Below are positions 1-64,000 of a stretch of DNA of 64,000 bases, piece after piece. Below the pieces are notes generated by a model, which made no database searches, had not been told where the DNA came from, and saw only the letters and a program-made list of their open reading frames with translations. The stretch is from Bacteroidales bacterium (GTDB lineage: Bacteria > Bacteroidota > Bacteroidia > Bacteroidales > UBA932). The position numbers and the translations under genes are program-made. The stretch's first letter is position 1. Each line of letters begins with the position of its first letter. The stretch covers positions 27,506 to 91,505 of the forward strand of contig JAFUFS010000018.1 of NCBI GenBank assembly GCA_017469745.1, given 5' to 3'.

Positions 1-269
1 ATTCTCCCGTCGGGAAGGACGTCCCCCTTCCTGACAAGTTCCACGCTTGGTGGGATGTAGGGAGGGACAGTGTCCATGTGGGTGCAGAAGACAAAAGAAG
101 GATGGCTGGTTCCTGACCAGTCGAAGAGCAGGTTGAGCGTTCCGTCGCCAACCTCCTGTTCGATCACCCCCGGGGCCTTCAGCCTCTCTTTCAGGAAGAG
201 CGCCAGGCGCCTTTCTTCACCTGAAGTTGAAGGGATTCCGAGTATTTCCAGGAAAAAGTCCAGATCCAT
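1..269 (-). CDS. M20-family metallopeptidase, N-terminal part (cut by window edge)
   Basis: The minus strand is open from an ATG at 269 through the left edge, giving the first 89 residues of a protein that starts MDLDFFLEILGIPSTSGEE. The segment F-C-T-H-M-D-T-V-P-P-Y is the first metal-ligand motif of M20 zinc peptidases (H and D of the HxD pair), and the preceding S-T-S-G-E-E is the usual N-terminal signature of this family. M20 enzymes are cytosolic amino- or dipeptidases or deacylases; the specificity-giving dimerisation domain lies outside the window. It follows two MFS permeases and a YfcC carrier on the same strand, which suggests hydrolysis of an imported peptide or acyl-amino acid. 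An exact TATCTTTG box just upstream suggests its own promoter. Confidence 0.85.
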   Translation of the reverse strand, partial: MDLDFFLEILGIPSTSGEERRLALFLKERLKAPGVIEQEVGDGTLNLLFDWSGTSHPSFVFCTHMDTVPPYIPPSVELVRKGDVLPDGR

Positions 270-296
270 CTTTGACCGCTTTTGTGCATATTCCTT

Positions 297-304
297 CAAA
301 GATA
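297..304 (-). promoter_or_regulatory. Bacteroidota -7 promoter element for the M20 peptidase
   Basis: Read on the minus strand this is TATCTTTG, an exact match to the Bacteroidota -7 consensus TAnnTTTG. It lies 28 bases before the peptidase ATG. No convincing TTTG lies 19-23 bases further upstream, so the -33 element is weak. Confidence 0.4.
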
Positions 305-336
305 GTGATTTTTGGACAATATTCCCTTGCTACAAG

Positions 337-1698
337 CTATTTACCTGAAGGACTGTCCAGTCGAAGCTCAGGTTTTCTGGAGGAAGTGCGCCTCAATCCG
401 ACGGAAAGAAGCAGGGCGACAATGCAGATTACAACGAACATTATTTCCACTCCAACCGCTCCGGAAGCAGCAGTCTTTGCCGAAGGAGCTGCCAGGATCC
501 TCCCTGCAAACATCTTGAACAGCATCAATCCAAGGTTCTGCACCCAGTAGATCAAGGAATAGGCTGTTCCAAGTACCTTTGACGGGACAAGTTTAGGGAC
601 GCTGGGCCACATGGCTGCTGGTACAAGGGAATAACCGAACCCGAGGAAGACCATGGAGAGGTAACCGTAGAAAGGCACACCGGCAGGCGCAAAAGCCAAG
701 AACAAGTGTGCAATGAGAGCAAGAATGGCTCCTGCAACCATCCAACGCGTTCCTTTGCCAATCTTGTCCACCATGATTCCGAACAATGGCGCAAAGATCA
801 CCGTCGAGAACGGCAGCATGGAGACCATCCAGCTCGCGGCCTCGACAGGCACTCCGAAACGAGGAATCAGGATCGCGCTGGCGAATTTCTTGAATGAGAT
901 GATACTGCTGTAGAAGAACACGCACAGAAGGGCGATCATTATGAACTGCTTGTTCTTAAGGAGCCCCAGGACATCCTTGAAGCGGAAAGCTTCGCTATCG
1001 GAGCTGTCATCTTGAGAGAGCACAGCTCCCGAAGGATCTTTCCGGTCAAACCTTGCATCCATCGCCACGAAGACAGCCCACAGAATCATGCCTGCAGCCA
1101 TCAAGCCAAGGCCGAGGAAGGCAGGTCTGGCTGTCTCCGCCAATGAATATATCTCCCCGGGAGCCTTTGCAGCCACCAATCTCGGCGAGATGACCAGGGC
1201 AAATGCAGTTCCGAGTCTTGCAATAGCAAGCTGAAGTCCCATAGCGAAAGCCATCGGTCCATCCTTGAACCATTTTGCTATGGAACGTGTCACAGCTACC
1301 CCCGCAATTTCACTTCCAAGGCCGAACAGCATGCATCCCGCATAGGCAACACTCAGAGAGGTCTTAGGAGGTAAGCCGGAAGTGATGGCCCACGCAACCA
1401 GGGCGGCACCGCCGGCCATCATACCGACAAAGATCGATCCGGTTATCCTGACACCCCATTTATCCAGAAGCATTCCACAGATAACCAGACCGCCGAACAC
1501 GCATAGGACAGAATAACCGCTGGTATACAGTCCATAATCAGCAGCGTTCCAGCCCAATTCAATCAATGAAGGGTTTTCGAAGAGATGCGACAGTGTGCTG
1601 AACATGTCGTCGAAAAAGTACGATGCGAACATCGGCACAACCAGACAGGCCAGCGCCAACCATGGTGCCACCTTCATTGATTTGGATCTATCTTTCAT
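337..1698 (-). CDS. Major facilitator superfamily permease
   Basis: 453 residues with about twelve hydrophobic segments and the MFS loop signature L-L-D-K-W-G-V-R after the second helix; a related D-K-I-G-K-G-T-R stands after helix 8. It is a paralogue of the upstream MFS gene: both share the N-terminal pattern G-M/P-M-F-x-S-Y-x-F-x-D and the C-terminal P-A-A-M/L-W-P-S-V-P-K-L-V. Only 7 bases separate the two genes, so they are co-transcribed. Substrate cannot be read from sequence. Bacterial relatives of the dipeptide carrier MFSD1 have a similar layout and the neighbouring M20 peptidase would fit peptide uptake, but this is inference. Confidence 0.85.
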   Translation of the reverse strand: MKDRSKSMKVAPWLALACLVVPMFASYFFDDMFSTLSHLFENPSLIELGWNAADYGLYTSGYSVLCVFGGLVICGMLLDKWGVRITGSIFVGMMAGGAALVAWAITSGLPPKTSLSVAYAGCMLFGLGSEIAGVAVTRSIAKWFKDGPMAFAMGLQLAIARLGTAFALVISPRLVAAKAPGEIYSLAETARPAFLGLGLMAAGMILWAVFVAMDARFDRKDPSGAVLSQDDSSDSEAFRFKDVLGLLKNKQFIMIALLCVFFYSSIISFKKFASAILIPRFGVPVEAASWMVSMLPFSTVIFAPLFGIMVDKIGKGTRWMVAGAILALIAHLFLAFAPAGVPFYGYLSMVFLGFGYSLVPAAMWPSVPKLVPSKVLGTAYSLIYWVQNLGLMLFKMFAGRILAAPSAKTAASGAVGVEIMFVVICIVALLLSVGLRRTSSRKPELRLDSPSGK

Positions 1699-1705
1699 CT
1701 ATATC

Positions 1706-3337
1706 CTATTCAGTGATATTCGGTTCCTCGAGGCCGAGGTGCTTCTTCTTGTCGACGACCTTGAGGTAAAGGCCGATCAGCATGGCTGCGATTCCAAGGC
1801 AGGCAAGCATGACGAGAGCCCAGGTGTAGTTGAGCTGGTCAGGAGCGGTGCCGGGGGCGTTGGTCTTGGTCAGCACATTGCCGATGAGGATCGGGAAGAG
1901 CCAGAGGCCGATGTTCTGGATCCAGAAGATGAGCGCATAGGCCGAGCCGATGATCTTCTCGTCCACGAGCTTGGGCACTGAAGGCCAGAGGGCTGCAGGG
2001 ACCAGTGAGAAGCTGGCACCGAGGACGAGGATGGTGACGTAGGCCACGATGGCTCCGCCGACTGCACTGCCCTTGAACAGAGGCAGGATGAAGGCGAAGG
2101 TGAGGTGGCAGAAGACCAGCAGGATAGAGCCGAAGAGCAGCATGGAGGCAGCCTTGCCCTTATGGTCGACATAATTGCCGAGGATAGGGGTGATGGCCAC
2201 GGCCAGGAGCGGGAAGACGGCGAAAATGGTCTCGGCTGTGCCCCTCTTGAAACCCATCACGCAGTAGATGACCAGGGCGACGATGGCAACTGCCATGAGG
2301 CCGTATTTCATTCCCTTGTTGTTCTTGATGAAGTTGCTGGCGAAGGCGCAGACAGCCACGATGAGCATGATGATGTACTGCACGATCGTCACGGCTTCAC
2401 CTGCCCAGAAAGATCCGGCTGCAGGTTCTGTCAGGGTAAGGTTGCACTGAAGCATGTTGACAGCGTACTTCTGGAACGGGAAGATAGCTGAATAATAGAG
2501 CACGCAAAGAAGGGCAACGAGCCAGAAGCCAAGGCTGGAAAGGATCTTGCCGATGTCCTTGACCTTGAACGGATCGTCTTTCTCTTCGGCCTCGCCGGTT
2601 TGGCTGTCCAGCTTCTTGTCCATGAAGAAATAAGTGATGAACATGATCAGGGCGATGCAGAGCAGGACTACTCCGAAGGCTACCGAACGGCTGACGCTGA
2701 TCTGTCCGCCGAGCTTTGCGAAATAAGGCGAGAAGATCATGCAGGTGGCAACACCCAGGCGGGCAAGAGCCATCTCGGAACCCATGGCCAGGGCTGTCTC
2801 GCGGCCTTTGAACCACTTGACGATACCACGGCTGACGGTGATTCCGGCCATCTCGCATCCGCATCCGAAGATCATGAAGCCGATGGCTGCGAACTTGGCC
2901 GATGCAGGCATGCCCTTGTAGAACGGGAGGACATCGTCGATGAAGCCGATCCCTGTGTGCCAATTGAGATGGGTCGTGAACCAGTTCTCAATGCCTGATC
3001 CCATGAAGGGTTCGCTGATCGCATAGTACTTGATAAGACCGCCCAGGAGCATAACTGCTCCGGAGAGCACCGCCGTAAAGCGGACGCCCATCTTATCCAG
3101 GATGATGCCGGCGAAGATCAGGAAGAACACGAAGACGTTGAGGAAGGTCTCGGCTCCCTCCATCGTGCCGAATGCCTTGGAATCCCAGCCTCTGGTGGAC
3201 TCCATCAAGTCCTTGATAGGAGAGAGGATGTCCATGAAGATGTAGGAGCAGAACATTCCGAGCGCAAGGAGCAGCAGGGCCGTCCAGCGCATCGCGGAAG
3301 AATCCCTGAGGGTTGTTTTTACAGTCGTTTCAGACAT
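1706..3337 (-). CDS. Major facilitator superfamily permease, long form
   Basis: 543 residues, about 90 longer than its downstream paralogue, with the same MFS signature (L-D-K-M-G-V-R-F) and the same W-P-S-V-P-K-L-V stretch near the C-terminal helices. The extra length is in loops between predicted helices, including a segment near residues 110-145 after the third helix. It lies 27 bases after the YfcC-type gene and 7 bases before the second MFS gene. A two-paralogue pair could form a heteromer or handle related substrates; the sequence does not decide. Confidence 0.85.
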   Translation of the reverse strand: MSETTVKTTLRDSSAMRWTALLLLALGMFCSYIFMDILSPIKDLMESTRGWDSKAFGTMEGAETFLNVFVFFLIFAGIILDKMGVRFTAVLSGAVMLLGGLIKYYAISEPFMGSGIENWFTTHLNWHTGIGFIDDVLPFYKGMPASAKFAAIGFMIFGCGCEMAGITVSRGIVKWFKGRETALAMGSEMALARLGVATCMIFSPYFAKLGGQISVSRSVAFGVVLLCIALIMFITYFFMDKKLDSQTGEAEEKDDPFKVKDIGKILSSLGFWLVALLCVLYYSAIFPFQKYAVNMLQCNLTLTEPAAGSFWAGEAVTIVQYIIMLIVAVCAFASNFIKNNKGMKYGLMAVAIVALVIYCVMGFKRGTAETIFAVFPLLAVAITPILGNYVDHKGKAASMLLFGSILLVFCHLTFAFILPLFKGSAVGGAIVAYVTILVLGASFSLVPAALWPSVPKLVDEKIIGSAYALIFWIQNIGLWLFPILIGNVLTKTNAPGTAPDQLNYTWALVMLACLGIAAMLIGLYLKVVDKKKHLGLEEPNITE

Positions 3338-3364
3338 AATCGGAAAATTTATTGTTATTATTCT

Positions 3365-4738
3365 TTAAAATCCAGCAATATTGAAAAGTACCGTAGGCAA
3401 AAGTAACACAAATCCTGCAAGAATCAATGCAACTACGGTCTTCCAGACCCACTTCAGCCATTGTGAATATGGAACCTTTGCCATGCCGAGGGCGGCGATG
3501 AGCACCCCCGAGGTAGGCGTGAGCATATTCGTAAAACCGTCTCCAAACTGGAAGGCAAGCACCATGGACTGCCGCGAGAGGCCGATCATGTCGCAGAAGG
3601 GAGCCATCACCGGAATGGTGATCGCTGCCTTGGCAGTGGCACTTGGGATTACAAGGTTGATGACGGTCTGGATCCCGTACATCAGGGCAAGGGAGGCTGT
3701 CTTTCCAGCCTCGCCCAGACCGGATTCCATCCCGTGAAGGATGGTGTCGAGGATGTGGCCGTCCTGGAGAATGAGGATTATTCCTGAAGCCAGGCCGACC
3801 ACCATGGCGGCGGAAAGGATGTCCTTGGCTCCGGCAAGGAACTGTTCGGCTATCTTGTTGGCTCCGTAGCCTGCGATGCTTCCGCAAAGGATGCCCATGG
3901 CGAGGAAGAGGGCGGAGATTTCCGCCATGTACCACTTGAATTTCGTAACTCCGAAGATAAGGGCGACGACTGTGAGGAGGAGGATCCATAGGATGGCCTT
4001 CCGGCGTCCGTTGGACTCCTGACCTTCGGACGGCAGATCCTTCGCTTCGCTAGGCAGATCCTTCGCTTCGCTCAGGATGACAGGGTGGGAGTCATTGACT
4101 GCGCGGGAGCTTTTTATCCTGGAGGCATAAACCAATGTGAATATTATGCAGGCAGCCGTCAGCAAGGCCCAGCAGAAGATGCGGTAACCCATGCCAGAAA
4201 ACATCGGCAGGTCAGCCATCTCCTGGGCAATCCCTACGGTGAAAGGATTGAGGAAGGCGCTCGAAAAGCCTACGTTGGAGGCCACGTAGACCACCAGGAG
4301 ACCCACGATGGCATCATAGCCCATGGCTATGACCAAGGGAACAACTATTCCTACGAACGGGATTGTCTCTTCACTCATGCCGAAGACTGCACCACCGAGG
4401 GAGAACAGGACAATCAGGCCTGAGAGCACCAGTTTGTCGTACTTCCCGGCCGCCTTGATGAACTTCTCTATTCCAAAGGAGACTGCTCCGGTGGAGTTGA
4501 GGATCCAGAAAGCTCCGCCCACGATAAGGATGAAGACTATGATCCCGGCCTGTTTCACGAATCCGTTGTAGAGGGCGGAGAAAACCTGCCATGATTGCGG
4601 GGAAGGGTCAAGCCTCTCATAGGTTACGTTCCCGTCGGCTGCGGTGACATACTGCCCGGCAGGCACGAAGAATGTAGCCAGGGCGCACAACAGGATGATC
4701 GCCGAGATGATGACATATGTGTTCGGGAACTGCTTCAT
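3365..4738 (-). CDS. YfcC-family membrane carrier with an in-frame repeat insertion
   Basis: 457 residues of a polytopic inner-membrane protein. The N-terminal F-F-V-P-A-G-Q-Y and the later G-M-S-E-E-T-I-P-F and P-S-A-T-A-K-A segments are typical of the YfcC / C4-dicarboxylate anaerobic carrier family, whose members are proposed to move amino acids, peptides or dicarboxylates. It is the first gene of a minus-strand operon with two MFS permeases, transcribed away from dxs. Oddity: residues about 219-241, in a cytoplasmic loop, are a translated copy and partial second copy of a dispersed repeat (H-P-V-I-L-S-E-A-K-D-L-P then S-E-A-K-D-L-P). The frame is kept, so the protein is probably still made. 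Confidence 0.85.
   Translation of the reverse strand: MKQFPNTYVIISAIILLCALATFFVPAGQYVTAADGNVTYERLDPSPQSWQVFSALYNGFVKQAGIIVFILIVGGAFWILNSTGAVSFGIEKFIKAAGKYDKLVLSGLIVLFSLGGAVFGMSEETIPFVGIVVPLVIAMGYDAIVGLLVVYVASNVGFSSAFLNPFTVGIAQEMADLPMFSGMGYRIFCWALLTAACIIFTLVYASRIKSSRAVNDSHPVILSEAKDLPSEAKDLPSEGQESNGRRKAILWILLLTVVALIFGVTKFKWYMAEISALFLAMGILCGSIAGYGANKIAEQFLAGAKDILSAAMVVGLASGIILILQDGHILDTILHGMESGLGEAGKTASLALMYGIQTVINLVIPSATAKAAITIPVMAPFCDMIGLSRQSMVLAFQFGDGFTNMLTPTSGVLIAALGMAKVPYSQWLKWVWKTVVALILAGFVLLLPTVLFNIAGF
4033..4081 (-). repeat. Dispersed 'CATCCTGAGCG' repeat, 1.7 copies, inside a gene
   Basis: On the minus strand a copy running from GTCATCCTGAGCG to AAGGATCTGC (4081-4054) is followed by a second partial copy with a period of 21 bases (4051-4033). 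The same core occurs at 8365-8392. From general knowledge, this string recurs in many bacterial genomes between genes; here it sits inside an open reading frame. Confidence 0.8.
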
Positions 4739-4774
4739 GACCCTGCGAAGTTAACTATTATTGAAATAAAATCG

Positions 4775-4782
4775 TACCTTTG
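4775..4782 (+). promoter_or_regulatory. -7 promoter element for dxs
   Basis: TACCTTTG matches TAnnTTTG exactly, 18 bases before the dxs ATG, in the 62-base gap shared with the divergent YfcC gene. It overlaps the possible upstream TTG start at 4780, which argues for the ATG at 4801. The -33 element is not clear. Confidence 0.45.
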
Positions 4783-4800
4783 TCCGACCAAGTTTTTTGC

Positions 4801-6681
4801 ATGTACAAGATTCTGGACAAAGTCGACACTCCGCAGGACCTGAGGAAGCTGGACATTTCCGAGCTGCCCGGGCTCTGCGACGACATAAGGGACTACATAG
4901 TACGCTGCTGCGCCGACAATCCCGGGCACCTGGCTTCCAGCCTCGGTGCCGTGGAACTAATCGTCGGAATGCACTACGTCTTCGACACTCCTTTTGACAA
5001 GCTGGTCTTCGACGTAGGCCACCAGGCCTATGCCCACAAGATCATCACCGGAAGGAAGGAAGCCTTCAAGGGCAACCGCAAGAAGGACGGCATCAGCGGA
5101 TTCCCTAACAGGGACGAAAGCCCCTACGACGCCTTCGGTGCCGGACACGCTTCAACTTCGATCTCCGCGGCTCTCGGGCTTGCCCAGGCAGCCCAGATCT
5201 CCGGACTGAAAGAAAAGGTCGTGGCGATGATCGGCGATGGGGCCATGACGGGCGGACTTGCCCTAGAAGGCCTGAACAATGCAGGAGACAGCGGCACCGA
5301 CATCCTGGTCGTACTGAACGACAATGACATGGCTATCGACGGCAACCGCGGAGCCTTGCATTCATATCTCCTGAAAGTCACCACCGATCCTGCCTACAAC
5401 AAGATCAAGACCCATGTCTGGGAAAGTCTCGGGGCCGGAAAGTTCCGAAACTGGGTCCAGGGAATAGTGCGCAAGGCAAAGTCCGGGCTGGTCACCAGAT
5501 CAGGAGGAGACCTCTTCGAGGCTTTCGGATTCAGGTATTTCGGTCCCATCGACGGCAACGACATCCGCGAGGTGGTCAACACCCTCCGCAGGCTCAAGGA
5601 AATCAAGGGCCCGAAGATCCTGCACACATGCACGGTGAAAGGAAAGGGTTACGCCCCCGCTGAAGCCGATCCTACGACATGGCATGCCCCGGGCAGGTTC
5701 GACCCTGAGACCGGAGAAAGAGTCAAAGGTTCAGGAACCGGAAAAGACCGTTACCAGGATGTTTTCGGAGAGGTGCTCTGCGAGATGGCTTCAAAGGATC
5801 CCAAAGTCGTGGGAATCACCCCGGCTATGGCCACAGGGAGCGGAATGACCGCTTTCGCTGAACAGTTCCCTGACAGGTTCTTCGATGTCGGAATCGCTGA
5901 AGAACATGCCGCCACATTCTCCGCCGGACTCGCAGCAGGAGGCATGAAACCATATTGCTCGATCTATTCCTCATTCGCCCAGAGGGCTTACGACGAGATC
6001 ATCCACGACGTGGCACTGCAGCACCTGCCTGTGGTGTTCTGCTTCGACAGGGCTGGCGTGGTCGGTGAAGACGGAGCCACCCATCAGGGCGTCTTCGACC
6101 TGGCGGCAATGAGGAGCATCCCGAACACGATAATCGCGGCGCCCAAGGACGAGGCCGAATTGAAGGACATGCTCTACATGGGTCTGGACATCAGCGACGG
6201 CCCTTATATTATAAGGTACCCGAGGGGACTTGGGGAAGGAGTGCCATGGAGAGAATCCGGACCTTCGAAGATAGAGGCCGGAAAGGCCGAGCTTCTGGTC
6301 GAAGGATCAGAAGTGGCTGTGCTAGCCCTCGGACCTTCGGCAAACCGTGCAGCCGAGGCGGCAAAGAAGCTGAAGGAAGAGACCGGAAAGTGTCCTGCTG
6401 TCTGGAACGTACGCTTCCTAAAACCATTCGACACGGCAATGCTCGAATCCCTCAAGGGCTTCAGGGCGATAGTGACGATAGAGGACGGATCCCTGAAGGG
6501 AGGACTCTTCAGCGAGGTCAGTGAATATGCCTCCTCTCATGGCATGGAGGCCCGCGTGGAGGGCCTTGGAGTGCCGGACAGGTTCATCCCTCACGCATCC
6601 GCGACAGAGCAGCGCCGGAGCTTCGGACTGGATTGTGAAGGAATATATTCACAACTTCTGGGACTCTTCAAAAATAATTGA
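4801..6681 (+). CDS. dxs: 1-deoxy-D-xylulose-5-phosphate synthase
   Basis: 626 residues, the normal DXS length. It condenses pyruvate and glyceraldehyde 3-phosphate to DXP, the first step of the MEP isoprenoid pathway and a feed to thiamine and pyridoxal synthesis in the cytosol. Visible features are the N-terminal D-L-R-K-L-x-x-x-E-L-P-x-L, G-H-A-S-T-S near residue 115, the thiamine-diphosphate motif G-D-G-A-M-T-G-G-x(6)-N near 144-156, and the transketolase signature G-I-A-E-E-H-A with the cofactor-activating Glu near 363. The ATG at 4801 gives the family-typical MYKIL start; an in-frame TTG at 4780 is inside the promoter. The gene is divergent from the YfcC gene and is followed by a separate promoter for the tRNA-tuf block. 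Confidence 0.97.
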   Translation: MYKILDKVDTPQDLRKLDISELPGLCDDIRDYIVRCCADNPGHLASSLGAVELIVGMHYVFDTPFDKLVFDVGHQAYAHKIITGRKEAFKGNRKKDGISGFPNRDESPYDAFGAGHASTSISAALGLAQAAQISGLKEKVVAMIGDGAMTGGLALEGLNNAGDSGTDILVVLNDNDMAIDGNRGALHSYLLKVTTDPAYNKIKTHVWESLGAGKFRNWVQGIVRKAKSGLVTRSGGDLFEAFGFRYFGPIDGNDIREVVNTLRRLKEIKGPKILHTCTVKGKGYAPAEADPTTWHAPGRFDPETGERVKGSGTGKDRYQDVFGEVLCEMASKDPKVVGITPAMATGSGMTAFAEQFPDRFFDVGIAEEHAATFSAGLAAGGMKPYCSIYSSFAQRAYDEIIHDVALQHLPVVFCFDRAGVVGEDGATHQGVFDLAAMRSIPNTIIAAPKDEAELKDMLYMGLDISDGPYIIRYPRGLGEGVPWRESGPSKIEAGKAELLVEGSEVAVLALGPSANRAAEAAKKLKEETGKCPAVWNVRFLKPFDTAMLESLKGFRAIVTIEDGSLKGGLFSEVSEYASSHGMEARVEGLGVPDRFIPHASATEQRRSFGLDCEGIYSQLLGLFKNN

Positions 6682-6687
6682 AAAAGT

Positions 6688-6718
6688 TTTGGAGAATCGG
6701 ATTAAATCCCTATCTTTG
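6688..6718 (+). promoter_or_regulatory. Strong promoter of the tRNA-tuf block
   Basis: TTTG at 6688-6691, a 19-base spacer, then TATCTTTG at 6711-6718: a full match to the Bacteroidota housekeeping promoter. It lies just after the dxs stop and 34 bases before the first tRNA, so it can start a long transcript through four tRNAs and tuf and possibly beyond. Confidence 0.75.
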
Positions 6719-6752
6719 CAGTCCCTTTTCCAAAGGGTGTCTTTGAAATAAT

Positions 6753-6826
6753 GCCGAAATAGCTCAGTTGGCCAGAGCACGTGATTTGTAATCTCGGGGT
6801 CGTGGGTTCGAATCCCTCTTTCGGCT
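6753..6826 (+). tRNA. tRNA-Thr (anticodon TGT)
   Basis: Acceptor arms GCCGAAA and TTTCGGC pair fully; the D arm (AGCTCAGTTGG) and T arm (GGGTTCGAATCCC) are standard; the anticodon loop TTTGTAA gives TGT, reading ACA. CCA is not encoded after the discriminator T. First of four clustered tRNAs upstream of tuf. Confidence 0.95.
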
Positions 6827-6856
6827 CTAGCCTTCTTAAACTGTTTCGAACAACTT

Positions 6857-6939
6857 GGGGGGATCGCATAGCGGCAATTGCGGCGGACTGTAAATCCGCT
6901 CCTTCGGGTTCGGTGGTTCGAGTCCACCTCCCCCCACCA
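6857..6939 (+). tRNA. tRNA-Tyr (anticodon GTA), CCA encoded
   Basis: Acceptor GGGGGGA pairs with TCCCCCC; the anticodon loop CTGTAAA gives GTA. A long variable arm around CTCCTTCGGG marks it as class II, as expected for bacterial tRNA-Tyr. The 3' CCA is encoded in the DNA (6937-6939). Confidence 0.95.
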
Positions 6940-6946
6940 GAATTTT

Positions 6947-7022
6947 GCGGAAGTAGCTCAGTTGGTAGAGCATCAGCCTTCCAAGCTGAGGGTCGCGAGT
7001 TCGAACCTCGTCTTCCGCTCCA
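6947..7022 (+). tRNA. tRNA-Gly (anticodon TCC), CCA encoded
   Basis: Acceptor GCGGAAG pairs with CTTCCGC; the anticodon loop CTTCCAA gives TCC, reading GGA and GGG. The D and T arms are standard. A CCA triplet directly follows the discriminator T (7020-7022). Confidence 0.95.
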
Positions 7023-7032
7023 GCAAATAAAA

Positions 7033-7104
<72 letters not shown>

Positions 7105-7138
7105 CAAATTGCGTGTAATTACTTTAATTCATAATATT

Positions 7139-8332
7139 ATGGCAAAAGAAACATTCCAAAGAACCAAACCGCATGTCAACATCGGTACAATTGGCCATGT
7201 TGACCACGGTAAAACCACCTTGACTGCCGCCATCACCAAGGTTCTCGCTGAGAGAATCGCTGGTAATGCCGATAAGATCAAGACCTTCGACCAGATCGAC
7301 AATGCTCCCGAAGAGAAGGAGCGTGGTATCACCATCAACTCGGCCCACGTCGAGTACGAGACTGCAAACCGCCACTATGCACACGTAGACTGCCCAGGCC
7401 ACGCTGACTACGTTAAGAACATGGTTACTGGTGCAGCCCAGATGGACGGTGCTATCCTCGTTGTCGCTTCTACCGATGGTCCTATGCCTCAGACCCGTGA
7501 GCACATCCTGCTCGCACGTCAGGTCAACGTCCCTAAGATCCTTGTCTTCATGAACAAGGTCGACCTCGTTGACGATGAGGAAATGCTTGACCTCGTCGAG
7601 ATGGAAATCCGCGACCTCCTTGCTTTCTACCAGTTTGATGAGGACTGCCCCATCATCCGTGGTTCTGCTCTTGGTGCCCTCAACGGCGAGAAAGAGTGGG
7701 AAGACAAGGTCATGGAACTCATGGATGCTGTTGACAACTACATTCCCCTTCCGGAGCGTCTGGTTGACAAGCCCTTCCTCATGCCTATCGAGGACATCTT
7801 CTCTATCACCGGTCGTGGTACTGTCGTTACCGGTCGTATCGAGGCTGGTACCATCCATGTTGGTGACCCTGTCGAGCTCGTCGGATTCGACGATGAGCCT
7901 CGCAACACCGTCGTCACCGGCGTTGAGATGTTCCGCAAGCTTCTCGACCAGGGTGAGGCAGGTGACAACGTAGGTCTCCTCCTCCGTGGTATCGACAAGA
8001 AGGAAGTCAAGAGAGGTGAGGTCGTTGCTAAGCCGAAGTCCATCACTCCTCACACCGAGTTCAAGGCTCAGATCTACGTCCTGAAGAAGGACGAAGGCGG
8101 CCGCCACACTCCTTTCCACAACCACTATCGTCCGCAGTTCTTCATCCGTACACTTGATGTTACCGGTGAGATCATGCTTCCCGAGGGTGTGGAGATGGTT
8201 ATGCCTGGCGACAACGTCGAGATCACCGTCAAGCTAATCACCCCTGTCGCTATGAACGAGGGCCAGCAGTTCGCTATCCGCGAGGGCGGCCGTACCGTCG
8301 GTGCAGGTCAGGTGATCAAGGTTATCGAGTAA
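7139..8332 (+). CDS. tuf: Translation elongation factor Tu
   Basis: 397 residues. EF-Tu carries aminoacyl-tRNA to the ribosome as a GTPase. The G motifs are all present: G-H-V-D-H-G-K-T, the switch I region ending [13 protein letters not shown] and N-K-V-D; domains 2 and 3 follow in full to [10 protein letters not shown]. The ATG at 7139 ([14 protein letters not shown]) is the family start; a longer frame opening at 7109 runs into the tRNA spacer and is rejected. Codon use here has more GGT, CGT and GTT than in neighbouring genes, as expected for a very highly expressed gene. Confidence 0.98.
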
Positions 8333-8351
8333 TCCGGCTTACCTGGAATCA

Positions 8352-8403
8352 AGGTGGCGCTCATGTCATCCTGAGCGCAGCGAAGGATCTGCAGGCGCCA
8401 CCT
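8352..8403 (+). repeat. Dispersed repeat held in a perfect hairpin between tuf and tRNA-Trp
   Basis: AGGTGGCGC (8352-8360) and GCGCCACCT (8395-8403) form a perfect 9-bp stem. The loop holds a copy of the CATCCTGAGCG...AAGGATCTGC repeat (8365-8392), with one base changed from the copy inside the YfcC-type gene (GCGCAG instead of GCGAAG). No T-run follows, so it is not a standard terminator, although it could slow transcription or protect the tuf 3' end. Confidence 0.75.
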
Positions 8404-8408
8404 GACAC

Positions 8409-8479
8409 AGGGGAATAGAACAAGGGTAGTTCAGCGGTCTCCAAAACCGTCGATGTGGGTTCGAATCCTGCTTCCCCTG
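8409..8479 (+). tRNA. tRNA-Trp (anticodon CCA)
   Basis: Acceptor AGGGGAA pairs with TTCCCCT, discriminator G; the anticodon loop CTCCAAA gives CCA, reading TGG. Its place between tuf and secE is the common bacterial arrangement. No CCA end is encoded. Confidence 0.95.
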
Positions 8480-8562
8480 CAAAATATCAAAGGTTACGAT
8501 TTGGTAATTGTTTAACAGACACCGCATCCGCTTCCAAATTGTGGTGTCCATTAAATGCAAAG

Positions 8563-8751
8563 ATGAGAAAGTTCATTAACTATTGCAAAGAGTCCTACGT
8601 AGAACTCACCAAGAAGGTTGCATGGCCCTCCTGGAACAAGCTGCAGAGTTCAGCTCTCCTGGTCATGGTCGTGACTGTGCTTCTTGCTCTGGTGCTCTTC
8701 GTAATCGACTTCGCTTTCGAGCATCTCATGACAGCGATCTACACGTTGTAA
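8563..8751 (+). CDS. secE: Preprotein translocase subunit SecE
   Basis: 62 residues, the short single-helix form of SecE. It holds the conserved amphipathic segment E-L-x-K-K-V-A-W-P-S-W followed by one transmembrane helix (about residues 30-52), and clamps SecY in the inner-membrane Sec channel. The ATG at 8563 gives this standard form; the longer open frame runs back into tRNA-Trp. nusG begins 13 bases later. Confidence 0.95.
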   Translation: MRKFINYCKESYVELTKKVAWPSWNKLQSSALLVMVVTVLLALVLFVIDFAFEHLMTAIYTL

Positions 8752-8764
8752 TTTATCGATTACC

Positions 8765-9328
8765 ATGGGTGACATGAAATGGTATGTCCTTAGGACAGCA
8801 GGAAGCAAGGAAAAGAAGGCCGCAGAATATCTTGAGAAAGAAATCGAGCGGTTCAAACTGCAGGATCAGGTTGCGCAGGTTCTCGTACCGGTGAAGCGCG
8901 AGATCGTGACCAAGAATGGCAAGAGGAAAGTGGTCGAAAGGCTGCTTTATCCTGGTTATGTGCTTATTCAGGCCACTCTCAGCCCGGAGCTCGAGTTCAT
9001 CATCCGCAACGACGTTCCCGGCATGTCCGGTTTCCTTACTGAAAAGAGAACTACCGGTTCACTTACCGAAAGGGTGCCTGTGCCGATTCGTGACGAGGAG
9101 GCCCAGTACATCATTGGCAATCAGGATCAGAACGTAGACAATCCAGTTGAAACAGAGGTAAACTTCGAAATCGGAGAATCCGTCAAGATCACCGATGGAC
9201 CGTTCAGCGGTTTCAGCGGTACCGTAGACGCGATCGAAGAGGACAGAAGCAAGCTCAAGGTGATAGTTGTGATTTTCGGCAGGAAGACCCTGCTGGAACT
9301 CAGCTTTACTCAAGTAACAAAAGAATAA
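8765..9328 (+). CDS. nusG: Transcription termination/antitermination factor NusG
   Basis: 187 residues. The N-terminal NGN domain opens with M-K-W-Y-V-L-R and contains L-Y-P-G-Y-V-L-I; the C-terminal KOW domain reads G-E-S-V-K-I-T-D-G-P-F-S-G-F-S-G. NusG binds RNA polymerase, lowers pausing and links it to ribosomes or Rho. It is followed 9 bases later by rplK, the usual secE-nusG-rplK order. Confidence 0.96.
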   Translation: MGDMKWYVLRTAGSKEKKAAEYLEKEIERFKLQDQVAQVLVPVKREIVTKNGKRKVVERLLYPGYVLIQATLSPELEFIIRNDVPGMSGFLTEKRTTGSLTERVPVPIRDEEAQYIIGNQDQNVDNPVETEVNFEIGESVKITDGPFSGFSGTVDAIEEDRSKLKVIVVIFGRKTLLELSFTQVTKE

Positions 9329-9337
9329 CAAACAATT

Positions 9338-9781
9338 ATGGCAAAAGAAGTTACCGGATTTATCAAGCTCCAGATCAAAGCAGGAGCCGCTAATCCAGCA
9401 CCTCCGGTAGGACCGGCACTCGGTTCCAAAGGCTTGAACATCATGGACTTCTGCAAGCAGTTCAATGCCGCGACGCAGGCCGCCGCCGGCAAGATCCTGC
9501 CTGTGGTTATCACTGTCTATTCAGACAAGTCCTTCACGTTCGAAGTCAAGCAGCCTCCCGTGGCTATCTCCCTCAAGGAAGCCGCAAAGCTCCAGAAAGG
9601 TTCCGGAGAGCCTAACCGCAGGAAGGTCGCTACCATCACCTGGGACCAGGTGAGGACGATCGCCGAAGGCAAGATGCCTGACCTCAATGCCTTCACCCTC
9701 GCTTCCGCGATGAGAATGGTCGCCGGGACTGCAAGGAGCATGGGTATCAAGGTCACAGGAGAATTTCCCGAGAACCTTTAA
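9338..9781 (+). CDS. rplK: 50S ribosomal protein L11
   Basis: 147 residues. L11 binds 23S rRNA at the GTPase-associated centre. The N-terminal proline-rich signature [10 protein letters not shown] and the C-terminal rRNA-binding helix ending [10 protein letters not shown] are both complete. It lies between nusG and rplA with short gaps, in the canonical order. Confidence 0.97.
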
Positions 9782-9796
9782 AATTTCACACGCAAC

Positions 9797-10504
9797 ATGA
9801 GCAGAATTACTAAAAACCAGAAGGCGGTCGCTTCCAAGTACGACTCCTCTACACTTTATCCTCTTGCCCAGGCATGTGAAATGCTTAAGGACATAACCTA
9901 CACCAAGTTCGATGCATCCGTTGAGATCACCACGAACCTCGGTGTCGACCCTCGTAAGGCCAACCAGATGATCCGTGGCGTTGTCACCCTTCCTCATGGA
10001 ACCGGTAAGGTGGTCAGGGTCCTTGTACTCTGCACCCCCGACAAGGAGACCGAGGCAAAGGAAGCAGGCGCTGACTATGTCGGTCTTGACGAGTACGTCG
10101 AGAAGATCAAGGGCGGCTGGACAGACGTTGATGTCATCATCTGTACTCCTTCAGTCATGGCTAAGGTCGGTGCACTGGGCCGTATCCTCGGACCTAGAGG
10201 CCTCATGCCTAACCCCAAGACCGGAACAGTTACGATGGACGTTGCAAACGCTGTCAAGGACGTCAAGGCCGGTAAGATCGACTTCAAGGTCGACAAGACC
10301 GGAATCATCCATGCAGCCATCGGTAAGGTCTCGTTCACTCCCCAGCAGATCTGCGAGAATGCAACCGCATTCCTGAACGAGGTCCTCAAACTGAAGCCCC
10401 AGGCTCTCAAGGGCACTTACATGAAGGGTGCTACACTTTGCACCACCATGAGCCCTGCACTTAAGATAGATACCAAGGCATTCATTAGCGGAAGCGCTGA
10501 ATAA
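9797..10504 (+). CDS. rplA: 50S ribosomal protein L1
   Basis: 235 residues. L1 forms the mobile stalk at the E site and in many bacteria represses its own operon. The conserved segments [19 protein letters not shown] and the F-N/D-x-R/D N-terminal half are present. No L1-binding-like leader is obvious in the 15-base gap to rplK. Confidence 0.97.
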
Positions 10505-10518
10505 AAAGCATTCAAGTC

Positions 10519-11052
10519 ATGAAAAAAGAACTCAAGTCTCAGATCATTGAAAGCATCTCGGCGCAGCTTCAGAAGTACCCTAACTTCTACCTCGCAAACA
10601 TCGAGGGACTGAATGCCGGTCAGACAGTTACTCTCCGCCGTGCCTGCTTCGACGAGGGCATCAAGCTCAGCGTCGTTAAGAACACCCTGTTCGCACACGT
10701 CATCAAGGGCCTTGACAACGAAGAGATGAAGAACATCATCCCCGTCCTCGAAGGCAACACGGCTATCATGTACAGCGAGTCTCCCAACGGTCCTGCAAAG
10801 CTCATCAAGAAGCTGCAGAAGGACCTCGGCGGCAAACCCGAACTCAAGGGTGCCTACGTCCAGGAGTGCGCTTTCATCGGAGCCGACAAGCTCGACGAAC
10901 TCTGCGCAATCAAGTCCAAGGAAGAGCTCATCGGAGACATCATCTCCCTCCTCCAGGCCCCTATGCGCAATGTCATCTCCGCTCTCCAGAATGGTGGCGG
11001 ACAGACCATCGCCGGTCTCGTCAAGACTCTCTCGGAAAAAGAAGAAAAATAA
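10519..11052 (+). CDS. rplJ: 50S ribosomal protein L10
   Basis: 177 residues. L10 anchors the L7/L12 dimers to the ribosomal stalk. The N-terminal rRNA-binding half (starting K-K-E-L-K-S-Q-I and including V-V-K-N-T-L) and a C-terminal helix for L12 binding ending K-T-L-S-E-K are seen. The gap to rplA is only 14 bases, so an L10 leader of the E. coli type would have to overlap the end of rplA. Confidence 0.96.
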   Translation: MKKELKSQIIESISAQLQKYPNFYLANIEGLNAGQTVTLRRACFDEGIKLSVVKNTLFAHVIKGLDNEEMKNIIPVLEGNTAIMYSESPNGPAKLIKKLQKDLGGKPELKGAYVQECAFIGADKLDELCAIKSKEELIGDIISLLQAPMRNVISALQNGGGQTIAGLVKTLSEKEEK

Positions 11053-11082
11053 TAACAATAAACAATTCAAAAATTATCAATT

Positions 11083-11457
11083 ATGGCAGATGTAAAAGCA
11101 CTTGCAGAAGAGTTGGTTAACCTTTCTGTAAAAGACGTTCAGGAACTCGCAAAGGTTCTCAAGGAAGAGTATGGTATCGAGCCTGCAGCAGCTGCAGTAG
11201 CAGTTGCCGGTCCCGCAGCCGCCGCTGAGGCAGCTCCCGCCGAGCAGACCGAATTCGACGTTGTCCTCACCTCCGCCGGCCAGGCGAAGCTGCAGGTCAT
11301 CAAGGCCGTCAAGGAAGCCCTCGGTCTCGGACTGAAGGAAGCCAAGGACCTTGTTGACGGAGCCCCTGCCAAGGTGAAGGAGAAGGTCTCCAAGGCAGAA
11401 GCTGAGCAACTGAAGGCTGCCCTCGAAGAGGCAGGCGCCGAAGTTGAGGTTAAATAA
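11083..11457 (+). CDS. rplL: 50S ribosomal protein L7/L12
   Basis: 124 residues of the multi-copy acidic stalk protein that recruits translation factors. It has the N-terminal dimer helix pair, an Ala-rich hinge (about residues 35-50) and the C-terminal domain with K[19 protein letters not shown]. It is followed by a strong hairpin before rpoB. Confidence 0.97.
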
Positions 11458-11485
11458 ACCAGCTTCCCCTTGCGGGATTATCATC

Positions 11486-11518
11486 AGGTTTAGAGCCTAG
11501 TGGGCTCTAAACCTTTTT
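11486..11518 (+). terminator. Terminator-like hairpin between rplL and rpoB
   Basis: GGTTTAGAGCC (11487-11497) pairs perfectly with GGCTCTAAACC (11503-11513) across a 5-base loop and is followed by TTTTT. This is a textbook intrinsic terminator, but it lies inside the ribosomal protein-polymerase block with no strong promoter visible between it and rpoB, so it most likely acts as a partial attenuator that keeps rpoBC below rplJL. Confidence 0.85.
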
Positions 11519-11558
11519 GTCGTATTTAGTTTTTCTCCATTTCCTCTAAAGGCAGAAC

Positions 11559-14500
11559 ATGTCAAAAAAGACTAACAACAAGCGAATTGTATTCGCTACA
11601 TCCAAGATTCTGGAATATCCTGACCTTCTGGAAGTTCAGTTGAAATCTTTCAAGGATTTCTTCCAGCTGGAGACGACACCTGAGAACAGGAAGAACGAAG
11701 GCCTCTTCCAGGTGTTCCAGGAGATATTCCCGATCGAAGACACGAGGAACAACTACAAGCTCGAGTTCATCGACTATTTCATTGATCCTCCGCAGTATTC
11801 GATTGAAGAGTGTCTTGAAAGAGGACTTACTTACAATGTTCCTCTGAAGGCAAAACTCCGCCTTTCATGCACAGATCCGGAGCATGAGGACTTTGATACG
11901 AGAGTCCAGGACGTGTACCTCGGCAACATCCCTTACATGACCCCCGCCGGTACATTCGTCATCAACGGATCAGAAAGAATCATCGTCTCGCAGCTGCACC
12001 GCTCCCCCGGAGTGTTCTTCGACCAGAGCATGCACGCGAACGGAACAAAGCTTTATTCAGCCAGGATAATCCCCTTCAAAGGTTCCTGGATTGAATTCGC
12101 AACGGACATCAACAATGTCATGTACGCCTACATCGACCGTAAGAAGAAGTTGCCTGTGACAACCCTTCTGCGCGCGATCGGCTACAATTCTGACAAAGAC
12201 ATCATCGACATCTTCGGCCTGGCAGACGAAATCGAGGCCACACCTGAGAGCCTCGAGGCAAACAAGGGAAGGAAATTCGCCGCAAAGGTACTGAAGACCT
12301 GGACTGAGGACTTCGAAGATGAGGACACCGGTGAGGTCATCCCCATCGAAAGGACGATCGCCATCGTAGAGAGAGGCGAGGTCCTCGACGACGACACCAT
12401 CGCCAGGATTGGCGACACTGAAGTCAAGACTATCTTCCTTCAGAAGGATGAGGCCAATTCGAATGAATATGCCATCATCTACAACACCCTCCAGAAGGAT
12501 CCTACCAACACTGAGATCGAAGCGGTCAACTACATCTACAAACAGCTACGTAATTCGGAACCGCCGGATGAGGCAACTGCAAGGGATGTCATCGACAAGC
12601 TCTTCTTCTCCGAGAAGAGGTACGACCTCGGAATCGTCGGAAGGTTCCGCCTCAACAAGAAACTCGGGCTCGGCACCGATCCCGAAGTCAGGGTGCTTAC
12701 CAACAACGACATCATCGAGATCATCAAGTATCTCATCCAGCTGATCAACTCCAAGGCAACCGTCGACGACATCGACCACCTGAGCAACAGGCGCGTACGT
12801 ACCGTCGGTGAGCAGCTTGCCAACCAGTTCAGCGTAGGCCTCTCCAGGATGGCAAGGACCATCCGCGAAAGGATGAACGTCCGCGACAGCGAGCAGTTCA
12901 ATCCTATCGACCTGATCAACGCCAAGACCCTCTCTTCCGTGATCAACTCATTCTTCGGCACCAGCCAGCTGAGTCAGTTCATGGATCAGACCAACCCTCT
13001 GGCCGAGATCACCCACAAGAGGCGTCTTTCCGCTCTCGGCCCCGGAGGTCTCTCCAGAGACAGGGCCGGATTCGAGGTCCGAGACGTTCACTACACCCAT
13101 TACGGCCGTCTCTGCCCTATCGAGTCCCCTGAAGGTCCGAACATCGGACTTATCTCTTCCCTGTGCGTCTACGCAAGGATCAACCAGCTCGGTTTCATCG
13201 AGACCCCCTACCGTGAGGTACACGAGGGCAAGGTTGACCTGACCGCAAAGGGATGGCATTACATGACCGCCGAGGAGGAGGAGAACAAGCTCGTCTCCCT
13301 CGCAAAGGTCAAGATGGACAACAACGGTAACATCACCGACGACAGGATCCAGTGCCGTCTTGAAGCCGACTTCCCGGTCGTCTCCAAGGAGCAGGTGGAC
13401 TACATGGACGTGGCTCCGAACCAGATGGCTTCGGTCGCTGCCTCCCTTATTCCTTTCCTCGAGCATGACGATGCCCACCGCGCCCTCATGGGAGCGAACA
13501 TGATGCGTCAGGCCGTTCCGCTTCTCACTCCCGAATCCCCTATCGTGGGAACCGGCCTTGAGGAGAGGGTCTGCCTCGACTCCAGGACTCAGTACATCGC
13601 CGAGCGCAAGGGTGAAGTCACCTACGTCGACGCCAAGGAGATCCGCATCAAGTACGACAGGACCAACGACGAAAGATTCGTTTCCTTCGCACCTGAAGAG
13701 ACCGTCTACACCCTTCCTATCTACAGGAGGACCAACCAGAGCACAGTCGTGACCCTGAAGCCTATCGTCCGCAAGGGCGACAAGGTCGAGGCCGGACAGG
13801 TACTCACCGAAGGCTATGCCACCCAGAACGGCGAGCTCGCACTCGGCCGCAACCTCAAGGTGGCCTTCATGCCTTGGAAGGGTTACAACTATGAGGACGC
13901 CATCGTTCTTTCCGAAGAGATGGTCAAGTGGGACATCCTCACTTCCGTCCATGTCGATGAATATCTTACCGAGGTCCGTGACACCAAGCGCGGAATGGAG
14001 GAACTCACTTCCGACATCCCCAACGTCAGCGAGGACGCCACCAAGGACCTTGACAAACAGGGTATCATCCGCATCGGAGCCCATGTCGAGCCCGGTGACA
14101 TCATGATCGGTAAGATCACCCCTAAGGGCGAGAGCGATCCTTCTCCGGAAGAGAAGCTCCTTAAGGCCATCTTCGGTGACAAGGCCGGTGATGTCAAGGA
14201 CGCTTCCCTCAAGGCCAATCCTTCGCTGAGCGGAACCGTCATCAAGACCGCCCTCTACGCAAAGGCATCCAAGGAAGGCAACAGAAGGACTGCAAAGACG
14301 GACCAGAAGACCCGTCTCGAGGTTCTCCAGGAAGACTTCAACAAGAAGGCAGAGAAACTCTACGCCGACTTCATCGGCAGGCTCGAGTTCCTCACCAACG
14401 GAAAGAAGAGCGCCGGCATCAGCGACCTTTACGGAGTTGAGATCATCCCCAAGGGGAAGGAGATCACCGCAGAGAAGCTCAAGGGCATCGACTTCCAGAA

Positions 14501-15377
14501 CATCAATTCCAGCAAGTGGACTTCCGACAAGAACACCAACGCGATGATCCAGGACCTCATCAACAACTACTGCATCACCTACAAGGTGTCTGAAGCAGAG
14601 TGCAAGAGGCAGATGGACAAGGTCAAGGTGGGTGACGAACTCCCCAATGGAGTCATGCAGCTCGCCAAGGTCTACATCGCCAAGAAGAGGAAGATCACTG
14701 TCGGTGACAAGATGGCCGGACGCCATGGTAACAAGGGTATCGTAGCCAAGATCGTCCGTCAGGAAGACATGCCGTTCCTCGAGGACGGAACTCCTGTGGA
14801 CATCGTCCTGAACCCTCTGGGCGTGCCTTCACGTATGAACCTCGGTCAGATCTACGAGACCGTCCTCGGTTGGGCGGGCTCAAGGCTCGGCCTCAAGTTC
14901 AGCACCCCTATCTTCGACGGTGCCGACATCGATGAGATCTGCGCCTACACCGACAAGGCCGGCGTGCCTCGCTACGGCAAGACCCGCCTAAGGGACGGAG
15001 GTACCGGAGACTGGTTCGACCAGCCCGCCACCGTCGGCGTGATCTACATGATCAAGCTCGGTCACATGGTCGATGACAAGATGCACGCTCGTTCCATAGG
15101 ACCATATTCACTCATCACCCAGCAGCCTCTCGGCGGTAAGGCACAGTTCGGAGGCCAGAGGTTCGGAGAGATGGAGGTCTGGGCACTGGAGGCCTTCGGA
15201 GCCGCCAACGCCCTTCAGGAGATCCTCACGGTCAAGTCAGATGACGTGACCGGACGTTCAAAGACTTATGAGGCAATCGTCAAGGGCGACCCGATGCCGA
15301 ACCCCGGCATCCCCGAGTCACTCAACGTGCTGCTCCACGAGCTCCGCGGACTTGGTCTCAAGGTCAGTTTGGATTAA
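11559..15377 (+). CDS. rpoB: DNA-directed RNA polymerase subunit beta
   Basis: 1272 residues, normal for Bacteroidota. It forms one half of the polymerase active-site cleft. The rifampicin pocket near residues 470-500 reads [19 protein letters not shown], keeping the residues equal to E. coli D516, H526 and S531, so no classic resistance change is visible. The active-site loop [12 protein letters not shown] lies near 1048. Transcription reaches it through the rplL hairpin; rpoC starts 25 bases after the stop. Confidence 0.98.
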
Positions 15378-15402
15378 TCACTGGATAACCCGATTCAAGA
15401 AT

Positions 15403-18400
15403 ATGCCTACTTTCAATACAAAGGATAACAAGGTAAAGAGCAATTTCTCGAAGATCAGCATCTCGCTGGCTTCACCCGAGGACATTTCCGCAAGGTCTTG
15501 CGGAGAGGTCCTGAAGCCGGAGACCGTCAACTACAGGACCTACAAGCCCGAAAGGGACGGCCTCTTCTGCGAGAAGATATTCGGTCCCACCAAGGACTAC
15601 GAATGCTACTGCGGGAAGTACAAGAGGATCCGTTACCGCGGAATCGTCTGCGACAGGTGCGGCGTCGAAGTCACTGAGAAGAAGGTCCGCAGGGAAAGGA
15701 TGGGACACATCGCCCTCACCGTCCCCGTGGCCCACATCTGGTACTTCAAGTCTGCTCCCAACAAGATTTCCGCCCTTCTCGGACTCCCTGCCAAGAAGCT
15801 CGAATCCGTCATCTACTATGAGAAATATATAGTCGTCAATCCGGGCGCCAGCGGCGTCGAAAAGATGGAACTCCTCTCCGAGGATGAATATCTCGACGTA
15901 CTCGCCAGGATCCCTGACAACGACAACCTCCCTGACGGCGATCCCGAGAAGTTCGTCGCCAAGATGGGTGCCGAGGGTATCTACGACCTTCTCAAGGAGA
16001 CCGACGTGGTGGAACTCTCCAAGCAGCTCCGCCAGAGCATGGTCACCGAGACTTCCCAGCAGAGGAAGACCGAGATGCTCAAGAGACTGAGCGTCGTGAA
16101 GTGGTTCCTGGAGTCGAAGGACATCAACCGTCCGGAATGGATGATCATGAAGGTCATCCCCGTGATTCCGCCGGATCTCCGTCCTCTCGTTCCGCTCGAT
16201 GGCGGCCGTTTCGCCACGACCGACCTCAACGACCTCTACAGAAGGGTGATCATCAGGAACAACCGTCTGAAGAAGCTCATCGAGATCAAGGCCCCCGAGG
16301 TCATTCTCCGCAACGAGAAGCGTATGCTCCAGGAAGCTGTCGACTCACTGTTCGACAACTCCAAGAAGTCCAGCGCTGTCAAGAGCGAATCCAACAGGGC
16401 TCTCAAGTCCCTCTCCGACTCCCTCAAGGGTAAGCAGGGACGCTTCCGCCAGAACCTCCTCGGAAAGCGTGTCGACTACTCGGCACGTTCGGTCATCGTC
16501 GTGGGTCCGGAGCTGAACATGCACGAGTGCGGTCTGCCTAAGTTCATGGCAGCCGAGCTCTACAAGCCGTTCATCATCCGCAAGCTCATCGAAAGAGGAA
16601 TCGTCAAGACTGTCAAGTCTGCAAAGAAGATAGTGGACAGGAAGGACCCCGTCATCTGGGACATCCTCGAGAACGTCATGAAGGGCCATCCGGTCCTCCT
16701 GAACCGTGCTCCTACCCTCCACAGGCTCGGTATCCAGGCATTCCAGCCCAGGATGATCGAAGGAAAGGCCATCCAGCTGCATCCGCTCGCATGTACGGCT
16801 TTCAACGCCGACTTCGACGGTGACCAGATGGCTGTCCACCTCCCTCTGGGCAACGCTGCAATCATGGAGGCCCAGCTGCTCATGCTCGGAAGCCAGAACA
16901 TCCTCAATCCGGCCAACGGTACCCCTATCACCGTTCCTTCACAGGACATGGTGCTCGGTCTGTACTACATCACGAAGATCCGTCCCGGCGCCAAGGGCGA
17001 GGGAATGACCTTCTACGGACCCGAGGAAGTGATCGTCGCCTACGACGAGAAGGCCATCGACATGCATGCCAAGATCGGAGTCAGGCTTCCTGTTGACAAG
17101 CAGGACGCTTCCAAGGGCGAGCACATCGTCCAGACTACCGCCGGCCGCATCATCGTCAACCAGTACGTGCCCGAAGAGGTACCCTACGTCAATGAGGTAC
17201 TCGGAAAGAAGTCCCTCCGCAAGATCATCACCGAAGTCATCAAGTGCACCGGCGTCACCCGTACCGCCCAGTTCCTTGACGACATCAAGAACCTCGGTTA
17301 TGACCAGGCTTTCAGGGCCGGTATCTCCTTCAACCTCGGAGATGTCATCATCCCCGTCGAGAAGTCCGAACTCATCGAGCAGGGCTACAAGCAGGTCGAG
17401 GAAGTCAAGAACAATTATGCGATGGGCTTCATCACCAACAACGAGCGCTACAACAAGGTCATCGACCTTTGGACTTCGATAGACAACCGCCTCACCGGAA
17501 TCGTCGAGAAGCAGATTTCTGCAGACCAGCAGGGCTTCAACCCGGTCTACATGATGCTGGATTCCGGAGCTCGTGGTTCAACACAGCAGATCAAGCAGCT
17601 CTGCGGCATGCGAGGCCTTATGGCAAAGCCGCAGAAGTCCGGTGCTTCAGGAGCTGAGATTATCGAGAACCCTATCATCTCCAACCTTAAGGAAGGAATG
17701 ACCGTGCTTGAGTACTTCATCTCCACCCACGGTGCCCGTAAGGGTCTGGCCGATACCGCTCTCAAGACTGCTGACGCTGGTTACCTCACCCGTCGTCTGG
17801 TCGACGTCTCCCACGACGTCATCATCACGGAAGAGGACTGCGGCACCCTCAGGGGTCTTATCGCCACCGCCATCAAGAACAAGGACGAGATCGTCGAATC
17901 CCTCGGAGAGAGGATCCTCGGCCGTACTTCAGTTCACGACATATTCAACCCTCTCACTGGAGAGCTCATCATCAAGGCCGGCGAAGAGATCCGCGAGGAC
18001 ACCGCCAACCTGATTGATTCCCTCCCCATCGAGCAGGTCGAGATCCGTTCCGTCCTCACTTGCGAGTCCCGTCACGGAGTCTGCGCCAAGTGCTACGGCC
18101 GTAACCTCGCAACCAGCCGCATGGTCGAGAAGGGAGAGGTCGTCGGTGTCATCGCTGCACAGTCCATCGGTGAGCCTGGTACACAGCTTACGCTCCGTAC
18201 CTTCCACGTCGGTGGTACCGCTTCCAGCACCGCTGCCGATTCTTCAATCGAGTCCAAGTACGACGGTAAGCTCGTGTTCGAGGAGCTCAGGACCATCCAG
18301 AAGACCACCGAGGACGGATCAGTCCAGGAAATCGTGGTCAGCCGTATGACCGAGGTCAGCATCATAGACGAGAACACAGGTATCACCTATTCCCACTACG

Positions 18401-19653
18401 ATGTGCCCTATGGCTCAAGGCTTTACTTCAAGGATGGCGACAGGATCAAGAAGGGAGACCTCCTCTGCGAATGGGATCCGTACAACGCTACGACCATCGT
18501 CGAGAACGCCGGTAAGGTCCAGTACGACAACCTCATCGAAGGTGTCACCTACCGTGAGGAGATCTCCGACGAGTTCGCTGTCAACAAGGATAAGGTCATC
18601 ATCGAGGCCAAGGACAAGACCCGCAACCCGTCCATCATCATCGTCGATGAGGAAGGCAACCAGGTCAGGCAGTACAACCTGCCTGTCGGCGCCCACATCA
18701 TCCCGAACAACGGTGACACAGTGGGTGTGGGTGATGTGATCATCAAGATCCCTCGCGCCATCGGTAAGTCCAGTGATATCACGGGAGGTCTCCCGAGGGT
18801 CACCGAACTCTTCGAGGCCAGGACTCCTTCAGCCCCTGCAATCCTCTCCGAGATCAACGGAGAAGTGCTCATGGGCAAGGTCAAGAGGGGTAACCGCGAG
18901 ATCATCGTCAAGAACAAGGCCGGCATCGAGAAGCATTATCTCGTGCCTACGACCAAGCAGATCCTTGTCCAGGAGAACGACTACGTCAAGGCCGGCACCA
19001 AGCTGTCCGACGGCGGAATCTCTCCTACCGACATCCTCAACATCCTCGGTCCGGTCAAGGCTCAGGACTACATCGTCAACGAGGTCCAGGCCGTCTACCG
19101 TCTCCAGGGTGTGAAGATCAACGACAAGCACTTCGAGATCATCGTGCGCCAGATGATGCGCAAGGTCCAGATCACCGATCCCGGCGACACCGAATTCCTG
19201 CATGAGGAGCTCGTGGACAAGTGGGATTTCATGGATGCCAACGACAGGATCTTCGGCAAGTCCTACATCCTCGATGCAGGCGACAGCCAGAAGTTCATGC
19301 AGGGCGACATCATCGATGCCCGCGACATGAGGAACGAGAATTCGTCTCTAGAGCGTCAGGGACTCAAGATGATGGTGGTTCGCGATGCGAAACCCGCTAC
19401 CGCAAAGCTCGTGCTCCAGGGTATCACCAGGGCTGCTCTCCGCACCAACAGCTTCATCTCGGCGGCTTCCTTCCAGGAGACCACCAAGGTGCTCAGCGAG
19501 GCTGCGATCAGGGCTCGCGTAGACTACCTCGAGGGCCTCAAGGAGAACGTCATCTGCGGTCATCTCATCCCGGCCGGTACCGGCCAGAAGGAGTTCCAGG
19601 ACATCCTGGTCGGCCGCAAGGATGAGTACGAGGCAGAGATGAACGAACTCTAG
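15403..19653 (+). CDS. rpoC: DNA-directed RNA polymerase subunit beta'
   Basis: 1416 residues. The catalytic magnesium motif [12 protein letters not shown] is near residue 468; the N-terminal zinc site C-Y-C-G-K...C-D-R-C-G is near 70-90 and the second zinc site [11 protein letters not shown] near 886. The ATG at 15403 ([20 protein letters not shown]) matches the Bacteroidota start; the open frame back to 15268 overlaps rpoB out of frame and is rejected. A terminator follows. Confidence 0.98.
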
Positions 19654-19675
19654 GACTATCCTACATACCCTTTGA

Positions 19676-19707
19676 AGAGCGACTGATAAATATCAGCCGC
19701 TCTTTTT
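19676..19707 (+). terminator. Intrinsic terminator of the rpoBC transcript
   Basis: AGAGCG-a-CTGAT pairs with ATCAG-c-CGCTCT across a 4-base loop with one internal mismatch, followed by a TTTTT run. It lies 23 bases after the rpoC stop and ends the long block that begins at the tRNA promoter. Confidence 0.85.
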
Positions 19708-19825
19708 ATTTGCAGGATTTCGTCTAGCGAAAAGGGGATTTGGTCGAGAAGTGGAATTTACGGCGGGGAAGGAGCACAGAATTTGATTTTGGGAAAGGCC
19801 ATTAACCCCCTAAAATGCACTCGCA

Positions 19826-21961
19826 ATGAGAACATTTGGCAAAACATGGATGATAATCCCTCTGGCCGCAATGGTCCTGAGCTGCGCAGGAGACCTTATC
19901 ACTCTGGATGAATCAGAGTACAGCGGCAGCAGCACGAAAACTTCACTTATCGATCCAGAACTCGCATGGAGCTCATCTTCATGCGAAGCAGTATTCGGAT
20001 CGGATAATTCCTTCCCGACCCTTACCAACAAGTACGGAGTCAGCGTAAGATACTCATCATCGAACACCGGAGTTGCCACAATCTCCTCAAGCGGTTCCGT
20101 GAGCCTTGTCGCCGCAGGAACCGCAATGATCACTGCCTCATCCGACGAAGACGGAACCTACGAAGACGCCAGCGTGTCCTACACCCTCAAGGTCTCGTCC
20201 CCCGGCTCAGCAAGCGATGACCAGGATGAAGAAGATGACGAGCCCACGCAGGGCAGCATCCCCGAAGGAGACGACGGAGAAGGCACTTTCACCTTCAATT
20301 CAACCGGAGACACCTCCTCGCAGGATGACATATTCAATTCTTCCTTCACCCGCAAGATCACGATCACATATTCATCGAACGGAAACGCCAACGTCTCAGG
20401 CGACGACGAAGGCTTCGTGAAAGTCAGCGGAGGCCAGGTCATCGTCAACAACACCGGCGAGGAAGCCATCGTCTACGTTCTGAGCGGAACGACATCCAAC
20501 GGCTTCTTCAAGCTCTACAGTTCCAGGAAACAGGCGATCCTGCTCAACGGCGTGTCAATCACCAACCCCAACGGAGCAGCCATCAACGTCCAGAGCGGCA
20601 AGAGGACCTTCGTGCTCGTCGAAGGCAGCAACACCCTCTCCGACGGATCCTCAGCATCCTATTCGACAACGGACGACGAAGACATGAAAGCCGTGTTCTT
20701 CAGCGAAGGCCAGCTCGTCTTCAGCGGCTCCGGTTCGCTTACCGTCAAGGCCCAGAACAAGCAGTCCAAGTCCGGGATCGTCTCCGACGACTACGTCCGC
20801 CTCATGGCCAGCCCCACGATAAAGATCACCTCCGGCAGTTCGGCCGGCCACGGTCTCCGTGGAAAGGACTACGTGCAGATCTCATCCGGAGACCTCGCTA
20901 TAAACACCTCTGCTGCAGCAAAGAAAGGCATCGGCTCCGATGACTATGTGCTCGTGGAAGGAGGAAACACCAACATCGAAGTAAGCGGCGGAGTGGCCTA
21001 CGATTCTGACGAAAAGGACTACAAGGGATCGGCCGGCATCAAGGCGGACAATTACTTCGCCATGACCGGAGGCACAGTCACGATCACCAACAGCGGGACC
21101 GGAGGAAAGGGCATAAGGGCCGGAAGCTATGACTTCGACGAGACCAGCCACGCCCTCACCGACAGCTACATCTCCGGAGGAAACCTCACAATCACTACCA
21201 CCGGAAGCGAGTCCAACGGCGTGTCCTCCAAGGGAATAAAGATAGGCTACAAGGAAGCGACCTCCGGAAGCGGAAGGAACGTCACCTACAGCTACGCCGG
21301 CAACATGACGGTGAGCGGAGGTACGATAGTGGTCAAGGTCTCAAAGAGCGAAGGCTTCGAGGTTAAAGGCAAGCTCACATTCAACGGAGGAGACACCTAC
21401 GTCTATTCGACCGGAGATGACGCCATCAACTCCCAGGGAGAGATGAACATCAACAACGGCTACGTCTGCGGTATCTCCACCCAGAACGACGGAATCGACT
21501 GCAACAGCGATCTCAAGATAAACGGAGGCTACGTCTACGCCGTGACTACCAAAGGCTCGCCGGAAGTCGCCATCGACGCCAACACAGAAGGAGGCTACAA
21601 GCTCTACATCAACAGCGGAGCCACGGTCGTAGCCTACGGAGGCCTCGAAAACGGATCATCACTTGCCCAGGCCTGCTACACGATGAGCGTCTCTGCCGGC
21701 AGTTACAACACGATCAACAACAGCAGCGGCAAGGCAATCGCCGTCTTCAAAGCTCCGTCCAATGTCTCTTCCATGGTCGTCACGGCACCTTCGATGGGAT
21801 CGGCCACCAAGGGCGTCAGCGTCAGCGGAGGCACCAACCACACTCAGGGATTCTGGCTCGACCAGCCCACGGTGTCCGGAGGCTCATCCGCCTCGCTCAG
21901 CACCTATTCCGGAGGCAACGGAGGACCTGGCGGCGGCCCCGGCGGATGGGGACGCTGGTAA
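19826..21961 (+). CDS. Surface lipoprotein with Cthe_2159-type carbohydrate-binding beta-helix
   Basis: 711 residues. The N-terminus MRTFGKTWMIIPLAAMVLSC-A-G is a lipoprotein signal with the lipid-bearing Cys at residue 19. A short Ig-like segment (about 45-115, V-A-T-I-S-S-S-G-S-V-S-L-V-A-A-G) and an acidic linker lead to a long Gly/Ser/Thr-rich repeat body with many S-G-G-x-x-x-I and S-D-D-Y-V turns, the pattern of the Cthe_2159 (formerly DUF4353) beta-helix that binds acidic or cellulosic polysaccharide. The tail is G-G-N-G-G-P-G-G-G-P-G-G-W-G-R-W. It heads a five-gene cluster with VTC and DUF4956 genes, an association seen in many bacteria. The ligand here is unknown. Confidence 0.8.
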   Translation: MRTFGKTWMIIPLAAMVLSCAGDLITLDESEYSGSSTKTSLIDPELAWSSSSCEAVFGSDNSFPTLTNKYGVSVRYSSSNTGVATISSSGSVSLVAAGTAMITASSDEDGTYEDASVSYTLKVSSPGSASDDQDEEDDEPTQGSIPEGDDGEGTFTFNSTGDTSSQDDIFNSSFTRKITITYSSNGNANVSGDDEGFVKVSGGQVIVNNTGEEAIVYVLSGTTSNGFFKLYSSRKQAILLNGVSITNPNGAAINVQSGKRTFVLVEGSNTLSDGSSASYSTTDDEDMKAVFFSEGQLVFSGSGSLTVKAQNKQSKSGIVSDDYVRLMASPTIKITSGSSAGHGLRGKDYVQISSGDLAINTSAAAKKGIGSDDYVLVEGGNTNIEVSGGVAYDSDEKDYKGSAGIKADNYFAMTGGTVTITNSGTGGKGIRAGSYDFDETSHALTDSYISGGNLTITTTGSESNGVSSKGIKIGYKEATSGSGRNVTYSYAGNMTVSGGTIVVKVSKSEGFEVKGKLTFNGGDTYVYSTGDDAINSQGEMNINNGYVCGISTQNDGIDCNSDLKINGGYVYAVTTKGSPEVAIDANTEGGYKLYINSGATVVAYGGLENGSSLAQACYTMSVSAGSYNTINNSSGKAIAVFKAPSNVSSMVVTAPSMGSATKGVSVSGGTNHTQGFWLDQPTVSGGSSASLSTYSGGNGGPGGGPGGWGRW

Positions 21962-21985
21962 CAAAGAAAAAAGGAGGACAGGAAT

Positions 21986-22399
21986 ATGAAAAAGACAGCC
22001 TTCATCATCTTTATGGCGCTCCTGGCATGCCTCCCGGCAATGGCCCAGAACAGCAGCGACCAGAAGATCAACAAGAAGAACCTCGTAATCAAGGAGTGGA
22101 ACACCAACGCCAAGGGAGCTAAGACCCTGGACCACACTACGATATATTCCCCGGAGGGCAGGAAGATCGAAGAGACTGAATACGACTCCTTCGGGAAGCA
22201 GAAGTGGCGCAAGCGTTTTGAATATGGTGCCGACGGCAAGGTCAGCCGCGAGCTCCTCTACAACGATAACAACCGTCTGGTGAACTTCAAGAAGTTCGAA
22301 TTCAACGAGTTCGGGCGCAAGAAGGCCCAGTACACCTACGACCCGAAAGGGAAACTGACATCAACCAAGATCTACGAATATATTTCCGAAGATGCCTGA
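21986..22399 (+). CDS. Small secreted protein with YD/MORN-like repeats
   Basis: 137 residues with a clear signal peptide (MKKTAFIIFMALLACLPAMA-Q). The mature part has about four repeats of roughly 20 residues ending in Y-D-S-F-G-K, Y-G-A-D-G-K, F-N-E-F-G-R and Y-D-P-K-G-K, which resemble the short aromatic-Gly-Lys repeats of YD or MORN-like proteins. Such repeats form small beta-hairpin arrays and often bind other surface parts. No enzyme motif is seen. It overlaps the VTC gene by 8 bases, so it belongs to the same operon. Confidence 0.7.
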   Translation: MKKTAFIIFMALLACLPAMAQNSSDQKINKKNLVIKEWNTNAKGAKTLDHTTIYSPEGRKIEETEYDSFGKQKWRKRFEYGADGKVSRELLYNDNNRLVNFKKFEFNEFGRKKAQYTYDPKGKLTSTKIYEYISEDA

Positions 22400-23192
22400 G
22401 CCACAGCACATAACGATAGACGAAGCGGTGGAGTCCTTCCAGCCGATAACCCTCGAGGAGATGGACTCCATCAAGCTGATGAACCGCGTCGACACCAAGT
22501 ACCTCACCGACGAGGCTACCCTCTCCCTGGTACTATTGGATGCAGCATCAGCCGGCTACCGTGCCCTCATGGCTGACGGGACCATGATAAGCCCTTATCA
22601 TTCGGTCTACTACGACACTCCGGAACTCAAGATGTTCTCCGACCATCACAACAAGCGCCTTACCAGGCAGAAGGTCCGCACAAGGGTCTATGTCAATTCC
22701 GGTGACGCCTACCTCGAGATAAAGAGGAAGAACAACAAGGGCCGCACGAAGAAGAAACGCACCGGAATCCTGCCGGGTGAAATGGAGGACTTCTCCATGG
22801 ACGAAGCCGCTGCTGATTACCTTGCCGCACACTCGGACTACACTGTTGGTGAGATCACACCCGAACTCTCCACCGATTTCCGCAGGATAACCCTCGTCAA
22901 TCCGGAGAAAACCGAGCGGCTCACAATCGACACCCGCCTGGAATTCAGCAACTTCCGCAACAAGCGCAGAGCCTTTCTTCAAGACGCGGTCGTCATCGAG
23001 CTGAAGCAGGACGGAAGGGCCTCGAGCAGGATGAAAGGGATTCTTCTGGACCACAGGGTGAAACCCGTCAGGATCAGCAAATACTGCATAGGGGTGACAC
23101 TCACGGAACCTGAAGTCAAGAGCGGACGCTTCAAGGAGAAGGTCCGGGCCATAGAAAAGACGATAAACAAGAAAATACAAGTTCAATCATGA
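22392..23192 (+). CDS. VTC-domain (polyphosphate polymerase type) protein
   Basis: 266 residues, almost all one VTC domain, without the SPX domain or membrane helices of the eukaryotic protein. Key pieces are M-N-R-V-D-T-K-Y near residue 33, basic strands with Q-K-V-R-T-R-V-Y and Y-L-E-I-K-R-K near 95-118, and E-L-K-Q-D-G-R near 203: the tunnel-lining Lys/Arg/Glu set of triphosphate tunnel enzymes. In yeast this fold makes polyphosphate from ATP. In bacteria it is nearly always next to DUF4956 and surface proteins, as here, where it overlaps both neighbours. The product in this organism is not known; polyphosphate synthesis at the membrane is the leading idea. Confidence 0.85.
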   Translation: MPEPQHITIDEAVESFQPITLEEMDSIKLMNRVDTKYLTDEATLSLVLLDAASAGYRALMADGTMISPYHSVYYDTPELKMFSDHHNKRLTRQKVRTRVYVNSGDAYLEIKRKNNKGRTKKKRTGILPGEMEDFSMDEAAADYLAAHSDYTVGEITPELSTDFRRITLVNPEKTERLTIDTRLEFSNFRNKRRAFLQDAVVIELKQDGRASSRMKGILLDHRVKPVRISKYCIGVTLTEPEVKSGRFKEKVRAIEKTINKKIQVQS

Positions 23193-23956
23193 TTTCAATG
23201 CAAGACCTGGGTGACTACACCCTAGCTGATGAAGATCTCCTGGACGTCCAGACCATCACGGACGCCATGATGACCACCGGCCAGAGCATCACCGAACTGG
23301 CCATACGCTTCTTCCTGAACCTGGTGGTGTGCTGGATCCTTATCCAGTTCTTCTACTACCGCAAGAGCCGCAGGCGCGACTACTACTTCACCTTCATGGT
23401 GTTCTCGTCGGCCATGCTGATGCTCCTCTACATGATGGGCAACGTCGAAGTGGGAGTCGGCCTGACCCTCGGCCTCTTCGCGATCTTCGGGGTCATCCGC
23501 TACCGCACGGAGACCGTCCCCATCAGGGAGATGACCTATCTCTTCGTGATCATTGCACTCGCAGCCATGAACGGCCTGGCACCGGTCTACAAACTCACGG
23601 GCGTGGCCTCAGCCAACCCTCATTACGTGCTGTCCGCTGGAACGGTGGCCGTCATGCTTATCGCCAACGCCCTGGTGATCTGCCTGATCTGGGTGCTCGA
23701 AAACGAAAGACTTCTCAAACACACATCCACTAAGCTGGTTCTCTACGACAGGATCGAACTGATCGTGCCCGAAAGAAGGGCCGAACTGATAGCCGACCTG
23801 GAGAAACGCATCGGGATCAAGGTCGACAACCTGGAGATCGGCCACGTGGATTTCCTCAAGGACGCAGCCTTCATCAAGGTCTACTACACGCTCGGCAAAG
23901 GCGAAACCGCCACGATCGACAGCCTTGTGAAGGCAAAGGATTTCGTAGAACAGTAA
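23189..23956 (+). CDS. DUF4956 integral membrane protein
   Basis: 255 residues. About four hydrophobic helices (residues about 34-50, 65-82, 85-105, 112-130, with another near 145-165) surround the family signature F-A-I-F-G-V-I-R-Y-R-T-E-T-V-P-I-R-E-M-T-Y. The C-terminal 80 residues are a soluble alpha/beta domain. It overlaps the VTC gene by 4 bases (ATGA). DUF4956 proteins are strict partners of bacterial VTC proteins; an export channel or membrane anchor for the VTC product is an inference from this pairing only. Confidence 0.85.
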   Translation: MISMQDLGDYTLADEDLLDVQTITDAMMTTGQSITELAIRFFLNLVVCWILIQFFYYRKSRRRDYYFTFMVFSSAMLMLLYMMGNVEVGVGLTLGLFAIFGVIRYRTETVPIREMTYLFVIIALAAMNGLAPVYKLTGVASANPHYVLSAGTVAVMLIANALVICLIWVLENERLLKHTSTKLVLYDRIELIVPERRAELIADLEKRIGIKVDNLEIGHVDFLKDAAFIKVYYTLGKGETATIDSLVKAKDFVEQ

Positions 23957-23959
23957 GCC

Positions 23960-24757
23960 ATGAAAAAGAGAATCACCCTCGCCTGCATCCTGCTTGCAGC
24001 CATCCCGGCCCTGTCGAATGCACAGGGCACGGCCAATGACCTGGAGACAGACTTCGGAGCCCGCCTCTCGGCGACTCTCGACAAGAAGATCTCCAAAGGA
24101 TTCCACTGGTTCGCCGAAGGTGAAGTCAGGACCAGCGACAATTTCAGCGACCTTGGACGGTACCAGGCGGGCACAGGCCTGACCTACAAGATCTCCCCCA
24201 ATTTCAAGGTCGGGGCAGGTTACATATTCATCAACAAGAAGAATTCTTCCGACATCTGGAAGCCACGGCACCGCTTCTACGGTGATGCTACCGTCGGATT
24301 CAACTCCGGAAACTGGCGTTTCTCCGTCAAGGAAAGGCTGCAGCTGACCCACCGCGACGTCGGGAACACCTTCCAGAACAATCCCAATTCACTGACACTC
24401 AAAAGCCGCCTGAAGGTGTCATACAAGGCTTCGCCCACCCTTATCCCTTACGGCTACGTCGAGTTCCGCAACGTCCTGAACGACCCGGCCTGCTCGGCCA
24501 CATGGAACACGACAGGCCTCGTCTACACGGACTATTCGTTCGAAGGGTACAACGATGCCTACCTCAACAGGGTCAGGGGCTCGCTGGGTGTGGATTGGAA
24601 GTTGGACAAGCGCAATTCCCTCGACATCTTCCTGCTCGGGGACTATTGCTACGACAAGAACATCGACACGAACGCCGAAGGCACGAAACTTAAGTCTCTC
24701 ACCTACGACCGCACCTTCAAGGGCTGGCTGGGAATAGGTTACAAATTCTCCTTCTAG
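23960..24757 (+). CDS. DUF2490 outer-membrane beta-barrel protein
   Basis: 265 residues with a signal peptide (cleavage after L-S-N-A) and alternating amphipathic strands ending with the typical outer-membrane C-terminal pattern G-I-G-Y-K-F-S-F. It fits DUF2490 barrels of Bacteroidota by size and by the segments R-Y-Q-A-G-T-G-L-T-Y and R-H-R-F-Y. It starts 3 bases after the DUF4956 gene, so it is the last gene of the cluster and a candidate outer-membrane exit or attachment point. Its 3' end overlaps the convergent GH78 gene by 4 bases. Confidence 0.8.
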   Translation: MKKRITLACILLAAIPALSNAQGTANDLETDFGARLSATLDKKISKGFHWFAEGEVRTSDNFSDLGRYQAGTGLTYKISPNFKVGAGYIFINKKNSSDIWKPRHRFYGDATVGFNSGNWRFSVKERLQLTHRDVGNTFQNNPNSLTLKSRLKVSYKASPTLIPYGYVEFRNVLNDPACSATWNTTGLVYTDYSFEGYNDAYLNRVRGSLGVDWKLDKRNSLDIFLLGDYCYDKNIDTNAEGTKLKSLTYDRTFKGWLGIGYKFSF

Positions 24758-26895
24758 GAGTCCAGTTCGAAGCCATCGGGAAGGACGATTTCGGCCTCCA
24801 TGTTGGCTGGTAGTTCAAGGGACACGCTGCGACGCTGCGGCGTGTTCTCTATTATCATCCTTATGGTTCCGCGGATCGTCGGCAAGGACATCTGAGCATG
24901 CTCGAGGCTGCCGGGCTGAGGACGAATCCTGACCTTGGAGAAACCGGGTTCAAGAGGTTCGACACCCATCATCTTGAAGGGAATAATATTCCCAGGCGCC
25001 GCTCCCCAGAGATGGTTCCAGTCCTGGTTTGGCTTGAAGGAGTCGTCCCAGGCCTCAAGGGTTATGGTAGATCCGCAGCGGACCATGTTGTACCAGCTCC
25101 TGAGCGAATCGTCTGTCATCAAATCCAGAGCCTCCTGGCCGGCACCGCCGTCATACAGGGCTTCCAGCAGGAACTGGGCGCCGTAGACGCTGCAGGCCAT
25201 GCCGCGTGAAATGATGAACTTCATGACCTTTGCCTTGCTCTTCTCGGGGACCAGGCCGAAAAGGAGGGCGAACATATTCGTGTGAAGCGAAGAATGCTTT
25301 ACCCCTATGCCGTCCACAAAATAACCCTTCTTCCTGTCGAAGAAATTCTTCCGAAAGGCAGTTTCCATCCTTGCCGCCTTGGCGGACAGTTCTTCCGCTT
25401 CCGCGCTCTCGCCCAGTTCTGAAGCGATCCGGCTCATGAGAGTCAAGGCCCTGAAGGCATAGGCGTTCACCACGGCATTGTAGTCAGTGTACTCGAAACC
25501 GTCATCTTCCCCACCGTAACCCGGAGCGAGGCCCAGGGAGCCAGAATGCGGCCAATCCACTATGTCGCGGATCTTTTCCTTGCGGCGGATGGACTCCAGG
25601 AAGGGACCGCCCTGAGAAACCAGGGTCGTGCTCATAAGGCCGTTAGCCTGGATAAGGGTCTCCATGCAGTGCGCCCTCAGTATGCCGTACTGCTGCTCCA
25701 GGAGGCGCTTGTCCCCCGTGAACAGATAGTCGTTCCAGGCCATCAGCACAGCCTGCAGGATCCATTCCGTGGGCCAGGTAGGATAGTCGAGAAGATATTC
25801 AATGGTCCTGCGGGAAAGGGTGAACTCCCTGTCGGCGGCGTAGTGGCAGAGCTGGCTGATCAAGGCATCGGCCTCATAGGGGATGCGCTCGCGGTCGCCG
25901 TCTACGAAGAGGCCGGTGAAAGAAGTTGCCTTGACTGAATAGCGGCAAAGGTCCCAGACCTGGTTCAGCACATTGTCGCTGGAACTGAAGGAGGCGGCGT
26001 CCATGTCAAATGGATAATGGACTGCCTCGCGGATGATTGACTTAACTTCACCTTCAGAAGGTTCAACCTCACAGTAGCGGAACGGCAGCACCTCGCCGAT
26101 ATATTCAGGCATCTTGACGGCCGCCGGGCCGGTGTTGCGCCTGTCCGGAGGGATGACGACCCGGTAGGTGTGGGTACCCTTCTTCAAAGCTATCTTATGA
26201 AGCTGGTAACGGACCGTCGTGGTAGGCTTGCGGAGCACGCGGCCGTCCTGGATCCTTTCGCCGAGATGGATCATGACAGTGTCCTCCCCGGACCGGGAAC
26301 TGACGGTCAGCCTGAGCTGGCCGAAGGCATCCCGACCGAAATCGTACAGGACCGCCCTGCTAGGAAGGGAAGACTGCGAAACCGGCGCCTGCTCCTCTTT
26401 AACAAGGGGATAGGAAGGGGTGGAATACTCACAAAGCTCGGCGGCCGTCTTGAAAAACTTGGCCTCGGACCACCCGCTTTCTCCGTCAGCATCCGTCTTC
26501 ACCCTGACTTTCCATGAATATATCTTATTGGGTTCGAGGGCCTTCCCTCCGTAGGGAACGGCAGTCGAACGGTCGTCCCCGACCCAACCGCTGTCCCAGA
26601 TCACCTCTCCCGACGGAGACTCGCAGAGGACTATCTGCCTGGCAACCTGGCGGGCGGGATAACTCCCAGGAACTATCCAGCTGAACGAAGGACGCAATGA
26701 ACGGATCTCCACGGTCTGGAACGAACCCTTAGCCTTGGAAAGGTCGGCAAGATTCAAGTCGGTAAGGCAGCCGTCCGACCAGACCTGACCGGTGTGCTCG
26801 ACCAGGTCTGTCATAAGGCCTGTCGGGCAGCCGGAAGGCCCGGCGTTCAGGATTGCAGGTACTGCAAGTGCAAGGATCAGGAAAAGCTTTCTCAT
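24754..26895 (-). CDS. GH78-like alpha-L-rhamnosidase, secreted
   Basis: 713 residues with a signal peptide (MRKLFLILALAVPAILNA). A fibronectin-like N-terminal domain with Y-S-W-K-V-R-V-K...W-S-E-A-K-F-F is typical of GH78, followed by a beta-sandwich and the (alpha/alpha)6 catalytic domain starting near residue 290. The motif D-G-D-R-E-R-I-P-Y-E-A-D near 330 corresponds to the GH78 catalytic acidic cluster, and W-x-x-x-W-N-D-Y follows. The C-terminal beta domain ends with V-R-I-R-P. It probably removes terminal rhamnose (or related deoxysugars) in the periplasm. Its ATG overlaps the stop of the upstream phosphodiesterase gene. At 713 residues it is short for the family. Confidence 0.8.
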   Translation of the reverse strand: MRKLFLILALAVPAILNAGPSGCPTGLMTDLVEHTGQVWSDGCLTDLNLADLSKAKGSFQTVEIRSLRPSFSWIVPGSYPARQVARQIVLCESPSGEVIWDSGWVGDDRSTAVPYGGKALEPNKIYSWKVRVKTDADGESGWSEAKFFKTAAELCEYSTPSYPLVKEEQAPVSQSSLPSRAVLYDFGRDAFGQLRLTVSSRSGEDTVMIHLGERIQDGRVLRKPTTTVRYQLHKIALKKGTHTYRVVIPPDRRNTGPAAVKMPEYIGEVLPFRYCEVEPSEGEVKSIIREAVHYPFDMDAASFSSSDNVLNQVWDLCRYSVKATSFTGLFVDGDRERIPYEADALISQLCHYAADREFTLSRRTIEYLLDYPTWPTEWILQAVLMAWNDYLFTGDKRLLEQQYGILRAHCMETLIQANGLMSTTLVSQGGPFLESIRRKEKIRDIVDWPHSGSLGLAPGYGGEDDGFEYTDYNAVVNAYAFRALTLMSRIASELGESAEAEELSAKAARMETAFRKNFFDRKKGYFVDGIGVKHSSLHTNMFALLFGLVPEKSKAKVMKFIISRGMACSVYGAQFLLEALYDGGAGQEALDLMTDDSLRSWYNMVRCGSTITLEAWDDSFKPNQDWNHLWGAAPGNIIPFKMMGVEPLEPGFSKVRIRPQPGSLEHAQMSLPTIRGTIRMIIENTPQRRSVSLELPANMEAEIVLPDGFELDS

Positions 26896-28694
26896 AACTT
26901 CACATCAACGTAGTTGGGATAATGATCGGTCAAAGGAAGGGTGTAGTCGTCCATGATGCAGCGGTACACAAGGACTTCGGTGCCTGCAGGAGCATTATGG
27001 ATGAAGAAATGGTCCAGAGCTCCGGTGGCACGGTCAGGTCCCTTTCTGTGACTCTCCGCCGAGAATCCGGAAGCAGAACACACGTGATGCCCGTTGTGGT
27101 CGTCCCCGAACACAGTCGCAGCCTTGTAGCAGGGGACATATCCCTCATTGATAAGCTGTTGGATCGGGATTGAATCCTCCTCGCAGTTCATGTCTCCCAT
27201 GAGGAAGACCGTGCAGTCATACTCAGCCTTGATGATCTCGGCCTCCGCCATCATGAGGCGGATCTGGGAGGCCCTGGCCATGGTGCTGCCGGGCTGGTTC
27301 TCCTCAGACTTCCACCACAGGTGGGTGTTGAGCACGGCGAAAACCTTTCCGGTTCCGCGGTGACGGAAGACGGTGGAAGTGAACGACTTGGTCCCGGAAT
27401 TGCTGAACTGGGGCGGAGTGTAGAGGTTGTACCTGACCTTAAGGAGTTCGACAGCAGTACTGTCATAGAAAACAGGGGTGAAGTTCCAGCTACCATCCTT
27501 CTCGCAGGCATTGGTGAATCCAAGCTCGCGCAGCTTAGGAGCTAAATGACCGTCCATGTGGGAGGAATATTCCTGCAGAGTCACGATATCCGGCTTGTGG
27601 TCCGCGACCAGCTTGGCGAAGCCGATACTGCGCACCGAATCGCGGGGATCGATCCCGAGCGGCAGCCATTTTTCAGGAATAGTCTCCGAATCGTACTGCC
27701 AGATGTTGTCGTCGAAGATCCTCAGGTTCGTACCTTCGGCACGCAGAGCAGGGTCAGGCTCGGGAGTGAAGGTCAGCTCAGGAAGCACCCTGACCTTGTA
27801 GAGCCTCCATTTAGGGTCGAAGGAGAGGGTCTTGTCCGGCGACTTCATGTAGATATGGCTGGTCCACCAGCTGGTCTCGGCAACGGTGTAGACCACCCTG
27901 CCAGATGCTGGATCGTAGTTCAGGGACTTCACGTTCTTCACCCCCTCGAGTGGACCGAAGGGAGTGAAGGTCTTGGAATGGATGTCGAAGAGATAGGCTC
28001 CTCCGTGATTGGTCACTATGAAGGCATCCTCTCCGGCAGCTGAAAGTTCATGTCCTCCTCCGCCGGGAAGAGGCAGGGTTTCTTCAAGGACAAGGGAAGG
28101 GGAAGCCGACTCCCAGTCTTTAAGGGAGTACCGACGAAGCTCCTGGAAACCAAGAGCGTACAGCTTCTGGTACTTTTCCGACCAGACCACTCCGTGACCG
28201 AAGTAGAGACTGTCCTTCCAGACACAGACGTCCGGTCTGGCGATGTCGTAGATCTCCAAGCTGTTGCCCTTCTTATTGGTGGAATTCGCGACAGCAATCC
28301 TGTTCCCTGGCAGGACGTCGGCCGAATGGGACATCGGTGTCCTGGCGTAGAACAAGCACTTCCTGGTTGCGATGTCCAGAAGCAGGGTCCCGTTTGCCGA
28401 AGAAGTGAGCAAGAGCTGCTTGCCTCCGTTCACAGGCTTGCAGTCGTCGAGGACACGGATCCAATGGCGGTAATCGTCAGGAATCTGGCCGTAGGACTCG
28501 AAGACGTTCCAGTGCCAGATGACTGCAAGGGAATCATCAGTCGACTTCGAAGCGTCGACGATGTAGACATCCTTGTCACCGCAGGCGACCACGTAGTCGC
28601 CCCAGACTTTCTCTTCAGCGGCTTTGTCAGAACAACCGCACACAAAAGCCGCCAGAACGACGGCCGCAAGGAGGGAATAAAAACGATTGATCAT
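26892..28694 (-). CDS. Lipoprotein fusing a DUF6528 propeller to an endonuclease/exonuclease/phosphatase domain
   Basis: 600 residues. The start MINRFYSLLAAVVLAAFVCG-C is a lipoprotein signal (Cys 21). Residues about 30-300 match the DUF6528 pattern (D-D-C-K-P-V-N-G, L-L-L-T-S-S, H-S-A-D-V-L-P-G-N-R-I-A-V, G-H-G-V-V-W), a probable beta-propeller. Residues about 325-600 are an EEP-superfamily domain: L-Q-E-Y near the start, N-T-H-L-W-W, L-M-G-D-M-N-C near 500, D-H-F-F and T-D-H-Y-P at the end, i.e. all metal and His catalytic positions. EEP enzymes cleave phosphodiesters or phosphomonoesters. The substrate is unknown; an extracytoplasmic sugar-phosphodiester role would suit the co-transcribed rhamnosidase. 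Confidence 0.75.
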   Translation of the reverse strand: MINRFYSLLAAVVLAAFVCGCSDKAAEEKVWGDYVVACGDKDVYIVDASKSTDDSLAVIWHWNVFESYGQIPDDYRHWIRVLDDCKPVNGGKQLLLTSSANGTLLLDIATRKCLFYARTPMSHSADVLPGNRIAVANSTNKKGNSLEIYDIARPDVCVWKDSLYFGHGVVWSEKYQKLYALGFQELRRYSLKDWESASPSLVLEETLPLPGGGGHELSAAGEDAFIVTNHGGAYLFDIHSKTFTPFGPLEGVKNVKSLNYDPASGRVVYTVAETSWWTSHIYMKSPDKTLSFDPKWRLYKVRVLPELTFTPEPDPALRAEGTNLRIFDDNIWQYDSETIPEKWLPLGIDPRDSVRSIGFAKLVADHKPDIVTLQEYSSHMDGHLAPKLRELGFTNACEKDGSWNFTPVFYDSTAVELLKVRYNLYTPPQFSNSGTKSFTSTVFRHRGTGKVFAVLNTHLWWKSEENQPGSTMARASQIRLMMAEAEIIKAEYDCTVFLMGDMNCEEDSIPIQQLINEGYVPCYKAATVFGDDHNGHHVCSASGFSAESHRKGPDRATGALDHFFIHNAPAGTEVLVYRCIMDDYTLPLTDHYPNYVDVKL

Positions 28695-28714
28695 GGAAGG
28701 AGTATTGTTCTATG

Positions 28715-28745
28715 TAAAATTAGGAAACCCTTTCTACTTTTCAAA
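28715..28745 (-). promoter_or_regulatory. Promoter of the EEP lipoprotein-rhamnosidase operon
   Basis: On the minus strand TTTG (28745-28742), a 19-base spacer and TAATTTTA (28722-28715) match the Bacteroidota promoter at all but the last base of the -7 box. It is 20 bases before the lipoprotein ATG. A weaker box TAACTTAG at 28755-28762 on the plus strand may serve the divergent glycyl-radical operon. Confidence 0.5.
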
Positions 28746-28774
28746 ATTAATCAGTAACTTAGAGCATTGTACCC

Positions 28775-29539
28775 ATGATTATGACATCCGGAACCGTTTT
28801 CAGCATCGAAGAATTCGCAGTTCACGACGGCCCAGGAATACGCACTGCCGTTTTCCTCAAGGGCTGCCCGCTTCGTTGCACCTGGTGCCACAATCCGGAA
28901 GGCCAGAAATTCGGCAGCGAACTGATGGTGAAGAAGGGAGAGCAGAGCATCTGCGGCACTGAATACACTCCCGAAGACCTGGTCGCCAAACTGTTGAGGA
29001 ACGAGGCGATATTCAAAATGAATTCGGGAGGGGTCACCTTCACGGGCGGAGAACCGCTCGCCCAGGCAGGCTTCCTTGTCAGGGTGCTGGAACTGCTCGA
29101 AGGAAGGATACACACTGCGATCGAGACAAGCGGATTCGCTCCCGAGGAGACCTTCCGCGAAGTCCTCGGCCACCTGGACCTCGTGATGATGGATGTCAAG
29201 CTGGTCGACCAGGAACGTCACAGGCAGTGGACCGGAGTAAGCAATGCTCTTATCCTGAGGAATCTGGAGACGCTTATAGGTTCAGGAAAACATTTCATCA
29301 TCAGGATCCCCCTGATCCCCGGAGTCAACGATGACAAGGCCAACCTTGAGGCCACGGCAGCCCTGCTTGAAGGAGCCCAGGGCCTGCAGAGAGTCGAATT
29401 CCTCCCCTACCACAAGACGGCCGGCGCCAAGTACCCGATGGTCGGCAGGGAATATGCCCCCGGCTTTGACACGGAGGTACCTCCGAGACTGGACGTGGAG
29501 CAATTTGAAAAGAGAAATATAAAAACGATGATACTATGA
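28775..29539 (+). CDS. Glycyl-radical enzyme activase (radical SAM)
   Basis: 254 residues. The radical-SAM cluster motif C-P-L-R-C-T-W-C (Cys 31, 35, 38) is followed by H-N-P-E-G, F-T-G-G-E-P-L near residue 92 and the T-S-G and D-V-K segments of the PflA type. It uses S-adenosylmethionine and a 4Fe-4S cluster to place a glycyl radical on the partner enzyme, whose ATG overlaps its stop by 4 bases. It lacks the extra ferredoxin-like double cluster found in many activases of diol dehydratases, which makes it closer in build to the pyruvate formate-lyase activase. It works only without oxygen, so the host is an anaerobe. Confidence 0.92.
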   Translation: MIMTSGTVFSIEEFAVHDGPGIRTAVFLKGCPLRCTWCHNPEGQKFGSELMVKKGEQSICGTEYTPEDLVAKLLRNEAIFKMNSGGVTFTGGEPLAQAGFLVRVLELLEGRIHTAIETSGFAPEETFREVLGHLDLVMMDVKLVDQERHRQWTGVSNALILRNLETLIGSGKHFIIRIPLIPGVNDDKANLEATAALLEGAQGLQRVEFLPYHKTAGAKYPMVGREYAPGFDTEVPPRLDVEQFEKRNIKTMIL

Positions 29540-31605
29540 ACGAAAGATTGGATGCACTCAGGACCTACCTTCTGGACAAGAAGCATCATGCCTTCGTCAG
29601 GACGTCCGCTGAAGCGGGAATAGCCGATCTGAACGAGCAGTTCGAGAGAGAAGGAACTCCGGACCAGATGCGCAGTGCGATAGTCTTCCGCGAGATGATG
29701 CGGTGCCAGGAGCCGGTGATCCTACCCGGCGAGAAAATCGTCCTCACAAGGACAGTGAAGGATGTCCCCTTCATCTACACCGACAAGGAATGGGAAGGAA
29801 TAAAATCCACACATTACATCCATGAGAGGGGTACGGTCAGCAACATAAGCCCCGACTACGAGACCACGGTCCGCCTCGGACTCGGAGCCCGCAGGAAGGA
29901 GGTCGAAGCAAGACTCGAAGATGAAAGCCTGGACGTAAAGGGAAGGACCTTCCTGAAATCCGTCCTGATCTGCATCGAGGCTCTTCAGGACCTGATCTCG
30001 CGCTATGAGGCAAAGGCCCGCGAGGCCGGCGAGGATGACACCGCAGAAGTACTCTCCAGGATCCGCACCGAAGGAGCCGGCTCATTCAGGGAAGCGCTCC
30101 AGCTGCTCCGGGCCATCCATTTCGCAATCTGGGCTGCAGACAACTACCATAACACCCTGGGCCGTTTCGAACAGTACATGTGCCCCTACTTCAGGCACGA
30201 CATCGACAACGGAGTCCTGACCCGCGAGGAAGCCTTCGACCTGCTCGAGGAATTCTTCCTCACCTGCAACAAGGACAGCGACTTCTATCCTGGAATGCAG
30301 CAGGGAGACAACGGACAGAGCATCGTGCTCGGAGGCCGTGACGCCGAAGGCAATTATCTCTTCAATGAACTCTCCGAGATGTGCCTTAAGGCCAGCTACG
30401 AACTAAGGCTCATCGATCCCAAGATCAACATAAGGGTCGACTCGAGGACTCCGGACGAGGTGTTTGAAAAGGGCTCCAGGCTCACGAAGATCGGCCTTGG
30501 CTTCCCCCAGTACAGCAACGACGACGTCGTGATCCAGGGCCTGATCCGCAAAGGCTACTCAGAGGAAGACGCCAGGGACTATGTCGTGGCTGCCTGCTGG
30601 GAATTTATCATCCCGAAGGTTGCGATGGACATCGTCAACATCGACGGACTCTCGCTCGCCGCCTGCGTCAAGGACAGCTTGCCCGCTCTGAAGGACTGCA
30701 AGGACTATGAAGAGTTCTACTGCGAGGTTGAAAGGAACATATTCAAGGAAGCCGACAGGATCTGCTCCGGTCACAAGGATCTCTACATGATCCCCTCCCC
30801 GATGATGTCCCTGCTGATGGACGGAACCATCGAAAAAGCCCGGGACATCTCACTCGGCTGCAAATACAACAATTTCGGAATACACGGCACCGGCCTGGCG
30901 ACCGCCGCCGACTCGCTCGCCGCAATCAAGAAGTTCTTCTTCGAGCAGAAGCGCTTTACCTACGACAGGCTGCTGGAAGCCCTGGAAAAGGATTTCAGGA
31001 ACGACCCGGAGCTGAAGGACATGCTTAGGAAGGAAGCCCCGAAGATGGGTCAGGACGATGACGAGGTCGACGCAATCGGCACCGCCCTCCTCGATTCATT
31101 CGACAAGGCACTCGAAGGAAGGGTCAATGAGCGCGGAGGAATCTACCGCGCCGGCACGGGTACCGCCATGTACTACATCTGGCACGCCCGCGACCTGGGA
31201 GCGACTCCCGACGGAAGGACTGCCGAGGAGAACATCCCGGCAAACTATTCCCCGAGCCTGTTCATGAAACAGAACGGCCCGGTCTCGGTGATTAAGTCGT
31301 TCTCGAAGCCTCATCTGGAGAGGGTCATCAACGGAGGCCCCCTCACCCTGGAATTCGACAGGACGGTCTTCCGCAACGACGAGAGCATCCGCAAGCTTGG
31401 AATGCTCGTCAAGACCTTCGTGACCCTCGGAGGCCACCAGCTCCAGCTCAACACGGTCAGCCGTGAGGAACTCCTGGATGCCAAGGTCCACCCTGAGGCC
31501 CACAGGCAGCTTATCGTGAGGGTCTGGGGCTGGAGCGGCTACTTCGTCGAGCTCGACGAATGCTACCAGGACCATGTGATCAGCCGCATTGAATTCGACG
31601 TCTAA
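29536..31605 (+). CDS. Glycyl-radical enzyme of unknown substrate
   Basis: 689 residues, shorter than most family members (about 760-850). The active-site Cys is Cys354 in A-A-C-W-E, with the Glu two residues later (Glu356) that marks lyases and dehydratases rather than pyruvate formate-lyase (which has Cys-Cys). The glycyl-radical loop near the C-terminus reads R-V-W-G-W-S with Gly665, where the usual text is R-V-A/S-G-Y-S/A; both flanking changes are to Trp. The mid-N-terminal segment S-N-I-S-P-D-Y-E stands where many dehydratases have a Gly-His. It lies between its activase and a sugar symporter plus GH51 gene, so a sugar-derived polyol or acid is a fair guess. I do not recognise the subfamily. 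Confidence 0.85.
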   Translation: MNERLDALRTYLLDKKHHAFVRTSAEAGIADLNEQFEREGTPDQMRSAIVFREMMRCQEPVILPGEKIVLTRTVKDVPFIYTDKEWEGIKSTHYIHERGTVSNISPDYETTVRLGLGARRKEVEARLEDESLDVKGRTFLKSVLICIEALQDLISRYEAKAREAGEDDTAEVLSRIRTEGAGSFREALQLLRAIHFAIWAADNYHNTLGRFEQYMCPYFRHDIDNGVLTREEAFDLLEEFFLTCNKDSDFYPGMQQGDNGQSIVLGGRDAEGNYLFNELSEMCLKASYELRLIDPKINIRVDSRTPDEVFEKGSRLTKIGLGFPQYSNDDVVIQGLIRKGYSEEDARDYVVAACWEFIIPKVAMDIVNIDGLSLAACVKDSLPALKDCKDYEEFYCEVERNIFKEADRICSGHKDLYMIPSPMMSLLMDGTIEKARDISLGCKYNNFGIHGTGLATAADSLAAIKKFFFEQKRFTYDRLLEALEKDFRNDPELKDMLRKEAPKMGQDDDEVDAIGTALLDSFDKALEGRVNERGGIYRAGTGTAMYYIWHARDLGATPDGRTAEENIPANYSPSLFMKQNGPVSVIKSFSKPHLERVINGGPLTLEFDRTVFRNDESIRKLGMLVKTFVTLGGHQLQLNTVSREELLDAKVHPEAHRQLIVRVWGWSGYFVELDECYQDHVISRIEFDV

Positions 31606-31623
31606 TAAAACATCAATAGCAAA

Positions 31624-32955
31624 ATGGCAAAAGTCAGAGGAAAAATGTTCTACATCGCCTTTGTCGCATCCCTGGGAGGCCTTCTCTTCGGATTCGACAC
31701 GGCGGTCATCTCAGGAGCCGAACAGGCAATCCAGAAAATCTACGGCCTGTCGAGCTTCGCCCACGGATTCACAATCGCCACGGCACTCATCGGTACCATT
31801 ATCGGCGCCTTCATCTGCGACCGTCCTTCAGAGAAGTACGGAAGGAAAAAGCTCCTGATCGTAATCGCCTGGCTCTACCTGATCTCGGCGATCGGCAGCG
31901 CCACAATCGTGAACTGGTACTCGTTCATGTTCTTCCGTTTCATCGGAGGACTGGCCGTGGGAGCTTCATCGGTTGTCGGTCCCATGTACATCGCAGAGAT
32001 CTCCCCCTCCGACTGGAGGGGCCGTTTCGTGGCATTTTTCCAGTTCAACATAGTCCTTGGCATCGTCCTGGCCTACATCTCCAACTTCCTCGTGAAGGGA
32101 GTCCCGCATGACTGGCAGTGGATGATAGGCATCGAGGCCTTCCCCGCCCTGCTCTTCGCCCTGCTCCTCGTCACGGTACCCGAGAGCCCGCGCTGGCTCG
32201 TGAAGCAGGGGCGCCAGAGTGACGGAAGGAAGGTCTTCGAGATGATCGGAGAGCCCGACGTCGACCATGAGATCAAGGAGATCGAGGAGTCCCTCACCGC
32301 CACGGCGGACGCCGGCGACAAGCTGTTCCAGAAGAAGTACGCCATCCCGGTGCTTATCGCCTTCCTGATCGCAACCTTCAACCAGCTCACCGGCATCAAC
32401 GCCATCCTCTACTATGCTCCGAGAATATTCGAACAGTCCGGAGTCTTCGCCGAAGGCGCAATGGTCCATTCGATCATAGTCGGCCTTACGAACCTCGTCT
32501 TTACCATGCTCGGAATGTCGCTCATTGACAAGGTCGGACGCAAGCAGCTCCTGCTCTTCGGTGCGGTCGGAATGTTCATAGCCCTTTCTATGGTCTCCAT
32601 AGGATTCAAGCTGAACCTCATCCACGGCTACTACATGCTCCTCTGCCTGATGGGTTACATTGCCTTCTTCGCCATGTCCCTCGGAGCGACCATCTGGGTA
32701 GTGATCTCCGAAGTCTTCCCCAACAGCGTCAGGGCAAAGGGACAGATGCTGGGCAGCATGACCCACTGGGTCTGGTCCGCCCTCCTCACCTGGTTCTTCC
32801 CCGTGCTCTTCAAGGACGGTCGCGAGTCCTTCATCTTCGGCTTCTTCGCCCTCATAGCCCTCGGCAGCCTGGTCTTCGCGATAAAGCTCCCCGAGACCAA
32901 GGGCAAGTCGCTCGAGCAGATCCAGAAAGAACTTACAGACAAGCAGACAGCATGA
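31624..32955 (+). CDS. Sugar porter (MFS) symporter
   Basis: 443 residues with twelve helices and all marks of the sugar porter family: G-F-D-T-A-V-I-S-G in helix 1, R-P-S-E-K-Y-G-R-K-K after helix 2, P-E-S-P-R-W-L near 184, Q-L-T-G-I-N near 255, D-K-V-G-R-K near 300, and P-E-T-K-G-K-S-L-E at the C-terminus. These carry a pentose or hexose into the cell with a proton, as XylE or AraE do. It starts 18 bases after the glycyl-radical gene and overlaps the arabinofuranosidase gene by 4 bases. Arabinose uptake is inferred from that neighbour. Confidence 0.92.
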   Translation: MAKVRGKMFYIAFVASLGGLLFGFDTAVISGAEQAIQKIYGLSSFAHGFTIATALIGTIIGAFICDRPSEKYGRKKLLIVIAWLYLISAIGSATIVNWYSFMFFRFIGGLAVGASSVVGPMYIAEISPSDWRGRFVAFFQFNIVLGIVLAYISNFLVKGVPHDWQWMIGIEAFPALLFALLLVTVPESPRWLVKQGRQSDGRKVFEMIGEPDVDHEIKEIEESLTATADAGDKLFQKKYAIPVLIAFLIATFNQLTGINAILYYAPRIFEQSGVFAEGAMVHSIIVGLTNLVFTMLGMSLIDKVGRKQLLLFGAVGMFIALSMVSIGFKLNLIHGYYMLLCLMGYIAFFAMSLGATIWVVISEVFPNSVRAKGQMLGSMTHWVWSALLTWFFPVLFKDGRESFIFGFFALIALGSLVFAIKLPETKGKSLEQIQKELTDKQTA

Positions 32956-35354
32956 CAAGAAGGATAACCACCCTGCTGCTCATCCTCGCCACGGCGGCCG
33001 GAGCAGCGGCCCAGGACAGGATCACAGTCGATCCCGGCAAGATAATCAACCATGTAAGTCCCCTGCTCTACGGTTCGGGGATGGAGGACGTGAACCACGA
33101 AGTCTACGGAGGAATCTACAACCAGAGGATCTTCGGCGAGAGTTTCGAGGAGGGCGCGGACGTGATCCGGATCACCGGCTTCACCCGCTTTGATTCAATC
33201 TGGCACGGAGTGGGCGACAGGGTCTACCCGACCGTCAACAATTCCTCGGCTAAACTAATGATGGACGAGCCTGAGACCGGCAAGGGCAAGGTCTCGGTGG
33301 ACATCCGTTTCGAAAGCATACGCCCCGGAACTGCCGGCCTCTTCCTCCACGCATCAGGAGCAAAGGAAGGCCCGGAGAACATCAAAGGCTACGAATTCGG
33401 CATCTCTGCCGTTGGCAACCGTTTCACTCTCTGGAAGGTGGACGGCGGCCGCAGGGAGATCGGCGCCGTCAACCTCCGTTTCGATCCCTGGGACTGGCAC
33501 AATCTTGAGATCGAATTCGACGGAGCCAGGTTCAACGTCAAGATGGACGGGGAACTGATCTTCGTGGCCAATGACAAGGACACCCCCTTCCTGAAAGGCC
33601 AGCTCGGCCTCAGGACCCGCAGTGCCGACGCTTCCTTCAGAAGGCTCCGCCTCTCCGACGGCAACGGCTCCCGGGACATTGCCCTCAACTTCGAGAACGA
33701 AGCCCAGGTGAGCTCGATGTGGAGGCCCTACACGACGAATGCTTCTGACTCTTCCTTCGCTCTCGACCGCGAGAATCCTTATAACGGAGGGCAGTGCCAG
33801 ATGGTGGAAAACCGCGGCTCAGGCCGGGTCGGGGTCTCCAACATGAGCCTGAACCACTGGGGAATAGGCCTAAAGAAGGGACAGGTGTTCAAGGGAGAAT
33901 TCTTCGCCAGAGGAAACGCCTCCAAGATCATGGTAGCCCTGCAGGACGAGGACGGGACCAAGGAATATGCCCTCGCGAGGGTCGGTTCCGTGTCCGGAGG
34001 CTGGAAGAAATATTCATTCACCCTGAAGTCCGGAGCAGCCGATCCCAAGGCCCGCTTCGCGATCTTCATCGAAGGGAAGGGAAAAGTCTGGCTGGACCAG
34101 GTGACTCTGATGGGCACCGGTGACGACCTCTTCAAAGGCCTTCCTTTCAGGGCCGACATCGCCCAGGGTCTCATCGACGAAGGCCTGACCTTCCTCCGCT
34201 ACGGAGGTTCGATGACCAACGCCAAGGAATATTCATTCAAGCAGATGACAGGGCCGCGCGACCGCCGCCAGCCCTACCGCGGCCAGTGGTACCACTTCGG
34301 CACCAACGGTTTCGGAATAGTCGAATTCGTCCAAGTGGCAGAGGCCTGCGGCTTCACCCCTTCCTTCGCAGTCAACATGGAAGAGGATCCCGAGACCATG
34401 GCCTTCATGGTTGAATACCTCAACGGCTCGTCCGAGACCGAAGGCGGACGCCGGAGGGTGGCCGACGGGCATCCCGAGCCCTACGGGGTCAAGTACATCG
34501 AACTCGGCAACGAAGAGTGCATCTTCTGGACGATAAAGGAAAACTACCAGCACTACATCGACCGTTTCAACCTCCTTGCCGATGCCATGCTGAAAGTCGA
34601 TCCTTCACTTGAACTCGTCTGCTCGGCCTGGTGGAGGCCGGACCTGAAGCCCCTGATGGAAATGGTCTTCAAGGGTGTCGACGGGAAGGCCGCCTGGTGG
34701 GATCTCCACACGACCACGGACTCCTTTGCAGCCGCCCTCAGGGTCGATCCTACACTGGACCAGATGAAGGAGTGGTTCCTCGAATGGAATCCTGACACCA
34801 AGATGCGGATTGCCATCTTCGAAGAGAACGGAGCTACCCACAACGTGGAAAGGATGCTCGGGCACGTGGTCAACCAGAACGCTGTACGCCGCCACGGAGA
34901 CTGGGTCCTTACATCGAGCGCAGCAAACGCCCTGGAGCCCTATCTCCAGAACGACAACGCCTGGAACCAGGGACAGGTCTTCTTTACTCCGACCCAGGTC
35001 TGGGGCATGCCACCGTTCCATGCCCAGAAGATGGCCTCCTCACACCACCAGAACAACCTTGTGGAAAGCAAGGTGGAAGGAGGACTTGACGTCACTGCTA
35101 CCGTCAGCGATGACGGGGACTGCGTGATCCTCCACATCGCCAACCTTTCAGACAAGGGCATCCCTGTTGAAGCCGTGATCAAGGGATTCGAGAGGCCTTT
35201 TTCCATTAAGGAAATTTCCCTCAGCGGAGGCCTCAAGGATGTCAACTCACCCGCTGATCCTGAAAAGATTTCACCGATTGAACGAAAAATCGACAATCTC
35301 GGTGCAATCTTTGCAAAGCCTTATTCATACACCCTTGTTGAGGTGCAGAAATAA
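32952..35354 (+). CDS. GH51-type alpha-L-arabinofuranosidase with carbohydrate-binding inserts
   Basis: 800 residues, signal peptide ending A-G-A-A-A-Q. The start of the mature protein (I-N-H-V-S-P-L-L-Y-G-S-G-M-E-D-V-N-H) is typical of the family. Two beta-sandwich modules (about 90-235 and 235-395, the second with L-D-Q-V-T-L-M) are inserted before the (beta/alpha)8 barrel. The acid/base is Glu521 in E-L-G-N-E-E and the likely nucleophile Glu is near 623 in A-I-F-E-E-N-G. The C-terminal domain is an arabinofuranosidase beta-sandwich. It releases arabinose from plant arabinan or arabinoxylan outside the cytosol, feeding the adjacent symporter. Confidence 0.88.
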   Translation: MTRRITTLLLILATAAGAAAQDRITVDPGKIINHVSPLLYGSGMEDVNHEVYGGIYNQRIFGESFEEGADVIRITGFTRFDSIWHGVGDRVYPTVNNSSAKLMMDEPETGKGKVSVDIRFESIRPGTAGLFLHASGAKEGPENIKGYEFGISAVGNRFTLWKVDGGRREIGAVNLRFDPWDWHNLEIEFDGARFNVKMDGELIFVANDKDTPFLKGQLGLRTRSADASFRRLRLSDGNGSRDIALNFENEAQVSSMWRPYTTNASDSSFALDRENPYNGGQCQMVENRGSGRVGVSNMSLNHWGIGLKKGQVFKGEFFARGNASKIMVALQDEDGTKEYALARVGSVSGGWKKYSFTLKSGAADPKARFAIFIEGKGKVWLDQVTLMGTGDDLFKGLPFRADIAQGLIDEGLTFLRYGGSMTNAKEYSFKQMTGPRDRRQPYRGQWYHFGTNGFGIVEFVQVAEACGFTPSFAVNMEEDPETMAFMVEYLNGSSETEGGRRRVADGHPEPYGVKYIELGNEECIFWTIKENYQHYIDRFNLLADAMLKVDPSLELVCSAWWRPDLKPLMEMVFKGVDGKAAWWDLHTTTDSFAAALRVDPTLDQMKEWFLEWNPDTKMRIAIFEENGATHNVERMLGHVVNQNAVRRHGDWVLTSSAANALEPYLQNDNAWNQGQVFFTPTQVWGMPPFHAQKMASSHHQNNLVESKVEGGLDVTATVSDDGDCVILHIANLSDKGIPVEAVIKGFERPFSIKEISLSGGLKDVNSPADPEKISPIERKIDNLGAIFAKPYSYTLVEVQK

Positions 35355-35371
35355 TTACTTTTTTCAAAGAA

Positions 35372-35923
35372 ATGGAAAAACTCAATCATCCCGCAATTCT
35401 GGTCGTTGACATGCTCAACGACTTCGTGACCGGCGCACTCGCCTGCGACCGTGGAAAGGCTATCGTCCCTGCAACCGCACGCCTTCTCAGGGCAGCGCGA
35501 GAGAAGGGTGTCCCTGTGATCTTCTGCAACGACGCCCATCTGCCCGGTATCGATCGCGAACTCCTCATCTGGGGAGACCATGCAATTGCCGGAACCCCCG
35601 GTGCCCAAGTCATTCCGGAGCTTGAACTCTGCGAGAAGGACTTCGTCGTTCCGAAGCGCCGTTACAGCGGCTTCTTCCAGACAGACCTGGACATCCTGCT
35701 CAAGGAACTCGGAGTCAAGACCGTAATCATGACCGGTCTCCATGCCCACATGTGCGTCAGGCACACTTCCGCCGACGCTTTCTGCCTCGGCTACGACGTG
35801 GTCGTCGCAAAGGAAGCCACCGACTCCTTCACGGAGGAGGACTACCTCAACGGTCTCGCCTACCTCAAGACCTGCTACGGAGCGGACGCCTATTCCAACG
35901 ACGAGCTTATCGCCGCAATGTAG
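35372..35923 (+). CDS. Isochorismatase-fold cysteine hydrolase
   Basis: 183 residues, one domain. The catalytic triad is visible: Asp13 (V-V-D-M-L-N-D-F), Lys95 (V-P-K-R-R-Y-S-G-F) and Cys128 (H-A-H-M-C-V-R-H-T), with the usual cis-peptide region before the Cys. The family includes nicotinamidases, ureido hydrolases and related C-N hydrolases; the metal-binding residues of true nicotinamidases (D-x-H near 52-56: N-D-A-H) are partly present. It lies 17 bases after the GH51 gene, so it may be co-transcribed, but nicotinamide salvage unrelated to sugar use is just as likely. Confidence 0.85.
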   Translation: MEKLNHPAILVVDMLNDFVTGALACDRGKAIVPATARLLRAAREKGVPVIFCNDAHLPGIDRELLIWGDHAIAGTPGAQVIPELELCEKDFVVPKRRYSGFFQTDLDILLKELGVKTVIMTGLHAHMCVRHTSADAFCLGYDVVVAKEATDSFTEEDYLNGLAYLKTCYGADAYSNDELIAAM

Positions 35924-35944
35924 CTCCAGGTTCTTTTGGAACAG

Positions 35945-36352
35945 ATGAAACATATCGAAGTGGTCGCCGCGGTCATCCGTAAAGGCGACCACATTTTTGC
36001 TACCCAGAGGGGTTACGGGGACTTCAAGGACTGGTGGGAATTCCCCGGCGGGAAGATGGAACCGGGAGAATCCAGGGAAGAGGCCCTCGCCAGGGAGATC
36101 CGCGAAGAACTGTCGGCGGAAATCCGGATCGAGAAGCACCTGAAAACCGTGGAGTGGGACTATCCGGCCTTCCACCTGACGCTTCACTGCTTCCTGTGCT
36201 CATTGGCCACGGAAGGAATGCACCTCAACGAGCACGAAGCCGCAAGGTGGCTGGACAGCAAGTCAATATATTCAGTGAACTGGCTCCCGGCCGACGAGGA
36301 CATCCTCCCGCTTATTGCTGAAGAACTGTCCTCTTCGCCTCAGGAGTCATGA
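35945..36352 (+). CDS. Nudix hydrolase, MutT type
   Basis: 135 residues from the ATG at 35945 (M-K-H-I-E-V-V-A-A-V-I); an in-frame TTG at 35936 is less likely. The Nudix box is complete at residues 36-60 (G-K-M-E-P-G-E-S then R-E-E-L), preceded by W-W-E-F-P-G-G as in MutT and other (d)NTP pyrophosphatases. It probably removes oxidised nucleotides such as 8-oxo-dGTP from the pool. The last 41 bases overlap the convergent DUF3298 gene. Confidence 0.88.
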   Translation: MKHIEVVAAVIRKGDHIFATQRGYGDFKDWWEFPGGKMEPGESREEALAREIREELSAEIRIEKHLKTVEWDYPAFHLTLHCFLCSLATEGMHLNEHEAARWLDSKSIYSVNWLPADEDILPLIAEELSSSPQES

Positions 36353-37172
36353 AAGGGGCTATCTCATTGAAAGGCACCACGAAGGAGGGCATGCCCTCAG
36401 CGTAGCTGGCGATCTCATACTGCTGGTAGGTGAAAACCAGACCGTCCTTCGAAGGGAAGGGTTCCCAGCCAGGAAGCGGAATTATTCCGTCCTCGATGAA
36501 GAGCTGGTCCTTAAGCTCGGCCCATTCGACCTTCACACCCATCTCATCGTAATAACGGATCAGGCCCTCCTGCAGGATGGTCTGCATTTCCAGCACTCTG
36601 TCATGGTCAAGCATCTTCTCGACCAGATGGCCGTCCTGCTTGTCGAAAGTCAGGCAGCCGCGTCCGGTCACTCCACCATGGGCACCTCCCATGTAGATGT
36701 AGTCCTGGGACTGGAAAACCACATAGGCGGTGGTGTCGGCAATCTTGTTAAGGGTAAACTCATAGCTCCATGAAGGAAAATCGAACTCTTCACCGGAATA
36801 GGTTGCTCTCTCATCGGCATCCTCCTTGGAGAGACGGCTTATGAGTTCGAAGGCATTGTCATGGTAATAATCAAGGAAGGCCTCGGCATCGGACCGGTCT
36901 CCCTCGAAAGGAGGGAAGAACCTCTCGTTCTCGTACGAGGTGATGCGGCTGAGGATGTCATCCGTCACATCCTGAAGCTCGGTGCGGATAGCCTTAGCCA
37001 CCGCCTCATCCCCGACAGGAAGGTCGACATCCATAGTCAGTGAAGCAAACTCAGCTGAGTCTGAATAATGATAGTTCAAGGTCCGAAACTCCTTCGGGGA
37101 GTTAGTATTGCAGGAAAAGGCGGCTGCCATGACCAGGATGGCAGCGAGAGTTATGAATGAATATCTTTTCAT
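36312..37172 (-). CDS. DUF3298-type lipoprotein
   Basis: 286 residues. MKRYSFITLAAILVMAAAFS-C is a lipoprotein signal with Cys 21. The body has an N-terminal DUF4163-like part (Y-H-Y-S-D-S-A-E-F) and a C-terminal DUF3298 part (M-G-G-A-H-G then T-F-D-K-Q-D-G-H-L then Y-E-I-A-S-Y-A-E-G-M-P), the PdaC/RsiV-like fold that binds peptidoglycan or lysozyme in known cases. It is the last gene of the minus-strand alarmone/partner-switch operon, overlapping the antiporter gene by 4 bases, so an envelope-sensing role is possible but unproven. Confidence 0.8.
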   Translation of the reverse strand: MKRYSFITLAAILVMAAAFSCNTNSPKEFRTLNYHYSDSAEFASLTMDVDLPVGDEAVAKAIRTELQDVTDDILSRITSYENERFFPPFEGDRSDAEAFLDYYHDNAFELISRLSKEDADERATYSGEEFDFPSWSYEFTLNKIADTTAYVVFQSQDYIYMGGAHGGVTGRGCLTFDKQDGHLVEKMLDHDRVLEMQTILQEGLIRYYDEMGVKVEWAELKDQLFIEDGIIPLPGWEPFPSKDGLVFTYQQYEIASYAEGMPSFVVPFNEIAPFMTPEAKRTVLQQ

Positions 37173-38674
37173 GATTCTAACAAATCGTCGTCAGATTCGC
37201 CTACGATGATGACAAGATGGTCTCCCACCTGGAGATGCATGCTGCCATGAGGGACGAGGAAATGATCGCCGCGGCGGACCATCATGACACGTATTCCATG
37301 GGGCAGGGACATGTCCCTCAGGGTAGCTCCACGCATGAGGTCGTCCTCGGAGACGGTGTGGTCACGGAGCATGCCCATCTCATCCGGAATCTCCATTCCG
37401 AAGGTCTCCACCTCAGGATCCTCATCATAGCTGAGCCCGAGCCATTTGGCCATGGGAGAAAGGGTGATGCCCTGGGCAAGCAGGGAAATCAGGGTTATGA
37501 AGAAGACTATGTTGAATATCACCGATGCCCCTTCAAGGCCGACAACCATCGGATACATCGCAAAGAGGATGGGGCCGGCACCCTTCAGGCCTACCCATGA
37601 GACGAAGGCCTTGGCCTTGACGGAGAGATCCCTGAAAGGGAGGAGACAGAGGAACACGGTCGCAGGACGGGCTACGAACATCATGAAGACTCCGATCGCC
37701 AGGGCGGGCAGGGCTACCTTCAGCATGTCTGAAGGATCCACCAGCAGGCCCAGCATGAGGAACATCAACAGCTGCATCAGCCAGGTCATACCGTCGAAGA
37801 ACTTTATCACATCCTTCTTATGCGGAATCTCTGCCTTGTTGTTGATGACGATGGCAGCCACGTAGATGGCAAGCAGACCGTTGCCGTACAGGAGGGATGC
37901 CATGCCGTCAGCGAAGAAACCGATGCTGAGTATCAGGATAGAATAAAGGGAATTGCTTGGAAGTGTCACCTTGGCGAGGACCAGTTTCGCCCCATAGCCG
38001 ACGGCGACTCCGACAAGGAAGCCTACGACTATCTGGACGACGAGGATCCCAAGGCCGGTCCATAACATGGATCCGGAACCTGATGAAACTCCCACAGCGG
38101 ACAGGACCTTGACAAAGATGATCGTGAGCACATAAGCCATCGGGTCGTTGCTTCCGGACTCGAGTTCAAGCATGGGTCCAAGCTGCTCCCTGAGATGCAT
38201 TTTCCTGCCCCTGAGGACAGAAAACACGGACGCTGAGTCCGTCGAACCCATCACAGAAGAAAGCAAGAGACATCCTGTCAAGGAGGCTCCGATAGGTCCG
38301 AGGTATTTCCCAAAGAACAGATAGACAAAGAGGCCGGTCAGGAGGGAGGTCAGGAAAACTCCGAGGGTGGAAAGGATGACTCCCTGTTTCATCACAGGCT
38401 TGGTGTCTGAGAGAGATGTCTCCAGACCGCCGGTGAACAGGATGATCGTCATTGCGAAATGACCGATCGATTCCGCGATGTCGAAGTCATCGAATCTCAA
38501 TCCCAGGCCATCCCCTCCTGCGATCATTCCCACTGTGAGGAAGAGAAGCAGGGAAGGGACACCGTACCGGGAACCTACCTTGGTGACCAGGATGGCGGCG
38601 AAGACCAGCATCGAGGCCAGCAGAAGAAGGTTGCCGGAAAGGAGATTGACCGAAAAGATCGAAAGAGGCATCAT
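37169..38674 (-). CDS. Potassium/proton antiporter (CPA1 type, with RCK_C domain)
   Basis: 501 residues. About twelve helices with the exchanger segment T-G-G-L-E-T-S-L and the G-S-T-D-S-A-S-V-F-S and S-G-S-N-D-P-M-A-Y core of CPA1 antiporters, then a C-terminal RCK_C (TrkA-C) domain (about 415-495) with H-L-Q-V-G-D-H-L-V-I-I, which usually senses a nucleotide. Proteins of this build (CvrA/NhaP2-like) expel K+ or Na+ in exchange for H+. It overlaps the STAS gene upstream and the DUF3298 gene downstream by 4 bases each, so it is tied to the regulatory genes of this operon. Confidence 0.9.
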   Translation of the reverse strand: MMPLSIFSVNLLSGNLLLLASMLVFAAILVTKVGSRYGVPSLLLFLTVGMIAGGDGLGLRFDDFDIAESIGHFAMTIILFTGGLETSLSDTKPVMKQGVILSTLGVFLTSLLTGLFVYLFFGKYLGPIGASLTGCLLLSSVMGSTDSASVFSVLRGRKMHLREQLGPMLELESGSNDPMAYVLTIIFVKVLSAVGVSSGSGSMLWTGLGILVVQIVVGFLVGVAVGYGAKLVLAKVTLPSNSLYSILILSIGFFADGMASLLYGNGLLAIYVAAIVINNKAEIPHKKDVIKFFDGMTWLMQLLMFLMLGLLVDPSDMLKVALPALAIGVFMMFVARPATVFLCLLPFRDLSVKAKAFVSWVGLKGAGPILFAMYPMVVGLEGASVIFNIVFFITLISLLAQGITLSPMAKWLGLSYDEDPEVETFGMEIPDEMGMLRDHTVSEDDLMRGATLRDMSLPHGIRVMMVRRGDHFLVPHGSMHLQVGDHLVIIVGESDDDLLES

Positions 38675-38973
38675 TGGATCTCAAAAAGGTTCAGGAAGCC
38701 GGTCATGAGGAAGACGCTGCGGATGTCGTCATTGATCGAACGGACAATGACCTTTCCGCCCTTCTGGAGGGCAGACTTGCGCAACGTGAGGAAGATCCTC
38801 AGTCCCGAACTGGAGATGTAGGTCATCTTTTCGCAATCGAGGATGGTGGTTCCCGTCGCGTCCTCAAAGAGGGGTGCAAGGGTTTCATTGGCCTCCAGTG
38901 CAGCCGGAGTGTCAAGGCGTCCGATGAACTCCACGACCTTCCCTTCTTCAGTTTTGTTGATCTTAATTTCCAT
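38671..38973 (-). CDS. STAS-domain anti-sigma factor antagonist-like protein
   Basis: 100 residues, a single STAS domain. The phospho-acceptor site is present: Y-I-S-S-S-G-L-R, with Ser at the place that RsbW-type kinases phosphorylate in SpoIIAA/RsbV. It overlaps the upstream phosphatase/kinase gene by 11 bases and the antiporter gene by 4. In known systems the dephosphorylated form frees a partner protein; here no sigma factor is nearby, so the partner may be something else. Confidence 0.92.
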   Translation of the reverse strand: MEIKINKTEEGKVVEFIGRLDTPAALEANETLAPLFEDATGTTILDCEKMTYISSSGLRIFLTLRKSALQKGGKVIVRSINDDIRSVFLMTGFLNLFEIQ

Positions 38974-41161
38974 GGTTATTCAGCTTTTTTGTCAGAGTGA
39001 GTATATTCTTATCGTTTTTCCTCTCGTAAGAGATGGCATCCATGATCTTTCTTGCAAGGTGTATTCCAAGGCCGCCTATCTTCCTTTCCTCAGCTCCAAG
39101 GCTTATGTCCACCTCGGGCATTGCGGTGGGATCGAACGGCTTACCGCTGTCTAAGACTTCGAAGTCGACCGCACCGTCGTTGAAGCGCACCTTGATCTCC
39201 GCGAATCCTTCGGTGCCCTTAGGATAGGCGTACATTATCACGTTGGTGACGATCTCTTCCAGGGCAAGGTTGATTCCCATCTCAGTGCTGGGATCCATCC
39301 CGCACTCCTGAGCTACCCCTTCCACAAATCCTGCCAGACGTGAAACCTGGCTGACTTCGTTGCGGAGCACGATGTGAGGCACATTGCTCCGGGGAAGATC
39401 TCCATTGAGGTAATGGATGAAGAGCATGGTCAGGTCGTCGCTCTGCGGAGCCTGCCCGACGAAATCATTGACATTCGTCTTCATAGTCTCTATGAGGTCC
39501 TCGGCAGTTCTCCTCGTAGAGAGGACGGACATCATCCTCTTCTCTCCGAAAAGATCATGGTCTTTGTTCTCGGCTTCGGTAAGTCCGTCAGTGTAAAGGA
39601 AGATTGCATCATCGTCGTACATCATGATCTCCTGTTCCTGGAAAGACATGTCGTAGACGACTCCCAGGGGAAGGTTCGGCACAACATCCAGCAAGTGCTT
39701 CGTCGCGCTCAGGAACACCGGGGTATTGTGACCTGCATTGCAATAACGCAACTGGCCGGTTGCAAGGTCGAGGATGCCGCAGAAGAACGTTACGAACAAG
39801 CTGTTCTTGTTCATCTCGCTCATACTGTTGTTCATGATCTGTACGATACGGCCCGGGCTGTCCTCGTGGGACGACACCGTACGGAAAAGGCTTCTCGTGA
39901 CCGCCATCACCAGGGAAGCGGGAACGCCCTTGCCTGAAACATCACCGATACAGAAGAACAGTTTCCCGGCCCGGATGAAATAGTCGTAAAGGTCACCTCC
40001 CACTTCCCTGGCAGGGAAAAGAGCTGCCGCCATGTCGAAGTCATGCCTGTCGGAGAAAGGAGACTGGGATGAAGGGATCATGGACATCTGGATGTCGCTT
40101 GCGATCTTGAGCTCGTTCTCCATCAGGTTCTTCTTCTCTGTCAAGTTGTTGTACTTCAACTGGTTCCTCGCTACGAAGCGAATGATGAAGAAGAGCATGA
40201 AAAGACCCAGGAGCTGAAGCAGCCTGACTCTCCAGCCGAGTTTACGGATGTCGCTGTAGATCTCGTCTTCAGGGATCACGATCGACATCGACCAGCCGGT
40301 ACGCTCGACAGGAGCGAAGTAGACATATTCCTTCTTGCCCTTGTAGCGTACTAGCCTGCTTCCGGACTTCCCGGAGAGCATGTCCCTGCTGAGGGTGTCG
40401 AAAGCGGCTTTGTCTTCCAACGAGTCGATGATGTCCTGGATGGTCTTCTTCATGACGAAGGACTGGACAGGGCAGACCATAATCCGGCCAGAACTGCTCG
40501 CCATGACGCTGAATGCGCTGGGGTAGACCTTTACGTCTCCGAACATGCTCGTGAGCCAATCGAGGGAGACGTCGACGGTAAGGATTGCGGCAGTCTTGCC
40601 GGAATCGTCCTTTACAGGCATCGAGAAGGTGGTCATCAGCATCTCTCCTCCGCCCTCGTCGACATAGGGCTCCGACCAGCAGCCCGGTTCGCGGGTAAGA
40701 GCCTTCGAGAACCACTCATGGGAAGGATAGTCGTATTCCGGAGTTGCAAGGGACTTCGTCAAGATCTCCCCGGTGTCCAGGTTGCGGTAGGAATATGGTG
40801 CCAGGAGGGGATTCCTCTTGTAATAGCCGGGGACCAGCGCAACCGTCGAACCTACAACGACAGGATTATCCTCTATGATGCGCCTGGTGACGGCCTCGAG
40901 GCTGTCAGGATGGTCCAGGCACCATCTGGCTATCCACAGATTGTTCCTGAGGGCGGCCTCTGCCTGGTCAAGGACATCCGAAATCTGGATCCTGGTGTTT
41001 TCAAGTTCACCTTCGGCACGCAGCGAGGCTTCGCTCTTCAGGCCCTTAATAGCATAAAAGTACTGGAAGAGGGACGACACCTCGATTATCAAGGCGGCGA
41101 AAAGAACCAGCAGGATGCTGGTCCACACGGACTTCCTCATGATTGGTGTCTGCAGTTTCAT
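38963..41161 (-). CDS. Membrane sensor: Cache, SpoIIE phosphatase and RsbW-type ATPase in one protein
   Basis: 732 residues from the ATG at 41161 (M-K-L-Q-T-P-I-M-R-K). Order: membrane helix about 9-33; periplasmic double-Cache-like sensor about 35-325 (E-W-F-S-K-A, P-Y-V-D-E); second helix about 330-350; coiled coil; SpoIIE/PP2C phosphatase about 385-600 (R-E-V-G-G-D-L-Y-D-Y, I-G-D-V-S-G-K-G-V-P-A, D-G-L-T-E-A); then an RsbW-like HATPase about 615-732 (N-L-A-L-E-E-I-V-T-N, G-G-L-G-I-H-L-A). It thus combines the two opposing enzymes of partner switching. It overlaps the phosphotransferase stop (ATGA) and the STAS gene it most likely acts on. Confidence 0.9.
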   Translation of the reverse strand: MKLQTPIMRKSVWTSILLVLFAALIIEVSSLFQYFYAIKGLKSEASLRAEGELENTRIQISDVLDQAEAALRNNLWIARWCLDHPDSLEAVTRRIIEDNPVVVGSTVALVPGYYKRNPLLAPYSYRNLDTGEILTKSLATPEYDYPSHEWFSKALTREPGCWSEPYVDEGGGEMLMTTFSMPVKDDSGKTAAILTVDVSLDWLTSMFGDVKVYPSAFSVMASSSGRIMVCPVQSFVMKKTIQDIIDSLEDKAAFDTLSRDMLSGKSGSRLVRYKGKKEYVYFAPVERTGWSMSIVIPEDEIYSDIRKLGWRVRLLQLLGLFMLFFIIRFVARNQLKYNNLTEKKNLMENELKIASDIQMSMIPSSQSPFSDRHDFDMAAALFPAREVGGDLYDYFIRAGKLFFCIGDVSGKGVPASLVMAVTRSLFRTVSSHEDSPGRIVQIMNNSMSEMNKNSLFVTFFCGILDLATGQLRYCNAGHNTPVFLSATKHLLDVVPNLPLGVVYDMSFQEQEIMMYDDDAIFLYTDGLTEAENKDHDLFGEKRMMSVLSTRRTAEDLIETMKTNVNDFVGQAPQSDDLTMLFIHYLNGDLPRSNVPHIVLRNEVSQVSRLAGFVEGVAQECGMDPSTEMGINLALEEIVTNVIMYAYPKGTEGFAEIKVRFNDGAVDFEVLDSGKPFDPTAMPEVDISLGAEERKIGGLGIHLARKIMDAISYERKNDKNILTLTKKLNNHGN

Positions 41162-41988
41162 AGTATCGAACTTAAACCGGCACGGAATTCTGGCATGGGA
41201 CACTTGGAGTCCCGTTCAACGATAAGGGTCTTGAGACCGGCATAGGGACGGATCTCTTCCTCGATGTCCTTAAGGGAACGGTCTGGGCCGAAGTAAACCG
41301 GGGCGAAACACTCCCAGAACCTGATAGCCAGGGACTTGGGCATGTGGAAGGTCTCCCGGATGAAATCTTCTCCGCTCATGCAGCAGCAGAGGTAGACCAT
41401 GCCAACGTCAAAAAGATGGTTGCCGTAGCAGAAGTCACCCAGGTCGATGAAATAGCGCTTGTCACCAACGAAAATCGCATTGCTGTACTGGAGATCACCG
41501 TGGATGGCGGTGTCCTCGTCGGGAGTGTCTTCGATGAACTTACCGATCCTGTCCTTTTCGGAGGCTGTGAAGAATGGATTCTCCTCGAGAAGTCTGAAAT
41601 AGCGGTGCTTAACGTTCTCGAAAGAAGACGTGTCGACATGGGTTGAATGAAGCTGCAGACACATCTGAGCGAATTCCGTGGCGTAGCGGTCGACGTTCTC
41701 CGGATCATCGCCGGTGGCCCTTGAATAGGATTTCTTGCCCAGGATCCTATGGAAACGGATTCCGTAGCGACCGTCCTCCGTGACCACATATTCACCGGGC
41801 TCGGGAGTCGGGATGCCAAGGTCATAAACCTTCCTGGCGAGGGTCATCTCGTCCAGAGGCTGGCGGATCTTGCCGGGGAAATAGAGTTTCAGCATCACGG
41901 AGGGATCGGTCTTGTGATCGTAGCTTTCTCCGTTGAAGCCTCCTCCGCTCAGCACGTAGTCATCCAATGATATCTTGATCGCTTCCAT
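41158..41988 (-). CDS. Aminoglycoside-phosphotransferase-like kinase
   Basis: 276 residues from the ATG at 41988; the open frame upstream overlaps the HD gene and lacks homology. The kinase core is seen in the Brenner motif H-G-D-L-Q-Y-S-N-A near residue 161 and the metal motif I-D-L-G-D near 178; the N-terminal lobe has G-G-G-F-N-G-E and L-K-L-Y. The family phosphorylates small molecules such as sugars, choline or antibiotics. The surroundings (alarmone enzymes, partner switch) suggest a housekeeping or signalling substrate rather than drug resistance. It starts 1 base after the HD gene. Confidence 0.82.
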   Translation of the reverse strand: MEAIKISLDDYVLSGGGFNGESYDHKTDPSVMLKLYFPGKIRQPLDEMTLARKVYDLGIPTPEPGEYVVTEDGRYGIRFHRILGKKSYSRATGDDPENVDRYATEFAQMCLQLHSTHVDTSSFENVKHRYFRLLEENPFFTASEKDRIGKFIEDTPDEDTAIHGDLQYSNAIFVGDKRYFIDLGDFCYGNHLFDVGMVYLCCCMSGEDFIRETFHMPKSLAIRFWECFAPVYFGPDRSLKDIEEEIRPYAGLKTLIVERDSKCPMPEFRAGLSSIL

Positions 41989-41989
41989 C

Positions 41990-42574
41990 TTATCCTTCCT
42001 GGGGAAAAACTTGATTGATAAGACCAAGGAACTCCTTGTAAGCTCCTGTGTCCGAAAGGTCCTTGAGGGAATCCGCGAGTCCGCGGTAATGCCATTCGTG
42101 GGATTCCCGATCCTTGACATGGAAAAGGTCCCAAAGGGCATCTCTCTTCTGTGCATAATCCCTGGCTATGGCCCTCATGTTGGAGAGCTTGTCTCCCAGG
42201 GCGACTATCTTGGCATCCCTCGAAGCAGATTGCAGCCTGTCAATGGCGGCCTGCTTACGGTCATGCCAGCTGTCTTCCTCCTTCACTCCCTCCTCGAAGG
42301 TGTCGCTCTCGGATGCCACGATCGAAGCGACCCTGTCGCCGAACTCCCGGCGGATCTGCTCCTGGGTGACAAACGTGTCTTCGACAGTGTCGTGAAGCAC
42401 GGCGGCAGCAAGGAGCTCCTGGTCGGAAGTTATCGTGGAGACTATCTCCATAGCCTCCATCGGATGGACTATGTAAGGGAAACCCTTGCCGCGGCGTTCA
42501 GTCCCGGCATGGGCCTTCACCGCAAAGATGATTGCCCTGTCAAGAAGAGAGGTGTCGAGAGGATTGTTAGGCAT
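41990..42574 (-). CDS. HD-domain hydrolase, MESH1/SpoT type
   Basis: 194 residues, one HD domain. The metal ligands H38 (I-V-H-P), H61-D62 (V-L-H-D-T-V-E-D-T) and the later Asp in A-L-G-D-K-L-S-N-M match the hydrolase half of RelA/SpoT proteins and the stand-alone (p)ppGpp hydrolases of the MESH1 group. The E-D pair after the HD motif is the mark of (p)ppGpp hydrolysis. It overlaps the cytidylate-kinase-like gene by 8 bases and lies one gene from a RelA/SpoT synthetase-type gene, so degradation of the alarmone is the natural role. Confidence 0.85.
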   Translation of the reverse strand: MPNNPLDTSLLDRAIIFAVKAHAGTERRGKGFPYIVHPMEAMEIVSTITSDQELLAAAVLHDTVEDTFVTQEQIRREFGDRVASIVASESDTFEEGVKEEDSWHDRKQAAIDRLQSASRDAKIVALGDKLSNMRAIARDYAQKRDALWDLFHVKDRESHEWHYRGLADSLKDLSDTGAYKEFLGLINQVFPQEG

Positions 42575-43214
42575 GAATATAATTCAGGATGATATCGACC
42601 GCTTCGTCCTCGGTCAGATTGTCCATATTCAGAACCAGGTCATAGTTACGGAGGTCGTAACGGCTGGTTCCGGTGTAACGCTTGATGTAGTTCTCACGTC
42701 CTTCGTCCACGTCGTCGATGAGGATCCCAGCCTGCTCGGCTGTGAAGCCCTGCTTGCGGGAAACCCTTTCCACGCGCTTGTCCCTGGAAGCAGTGATGAA
42801 GATGTCAAGCTTGTTGGGGCAGTCCTTTAGCACGAAGAAACCGGAACGGCCTGCGATTACACAAGATCCTTCGGAAGCGATCGCCTTGAGGATCTCGGAC
42901 TCGGCCTTGAACACCTCTTCGCTGGACAGTTCGGCACGGAATCCAGGATCGATGCTCTTGTCAGTGTCCACGAAGACGCTCTCCTTGGCTACCGGAGCGA
43001 CGAACCTGATGAAGTCAGCGAACCAGTTCTTCTTCTCACCTTTGAGCTTCTCAATGGCATAAGGAGTCAGGTCGAACTTCTTGGAAAGCTCCTTGATGAG
43101 ATCCTTGTCGCTGTAGTAGACCCCAAGCCTTTCGGCGAGCTTGCGTCCCACGGTGCGGCCTCCGGAACCGATCTCGCGGCTGACAGTGATAACGAATTTC
43201 TCTTGTGTGTTCAT
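42567..43214 (-). CDS. Cytidylate-kinase-like P-loop protein
   Basis: 215 residues of the cytidylate-kinase-2 family. The phosphate-binding region reads I-T-V-S-R-E-I-G-S-G-G-R-T-V-G, a P-loop variant without the final K-S/T, as is usual in this family; E-R-L-G-V-Y-Y-S-D-K-D and R-D-K-R-V-E-R-V near 130 follow. True substrates are rarely known. It starts 1 base after the RelA/SpoT gene and overlaps the HD gene, placing a nucleotide-kinase-like protein between alarmone synthesis and breakdown. Confidence 0.85.
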   Translation of the reverse strand: MNTQEKFVITVSREIGSGGRTVGRKLAERLGVYYSDKDLIKELSKKFDLTPYAIEKLKGEKKNWFADFIRFVAPVAKESVFVDTDKSIDPGFRAELSSEEVFKAESEILKAIASEGSCVIAGRSGFFVLKDCPNKLDIFITASRDKRVERVSRKQGFTAEQAGILIDDVDEGRENYIKRYTGTSRYDLRNYDLVLNMDNLTEDEAVDIILNYIHA

Positions 43215-43215
43215 A

Positions 43216-44277
43216 TCATTGGTTCATAAAAGGTAAATCCTTGGATTGCTCCAGCAGGAGCTCCGCCATCATCTCATTGCTGGCGCTCTTTCCGTTCAAG
43301 GCATCGAACATACGGCATATTCCTGCCTTGCCTCCTCCGTTCTTGAGGATGAAGGCGATGCACAGGTTCTGGGGGCCGATCGAAGAAGAGATGATGTCGA
43401 GGTCGGTAAGGCCGATCTGGTAGCAGGCGATCTGGTAGGCGGCTTCTGAATAGTCCTTGACAAGGCGGTCGATGTCGCCCAACGTCTTGAAGCCCATGCC
43501 CAGGAAGATCTTCAGATAAGGCAGCAGGGAGACTTCGTGGATCTCTGCCTGGTTGACGGCCGAAATCCTCTCGTTGAGCCTGTCGAAGGGACGGAGTCCG
43601 AGATAGCTCCTGAAGGAATCGCCGTCGAGAGGGACGTCCTCGAGCTTGCCGGAAGCCACCAGGGTCTTCACACGGCGGCGGTAGTCGGTCAGTTCCGAAC
43701 GGATCTTGCTGAACTCGTCGTCGACAAGCTCCAGCATGCCAGCTAGGCGGCTCATGCTGCGCATGTATCTCTTGGGGATCTCGACTCCAGACTTGTAGCC
43801 CGTGTCGTGGCTCATGTTCGCCCACGCATGCTGAAGGACGGTACGCATCTGGATCTCGAAACGGTACTTGGAGCTGGGGATGCGACAGACATAGTGCAGG
43901 GAAAGATAGCCGAAGCTGTCAATTTCCAGGATCTTTCTCTTGTCGATGGAATTCTCCCAGTCCACTTCGAAGATCCTTTCGATGGCAGAAGCCACCTTGT
44001 CCACATCGTCACTGTAGAAAGTGATGACCCTGAGGCCCACGATGTCGGTTATGTCTGAAAGGGAATGGTACTTCGAACCCTTCAGTTCGAGCTTGCCCCT
44101 GAGGGAAGACTCTTCCTTAACCCTGGACTCGATCGCAGCCACGATAATACCAGCCCGGCCGAGGACCTGGCTGATCTGTTCCTTAAGGCCGGCAGAAGCC
44201 TCCTGGAAGAAGCTCAAGTTATCGTGGTACTCCTGAAGAATTGCTTCAGAATGCGCATCCAACACTAAATTGCCCAT
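43216..44277 (-). CDS. RelA/SpoT-domain (p)ppGpp synthetase-type protein
   Basis: 353 residues. The synthetase domain (about 15-200) shows R-V-K-E-E-S-S-L then K-Y-H-S-L-S-D-I-T-D-I-V-G-L-R-V-I, S-F-G-Y-L-S-L-H-Y and E-I-Q-M-R-T-V-L-Q-H-A-W-A, the diagnostic order of (p)ppGpp synthetases. There is no HD, TGS or ACT domain, so it is a small-alarmone-synthetase-like protein; its C-terminal 150 residues (P-Y-L-K-I-F-L-G-M-G-F-K-T-L) are helical and unassigned. It is the first gene of the eight-gene operon with a good promoter 18 bases upstream. (p)pp(p)GpX chemistry is expected but untested. Confidence 0.85.
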   Translation of the reverse strand: MGNLVLDAHSEAILQEYHDNLSFFQEASAGLKEQISQVLGRAGIIVAAIESRVKEESSLRGKLELKGSKYHSLSDITDIVGLRVITFYSDDVDKVASAIERIFEVDWENSIDKRKILEIDSFGYLSLHYVCRIPSSKYRFEIQMRTVLQHAWANMSHDTGYKSGVEIPKRYMRSMSRLAGMLELVDDEFSKIRSELTDYRRRVKTLVASGKLEDVPLDGDSFRSYLGLRPFDRLNERISAVNQAEIHEVSLLPYLKIFLGMGFKTLGDIDRLVKDYSEAAYQIACYQIGLTDLDIISSSIGPQNLCIAFILKNGGGKAGICRMFDALNGKSASNEMMAELLLEQSKDLPFMNQ

Positions 44278-44294
44278 ATCAAGATATAATCAGA

Positions 44295-44329
44295 CAAATA
44301 TAATGAATATTCGCGACACTCTAAGCAAA
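44295..44329 (-). promoter_or_regulatory. Promoter of the alarmone/partner-switch operon
   Basis: On the minus strand TTTG (44329-44326), a 23-base spacer and TATATTTG (44302-44295) form a full Bacteroidota promoter. The -33 box overlaps the last codons of the GntP gene, so the operon starts inside the end of the preceding transcript. Confidence 0.65.
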
Positions 44330-45667
44330 GAAAGAGATGACAAGGGCTACTAAAAAGCCTGTACAACCGACAAGCGTCTCCATCATCGTCCAGGTCTTGA
44401 GGGTTGTCTTCTCATCCATCCCGACAAGGGACTTGACCAGCCAGAAACCGGAATCGTTGAAATGGGAACAGACCGTGGCACCGCCGGCAATCGAAGCGGT
44501 GATGCAGGCCAGATGGACCGGAGAAAGCCCTGCGATCTCAGGCATGGCCGAAATGATCCCGGCAGCCATGGTCATGGCGACAGTGGCCGATCCCACGGAG
44601 ATTCTCACCAGGGCGGCCACCACGAAGGCGACAATCACGATCGGAAGCGAAGCAGAAGCCACGGCATGGCCGATCACCTCACCGAGTCCCGAATACTGCA
44701 GGATGTAGCGGAGCACCCCGCCGCAGGCGGTCACCAGGAGGATTAGTCCCACCGGCTCCAGCGACTTCGTCATCACCTTCTCGAGTTCTTCTTTTGAATA
44801 TCCGTTCCTGTAGCCAAGAAGGATCATTGCCATCAGGGTGGCGATGGTGAGGGCCACGAAAGGCTCTCCCAGGAAGCCCAGGATGTTCCTTGCGGGGGCG
44901 AGGGAATCCCAGACTCCGGCAACCGACTTGAGGATGATCAGGACCAGCGGAATCAGGATGATAAGGACCACGGTCCAGAAGGAAGGAAGCTTGGAAGAGT
45001 CGCTCTTCCCGCTCACATGTTCTGGAACCGGGATGAAAAACTTCTTGCCGCAATAGGCTCCCCAGATGGGTCCTGCAACTATCATGGCGGCGATTCCGCA
45101 GGCAATTCCGATAAGGATCACCCAGCCAAGATCAACGCCAAGCATAGTCGCAACCAGGACGGGTCCGGGAGTCGGAGGGATGAACGCATGGCCTACGGCG
45201 AGGCCTGCAAGCAGAGGAATCACGTAGTAGAGTGAAGACCGGCCGGTACGGCTGGCAAGTGAGAAGGCCAGGGGGATCAGGATGATCAGACCGGCATCGA
45301 AGAAAACCGGCATGGCTATCACAAGGCCTGTGATAGCGAGGGCCCAGGCAGCCTTCCTGTCCCCGAACTTGTCCACCAGGGTGACCGCAAGCGTCCTGGC
45401 TCCACCGGAGATCTCCAGTATCGAGCCGAACATCGAACCCAGACCGACCAGCAGGGCTATTCCCTTGAGGGTGTTCCCCATGCCGTCGTCCACGGCCTTT
45501 ACGATCTGGTCGAAGGACATGCCGGCCCCAAGGCCGATCAGCACGGCTCCCACCAGGATCGCTATCATTGCAGGTAGCTTGAACTTTATGATAAGCACCA
45601 GCAGTATGACAAGGCCGATCACGGCCGCGATTACCAACCTGGTAGGATCCAATGCTATTTCACTCAT
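44321..45667 (-). CDS. GntP-family gluconate/organic acid permease
   Basis: 448 residues with about twelve to fourteen helices. G-L-G-S-M-F-G-S-I-L-E, P-P-T-P-G-P-V near 165 and H-F-N-D-S-G-F-W near 400 are characteristic of GntP permeases, which bring gluconate or related sugar acids into the cell with protons. It lies 11 bases after the GH13 gene and is probably co-transcribed with it. No gluconate kinase or dehydratase is nearby, so the substrate is open. Confidence 0.9.
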   Translation of the reverse strand: MSEIALDPTRLVIAAVIGLVILLVLIIKFKLPAMIAILVGAVLIGLGAGMSFDQIVKAVDDGMGNTLKGIALLVGLGSMFGSILEISGGARTLAVTLVDKFGDRKAAWALAITGLVIAMPVFFDAGLIILIPLAFSLASRTGRSSLYYVIPLLAGLAVGHAFIPPTPGPVLVATMLGVDLGWVILIGIACGIAAMIVAGPIWGAYCGKKFFIPVPEHVSGKSDSSKLPSFWTVVLIILIPLVLIILKSVAGVWDSLAPARNILGFLGEPFVALTIATLMAMILLGYRNGYSKEELEKVMTKSLEPVGLILLVTACGGVLRYILQYSGLGEVIGHAVASASLPIVIVAFVVAALVRISVGSATVAMTMAAGIISAMPEIAGLSPVHLACITASIAGGATVCSHFNDSGFWLVKSLVGMDEKTTLKTWTMMETLVGCTGFLVALVISFFA

Positions 45668-45678
45668 TATGCTTCAGA

Positions 45679-47652
45679 TTATTTGAACAGATCAAGTACA
45701 TAGACGCCTCGTGCAGGCATCTTGACGGGAGCAGTCAAGTCGACGACCTCTCCGGTGACCGCATCCTTGCCTTTGGTGAAGTCCTTTATCACCTCAGAGA
45801 AACGCCCCATGTTCACATCACGGACTTCATCGGAGCCGTTCAGCATGACCAGGACGGTGTTCTTCCCGTCGGTCCGGGCGTAGACATAGCATTTAGTCTG
45901 GTTGTCAGGGGTGTAGTGGATCAGCTTTCCCTCGGTCACGGGTTTTGAAGTCCGGCGCCAGTTGAGCAGTTTGCTGGCGAAGTCCCAGCACTCGTTCTGG
46001 AAGTCGGTACGACCCTCACGGGTGAAGGCGTTGACCTTGTCTTCCTTCCAGCCACCGGGGAAATCGGTCCTCATCTGCTCACGGCCTGCCAAGGCGATCT
46101 CCGTGCCATAATAGATCTGAGGAATGCCACGTGTGGTGAGCAGGAAGGCAAGTCCCTGCTTCAGCTTCCAGGCAGGATCACCGGGATTCATGAAGCGGGT
46201 GATGTCGTGGTTGTCAAGGAAGGTCAGGACATAGTTGGGATCCGGGAACAGGAAGTCCTGGGTGATCACTTCGTACATCTTGAACAGACCGGCTTCGGAA
46301 CCTTCGCTGGTGTTGCTCTCCTTGAGGATTTCCCTCTGAGTGGTGAAGGTCAGGTCGAAATCCATCACTGTCTTGAGATGGGAGTCGTTCGGATTGATGG
46401 CGGAGCCTCTCTGCCACCAGCCGGCAGCGGAATTACGGGGATACCAGCCCTCTCCGACTATGTTGAAATCAGGATATTCAGCCTCGATCTCGTCGCACCA
46501 GCGGACCATGAAATCGTAGTCGGCGTAGGGGTAGGTGTCCATCCTGATGCCGTCCACGCGGGCATATTCAATCCACCAGATGCTGTTCTGGATCAGGTAG
46601 GTGGCCAGATGGCGGTTCCTCTGGTTGAGATCGGGCATTCCGCCGGAGAACCAGCCGTCGATCAGGATGTCCTTCTCGGTCTGGGGAGCATGGGGATCCA
46701 TGAGGACCCATTTGTAGTGGGTGGTGTTGACAAGGCCTTCAAGGCGCTGTCCCCTCTGCCACTGGCCGGGACCTGCCGCAGGCTGCTGCGGGCGCTGGGC
46801 GGCCTGCTGCTTCTGGCGCTCTCCGAGCTTCGTGGCATAGTCGTTCTGGTTGAACCAGTCATCATCCGGGATGTCCGTGATCCACCAGTGGGTGCTGCCG
46901 GAATGATTGAATATCATGTCCATCACCACCTTGATGTCCCTTGAATGGGCGGCCTCGATCATGTCGCAGTACTCCTCGTTGGAACCGAGGCGGGGATCGA
47001 TAAGGTAGAAGTCCGAAATGGCATAGCCGTGCGAAGCATTGCTCCGGTTGTACTGGACCGGATTCAGCCAGATGGCGGTAACTCCAAGATTGTCAATATA
47101 TTCAAGATGCTCCTTGATGCCCTGGAGGTCACCTCCGTGGTGGGCGCCGCCGTTCTCGCGGTTGACCTTGAATTCCTCCCACTCGTCATTGGCGGGATTG
47201 CCGTTGGCGAAGCGGTCGGGCATGATCAGGTAAAGCACATCCTTGGTCGTGAATCCCTGGGCTCCCTTCTTGTTGTTCCTGGGCTTGAGTTCGAAGGTCT
47301 TCTCCGTCTTCTTGCGTCCGGACTTGAAAGTGAAGGTCATGGTACCCGGTGCGGCTGCCTCGGTGACATCGAGGTAGACGAACAGGTAGTTCGGGTTCTT
47401 CACCTTGGCCACCTCCTTGACGGAGACGCCGGGATAGTCGGCCAGGGAGAATTCGCTCAAGGCTATGTCCTTGCCGTAGAACATCACCTGGAGTTCGTGG
47501 TTTTTCATACCTGAGTACCAGAAAGGGGGATCCATTCGCTGGATCTGGGGTGCGGCACTTTTTGCTGCTGCTGTCAAGTTCGATGAGACAGTCACGTTGA
47601 GACTGAAAGCCAGGGCGATTGCTACCGCCGAAAGTAACTTACTGCTTCGCAT
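45679..47652 (-). CDS. GH13 alpha-amylase family enzyme (SusA/cyclomaltodextrinase-like), secreted
   Basis: 657 residues from the ATG at 47652 (M-R-S-S-K-L-L-S), with a signal peptide. An N-terminal Ig-like domain of the cyclomaltodextrinase type (about 35-125) is followed by the GH13 barrel: D-G-I-R-M-D-T (nucleophile Asp), I-V-G-E-G-W (acid/base Glu), F-L-D-N-H-D-I-T-R (third Asp), and a C-terminal beta domain ending P-A-R-G-V-Y-V-L. It should cut alpha-glucans or maltodextrins in the periplasm, like SusA. Oddity: a Gln/Pro/Ala/Gly-rich insert (around 46745-46825) sits between two barrel elements. No SusC/SusD pair is in the window. Confidence 0.88.
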   Translation of the reverse strand: MRSSKLLSAVAIALAFSLNVTVSSNLTAAAKSAAPQIQRMDPPFWYSGMKNHELQVMFYGKDIALSEFSLADYPGVSVKEVAKVKNPNYLFVYLDVTEAAAPGTMTFTFKSGRKKTEKTFELKPRNNKKGAQGFTTKDVLYLIMPDRFANGNPANDEWEEFKVNRENGGAHHGGDLQGIKEHLEYIDNLGVTAIWLNPVQYNRSNASHGYAISDFYLIDPRLGSNEEYCDMIEAAHSRDIKVVMDMIFNHSGSTHWWITDIPDDDWFNQNDYATKLGERQKQQAAQRPQQPAAGPGQWQRGQRLEGLVNTTHYKWVLMDPHAPQTEKDILIDGWFSGGMPDLNQRNRHLATYLIQNSIWWIEYARVDGIRMDTYPYADYDFMVRWCDEIEAEYPDFNIVGEGWYPRNSAAGWWQRGSAINPNDSHLKTVMDFDLTFTTQREILKESNTSEGSEAGLFKMYEVITQDFLFPDPNYVLTFLDNHDITRFMNPGDPAWKLKQGLAFLLTTRGIPQIYYGTEIALAGREQMRTDFPGGWKEDKVNAFTREGRTDFQNECWDFASKLLNWRRTSKPVTEGKLIHYTPDNQTKCYVYARTDGKNTVLVMLNGSDEVRDVNMGRFSEVIKDFTKGKDAVTGEVVDLTAPVKMPARGVYVLDLFK

Positions 47653-47716
47653 GATTGTAGATTGGGGCAATTATATTGTTTGCTAAGATAATGAATTATT
47701 TGTAATCTGTTTTACG

Positions 47717-47724
47717 TAACTTTG
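47717..47724 (+). promoter_or_regulatory. -7 promoter element of the PLP-lyase gene
   Basis: TAACTTTG matches TAnnTTTG exactly, only 7 bases before the ATG at 47732, so the message would be almost leaderless or start very close to the ATG. The nearest TTTG (47699-47702) is 14 bases upstream, short of the usual 19-23. Confidence 0.4.
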
Positions 47725-47731
47725 TCTCTAC

Positions 47732-48982
47732 ATGGAGAGAAGGACTTTTTTGAAAGATATGGCGATCGCCGGTGCCTCGGCCATGGTGCCGGGGTCGATC
47801 CTTTCGTCATGCGCGAAGGACAGCAGTAAGGAGGCCTCTTTTGACGAATTGATCGACAGGGGCGGAACGTGGAGCATCAAGTACGGCAGAGCCACTGACG
47901 GAGAGATCCCGATGTGGATAGCCGACATGGATTTCAAAACCGATCCCTACGTGGCGAACGCCCTTAAGGAAAGGCTGGACAGGGATGTCCTCGGCTACAT
48001 CTCGACTCCTCCTGAGTTTTTCGATGCCGTGGCTTTCTGGGAACGGTCCTACCACGGTTTCGACGTGGACAGGGAATGGATAGGCTACGCCCCGGGAGTG
48101 ATTACCGGAATCAACCAGGCCTACCTGGCTTTCACAAATCCCGGCGACAAGGTTATAATCCAACCTCCGGTCTACGACCATTTCAAGCTTTACATCGAGC
48201 GTCTCGGAAGGGTGGCCGTGGACAATCCGATGATATTCGAAGACGGAAAGTACAGGATGGATTTCGAGGGACTGGAGCGTCTCTTCGATGAACGGACCAA
48301 GATGCTCGTCCTCTGCAATCCCCACAACCCCTGCGGCATCCTCTGGGACAAGGATACCCTGGTGCGCCTCGCGGAAATCTGCGAGAAGCACGGGGTGATC
48401 GTGGTGTCCGACGAGATCCACGGCGACCTCGCCCTCTACGGGCGGAAGCACACTCCTTTCTGCAGCGTCAGCGAAACCGCTAAGAGGGTCGGCATCATCA
48501 TAGCTGGACCGACCAAGGCTTTCAACCTCGCCGGCCTCGCGGGAACCGCCTTCTGCATCATACCTGATGAAGAAAAAAGGAACCGTTACCTTGGAGCCCT
48601 GAAGGATGCCAAACTCTACGAGCCTTCGATCATGACAATAGTCTCGGTGATAGCCGCCTACAGGGAAGACACCGCCTGGCTGGAGTCCCTGAAACGTTAC
48701 ATCGAGGCCAACGTCGCAAAGGTTGAGAAGTTCTTCAGCGAGAATGATTTAGGAATATCCCCTATCAGGCCGCAGGCCTCCTTCCTGGTCTGGCTGGACT
48801 GCCGGAAACTCGGCCTCCCGCAGGAAGAACTCATGGAGCGTTTCAGGAAGAAGGCGAAGATAATTCCGAGCGACGGAAGCTCCTACGGTCCGGGCGGCGA
48901 AGGTTTCGCCAGGCTGAATGTCGGCTGTCCTGCAAGCCTTCTGGATGAAGCACTTGGGAGAGTCCTCAAGGCTTTCGCATAA
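47732..48982 (+). CDS. PatB/MalY-type PLP C-S lyase/aminotransferase with Tat-lipoprotein signal
   Basis: 416 residues of a fold-type I PLP enzyme of the MalY/PatB cystathionine beta-lyase group: M-W-I-A-D-M-D-F near 63, C-N-P-H-N-P-C-G near 195, S-D-E-I-H-G-D-L near 229, and the PLP Lys near 263 in G-P-T-K-A-F-N. Oddity: the first 30 residues are not the usual cytosolic start. They read E-R-R-T-F-L-K, a hydrophobic stretch and L-S-S-C with Cys 27, a twin-arginine signal with a lipobox. Tat export would carry the folded, cofactor-loaded enzyme. It would cleave C-S bonds or transaminate outside the cytosol. A separate promoter serves the next gene. Confidence 0.85.
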   Translation: MERRTFLKDMAIAGASAMVPGSILSSCAKDSSKEASFDELIDRGGTWSIKYGRATDGEIPMWIADMDFKTDPYVANALKERLDRDVLGYISTPPEFFDAVAFWERSYHGFDVDREWIGYAPGVITGINQAYLAFTNPGDKVIIQPPVYDHFKLYIERLGRVAVDNPMIFEDGKYRMDFEGLERLFDERTKMLVLCNPHNPCGILWDKDTLVRLAEICEKHGVIVVSDEIHGDLALYGRKHTPFCSVSETAKRVGIIIAGPTKAFNLAGLAGTAFCIIPDEEKRNRYLGALKDAKLYEPSIMTIVSVIAAYREDTAWLESLKRYIEANVAKVEKFFSENDLGISPIRPQASFLVWLDCRKLGLPQEELMERFRKKAKIIPSDGSSYGPGGEGFARLNVGCPASLLDEALGRVLKAFA

Positions 48983-48996
48983 TCCGAAAAAAAGTT

Positions 48997-49004
48997 TATT
49001 TTTG
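48997..49004 (+). promoter_or_regulatory. -7 promoter element of the tannase-like gene
   Basis: TATTTTTG fits TAnnTTTG exactly; TTTC lies 20 bases upstream as a partial -33 box. The ATG is 18 bases downstream. Confidence 0.45.
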
Positions 49005-49022
49005 CTGTAAGCACATTCTAAG

Positions 49023-50717
49023 ATGAAAAGGTTTTCAGCATTTTTTTTGATGGTCCTGGCTGCCTGCGTTTCCTTAGCAGGATCAGGTAAGGACAAGGGT
49101 GAAAGCATTACACTCAAAACGGCTCAGAAAAGCATCCTGAACGTAACTGTCGACGGGACCCCGGTCAAGGTGACCCGCTTTGTCGACAACTATGTCACCC
49201 AACCCAACAGGCCCGAAGACCAGAAGATCACCATCTATATCCCCGATAACGCCACCAAGGCCTCGCCCATCCTCTTCTACGTCAACAACGGAGGATGGAT
49301 GTCCAATGCCTATCCCGAGAACACGATCAAGGACGGGCAGGATTATGACGGTACTTCCAACAAAGTCGGAGTGGCCCTCAAGGAAGGCTACGTGGTCGTC
49401 TCCTACGGCGGCCGCAGCCGCGGCAACGGAATGACCGACGGGAAGTACCTCGGACACTCCCCTGCCATCATGGTGGACACCAAGGCAGCCATCCGCTACC
49501 TCCGCTTCAACAAGAAGGCCCTCCCGGCAGGTGACACCGAGAAGATCATCGTGACCGGCACCTCCGGCGGCGGCGCCCTCTCGACCGTGATCGCTGCCAG
49601 CGGCAACAGCCCGGATTTCTATGAATATCTCTACGAAATCGGTGCTGCCGGAATAGTCCGGAATGCCGATGGAACATATTCATCGAAACCAGGCGTCGGG
49701 GACAATGTCCTGGGAGTCATAGCCTACTGCCCCATAACCGACCTCGGCCACTCCTGCTACGCCTACGAGTGGCTGTTCGGCAGCACCCGCAAGGCCCTCT
49801 GCCTGGCCGGAGAGATGAAGTACAACTATGTGGACGAGAAGACCTTGCTGACCGCTTCGGACGCCCTGGCCGCCATGTATGTTCCCTACCTCAACGGTCT
49901 GGGACTCAAGGACGAAGCCGGCAAGCCGATCAATGACGGCAACCTCAAGGAGCACATAACGGCCTTGATGAAGGAGGAGATCGACAAGACCATAGCCGAG
50001 ATCGGCATCGACCGGATGAAGCAGGACATCGAGCAGGAGATCCGCGCTCGCCGCTTCGGCGGTCCCGGTGCTGGCGGCCCTGGCGGAGCAGGCAGGCCCG
50101 GCGGAGCCCGCCCCGGTACAGCAGGAGCCCCTTCGGAAGCTGCTGGCAACCAGCCCGTGCAGCACAGGGTGAACAACGGTTGGCTGACCTTCAATGAGGA
50201 CGGCACCTACGACTACGACCTGGACAAGCATCTCTATTACCTTGCCAAGTACACCGCCCTCAAGGCCGCCCCTTCGTTCTCCAACGTCGGTCTCTACGAC
50301 AACAACATGAACGAGGACACCCTCTTCGGCACCGAGGATCAGGAATATTCCCCCTTCAACGCCTGGTCATGGAACCACGACATCCGCAAGAACAGCGTCG
50401 GCCTGGATGACACCGGCCTCACTTGGGACAAGTTCATCAAGACCGACGACGGCAAACTGCTCTTCAAACAGATGAAGATGACCTGCGCAATGGATTATAT
50501 TCTTGAAAACACCGCCGACGTCGCTCCCTACTGGTACGTCCGCCACGGAATGGATGACCGCGACAACTCCTTCGCCATCGAGGCCGAGCTCTTCTACTCG
50601 GTGAGGACCAGCCCCAAGGTGAAGGCCCACGATGTCGGTTTTGCCTGGCTCAAGCCCCACAGTGGCGACTACGACGTTCCCGAGGCCTATTCCTGGCTGA
50701 AGGAAGTTCTCAAATAG
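49023..50717 (+). CDS. Secreted alpha/beta-hydrolase, subtype B tannase-like
   Basis: 564 residues with a signal peptide (MKRFSAFFLMVLAACVSLAG). The nucleophile elbow is G-T-S-G-G-G with Ser near 181; Y-V-N-N-G-G-W carries the oxyanion region near 88. The C-terminal R-H-G-M-D-D-R-D-N-S-F-A matches the R-H-G-x-x-D-R-D motif with the catalytic His/Asp of subtype B tannases, which split galloyl or other hydroxycinnamoyl esters. Oddity: a Gly/Pro/Ala/Arg-rich insert lies at about residues 345-378. The serine hydrolase gene starts 12 bases later. Substrate is uncertain; a plant phenolic ester fits the other plant-glycan genes. Confidence 0.8.
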   Translation: MKRFSAFFLMVLAACVSLAGSGKDKGESITLKTAQKSILNVTVDGTPVKVTRFVDNYVTQPNRPEDQKITIYIPDNATKASPILFYVNNGGWMSNAYPENTIKDGQDYDGTSNKVGVALKEGYVVVSYGGRSRGNGMTDGKYLGHSPAIMVDTKAAIRYLRFNKKALPAGDTEKIIVTGTSGGGALSTVIAASGNSPDFYEYLYEIGAAGIVRNADGTYSSKPGVGDNVLGVIAYCPITDLGHSCYAYEWLFGSTRKALCLAGEMKYNYVDEKTLLTASDALAAMYVPYLNGLGLKDEAGKPINDGNLKEHITALMKEEIDKTIAEIGIDRMKQDIEQEIRARRFGGPGAGGPGGAGRPGGARPGTAGAPSEAAGNQPVQHRVNNGWLTFNEDGTYDYDLDKHLYYLAKYTALKAAPSFSNVGLYDNNMNEDTLFGTEDQEYSPFNAWSWNHDIRKNSVGLDDTGLTWDKFIKTDDGKLLFKQMKMTCAMDYILENTADVAPYWYVRHGMDDRDNSFAIEAELFYSVRTSPKVKAHDVGFAWLKPHSGDYDVPEAYSWLKEVLK

Positions 50718-50729
50718 CATATATTCACG

Positions 50730-52061
50730 ATGAAAAGGACCACGCGAAATATTCTCAGGATTACCCTGGCAGTACTTGCCGCGGCCCTTCTGGGCGGCTG
50801 CCTGTACCTCAACAGACTGATGCCCATCATCACGGGATATGCTGCCAAGAACCTCGCCTCCGCAGTCTTCATCTCGGGCAGGGAGCCCGCAGACGTGGAG
50901 GCCCTGGACCTTGATTTCTCAGCCATCAAGTTCACCCGCAACCGTGTCGATTTCGAGAAACGCACCGTGACAAGCCGCTTCCTGTGGGGCAAGTCAACTG
51001 CTGTGTTCCGCGACGGCTACGGCGTCACCCTGCTGCGTGGCAAGGATAAGGAAGCGCTTCTGGCGCAAAAATGGCCGCTGGCAGCCGACGAGGCTGGCTG
51101 TCCGGCGCTGCCTCCGGGAGACTCGGCCCTTACGGCCAGGCTGGAGAGTGTTGCCCGCACACTGGTCGACGAGCGGAGTTACAACGGTCATCCGTTCGCC
51201 TTCGTTGTCCTGCACAAAGGTGCAGTGGTGGCAGAGCGCTACGACAAGGGACTCGGGCCCGACACAAAACTGCTGAGCTGGAGCATGGCCAAGAGCTTCA
51301 CAAACGCCATCGCCGGTCTCATGGCAGGGGACGGGATGATAGACATCCATGCCCCTTTGGACATCCCGGAATGGCAGAATGACGGCCGCAGGGACATAAC
51401 CTTGAACGACCTCCTGCAGATGCAAAGCGGCCTCGAGTGGAACGAGGACTACGGCAACCGGTCGGATGTAAACCTGATGTTGCACCGAGAGACCGACATG
51501 GGCGCTTTCGCCCAGTCCAAGCCGCTCCAGTACGAGCCAGGCACGCATTGGTACTATTCCAGCGGCACTTCCAACATCGTAATGCGCTACCTTCGCGGGA
51601 AGTTCTCTTCAGACGAAGCCTTCCTTGAATATATTCACGAACGTCTCTTCGCTCCCCTGGGCATCCACAACCCTTATTTTGAACAGGACATTTCCGGCAC
51701 TCCTGTAGGATCGTCCTACCTTTATGCCACGGCACGTGACTACGCCCGTTTCGGGCAGATGTACCTGGAAGACGGCTGCGTGGACGGTATACGGATCCTT
51801 CCGGAAGGATGGGTGGACTACAGTGTCACCCCCGCCTCGGACAGCAAGGGAGCCTACGGTGCATTCTTCTGGCTTAACCGGGACAAATCCACTCCAGACG
51901 CCCCGGAAGACATGTTTGCATGCTTAGGCCATGACGGCCAGCGGATCTACATCATTCCCTCGAAAGAACTCGTGGTGGTGGTCCTGAGCTGTTCGCACCT
52001 TCCCGACAACATGATCTCATTCGGCCGCCTCCTGAAAGACATCCTGGCCCAGATGGCGTAA
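50730..52061 (+). CDS. Serine hydrolase of the class C beta-lactamase / esterase fold
   Basis: 443 residues. One N-terminal membrane segment (about 8-28) precedes the catalytic domain. The S-x-x-K motif is S-M-A-K near 184; the second motif is Y-S-S-G-T-S-N near 270, and the third H-D-G-Q near 400, as in penicillin-binding-protein-like esterases. Most such proteins act on esters or D-peptides rather than causing resistance. It is co-directional with the tannase-like gene. GC-rich host-like sequence ends here: the next 12 kb are accessory. Confidence 0.85.
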   Translation: MKRTTRNILRITLAVLAAALLGGCLYLNRLMPIITGYAAKNLASAVFISGREPADVEALDLDFSAIKFTRNRVDFEKRTVTSRFLWGKSTAVFRDGYGVTLLRGKDKEALLAQKWPLAADEAGCPALPPGDSALTARLESVARTLVDERSYNGHPFAFVVLHKGAVVAERYDKGLGPDTKLLSWSMAKSFTNAIAGLMAGDGMIDIHAPLDIPEWQNDGRRDITLNDLLQMQSGLEWNEDYGNRSDVNLMLHRETDMGAFAQSKPLQYEPGTHWYYSSGTSNIVMRYLRGKFSSDEAFLEYIHERLFAPLGIHNPYFEQDISGTPVGSSYLYATARDYARFGQMYLEDGCVDGIRILPEGWVDYSVTPASDSKGAYGAFFWLNRDKSTPDAPEDMFACLGHDGQRIYIIPSKELVVVVLSCSHLPDNMISFGRLLKDILAQMA

Positions 52062-52065
52062 ATCC

Positions 52066-52187
52066 TTACTTTTCGATCCGCAGTGACCCATCGTCTTCCA
52101 GGGCTATGGTGTCGCCTTCATTACTTTGTCGCCGCACAGGCGCTTGACCTCGTCGTAGTTGGTGCCGGTGTAAAGGATGCGGGTCAT
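52066..52187 (-). pseudogene. Decayed small gene (frameshifted fragment)
   Basis: The minus strand from an ATG at 52187 reads MTRILYTGTNYDEVKRLCGD and hits a stop soon after; another frame then gives E-G-D-T-I-A-L-E-D-D-G-S-L-R-I-E-K and a stop at 52066. The two halves look like the ends of one short protein with the middle deleted. Small proteins with this kind of start are met in Bacteroidota mobile DNA (from memory). It marks the left edge of the accessory region. Confidence 0.5.
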
Positions 52188-52355
52188 AAGGTTTTGGAAT
52201 ATGTTTTAATGGAAGTAGAAAGATACGAAGATTTTTCTTTCTTGGGCGCATCTTCATTCTTCCACTTTCGGTCTCCGGGATAACGTTGTTTTGGCTGTTC
52301 GGTAAACTCTGTGTGTAGTTTTGCTGTTTTAGTATTAATAGACATCTCTTTTTAT

Positions 52356-52363
52356 TATCTTTG
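52356..52363 (+). promoter_or_regulatory. -7 promoter element before the frameshifted hypothetical gene
   Basis: TATCTTTG matches the consensus. A leader of about 95 bases follows before the ATG at 52465; the -33 element is not clear. The rest of 52190-52460 holds no gene I can support. Confidence 0.35.
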
Positions 52364-52464
52364 CACATGCATCAAGAGTCTCCCATGAGGAGCGCCAACC
52401 GAGCAGCCAGAAGCCACGGTGGCAAAGCGATGCGGATTGTTCAACATCAAAAAAAGTCTGTATT

Positions 52465-52829
52465 ATGTTTCCGTATGTGAATGAAATCTATGCTCGCTAC
52501 AATGATTGGAAGGATAACGAGCGATTCTACTTCATCCCACTAAAAATGCGTCTGCTTTACGCCCATCCACCAGGTGGAATCTATATGGCTCCAGATCCTG
52601 TGTTTCTTGGCACGTACGTCAGAAATAACATTGAATTCAGCGATTACTTCTCCGCTAACTGCCCGGATTGTGGACAGAAGCTTTATCCTTATCACATTGA
52701 CGGATGCCCCACAAACGAGAGGGTGGATTTGATCAATCACGCCTTGAAAAGATCCTCCTGCTTAAACCTGATTTCAAAGCAGCCACAATTGAGGAACTGA
52801 TAGAATTCCTGAAAGAGAAAGACAAATAA
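52465..52829 (+). pseudogene. Hypothetical gene with a 3' frameshift
   Basis: The frame starting MFPYVNEIYARYNDWKDN contains a possible zinc-ribbon half (C-P-D-C-G-Q-K) and ends at 52800. Near 52743, inside G-C-C-T-T-G-A-A-A-A-G, the other frame takes over with better protein-like text: L-E-K-I-L-L-L-K-P-D-F-K, then I-E-E-L-I-E-F-L-K-E-K-D-K and a stop at 52829. A one-base indel therefore seems to have replaced the real C-terminus. Product unknown. Its codons are AT-richer than those of the genes to the left. Confidence 0.5.
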
Positions 52830-53148
52830 TAATCCTTGAATAGCCGTGGGTGGAACTACAGGCCAACTCGTACGTATTATAAACGTTAAGACCCTTTGGA
52901 AATCAACTTCCTAGCCAATCATTCTAGTCACGGGTTGACTCCTGCCAGTAGAGGGAATCGTGACGCCGATTTTCACTTTCCTGCTTGTGCTTCTCGATAT
53001 GGTCGTCACCGGATTGTGCCTTGCTACGCTTCTGATTGCGATAACCACATATTCCTCCCAAGCTATAATGGCGATCGCTATTACAGCTCCTGTTAAACTT
53101 ATTCTTGTATCATCTGAAGCAGACCTGGGTTAATTCTCTGCCTAACTT
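52830..53148 (+). other. Intergenic stretch, no gene supported
   Basis: About 320 bases between the frameshifted gene and the truncated recombinase. A 66-codon open frame (52896-53096) lacks a normal start and any recognisable feature. It probably covers remnants of deleted DNA, since the recombinase frame opens directly after a stop codon at its 5' end. Confidence 0.5.
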
Positions 53149-54084
53149 GTGAAGGGCGGTCTCGATTTTCTCGACTTGCTTTCTGCGGGGTTTCGACGCG
53201 TCGACCTGACCACCTTCAAGAAGAATATCAAGTTCTCCGATCTGACGGAGGCTACCTTGACGGAGTTCGTCGCGTATATGCGCGACAGCAAGAAGCTTCG
53301 CACTCCCCGGAAAAAGAAGGGAGAAAGAGAGGATTATGATCAGGAGGACCTGGTGGGCCTGAAGAACTCCACCATTGAGAAGAAGCTGGGCTACCTCCGC
53401 TGGTTTTTGAACTGGGCGACCGACCGGGGCTACAACACCAACCTGGACTATAAGAAATTCCACCCGACCCTGAAGATGACGCAGCGGAAGGTCATTTACC
53501 TCACTAAAGAGGAAATCGCCCGCGTCCGCGACCTGGAACTCTCCGAGGCCCAGGCCTACTTGGATCCTATCCGGGACATCTTCCTGTTCTGCTGCTTCTC
53601 CGGCCTCCGTCACTCCGACGTCAACAACCTTCGTCGCAGCGACATTAAGGGCGACCACATCGAGGTCACGACCGTCAAGACAGCGGACAGCATCTCCATC
53701 GAGCTGAACAAGGTTACCAGGGATATTCTGGAGAAATACAAGGACACCCCCTTCAAGGACAACAAGGCCCTGCCGAACTACACCAACCAGGCAATGAACC
53801 GCGACATCAAGGAGCTGTGCAAACTCGCCGGTATCAATGAAGAGATCCGCGTCACCACCTACAAGGGTAACGTCCGCACGGACAAGATCCAGCCCAAGTG
53901 GGAACTCGTCGGCACCCACACCGGCCGCCGCACCTTCATCGTCAATGCCCTCTCCCTCGGCATCACCCCGAACATCGTGATGAAGTGGACCGGCCACTCC
54001 GACTACAAGGCCATGAAGCCCTACATCGATATCGTGGATTCCATCAAGGCGAGCTCGATGGCGAAGTTTGATGGGCTGATATAG
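53149..54084 (+). CDS. Tyrosine recombinase, N-terminally truncated
   Basis: 311 residues from a GTG that directly follows an in-frame stop. The core-binding (SAM-like) domain spans about 25-100 and the catalytic domain 110-311, with the complete catalytic set: Arg154 (S-G-L-R-H-S-D), Lys178, His257 and Arg260 (H-T-G-R-R), His283 (G-H-S-D) and Tyr292 (K-P-Y-I-D). Bacteroidota phage-type integrases are usually about 400 residues, so some 60-90 residues seem to be missing at the N-terminus. Composition is GC-rich, unlike the genes around it. From codon 101 onward it is duplicated 2.26 kb downstream. Confidence 0.8.
   Translation: MKGGLDFLDLLSAGFRRVDLTTFKKNIKFSDLTEATLTEFVAYMRDSKKLRTPRKKKGEREDYDQEDLVGLKNSTIEKKLGYLRWFLNWATDRGYNTNLDYKKFHPTLKMTQRKVIYLTKEEIARVRDLELSEAQAYLDPIRDIFLFCCFSGLRHSDVNNLRRSDIKGDHIEVTTVKTADSISIELNKVTRDILEKYKDTPFKDNKALPNYTNQAMNRDIKELCKLAGINEEIRVTTYKGNVRTDKIQPKWELVGTHTGRRTFIVNALSLGITPNIVMKWTGHSDYKAMKPYIDIVDSIKASSMAKFDGLI
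53449..54084 (+). repeat. Direct repeat, copy 1 (recombinase catalytic domain)
   Basis: This 636-base segment is repeated at 55709-56344 in the same orientation with no length change; the translated copies differ at seven residues that I could count. The repeat begins exactly at the Tyr101 codon. Recombination between the copies would delete the ATPase gene between them. Confidence 0.9.
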
Positions 54085-54090
54085 TATAGG

Positions 54091-54139
54091 AGAAAATCAG
54101 CCAAAACCAGAGGTTTTTCTTCATTTTGGCTGATTTTCT
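54091..54139 (+). repeat. Inverted repeat with CAGCCAAAA core, left of the ATPase gene
   Basis: AGAAAATCAGCCAAAA (54091-54106) and its exact complement (54124-54139) form a 16-bp perfect stem with a 17-base loop, 6 bases after the recombinase stop. It can act as a terminator in either direction. The same 9-base core forms the hairpin on the other side of the ATPase gene. Confidence 0.85.
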
Positions 54140-54161
54140 ATGGCAATAAAAGGATTATTAT

Positions 54162-54169
54162 TATCTTTG
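54162..54169 (+). promoter_or_regulatory. -7 promoter element of the ATPase gene
   Basis: TATCTTTG, 21 bases before the ATG at 54191. It lies inside the longer open frame from 54140, which therefore is not the true start. The right arm of the inverted repeat supplies a weak TTTC 23 bases upstream. Confidence 0.5.
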
Positions 54170-54190
54170 TCTCAACTAATTAGCATAACG

Positions 54191-55651
54191 ATGAGCTCAT
54201 CCACAGTTATCGGCAGAGAAGAAGAACTTGCCACTATCTCAAGACTCTATGCGTCAGACCGTTCTGAGTTTCTTGCCCTTTACGGCAGACGCCGCGTGGG
54301 TAAGTCCTTCCTAATTGAAGAAGCCCTTGAGAACAAGTTTGCATTTATGACTGTTGGCTTGTATATCAAGGTAGACAAAGACGATACTGAGAAGGTGGAA
54401 TCCTACCGCCAGCAGCAACTCCGACATTTCTATAGTAGCCTCTTGGAGTATGGACTGCCGGAAGAAGGTAATTCTGTACCAACCAATTGGCTGGATGCGA
54501 TGAACTTGCTCAAGAAACTCCTCTTAAGCAAACGTTCTCGTCGCAAGGTGGTTTTCATTGATGAATTGCCCTGGCTAGCCGGTCCTCAGTCCTCGGAACT
54601 AGTGAGCGAACTTGGTTTTTTCTGGAACCAATGGGCTCGTAAGCGCAAAGATATCTTCCTCATTGTTTGCGGTTCTGCAACCAGTTGGATGATAGATAAT
54701 GTGATTCGGGAATACGGCGGTCTTTATGGCAGAACGACCGAAACCATCGCCCTCAAACCATTCACACTTGCAGAATGCGAACGTTACTGGGAGAAGCGTG
54801 GTTTTCATCTTTCCAGGTACGAAGTTGCGCTCACCTATATGGTAATAGGCGGAGTCCCGTACTATATGGATAGTTTCCGGCCGGATCGCACGATGGCCGA
54901 CAACATCAACACCATTTATTTCAGCAAGGACAAAGCTCGTCAAGAGTTCAAAGACGTTTACGCTGGCCTTTATTCCACATCCGATGTTTATATCAAAGTC
55001 ATTCGACAACTTGGTAAGAACTTCTATGGGATGTCGCGGAAAGATCTTCTCGATGCCGTGGACAAGAAGGGAGGCGGCACTTTCTCGGAAGTCCTAGAGA
55101 ATCTAATAGATTCCGGAATCATTAGGAGTTACGACCTATATGGTGGACCCAGGAAGCAGACTATCTACCAGCTTATGGACTTTTTCACTCTGTTCTATTT
55201 GCGGTTTTGCGAGACCCCGGACTTTACTTCCTGGCGTTCAGTGCAAAGGAGCAAACCCTTCTATACTTGGGCGGGAAACACTTTCGAGCTTCTAATCATT
55301 GAACATATGCCCCAACTCGCAGACGCGCTCCGTATCAAAGAATATGCTACCCCCTTCAGTTGGAGAGGGGAGACTCCGGATGGCGTTGGCGCTCAGATTG
55401 ACCTCGTCATTCCTGCAACGGCAGAACGTTCAGATTACATTTGCGAGATGAAGTTTTCGGAAGGCAAATACATCCTGAAAGATGACGACACAACTGAGAT
55501 TACTAATCAGATAGCTGCATTAAGGAACTCCAACATCCACAAGCCCAGTCACTCCACTTATGTAGCTCTTGTGACTTCGTTTGGTGTTACTGAATCTAAG
55601 CATAGAAGCCATATCAATGATATAGTTACGCTGGATTCTTTGTTTGTATAA
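54191..55651 (+). CDS. Archaeal-type P-loop ATPase with DUF234 C-terminal domain
   Basis: 486 residues from the ATG after the promoter. The start V-I-G-R-E-E-E-L-A-T-I-S leads to Walker A Y-G-R-R-R-V-G-K-S (residues 31-39) and Walker B V-F-I-D-E-L; sensor-like C-G-S-A-T-S-W-M follows. The second half (about 290-486) has a winged-helix part and the DUF234 domain, which resembles a restriction-type nuclease fold (E-M-K-F-S-E-G at 430). This family is common and multi-copy in archaea and anaerobic bacteria, and its role is not settled. AT-richer than the flanking recombinase copies, it appears to be cargo. Confidence 0.88.
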   Translation: MSSSTVIGREEELATISRLYASDRSEFLALYGRRRVGKSFLIEEALENKFAFMTVGLYIKVDKDDTEKVESYRQQQLRHFYSSLLEYGLPEEGNSVPTNWLDAMNLLKKLLLSKRSRRKVVFIDELPWLAGPQSSELVSELGFFWNQWARKRKDIFLIVCGSATSWMIDNVIREYGGLYGRTTETIALKPFTLAECERYWEKRGFHLSRYEVALTYMVIGGVPYYMDSFRPDRTMADNINTIYFSKDKARQEFKDVYAGLYSTSDVYIKVIRQLGKNFYGMSRKDLLDAVDKKGGGTFSEVLENLIDSGIIRSYDLYGGPRKQTIYQLMDFFTLFYLRFCETPDFTSWRSVQRSKPFYTWAGNTFELLIIEHMPQLADALRIKEYATPFSWRGETPDGVGAQIDLVIPATAERSDYICEMKFSEGKYILKDDDTTEITNQIAALRNSNIHKPSHSTYVALVTSFGVTESKHRSHINDIVTLDSLFV

Positions 55652-55653
55652 TT

Positions 55654-55688
55654 CAGCCAAAACAGAAAGAAAGTCGTCGTTTTGGCTG
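55654..55688 (+). repeat. Inverted repeat with CAGCCAAAA core, right of the ATPase gene
   Basis: CAGCCAAAAC (55654-55663) and GTTTTGGCTG (55679-55688) form a perfect 10-bp stem just 2 bases after the ATPase stop. Its core equals that of the left hairpin. It probably ends the ATPase transcript and may also mark the border of the inserted unit. Confidence 0.8.
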
Positions 55689-55708
55689 CTTTTCGAGCTC
55701 ACAGATAA

Positions 55709-56344
55709 TATAAGAAGTTCCGCCCGACACTCAAGATGACGCAGCGGAAGGTCATCTATCTCACCAAGGAGGAGATCGCCCGCGTCCGCGACCTGGAGCT
55801 CTCCGAATCCCCGGCCTACCTGGATCCTATCCGGGACATCTTCCTGTTCTGCTGCTTCTCCGGCCTCCGGCACTCCGACGTCAACAATCTCCGCCGCAGC
55901 GACATCAAGGGTGACCACATCGAAGTCACGACCGTCAAGACAGCGGACAGCATCTCCATCGAACTGAACAAGGTTACCAGGGATATTCTGAAGAAATACA
56001 AGGACACCCCTTTCAAGGATAACAAGGCCCTGCCGAACTATACCAACCAGGCGATGAACAGCGACATCAAGGAACTGTGCATGCTCGCCGGCATCAATGA
56101 AGAGATCCGCGTCACAACCTACAAGGGCAACGTCCGCACCGACAAGATCCAGCCCAAGTGGGAACTCGTCGGTACCCATACCGGTCGCCGCACCTTCATC
56201 GTCAACGCCCTGTCCCTCGGCATTACCCCGAACATCGTGATGAAGTGGACTGGCCACTCCGACTACAAGGCCATGAAGCCCTACATCGACATCGTGGATT
56301 CCATCAAGGCGAGTTCGATGACGAAGTTTGACGGGCTAATCTAA
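55709..56344 (+). pseudogene. Tyrosine recombinase catalytic domain only (direct repeat, copy 2)
   Basis: The open frame matches residues 101-311 of the upstream recombinase with seven substitutions (for example Q135P and K225M) and no gaps. It is preceded by an in-frame stop at 55706-55708 and the first ATG lies at 55736, so the DNA-binding N-terminal domain is absent. All catalytic residues (R, K, H, R, H, Y) are retained. Such a piece is unlikely to recombine alone, though a free catalytic domain could be made. The conserved reading frame suggests a recent duplication or gene conversion. Confidence 0.75.
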
Positions 56345-56408
56345 GTTCTTAAACCTCATGCTATAGCCGAGAGGTCGAAGATGCTGCCTGCTGTTAAAAT
56401 CGATGATT

Positions 56409-57101
56409 CTATATGCCAGAATGGAGAACCTCTTTCTCGAAGCCATATTTGCCAATCAACTCTTGTATGATATCCTTGTACCAGGGTTTTGAAAACGGAG
56501 CCACAAAAATGCTCTCAATCAGTTCATTCAAGTCCACCTTGAATAATAGACCTTCCGGCGTATTATTAAATCTGCCATCTGTATCCCAGAACATTGCTCT
56601 TAGCTCCTTCTCTGCACTAAAATAGGGACGTTTTGAAAAATGTGGGGCAATCATGTTTGCGATGCCTCCTGTCAATCGAAACGAATAGTCCGACTCATAA
56701 TCGATGTACTGAACATTTGATACATATACATTCCTAGGATCATTCGGGTCAAATGCAGAGATTAGTCTTAAAACAGTTGACTGAACCGCGACCCCATCTT
56801 TTAAGGAAGCATATGAGTTCCATAACACATATTCATCAGTATCAGCCTTTGTCCAGCAGTTCGAATATGTACAACCCAACGAGTCTCCGGTCATACCACT
56901 CGTCATCCCAGCCGATTTACTCTCAAAAAAAGCTATATCCTTCTTGGTCATTGCGCCTTCAAAACTATCATCGAATTTGTCTTGGCGGCACAAGTAAAGG
57001 GAAGAGCTACTAATAAGACTTAAGAATTTTGGCAAAGTGAAATAATGCCATATTTTCTGATAGGGGTCTATCGGCGGAAGGCTTGGGTGCTGTATGTACA
57101 T
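56409..57101 (-). CDS. DUF2971-like protein
   Basis: 230 residues. Y-F-T-L-P-K-F-L-S-L-I then L-Y-L-C-R-Q-D-K-F-D-D-S-F-E-G and C-W-T-K-A-D-T-D-E-Y-V-L-W-N-S-Y fit the DUF2971 outline (N-terminal W/Y-x(3)-L, a D-P/S-F-E motif, C-W-x(6)-E-x-x-x-M/L-W). The family is common in defence and mobile regions but has no known activity. It is separated by 3 bases from the membrane-protein gene upstream, so the two are likely one transcript. Strongly AT-rich for this genome. Confidence 0.65.
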   Translation of the reverse strand: MYIQHPSLPPIDPYQKIWHYFTLPKFLSLISSSSLYLCRQDKFDDSFEGAMTKKDIAFFESKSAGMTSGMTGDSLGCTYSNCWTKADTDEYVLWNSYASLKDGVAVQSTVLRLISAFDPNDPRNVYVSNVQYIDYESDYSFRLTGGIANMIAPHFSKRPYFSAEKELRAMFWDTDGRFNNTPEGLLFKVDLNELIESIFVAPFSKPWYKDIIQELIGKYGFEKEVLHSGI

Positions 57102-57104
57102 TGT

Positions 57105-57974
57105 CTATTCGGTCTCAGATGTTACTGTTTCTTTCTCTTCAAGAGTTTGTTCCTTATTCTCAAACATCGGCTCCTTGGAATAATCATCCGCTTCCTCGGA
57201 TTGGTCTGTCACTTTCTTGAGATAGCCAGAAAACCCCTCGAAAGAAGATTCCAGTTTATTGAGGCTCTTAGCAATTTGGTCAAGGCTCTTTTGGACTGGC
57301 ATATATGAATTATTCTGTACGATAAGCCCTTTCTTTATATAAGACATCGTTGTTTCAAGGTCCCCCTGAACTAAAACAAATGTCTTGTCCATAAAGAAAT
57401 TCATGTCCAATTCCTCATCAATGGGAAAGGAATCATTGTAACGTCCCTTCATCTTAATGATAACATTCTTGTCTTTCCAAGTCTTATTGACTTCTTCACA
57501 AAAGCCCAGGAACAAATGCCTGCTCATACCTGCCTCAATAAAAAAAGGAGAAGACAGTTGTCTAAAAGCAACACGGAATCTTTCTTCTTTTAACTCATTT
57601 AAGAAATCCTCATTGAAGTTGATGACCGCGTTGTAGACATTTCGCTTTCCTATATTGCTGATTTTAAGCATGAACGCCTGTTGGTACACGATCACACTAA
57701 AAACGAGACGTGCTCTTTCCTCTTCCTCTCGCTGGATTCTCATTTGCTCCAGCTGTTTTTTATTTTGTTGGAGTGATTTATATGTGAAATATATCATCCC
57801 AAAAGATGCAACTGCGCTGAGATAAACCGGCCAGAAAGCGAGCCATGTTGTTCCATCACCAACCACAGGGACAATCGCATTTTGCTGTAATATCCAATTC
57901 AATAGGATTGGAAATACAAGAAGAGCCACTATCGCTATAATGATGACCCCAAGTTGCTTCTCTTTCTTTTTCAT
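57105..57974 (-). CDS. Membrane protein of unknown function with coiled coil
   Basis: 289 residues. Two helices (about 9-31 and 46-66) are followed by a charged coiled coil (K-K-Q-L-E-Q-M-R-I-Q-R-E-E-E-E-R-A-R) and a beta-rich domain of about 110 residues (F-M-L-K-I-S-N-I-G-K-R-N-V-Y) that looks like the small soluble domains found beside phage-defence genes. The C-terminus is a second helical, acidic tail. I do not recognise the family. It is located between the AbiE toxin gene and the DUF2971 gene, with 17 and 3 bases between them. Confidence 0.6.
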   Translation of the reverse strand: MKKKEKQLGVIIIAIVALLVFPILLNWILQQNAIVPVVGDGTTWLAFWPVYLSAVASFGMIYFTYKSLQQNKKQLEQMRIQREEEERARLVFSVIVYQQAFMLKISNIGKRNVYNAVINFNEDFLNELKEERFRVAFRQLSSPFFIEAGMSRHLFLGFCEEVNKTWKDKNVIIKMKGRYNDSFPIDEELDMNFFMDKTFVLVQGDLETTMSYIKKGLIVQNNSYMPVQKSLDQIAKSLNKLESSFEGFSGYLKKVTDQSEEADDYSKEPMFENKEQTLEEKETVTSETE

Positions 57975-57991
57975 ACAAATCTAATAATTCG

Positions 57992-59047
57992 CTAATTGTT
58001 CCTAGAGGTATTAGATTGTGCAATGTTGCTAATACTATGTACTCTATTATGTAATTCTTTTATTCTTTGGATCAAGTCATCAAACTCCAGAGATGAACCG
58101 TAAATAAAGAATTCTCTCAAATTAGCATAATCGGCTCTCCATGCCTCGGATAACTCTTCTGGTACTATAAAACTGATGGATGATGGCGATAGAAGGTCAT
58201 AGTTAATATGCTTCTGTGCATAGTATGTTCTACGGTGTTCCACAATAGCATTATATAGCGCGTGGTCTGCTAACGCGTTGTGCCCATATGGGGTGTCCAT
58301 GAGTTTTTCTAAGTCGTACAAATGACGAGACATTCGCTCGCTTCTCGGGTTTTCTTTTTGGAATTCTTCAGCAAGGAGGAATATCTTTTCCAAGAAAGTG
58401 CGAGTCGGTAATACGGTTCTCACCGAACAATTGGCGCCAGAATCCTCTCCATGGAAGGACTCTTCAATTAGTGAGTGTATGTCTCGATCCTCAGTCGGTT
58501 CGTCCATTGAGAGGCAACTGATTTCAATCTTAACGCGCGGAGGAATATAACTGATGGGGGTCTCCAAGATGGAAGGGTAGTGAAGAAGGATAACCGTAGG
58601 ATCTTTATCTGAGTCAATAGGGCGCCATTCGTTATTATTATCTTTAACATGAGTAACGTTTTCAATATGATACCCAGAGACTCCCAGACTCTTCAATTGG
58701 GAATCTAGTTCTGTTGAAACGGTCTCATGAATGTACTTCCTGGCAATCTTGCGCAATATATCTCGTTGACTCTTACTGGTCTTTTCAATTCCGAAAAATG
58801 AGTGGTTAATAGCCAAATCGACATCTTCGGAAAAGCGTTCAATTAGATTAAACCCTTTTGAAAGAGAAGTACCCCCTTTAAAGATTAGAGATTCTCGACA
58901 GCTTGTCTGAAACAGAGCCTTCAATACGACAGTCACCCACCAATCCTTCTCTACAGCAACCAAGTGAATCCCAGGATGATCGTTAGCTGTTTTCTGTAAT
59001 TGAGCTAGACGATCGACCAAATCATTATTTAACCATAACTTTTCCAT
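57992..59047 (-). CDS. AbiEii/AbiGii-type nucleotidyltransferase toxin
   Basis: 351 residues. The nucleotidyltransferase core reads F-K-G-G-T-S-L-S-K-G-F (residues 57-66) and E-D-V-D-L-A-I with Asp75 and Asp77 as metal ligands, the pattern of AbiEii. Members of this family stall growth by modifying tRNA or other targets, giving abortive phage resistance. The gene starts 9 bases after the DUF6088 gene, in the usual antitoxin-toxin order. Confidence 0.9.
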   Translation of the reverse strand: MEKLWLNNDLVDRLAQLQKTANDHPGIHLVAVEKDWWVTVVLKALFQTSCRESLIFKGGTSLSKGFNLIERFSEDVDLAINHSFFGIEKTSKSQRDILRKIARKYIHETVSTELDSQLKSLGVSGYHIENVTHVKDNNNEWRPIDSDKDPTVILLHYPSILETPISYIPPRVKIEISCLSMDEPTEDRDIHSLIEESFHGEDSGANCSVRTVLPTRTFLEKIFLLAEEFQKENPRSERMSRHLYDLEKLMDTPYGHNALADHALYNAIVEHRRTYYAQKHINYDLLSPSSISFIVPEELSEAWRADYANLREFFIYGSSLEFDDLIQRIKELHNRVHSISNIAQSNTSRNN

Positions 59048-59056
59048 CTCTCAAAC

Positions 59057-59653
59057 TTATAACATGGGTTTAACGATTCTCTTCATCCAATTTGGCATCA
59101 TATCCACGTCTTTTGCCAAAGCGATTCTATCCGGTTCTTTTGAGATGAGGCTTCGGATAACTTGTATTTCCTCTTGCCCGACATTCTGTTGTTTTAATGC
59201 TTTAAGTGCTTGGACAAGAAGCGCGATGAGTTTCGTTTTGTAGCAGAAGTTTTTCGGAACCCCTCGTTTCAGTCTTATTTCCTGATTCTTCAGTTTAATC
59301 GTTCTTTCGCTCCCTGTTGTCAAATATGAATACTTCATCGGGACCTGGGTTGATAATCCAAGTACGTTTAATGCTGTCATACCTGAGGGGAGGACCTCTG
59401 CATTATCTCGCGCAGCAATTGCCTGTACAATTTTATCTACAGAAGGTAATACCACCCCAAAACGACTCCATCTTGGTTTGGCATATATACCTTGTGCCAG
59501 TTTTACTAAGAGTCCTTCTTGTGTTAATTCTGCTAAAGTCTCCCCAACGAATTCCGAATGGTATTCAGGGAAGTCTGAGCGGAATAGAACACTATCTTCA
59601 GGTAAAGCCTCGATGCGCTTCCTTAAGGTGATATTTGGATGTTCCGTGTTCAT
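59057..59653 (-). CDS. DUF6088 protein, AbiEi-like antitoxin
   Basis: 198 residues. An N-terminal winged-helix part (L-A-E-L-T-Q-E-G-L-L-V-K-L-A-Q-G-I-Y-A-K-P) is followed by a domain with A-L-N-V-L-G-L-S-T-Q-V-P-M and R-T-I-K-L-K-N, the same plan as AbiEi antitoxins, which block the toxin and repress the operon by binding inverted repeats. Its position just before the AbiEii gene and the inverted repeat just upstream agree with this. Confidence 0.85.
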   Translation of the reverse strand: MNTEHPNITLRKRIEALPEDSVLFRSDFPEYHSEFVGETLAELTQEGLLVKLAQGIYAKPRWSRFGVVLPSVDKIVQAIAARDNAEVLPSGMTALNVLGLSTQVPMKYSYLTTGSERTIKLKNQEIRLKRGVPKNFCYKTKLIALLVQALKALKQQNVGQEEIQVIRSLISKEPDRIALAKDVDMMPNWMKRIVKPML

Positions 59654-59656
59654 ACA

Positions 59657-59684
59657 CCTTTGAAATTTTGATAATTTTTCAAGG
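59657..59684 (-). promoter_or_regulatory. Inverted repeat upstream of the AbiE pair, candidate operator
   Basis: CCTTTGAAA (59657-59665) and TTTCAAGG (59677-59684) form a nearly perfect palindrome 3 bases upstream of the antitoxin start. AbiEi-type antitoxins repress through such repeats. The next 60 bases are very AT-rich and carry a box TATATTCG (one change from consensus) on the minus strand. Confidence 0.35.
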
Positions 59685-59743
59685 GCGAATATAATAAAAA
59701 TCTGTCAAATAAAAGCAATAGCACAAACTACTTATCTTCTAGT

Positions 59744-59923
59744 CTATTGATTATCGTCCCCTCTCTCTAGTAAAGTCTGTACTACTGCCTCCATGCTTTC
59801 CTCAAAATCTAAAACGGCATTTTTCGCAATATTCTCAAAATGTTGACGAGGTGTAGAAACACTGCGGAAAGGTGTATATCCTCTCGTTGAAAAACTTAGG
59901 ATTCGTGATAGCGTTATCGTTAT
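59744..59923 (-). pseudogene. C-terminal fragment of a lost gene
   Basis: The minus strand has an open stretch of 59 codons without a start codon, ending at 59744, with protein-like text: G-Y-T-P-F-R-S-V-S-T-P-R-Q-H-F-E-N-I, then F-E-E-S-M-E-A-V-V-Q-T-L-L-E-R-G. It opens right after a stop codon. It looks like the tail of a deleted gene; I do not recognise the family. The remaining sequence of 59654-60049 holds only the operator and a hairpin. Confidence 0.35.
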
Positions 59924-59972
59924 TTAATTCTTTTACAGAGACTTAACGAGAAACCCCACAAGTGGGCTAGAA

Positions 59973-60023
59973 AGAGAAACAAAATCGGCACAAACTCGAA
60001 ATTTGTGCCGAAATTGTTTCTCT
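59973..60023 (-). terminator. Long hairpin at the end of the metallophosphoesterase operon
   Basis: AGAGAAACAA-AA-TCGGCACAAA (59973-59994) pairs with TTTGTGCCGA-AA-TTGTTTCTCT (60002-60023): a stem of about 20 pairs broken by one internal A-A pair of mismatches. It lies 26 bases after the stop at 60050 and lacks a strong T-run, so it may be a bidirectional terminator or an element border. Confidence 0.6.
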
Positions 60024-60049
60024 AATGCAGGAATCGTTGGCCCGGAAGG

Positions 60050-60820
60050 TTATCGTAATTCCTTGAACTCCATAATGTCCAGCATGGAGAAAAGGATCCC
60101 GTTGATGGTGGCACTCCAACTTTGATGGAAGTGTCCGTAATACCAATGGGTGATAGGCTGTCCAGCCTCAAGCAAAGACCCAAAGATCTGATCCAGAATT
60201 GCCCGCTCCCGCTCACAATCTTCCAGTAAGGTGGCGTCCCTCGTGGCCCAGCCCATGAGCCCGTCCTTCGTAATCAACTCACAGAAGGATGGAGCTGTAT
60301 GGGTGATGACAGTATCAATCTTGTATTTAGCGTTGATTTCTGCCAGAGCCTTCTCGTCAAATCGTGGCATCTCATCCGCCCAGTAATAAGCTGTCTGGGC
60401 GGAATGAGGCCGTGAATCAGCAGCGAGGCGATAGGTCCGGTCAATGCTGATGGCTCCGCCAATGCAGAGGATCGTATGACCGCAAGCCGTCACGATGCTG
60501 TAGTCCGGGACACAACGGAAGCGTTCGTGGTTGATGCGTTGCTCCTGGAAATACGTCGGGTCATCGTGGTTGCCGCGAATCATCGCAATCCAATTATTAG
60601 CCTTGGTCAGCCGACGCGAGACCTTAGAGAAGATCTGCTCATAGTATCCGGGCTTCTCGAATCCAAAACCGCAGTCTCCGGCAACGATGAGCAACGTGTC
60701 CGTCATTCCGTACTGAACGCACAGCTTGAACACCATCTCCTCGAAGTCGCCGTGGATGTCCCCGCAAATAACGATGCATTTTGCATCTGTGTAGTTAAAT
60801 GTACGCATCTTGTTACTCAT
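60050..60820 (-). CDS. Calcineurin-like metallophosphoesterase
   Basis: 256 residues from the ATG at 60820 (M-S-N-K-M-R-T-F); the longer open frame overlaps the previous gene too far. The metal-ligand motifs are in order: G-D-I-H-G near 20, G-D-C-G-F, R-G-N-H-D-D near 78, H-T-A-P near 190, and G-H-F-H near 232. The di-metal centre hydrolyses phosphomono- or diesters; the substrate cannot be inferred. It overlaps the upstream 391-residue gene by 8 bases and is the last gene of a five-gene minus-strand operon. Confidence 0.85.
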   Translation of the reverse strand: MSNKMRTFNYTDAKCIVICGDIHGDFEEMVFKLCVQYGMTDTLLIVAGDCGFGFEKPGYYEQIFSKVSRRLTKANNWIAMIRGNHDDPTYFQEQRINHERFRCVPDYSIVTACGHTILCIGGAISIDRTYRLAADSRPHSAQTAYYWADEMPRFDEKALAEINAKYKIDTVITHTAPSFCELITKDGLMGWATRDATLLEDCERERAILDQIFGSLLEAGQPITHWYYGHFHQSWSATINGILFSMLDIMEFKELR

Positions 60821-61988
60821 TAGGCCACGCCTTTTTTTGTTTGTGCCACGTGGTATTCTTAAGGATCTTCCAGTAGACGTCCCGAGAGACTTCGCCAATG
60901 TGTGGGAGCCACATCTGACTGGTAACGCCATCTCGGTCCATATATTTGTCAGGCCAAGGTCTGAATCCTACCATGTCTTCCTGCCGAAGGATCTTAAGGA
61001 TGGAATCGATTTCGTCGACAACAAGAGTTATACCCTGTTCGTGCAAGGCGATAGCGATTTCAGCAACGTCATCGTAATAGCCATAGACCCCGAAGTAAAG
61101 ATGGAACCGGTAAGGCTCGGAATCTTCCTTTCTCCAAGGGGCAAGATGGATTCTCGCATACGTCACATCCATGCAGTGATATGCGCTGTTTTCGCCATAC
61201 CATTCCTTATACCCGTCTTCGCTATCCAAATCCAGTCCCTCGATTTGCCTTCCTTTACTGTTGTATCTCTTGAAGAGTTCGATGTCGGTCTTGGTCTTGG
61301 CATCATTCAGTCTCTGCTTATCATACCAATCATCACTTCCTTCGCTCTTAATCCTGGCAATGACGCGGAAGGCTGAAGACCAAATAGAGATGTATACCCG
61401 AAGGGTAATCTTGTCATATTTACTTGGTTCTGATGCCTTGACAGCCTCCAGTCCTCTGATAAGCCTTTCGTCATCCTTGCTGTCGTGCCAGTCCGGATCA
61501 ATGCTATATAGCACTCTCCTCGGGATATCGCCGCTTCGTTTATGATAAGGCAGATACCTCTCCACGTAAGCGTTGTATTCCTCTGGATCTTCGCATATCC
61601 AGTCCACAACGGCTTTCACGTGTTTCTCAAGGGCCAATAGCGGCGCTTTCAGATCTTCGCGGTACTGCTTGTTGTTACAATAGACACTCTCCGCATTCTG
61701 GAGAACTGCCATCTCGTAACGTCCGTCACCGAGGGTTAGATAATGAAAGCCTTTATAGTGGGCCGTCCTTACTCTTAGCCATTTCCGTTCCCGGTTGTTC
61801 GTTTGAGCCCAGATCCAGAAGTACCGGCTGTCATCATCGCCCATCACCTTGAGCCGGCTCATCTCGTTTTCAATCCGCAGCATGATTTCTTCGCTTGCTG
61901 CATCTATAACAACGCCATTGTCCCTATCGCTCCTGGCCAAGATTTGCCAGGCATCATGATATTGATATACAGGTATTTCTCTTTTCAT
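60813..61988 (-). CDS. Unknown protein between two metallophosphoesterases
   Basis: 391 residues, soluble, no signal peptide or membrane helix. The protein is rich in Trp, Tyr and Asp. An N-terminal part (about 1-110) has W-I-W-A-Q-T-N-N-R-E-R-K-W-L-R-V-R, and a later part (about 285-345) has Y-R-F-H-L-Y-F-G-V-Y-G-Y-Y-D-D-V. No catalytic motif is recognised. Its overlaps with both metallophosphoesterase genes (4 and 8 bases) mean that the three are translated together. Possible roles include a substrate-binding partner or an unknown enzyme. Confidence 0.65.
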   Translation of the reverse strand: MKREIPVYQYHDAWQILARSDRDNGVVIDAASEEIMLRIENEMSRLKVMGDDDSRYFWIWAQTNNRERKWLRVRTAHYKGFHYLTLGDGRYEMAVLQNAESVYCNNKQYREDLKAPLLALEKHVKAVVDWICEDPEEYNAYVERYLPYHKRSGDIPRRVLYSIDPDWHDSKDDERLIRGLEAVKASEPSKYDKITLRVYISIWSSAFRVIARIKSEGSDDWYDKQRLNDAKTKTDIELFKRYNSKGRQIEGLDLDSEDGYKEWYGENSAYHCMDVTYARIHLAPWRKEDSEPYRFHLYFGVYGYYDDVAEIAIALHEQGITLVVDEIDSILKILRQEDMVGFRPWPDKYMDRDGVTSQMWLPHIGEVSRDVYWKILKNTTWHKQKKAWPNE

Positions 61989-62578
61989 ATTCCTTGTTGC
62001 TTTTGAATAATAACCTTCACTTCGTTGAATGAAACGGGCCTGAATCCGTTGTTGTCTACGCCCACGTCGTACTGTGAGGGAAATAGCATGCTTAGACGGG
62101 GTATATCCTTGCCGGTCTTACTCAGTGGCCCGGAATGGACGTGCCCAAATAGTTGCCAGGTATCAGCATACGCCCCTCCGAAACAGAGGAAAGGGTTGTG
62201 GTTCAGAATGATCTTTTGTCCGTCGACGTTGATGCTCATCTGCTGGGACACGTGCTCGAACCTGTCCATGAAGCCTTGCTTTGCATTCTTCATATCGTGA
62301 TTTCCAAGAATAAGGAAAATCTTCCCATTGAGTCGGTTATAAGCGGACATCCACTCCCGCCATCCTCCGTAGGCGAAATCGCCCAGATGAAAGACCGTCC
62401 CATCCTCCGGAACCTTTTCGTTCCAGTTGCGGATCAGTGTCTCATTCATCTCTTCGACTGACCCGAAGGGCCGGTTGCAGAACCGGATAATCCCTTCGTG
62501 GAAGAAATGGGTGTCCGATGTAAAGAACAGGTTCTCTCCCGGGAACTTGTTCTGGAAAAGGCTGATGTTCCTTGTCAT
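61985..62578 (-). CDS. Calcineurin-like metallophosphoesterase (phage/YfcE-like)
   Basis: 197 residues from the ATG at 62578. The motifs S-D-T-H-F-F-H near 22, H-L-G-D-F-A-Y, L-G-N-H-D near 88, N-H-N-P-F and G-H-V-H-S-G near 150 are complete. The T-S-D-T-H-F-x-H start and short length are the pattern of metallophosphoesterases often found in phages and plasmids. It is a different subfamily from the one at the operon's end. The gene follows a 12-bp hairpin in a 72-base gap. Confidence 0.85.
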   Translation of the reverse strand: MTRNISLFQNKFPGENLFFTSDTHFFHEGIIRFCNRPFGSVEEMNETLIRNWNEKVPEDGTVFHLGDFAYGGWREWMSAYNRLNGKIFLILGNHDMKNAKQGFMDRFEHVSQQMSINVDGQKIILNHNPFLCFGGAYADTWQLFGHVHSGPLSKTGKDIPRLSMLFPSQYDVGVDNNGFRPVSFNEVKVIIQKQQGI

Positions 62579-62602
62579 TTCTATTCTTTTGATTGGCAAT
62601 GC

Positions 62603-62640
62603 TCCGCCAGAGTAACGTTTTCCATAGATACTCTGGCGGA
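62603..62640 (-). repeat. Hairpin between operon genes
   Basis: TCCGCCAGAGTA (62603-62614) and TACTCTGGCGGA (62629-62640) form a perfect 12-bp stem with a 14-base loop. It lies between the stop of the 194-residue gene and the next ATG on the minus strand, with no T-run. It may act as a processing or partial termination site inside the operon. Confidence 0.7.
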
Positions 62641-62650
62641 ATACTGCTCG

Positions 62651-63235
62651 TTAGCAAATCAGGTAAAATATCCTGACATCTGATTCGTAAATATACGGAT
62701 GGCAGGCAGCAACAATACCGCTGACGATATCGCGAAGACGACGAACGCAATAGTATGCTTCGATGTGTTCCTCATAGATATCCGATGCCGAGTAGTATAG
62801 CTCATCGCCAATCTCTTCTTCTTGGTTTTCTTCCTGCTTTTCATTTGTCGGCTGCAGAGCCCTAAGATATGATTCAATTCTGTCGAGTTGCTGCTTCATC
62901 GGGTACAGTCCCGCGTTGGAGAGGCTGGCAAGCAATCTCTTGTCAAGCTCATCACAGTACTGAACCAAGTCATCAAACATAAACGTCCCATATGAATCGT
63001 CGTCTTCCAGGTGCTCAGCGATTTCCTTACAGATTCGCTCCTTGGGGCCACCCCTGATATGGCTTGCTGCCTCATCAATGAAATGGGAAAAGTGATAATA
63101 CCGGCAGAAGTAGCAGTCGGTGTCCCAATATGATTGATTGAGATCCTCTTTCGTCTCAAATGGCGGCTTGAAATGGAGCCGAACCCAGTTCTCCTGGTTC
63201 CGGACTTCAATGTAGAATGCAATATCAACTCCCAT
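62651..63235 (-). CDS. Unknown small protein (M-G-V-D-I start)
   Basis: 194 residues, acidic, no signal or membrane helix. It opens M-G-V-D-I-A-F-Y-I-E-V-R, then W-D-T-D-C-Y-F-C-R-Y-Y-H-F, has a Glu/Gln-rich stretch near 132-142 (E-K-Q-E-E-N-Q-E-E-E) and helical ends. Short proteins starting M-G-x-D-I-x-x-Y-I/V-E occur in phages and mobile elements (from memory), without a known function. It begins 4 bases after the 170-residue gene. Confidence 0.6.
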   Translation of the reverse strand: MGVDIAFYIEVRNQENWVRLHFKPPFETKEDLNQSYWDTDCYFCRYYHFSHFIDEAASHIRGGPKERICKEIAEHLEDDDSYGTFMFDDLVQYCDELDKRLLASLSNAGLYPMKQQLDRIESYLRALQPTNEKQEENQEEEIGDELYYSASDIYEEHIEAYYCVRRLRDIVSGIVAACHPYIYESDVRIFYLIC

Positions 63236-63239
63236 AATA

Positions 63240-63752
63240 TCATTTAGTTATAACGTTAACACTTTCAACTTTATATCTTCCTCCCTTCTCTTTCTTGATG
63301 ATGAAGGATTCTGCGTTCAGGTTGCCCACGGCGTCGCAGAACTTCCTCTTTATCCGGGAGACTGTTGCGTAAAACACCGTCTTCGATTCTGCGCAGAGGG
63401 ACTCAATTTTGTCTTCCCTGAAATCGGAATCACCAAACGTCGATTCCCTGGAGTATATCTGGCAAAGCTCTTTCCAGTGAACAACCAGGTCATCGGACTT
63501 TATTCCTTCAGGGTGGTTCAGGAACAGGTAATACAGAGTCCTTTCAACAGGATTGAGGTATGCCTTTGCCTTGTAGTCGGGGAAGGATATGCAGCCCTGC
63601 CCTTCCACAATCAATCTGCGACTTGCGGGATAATTGTGAATGCCGTTTTCAATAGCCGAGTAATCCAAACCGCGGGACTGCAGTTCGGTTACAAGAGATC
63701 TTATTGTGCAGACTATCTGGGCAGTCTTGGCCCTTGACTGGTACGTATTCAT
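63240..63752 (-). CDS. Winged-helix-like protein, first gene of the operon
   Basis: 170 residues. The C-terminal half recalls the OmpR-type DNA-binding domain: L-N-P-V-E-R-T-L-Y-Y-L-F-L near 70, a helix with T-V-S-R-I-K-R-K-F near 133 like the recognition helix of that family, and a closing wing E-K-G-G-R-Y-K-V-E. No receiver domain is present. It may be a regulator of its own operon. The start codon lies 2 bases from a 10-bp inverted-repeat arm of the structured leader, which could control translation. Confidence 0.6.
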   Translation of the reverse strand: MNTYQSRAKTAQIVCTIRSLVTELQSRGLDYSAIENGIHNYPASRRLIVEGQGCISFPDYKAKAYLNPVERTLYYLFLNHPEGIKSDDLVVHWKELCQIYSRESTFGDSDFREDKIESLCAESKTVFYATVSRIKRKFCDAVGNLNAESFIIKKEKGGRYKVESVNVITK

Positions 63753-63754
63753 TG

Positions 63755-63926
63755 GTATATCGGCTTTGTGTCCGGCTATGCGGACAGATGGTGCGCATAC
63801 ATGCGCTTATGCTATTTGAAAATGGGGAAGGGCTCCTTAGGCCAGAGAAGACGGAGCCAGGCCGACCTATAAACGCATGAGGCCGATATACAAGGCATCC
63901 GTTCTCCCGAACGGGCGTTCGGGGAG
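63755..63926 (-). promoter_or_regulatory. Inverted-repeat-rich 5' leader of the five-gene operon
   Basis: GTATATCGGC (63755-63764) is complementary to GCCGATATAC (63882-63891). Inside this pair are TGTCCG/CGGACA (63769-63786), GCGCAT/ATGCGC (63793-63806) and GGCTCC/GGAGCC (63831-63858); outside it, CCCGAACG/CGTTCGGG (63906-63923). The set describes a multi-branched fold closed by a 10-bp stem whose inner end is next to the ATG at 63752. I know no family that fits. It could be a cis-regulatory RNA or a recombination site. Confidence 0.5.
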
Positions 63927-63992
63927 CAGGGATTTATGTGTAAGTCGTATCGGCTGCATGTCTATTTTATAGTTACCAATTATTTGCGGCGG

Positions 63993-64000
63993 CAAAGATG
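63993..64000 (-). promoter_or_regulatory. Possible -7 promoter element at the right edge
   Basis: On the minus strand CATCTTTG, one change from TAnnTTTG. If used, the message begins near 63985 and carries a leader of about 230 bases before the first gene. The -33 region is outside the window. Confidence 0.35.

Follow-up and report, generated by a model that had tools for sequence, protein, structure and literature searches.

In Pseudomonas aeruginosa, the co-transcribed SiaABCD genes encode a phosphatase and a kinase that set the phosphorylation of a STAS-like protein, and this protein binds and controls a nucleotide second-messenger synthase, the diguanylate cyclase SiaD, according to the passages available from two reports (PMC8457831, PMC7647112). 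The same species encodes HsbR-HsbA-HsbD, in which, as far as the excerpted account goes, HsbR acts as kinase and phosphatase on a serine of the STAS protein HsbA, and HsbA binds a second-messenger synthase, the diguanylate cyclase HsbD (PMC5085249). The action of SiaABC and HsbRA on diguanylate cyclases is the precedent for the proposal made here, that a STAS protein may control a pair of alarmone enzymes.

We analyzed 64,000 nucleotides of DNA (the window) from a Bacteroidales bacterium (UBA932; assembly GCA_017469745.1, contig JAFUFS010000018.1, positions 27,506-91,505 of the forward strand). The window contains an operon of eight minus-strand open reading frames, here called A to H (36312-44277). 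Alarmone synthesis usually answers internal starvation or the expression level of small synthetases, and we know of no partner switch shown to govern alarmone enzymes directly. Searches of the open-licence PMC library yielded no description of such a link, and the two listed papers that contain both terms treat them separately. We propose that the operon encodes a self-contained module in which a partner switch controls a dedicated alarmone synthetase/hydrolase pair, a reading on which we would place about half of our confidence.

A compact operon of eight genes

Every junction in the operon overlaps by 4 to 11 bases or leaves a single base, as the first-pass annotation had described, and Pfam or NCBIfam profile matches support the family labels that it gave to all eight genes. 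One base separates A from B and C from D; the overlaps are 8 bases at B/C, 4 at D/E, F/G, and G/H, and 11 at E/F, lengths that assume that D starts at ATG 41988 and E at ATG 41161. Longer frames are also present for D (ATG 42156) and E (GTG 41203). Matches in relatives begin at the shorter starts, an observation biased by the use of the shorter proteins as queries.

The first-pass annotation placed the operon behind one good promoter. A TAnnTTTG motif, which we take to be a Bacteroidales-type -7 element, lies at 44295..44302 on the minus strand, 17 bases upstream of the ATG of A, in a 43-base gap downstream of a GntP gene on the same strand. However, the -33 element is off-spaced by manual count, and a sigma-70 scan listed no site directly before A (7 sites against a shuffled mean of 5.3). 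Among relatives with the gene order ACDEF, TAnnTTTG occurs within about 120 bases upstream of A in 39 of 57 rows and is absent from 18 (the rows represent 56 loci, L119 contributing two). It is found upstream of C, D, E, and F in 2, 2, 0, and 3 of these 56 loci, and the shuffled expectation upstream of A is about 4.5 per 99 rows. The alarmone enzymes and the partner-switching module probably share one transcript. Rfam, at gathering thresholds, detected no RNA family within or upstream of the operon.

A five-gene core is conserved in variable order

Flanking genes were viewed for most related loci. Most counts below refer either to the 56 related loci for which 7 kb of flank is available (well-flanked loci) or to the best 80 of 191 loci, a selection that samples A's near relatives. 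Neither set includes the window's own locus. C, D, E, and F accompany A in 51 of the 56 well-flanked loci, and each of them is missing from 3 to 5. A stands without E and F alongside in four (L097, L115, L124, and L136). Neighbors are tightly packed, with a median gap between match ends of 11 bases over 338 pairs. Their order is not fixed: ACDEF, EFACD, AEFCD, and DEFAC all occur, C is the gene immediately after A in 60 of the best 80 of 191 loci, and the order label changes 23 times on the tree of A, cut and partial loci included. The conserved unit is a five-gene core of A, C, D, E, and F whose order is variable; G is a frequent companion, and B and H are accessories. The fixed order of eight families that had been expected is literally not conserved, but the five-gene set is kept. 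In our view, retention of a gene set across reshufflings is a stronger sign of functional linkage than a fixed order. We rejected chance adjacency as an account of the operon.

B (42567..43214, minus strand) is cytidylate-kinase-like by its profile match (PF13189) and lies beside A in 7 of the 56 well-flanked loci. H (36312..37172, minus strand) is a DUF3298/PdaC protein whose start reads as lipoprotein-like, and it is a same-strand neighbor of A in 1 of the 56. Both were rejected as core genes on these counts. Among 100 loci, H is matched in L062, in L161, and in L084, there on the opposite strand; it is a lineage-specific accessory.

The module is rare and patchily distributed. It is present in 7 of 295 genomes of the order and in 2 of the 9 genomes listed for the host genus, and its carriers are uncultured gut bacteria, many from ruminants. 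Across the wider phylum, A was found at 1e-20 in 9 of 395 genomes, its own included. Of 119 genomes of the family, 18 encode A, 19 encode C (all the A carriers plus one), and 16 encode D (all A carriers), a co-occurrence with Fisher values of 2e-20 and 6e-18 when kinship is ignored. At the threshold used, ten distant A loci showed no C, D, E, or F next to A, and in one genome (G297) C occurs with none of A, D, E, or F alongside.

The predicted alarmone enzymes and the kinase

By its sequence features, A (43216..44277, minus strand) is a predicted small alarmone synthetase. It has a RelA_SpoT synthetase domain (PF04607) and no hydrolase domain, it matches YjbM and other GTP pyrophosphokinase structures, and R52, K54, D78, Y124, and E141, which we take to be catalytic, are kept in 99 of 99 rows, window included. 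A RelP/RelQ-like core (residues ~45-200) is followed by a clade-specific helical C-terminal domain (~205-353) that has no Pfam match and no PDB profile match past about residue 200; in twelve distant relatives this domain scored 6.4 bits at best. The AF2 model of A has a mean pLDDT of 85.7 and a pTM of 0.62. The host genome encodes two PF04607 proteins, one of them long.

C (41990..42574, minus strand) would be a small alarmone hydrolase, with a single SpoT-type HD domain (HD_4, PF13328), an HDxxED motif, and no synthetase. It matches SAH and Rel/SpoT structures as well as TIGR00691 over its first 124 positions, and H61, D62, E65, D66, D128, and N132 are present in 87 of 87 proteins. The earlier label of HD hydrolase thus holds for the family and can be refined to the small alarmone hydrolase type. 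D (41158..41988, minus strand) is an APH-like kinase (PF01636) of the TIGR02172 type, scoring 222.4 bits against a cut-off of 228.2, a threshold that its relatives in G081 and G185 exceed. Its AF2 model is confident (mean pLDDT 94.9, pTM 0.90), its profile found a single weak match in the PDB, and K34, E47, H163, D165, N170, and D182 are kept in 85 of 85 proteins.

The partner switch and the antiporter

E (38963..41161, minus strand) joins a dCache sensor, a SpoIIE/PP2C phosphatase, and an RsbW-type kinase in one chain (PDC/dCache, SpoIIE, and HATPase_c_2 profiles), with membrane segments read from the sequence. All 58 scanned proteins, window included, have the identical domain set, and D390, D407, D575, D576, E635, E636, and N640 are found in 79 of 79. 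E also matches structure 3ke6, that of M. tuberculosis Rv1364c. dCache domains are as a rule extracytoplasmic sensors, so the trigger may be a ligand outside the cell and not starvation within it, unlike the nutrient stress first proposed. Such a ligand would agree with the presence of a binding-protein gene, which lies directly before E, at 1-55 bases, in 12 of the 12 loci that carry it, and it is of the NMT1 type in the one scanned.

F (38671..38973, minus strand) matches the STAS profile. Its predicted phosphosite, Ser55, is assigned by analogy with RsbV/SpoIIAA, and Ser55 and Gly57 are both present in 82 of 82 proteins. Together, E and F supply the parts list of a partner switch, namely a PP2C/SpoIIE phosphatase, an RsbW-type kinase, and a STAS protein with a conserved serine. 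Above cut-off, the host genome (98.5% complete, so that others could be missed) encodes one SpoIIE, one STAS, and one HATPase_c_2 domain, all inside the operon. Since the host has no second set above cut-off, operon partners are the most likely targets of the switch.

G (37169..38674, minus strand) is a CPA-type K+/H+ antiporter with Na_H_Exchanger and TrkA_C domains. It passes two of the NCBIfam PRK05326 models (NF003716, 522.3 against a cut-off of 355; NF003715, 436.4 against 309) and falls under the 471 of NF003714 with 367.2. G lies beside A in 38 of the 56 well-flanked loci and is missing from 18, so ion exchange can be no more than one of the outputs. The first-pass annotation had linked alarmone signaling, partner switching, and ion exchange in a relay that sets cytosolic pH or K+; the link between the first two is conserved, and an output in pH or K+ is speculative.

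What the switch may control

In the module that we propose, the dCache domain of E would read an extracytoplasmic ligand and shift the balance of the phosphatase against the kinase, and this balance would determine the phosphorylation state of F at Ser55. In one of its states F would bind and gate operon partners, most likely A and D, by direct contact and in a direction that we presume. D would act with hydrolase C; six related genomes encode the two as a fusion. The net output would be a pulse of a (p)ppGpp-type alarmone called from outside the cell and separate from the long Rel protein, with G, where present, as a co-expressed effector. A more specific version, in which a dCache receptor and a STAS switch control a private (p)ppGpp pair and D is a protein kinase that bridges F and C, is in our estimate less likely than not. 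Both bridges of D, to the STAS protein and to the hydrolase, exist as natural fusions, which point to direct STAS-kinase and kinase-hydrolase contacts.

Mirror-tree comparisons are consistent with a link between F and the synthetase domain of A. Their distances correlate with r = 0.66 in 66 loci and r = 0.57 in 52 ACDEF-order loci (thinned of near-duplicates from 70 and 53), and partial Mantel values given the C, D, and E parts are 0.45 and 0.32, with p = 0.001, the floor of 999 permutations. On the other hand, in the ACDEF-only loci F follows the phosphatase of E (0.58) as closely as it follows A, and F-A exceeds F-C in only 69% of subsamples. The method is noisy, since pairwise distances depend on one another, the loci share ancestry, and the permutation makes no correction for kinship, and we use it as supportive only; the sets omit proteins that are broken (four E, one G) or outside set length ranges.

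The switch might instead act on D, and through D on hydrolase C rather than on A, with D a protein or small-molecule kinase docked by the STAS protein and alarmone control exerted indirectly by hydrolysis. We consider this unlikely but worth weighing. In one genome (G229), a STAS-APH fusion of F and D lies beside a dCache-SpoIIE-RsbW gene; G229 falls outside the set of A carriers, so the partner of F may be D and not A. The C-D fusions, a C-D partial correlation of 0.43-0.49, and the intact kinase motifs of D point the same way. So does the distribution of TIGR02172: at 1e-20, 3 of 198 genomes in the order have a match, and each of the three carries A (the distant fused copy of G229, at 104 bits, is outside this list, and G229 is not necessarily among those 198). 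However, the F-D partial correlation is low (0.10-0.14, against 0.27-0.30 for F and the A synthetase), and F adjoins A in EFACD loci. Less probable again is that A and C are a toxSAS-like toxin and antitoxin, perhaps serving in phage defence, whose other neighbors have no functional tie to them. FaRel is reported to share an operon with an SAH antitoxin (PMC11782079), a plasmid record from Bacteroides finegoldii that also encodes phage capsid, portal, and terminase carries a relative of A, part of A resembles the PADLOC candidate family PDC-S33 (7.9e-16, over profile positions 64-175 of 349), and presence is patchy in the host genus. Relatives of A occur in 19 records of the phage collection and 39 of the plasmid collection, each below 60% identity and none covering 80% of A. 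Against this reading, PADLOC gave a weak match for B and nothing for C to H at 0.001, and the core comprises five genes, rather than a two- or three-gene unit, with the partners' active-site residues intact. The profile of A is also nearer to RelP/RelQ-type structures (6e-17 to 4e-15) than to 7ztb, which we take to be CapRel, and FaRel2 (0.011 to 0.048).

We give slightly less credence still to a classical RsbUVW-type switch on an unlinked sigma factor, with the alarmone genes and antiporter as co-regulated stress genes. E and F do contain SpoIIE, RsbW, and RsbV parts, and E-F pairs occur away from A (L172, L181, and L182). E-type proteins are also much commoner than A, which weighs against our main reading as well: matches at 1e-60, mostly to the phosphatase or kinase half, occur in 32 of 119 family genomes and 37 of 295 genomes of the order, and 17 and 31 of these lack a strong match to A. 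Conversely, at 1e-60 no E match was found in three genomes with A (G325, G358, and G371), although a weaker E adjoins A in the first two. Against the sigma-factor reading, none of the eight operon genes matches a sigma factor, reshuffled loci keep A, C, and D beside E-F, and fusions join D to F and to C. Finally, an ion-homeostasis switch, with the antiporter gated by the STAS protein and a secondary role for the alarmone enzymes, seems very improbable: G often adjoins E or F or sits between them (ordered pairs EG 19, FG 18, and GF 18 in the best 80 of 191), but it is absent beside A far more often than any of C, D, E, or F.

If the proposed control of the alarmone pair by the partner switch is true, growth control in these gut bacteria could follow an external cue, and partner switching would extend from sigma factors and c-di-GMP to (p)ppGpp.

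Comparison with known systems

A resembles RelP/RelQ (YjbM, YwaC) in its synthetase core and catalytic residues. Unlike them, it carries a helical C-terminal domain of about 150 residues, and it is encoded beside a hydrolase in a partner-switch context. The E and F proteins share SpoIIE phosphatase, RsbW kinase, and STAS parts with RsbU-RsbV-RsbW and SpoIIE-SpoIIAA-SpoIIAB, and the fusion of phosphatase and kinase also occurs in Rv1364c of M. tuberculosis. In contrast to these systems, E has a dCache input, and a sigma factor as operon target is absent among the eight genes.

Like FaRel/ATfaRel, the operon sets a synthetase beside a small alarmone hydrolase, but sensor, switch, and kinase go unmentioned in the available passages of that report (PMC11782079); A is nearer to RelP/RelQ than to FaRel2, the member that was compared in place of FaRel itself. 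For Bacteroidia, the excerpted RSH survey gives Rel plus RshB as the typical set, and its table row carries one further mark of uncertain assignment (PMC3153485).

The closest parallels in mode of action come from P. aeruginosa. HsbR differs from E as a response regulator fed by HptB, the Hsb outputs are c-di-GMP and FlgM, and no hydrolase or APH kinase is mentioned for Hsb in the passages available (PMC5085249). Like SiaABCD, the operon encodes a phosphatase; E aligns with the SiaA model of NCBIfam at its phosphatase end, at 46.4 bits (cut-off 700). Unlike SiaABCD, it fuses the kinase to the phosphatase in E, has an alarmone synthetase and hydrolase and no diguanylate cyclase, and adds an APH-like kinase and an antiporter. 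F is a true STAS protein, so that STAS and RelA_SpoT replace the DUF1987 protein SiaC and SiaD. The module is not SiaABCD, and its likeness to that system would lie in its mode of action.

The operon and its promoter

The segment at 36312-44277 carries eight genes on the minus strand, in which neighbors either overlap by 4-11 bases or stand one base apart, so the eight-gene operon described in the first-pass annotation is borne out. Domain and family matches identify them, in transcript order, as a small alarmone synthetase (A), a cytidylate-kinase-like protein (B), a hydrolase of the small alarmone hydrolase type (C), an APH-like kinase (D), a dCache-SpoIIE-RsbW protein (E), a STAS protein (F), a K+/H+ antiporter with TrkA_C (G), and a DUF3298/PdaC protein (H), all on the minus strand. 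Upstream, a same-strand GntP permease gene ends 43 bases from A, and the gap contains TAnnTTTG (44302-44295), which we take to be a Bacteroidales-type -7 promoter element. Downstream, a NUDIX gene on the opposite strand overlaps the end of H.

In related loci with the order ACDEF, this element lies no more than about 120 bases upstream of A in 39 of 57 A rows, which come from 56 loci because locus L119 contributes a second, weak row. The shuffled expectation before A is about 4.5 of 99. Before the inner genes of these loci the element occurs in 2/56 (C), 2/56 (D), 0/56 (E), 3/56 (F), and 3/28 (G) cases. The pattern is less clean in EFACD loci (A 4/12, C 5/12, E 4/10) and AEFCD loci (A 3/3, D 3/3).

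Elsewhere in the window, five tRNA genes lie at 6753-8480 (+), with Thr, Tyr, Gly, and Thr clustered and Trp 1.3 kb further on, and a SAM-I/IV riboswitch scores above the gathering score at 52364-52464 (+). The low-GC segment at 53149-59653 is likely a mobile island; its phage integrase gene recurs as a partial second copy (300-nt direct repeat, 92%), an ATPase_2 gene is also present, and an AbiEii toxin-family gene with a DUF6088 neighbor follows.

A conserved core in a minority of genomes

Among 295 genomes of the order, 7 have a strong match to A (>300 bits), as do 18 among 119 of the family; two further weak matches in each sample are left out. A is present in two of the nine listed members of the host genus. 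Record titles for the best 80 of 191 loci with relatives of A on genome contigs (one scan) identify the sources as uncultured Bacteroidales or Bacteroidia; ruminant gut sites or RUG isolates (presumably rumen genomes) account for many of them and horse faeces for one. Additionally, a 357-aa (p)ppGpp synthetase with 43% identity to A over residues 11-218 is encoded at L197:4995-6068 on a Bacteroides finegoldii plasmid record that has phage capsid, portal, and terminase genes (NZ_OY725946.1).

Fifty-six of these best 80 loci have at least 7 kb on either side of A. The same-strand companions beside A were, from most to least frequent, C (53 loci), E and F (52 each), D (51), G (38), B (7), and H (1). 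C, D, E, and F were all present in 51, and at least one was missing in L097, L111, L115, L124, and L136. The median gap between match ends was 11 bases, and 92% were 40 bases or less (338 neighbor pairs within 1.5 kb). Across the family sample, each of the 18 genomes with A also has C, which otherwise occurs only in G297; D is present in 16 of these 18 and nowhere else. The earlier proposal of a stress relay that joins the eight families and sets cytosolic pH or K+ is partly supported: the core of C, D, E, and F beside A stands, whereas gene order varies, B and H are seldom present, and control of pH or K+ is a hypothetical output.

Over 98 A-bearing loci, the most frequent arrangement was ACDEF, G being present in some and absent in others, followed by ACDGEF, EGFACD, AEGFCD, and others, and flanking genes were highly varied among the loci seen. 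When mapped onto a maximum-likelihood tree built from 99 A proteins, the order labels require 23 changes, and EFACD alone requires five; since the class "other" includes cut contigs, true rearrangements are fewer than 23. One module contains an E-F-E-F tandem duplication (L108:12468-17450). At four loci lacking E-F beside A (L146, L147, L136, L137), genes resembling by eye an amino-acid-type ABC transporter (a binding protein-permease fusion and an ATPase) lie immediately upstream of A.

Intact enzymes and a variable sensor

Residues that we take to be key, picked from the RelP/RelQ, SpoT, APH, PP2C, SpoIIAB, and RsbV families, are kept throughout alignments that include the window and exclude truncated, fused, or odd-length proteins, hence the unequal denominators: R52, K54, D78, Y124, and E141 of A (99/99); HDxxED and D128/N132 of C (87/87); K34, E47, H163, D165, N170, and D182 of D (85/85); D390, D407, D575, and D576 with kinase E635/E636/N640 of E (79/79); and S55 and G57 of F (82/82). 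The A core matches YjbM and further GTP pyrophosphokinase structures; the PDB matches of C are to small alarmone hydrolases and to the hydrolase domains of Rel. A has an additional C-terminal domain (about 205-353), scarcely detectable in distant relatives and predicted to be mainly helical with generally high local confidence (pTM 0.62 over the whole chain).

E by itself is not module-specific. At 1e-60, the family sample of 119 contains 32 genomes that match E, of which 15 also have a strong A match and 17 do not; in the order sample of 295, 37 genomes match E, 6 of them together with a strong A match and 31 without. Many of the matches span only the phosphatase or kinase half. Since many of these genomes have no strong A match, dCache-SpoIIE proteins have other uses too, the module being one. 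The sensor half of E is by far its most variable part (mean distance 1.15 versus 0.56 for the phosphatase), and in 12/12 loci that carry a binding-protein gene (NMT1/THI5 type in L090, the one scanned), this gene immediately precedes E, with 1-55 bases between them. On these grounds the sensor input seems exchangeable. At L172 and L181, E-F pairs apart from A adjoin genes whose products are very large (2353 and 2301 aa, respectively), the former resembling a nonribosomal peptide synthetase by eye.

What would the switch act on?

In the host genome, which is 98.5% complete at 2.38 Mb, one SpoIIE, one STAS, and one HATPase_c_2 domain score over the cut-off, all inside the operon; a second HATPase_c_2 match, on contig C16, is sub-threshold. 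Because no further such component exceeds the cut-off, the operon neighbors are the likeliest switch targets, judging from a domain search that covered these three families. Two RelA_SpoT proteins are encoded, an 804-residue frame and A. For Bacteroidia, the 2011 RSH survey (PMC3153485) names Rel and RshB as typical, and its table row bears one additional mark.

Co-evolution offers indirect support for a link between F and A. Over 66 loci, the inter-locus distances of F correlated most strongly with those of the synthetase domain of A (0.66); the values were lower for the C-terminal domain of A (0.57), for C (0.53) and D (0.51), and for the kinase (0.49) and phosphatase (0.48) parts of E. In the 52 loci of order ACDEF, in which three genes (C, D, and E) intervene between A and F, the F-A synthetase value (0.57) equaled that for E phosphatase (0.58), was near that for C (0.53), and exceeded that for E kinase (0.43). 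Partial Mantel values for F-A given the C, D, and E parts were 0.45 and 0.32 (p 0.001 in both cases, the lowest value that 999 permutations allow). The highest partial values of all between-protein pairs belonged to C-D (0.49, 0.43), which are fused elsewhere, and this supports the method.

In six genomes (G081, G185, G343, G358, G371, G394), one uninterrupted reading frame of 470-510 residues encodes both C and D. Moreover, in G229, a genome outside the set with an A match, the neighbor of a dCache-SpoIIE-RsbW gene joins a STAS domain to a D-type kinase (L148:8745-9995 (-), TIGR02172 104 bits). These fusions suggest that D is a hub linking the switch to the alarmone hydrolase. Two genomes, G343 and G394, encode the SpoIIE and RsbW-type parts of E as separate proteins; a domain scan of the G394 pair shows the first to be dCache-HAMP-SpoIIE and the second to be fused to a DAGK_cat/YegS_C protein. 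At L175:10313-11617, a fusion of a diacylglycerol-kinase-like protein (DAGK_cat and YegS_C) to an RsbW-type kinase domain lies within the module, flanked by the C-D fusion and the phosphatase.

We infer every step of the most likely chain, which would run from ligand through E and F to A and/or D and the alarmone. An outside ligand would bind the dCache domain of E, which would then shift between phosphatase and kinase action and alter the phosphorylation state of F at the predicted Ser55. F would dock onto A and/or D; A would make the alarmone, C, coupled to D, would remove it, and G, where present, would follow as an ion-exchange effector.

Searches of an open-licence library listed no paper describing a link between alarmones and partner switching. 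Partner switches that act on diguanylate cyclases include SiaABCD (PMC8457831, PMC7647112), HsbRAD (PMC5085249), and BgrSTUWV. The module would follow the same logic but differs in its predicted messenger, its fused kinase/phosphatase, its adjacent hydrolase, and its APH-like kinase.
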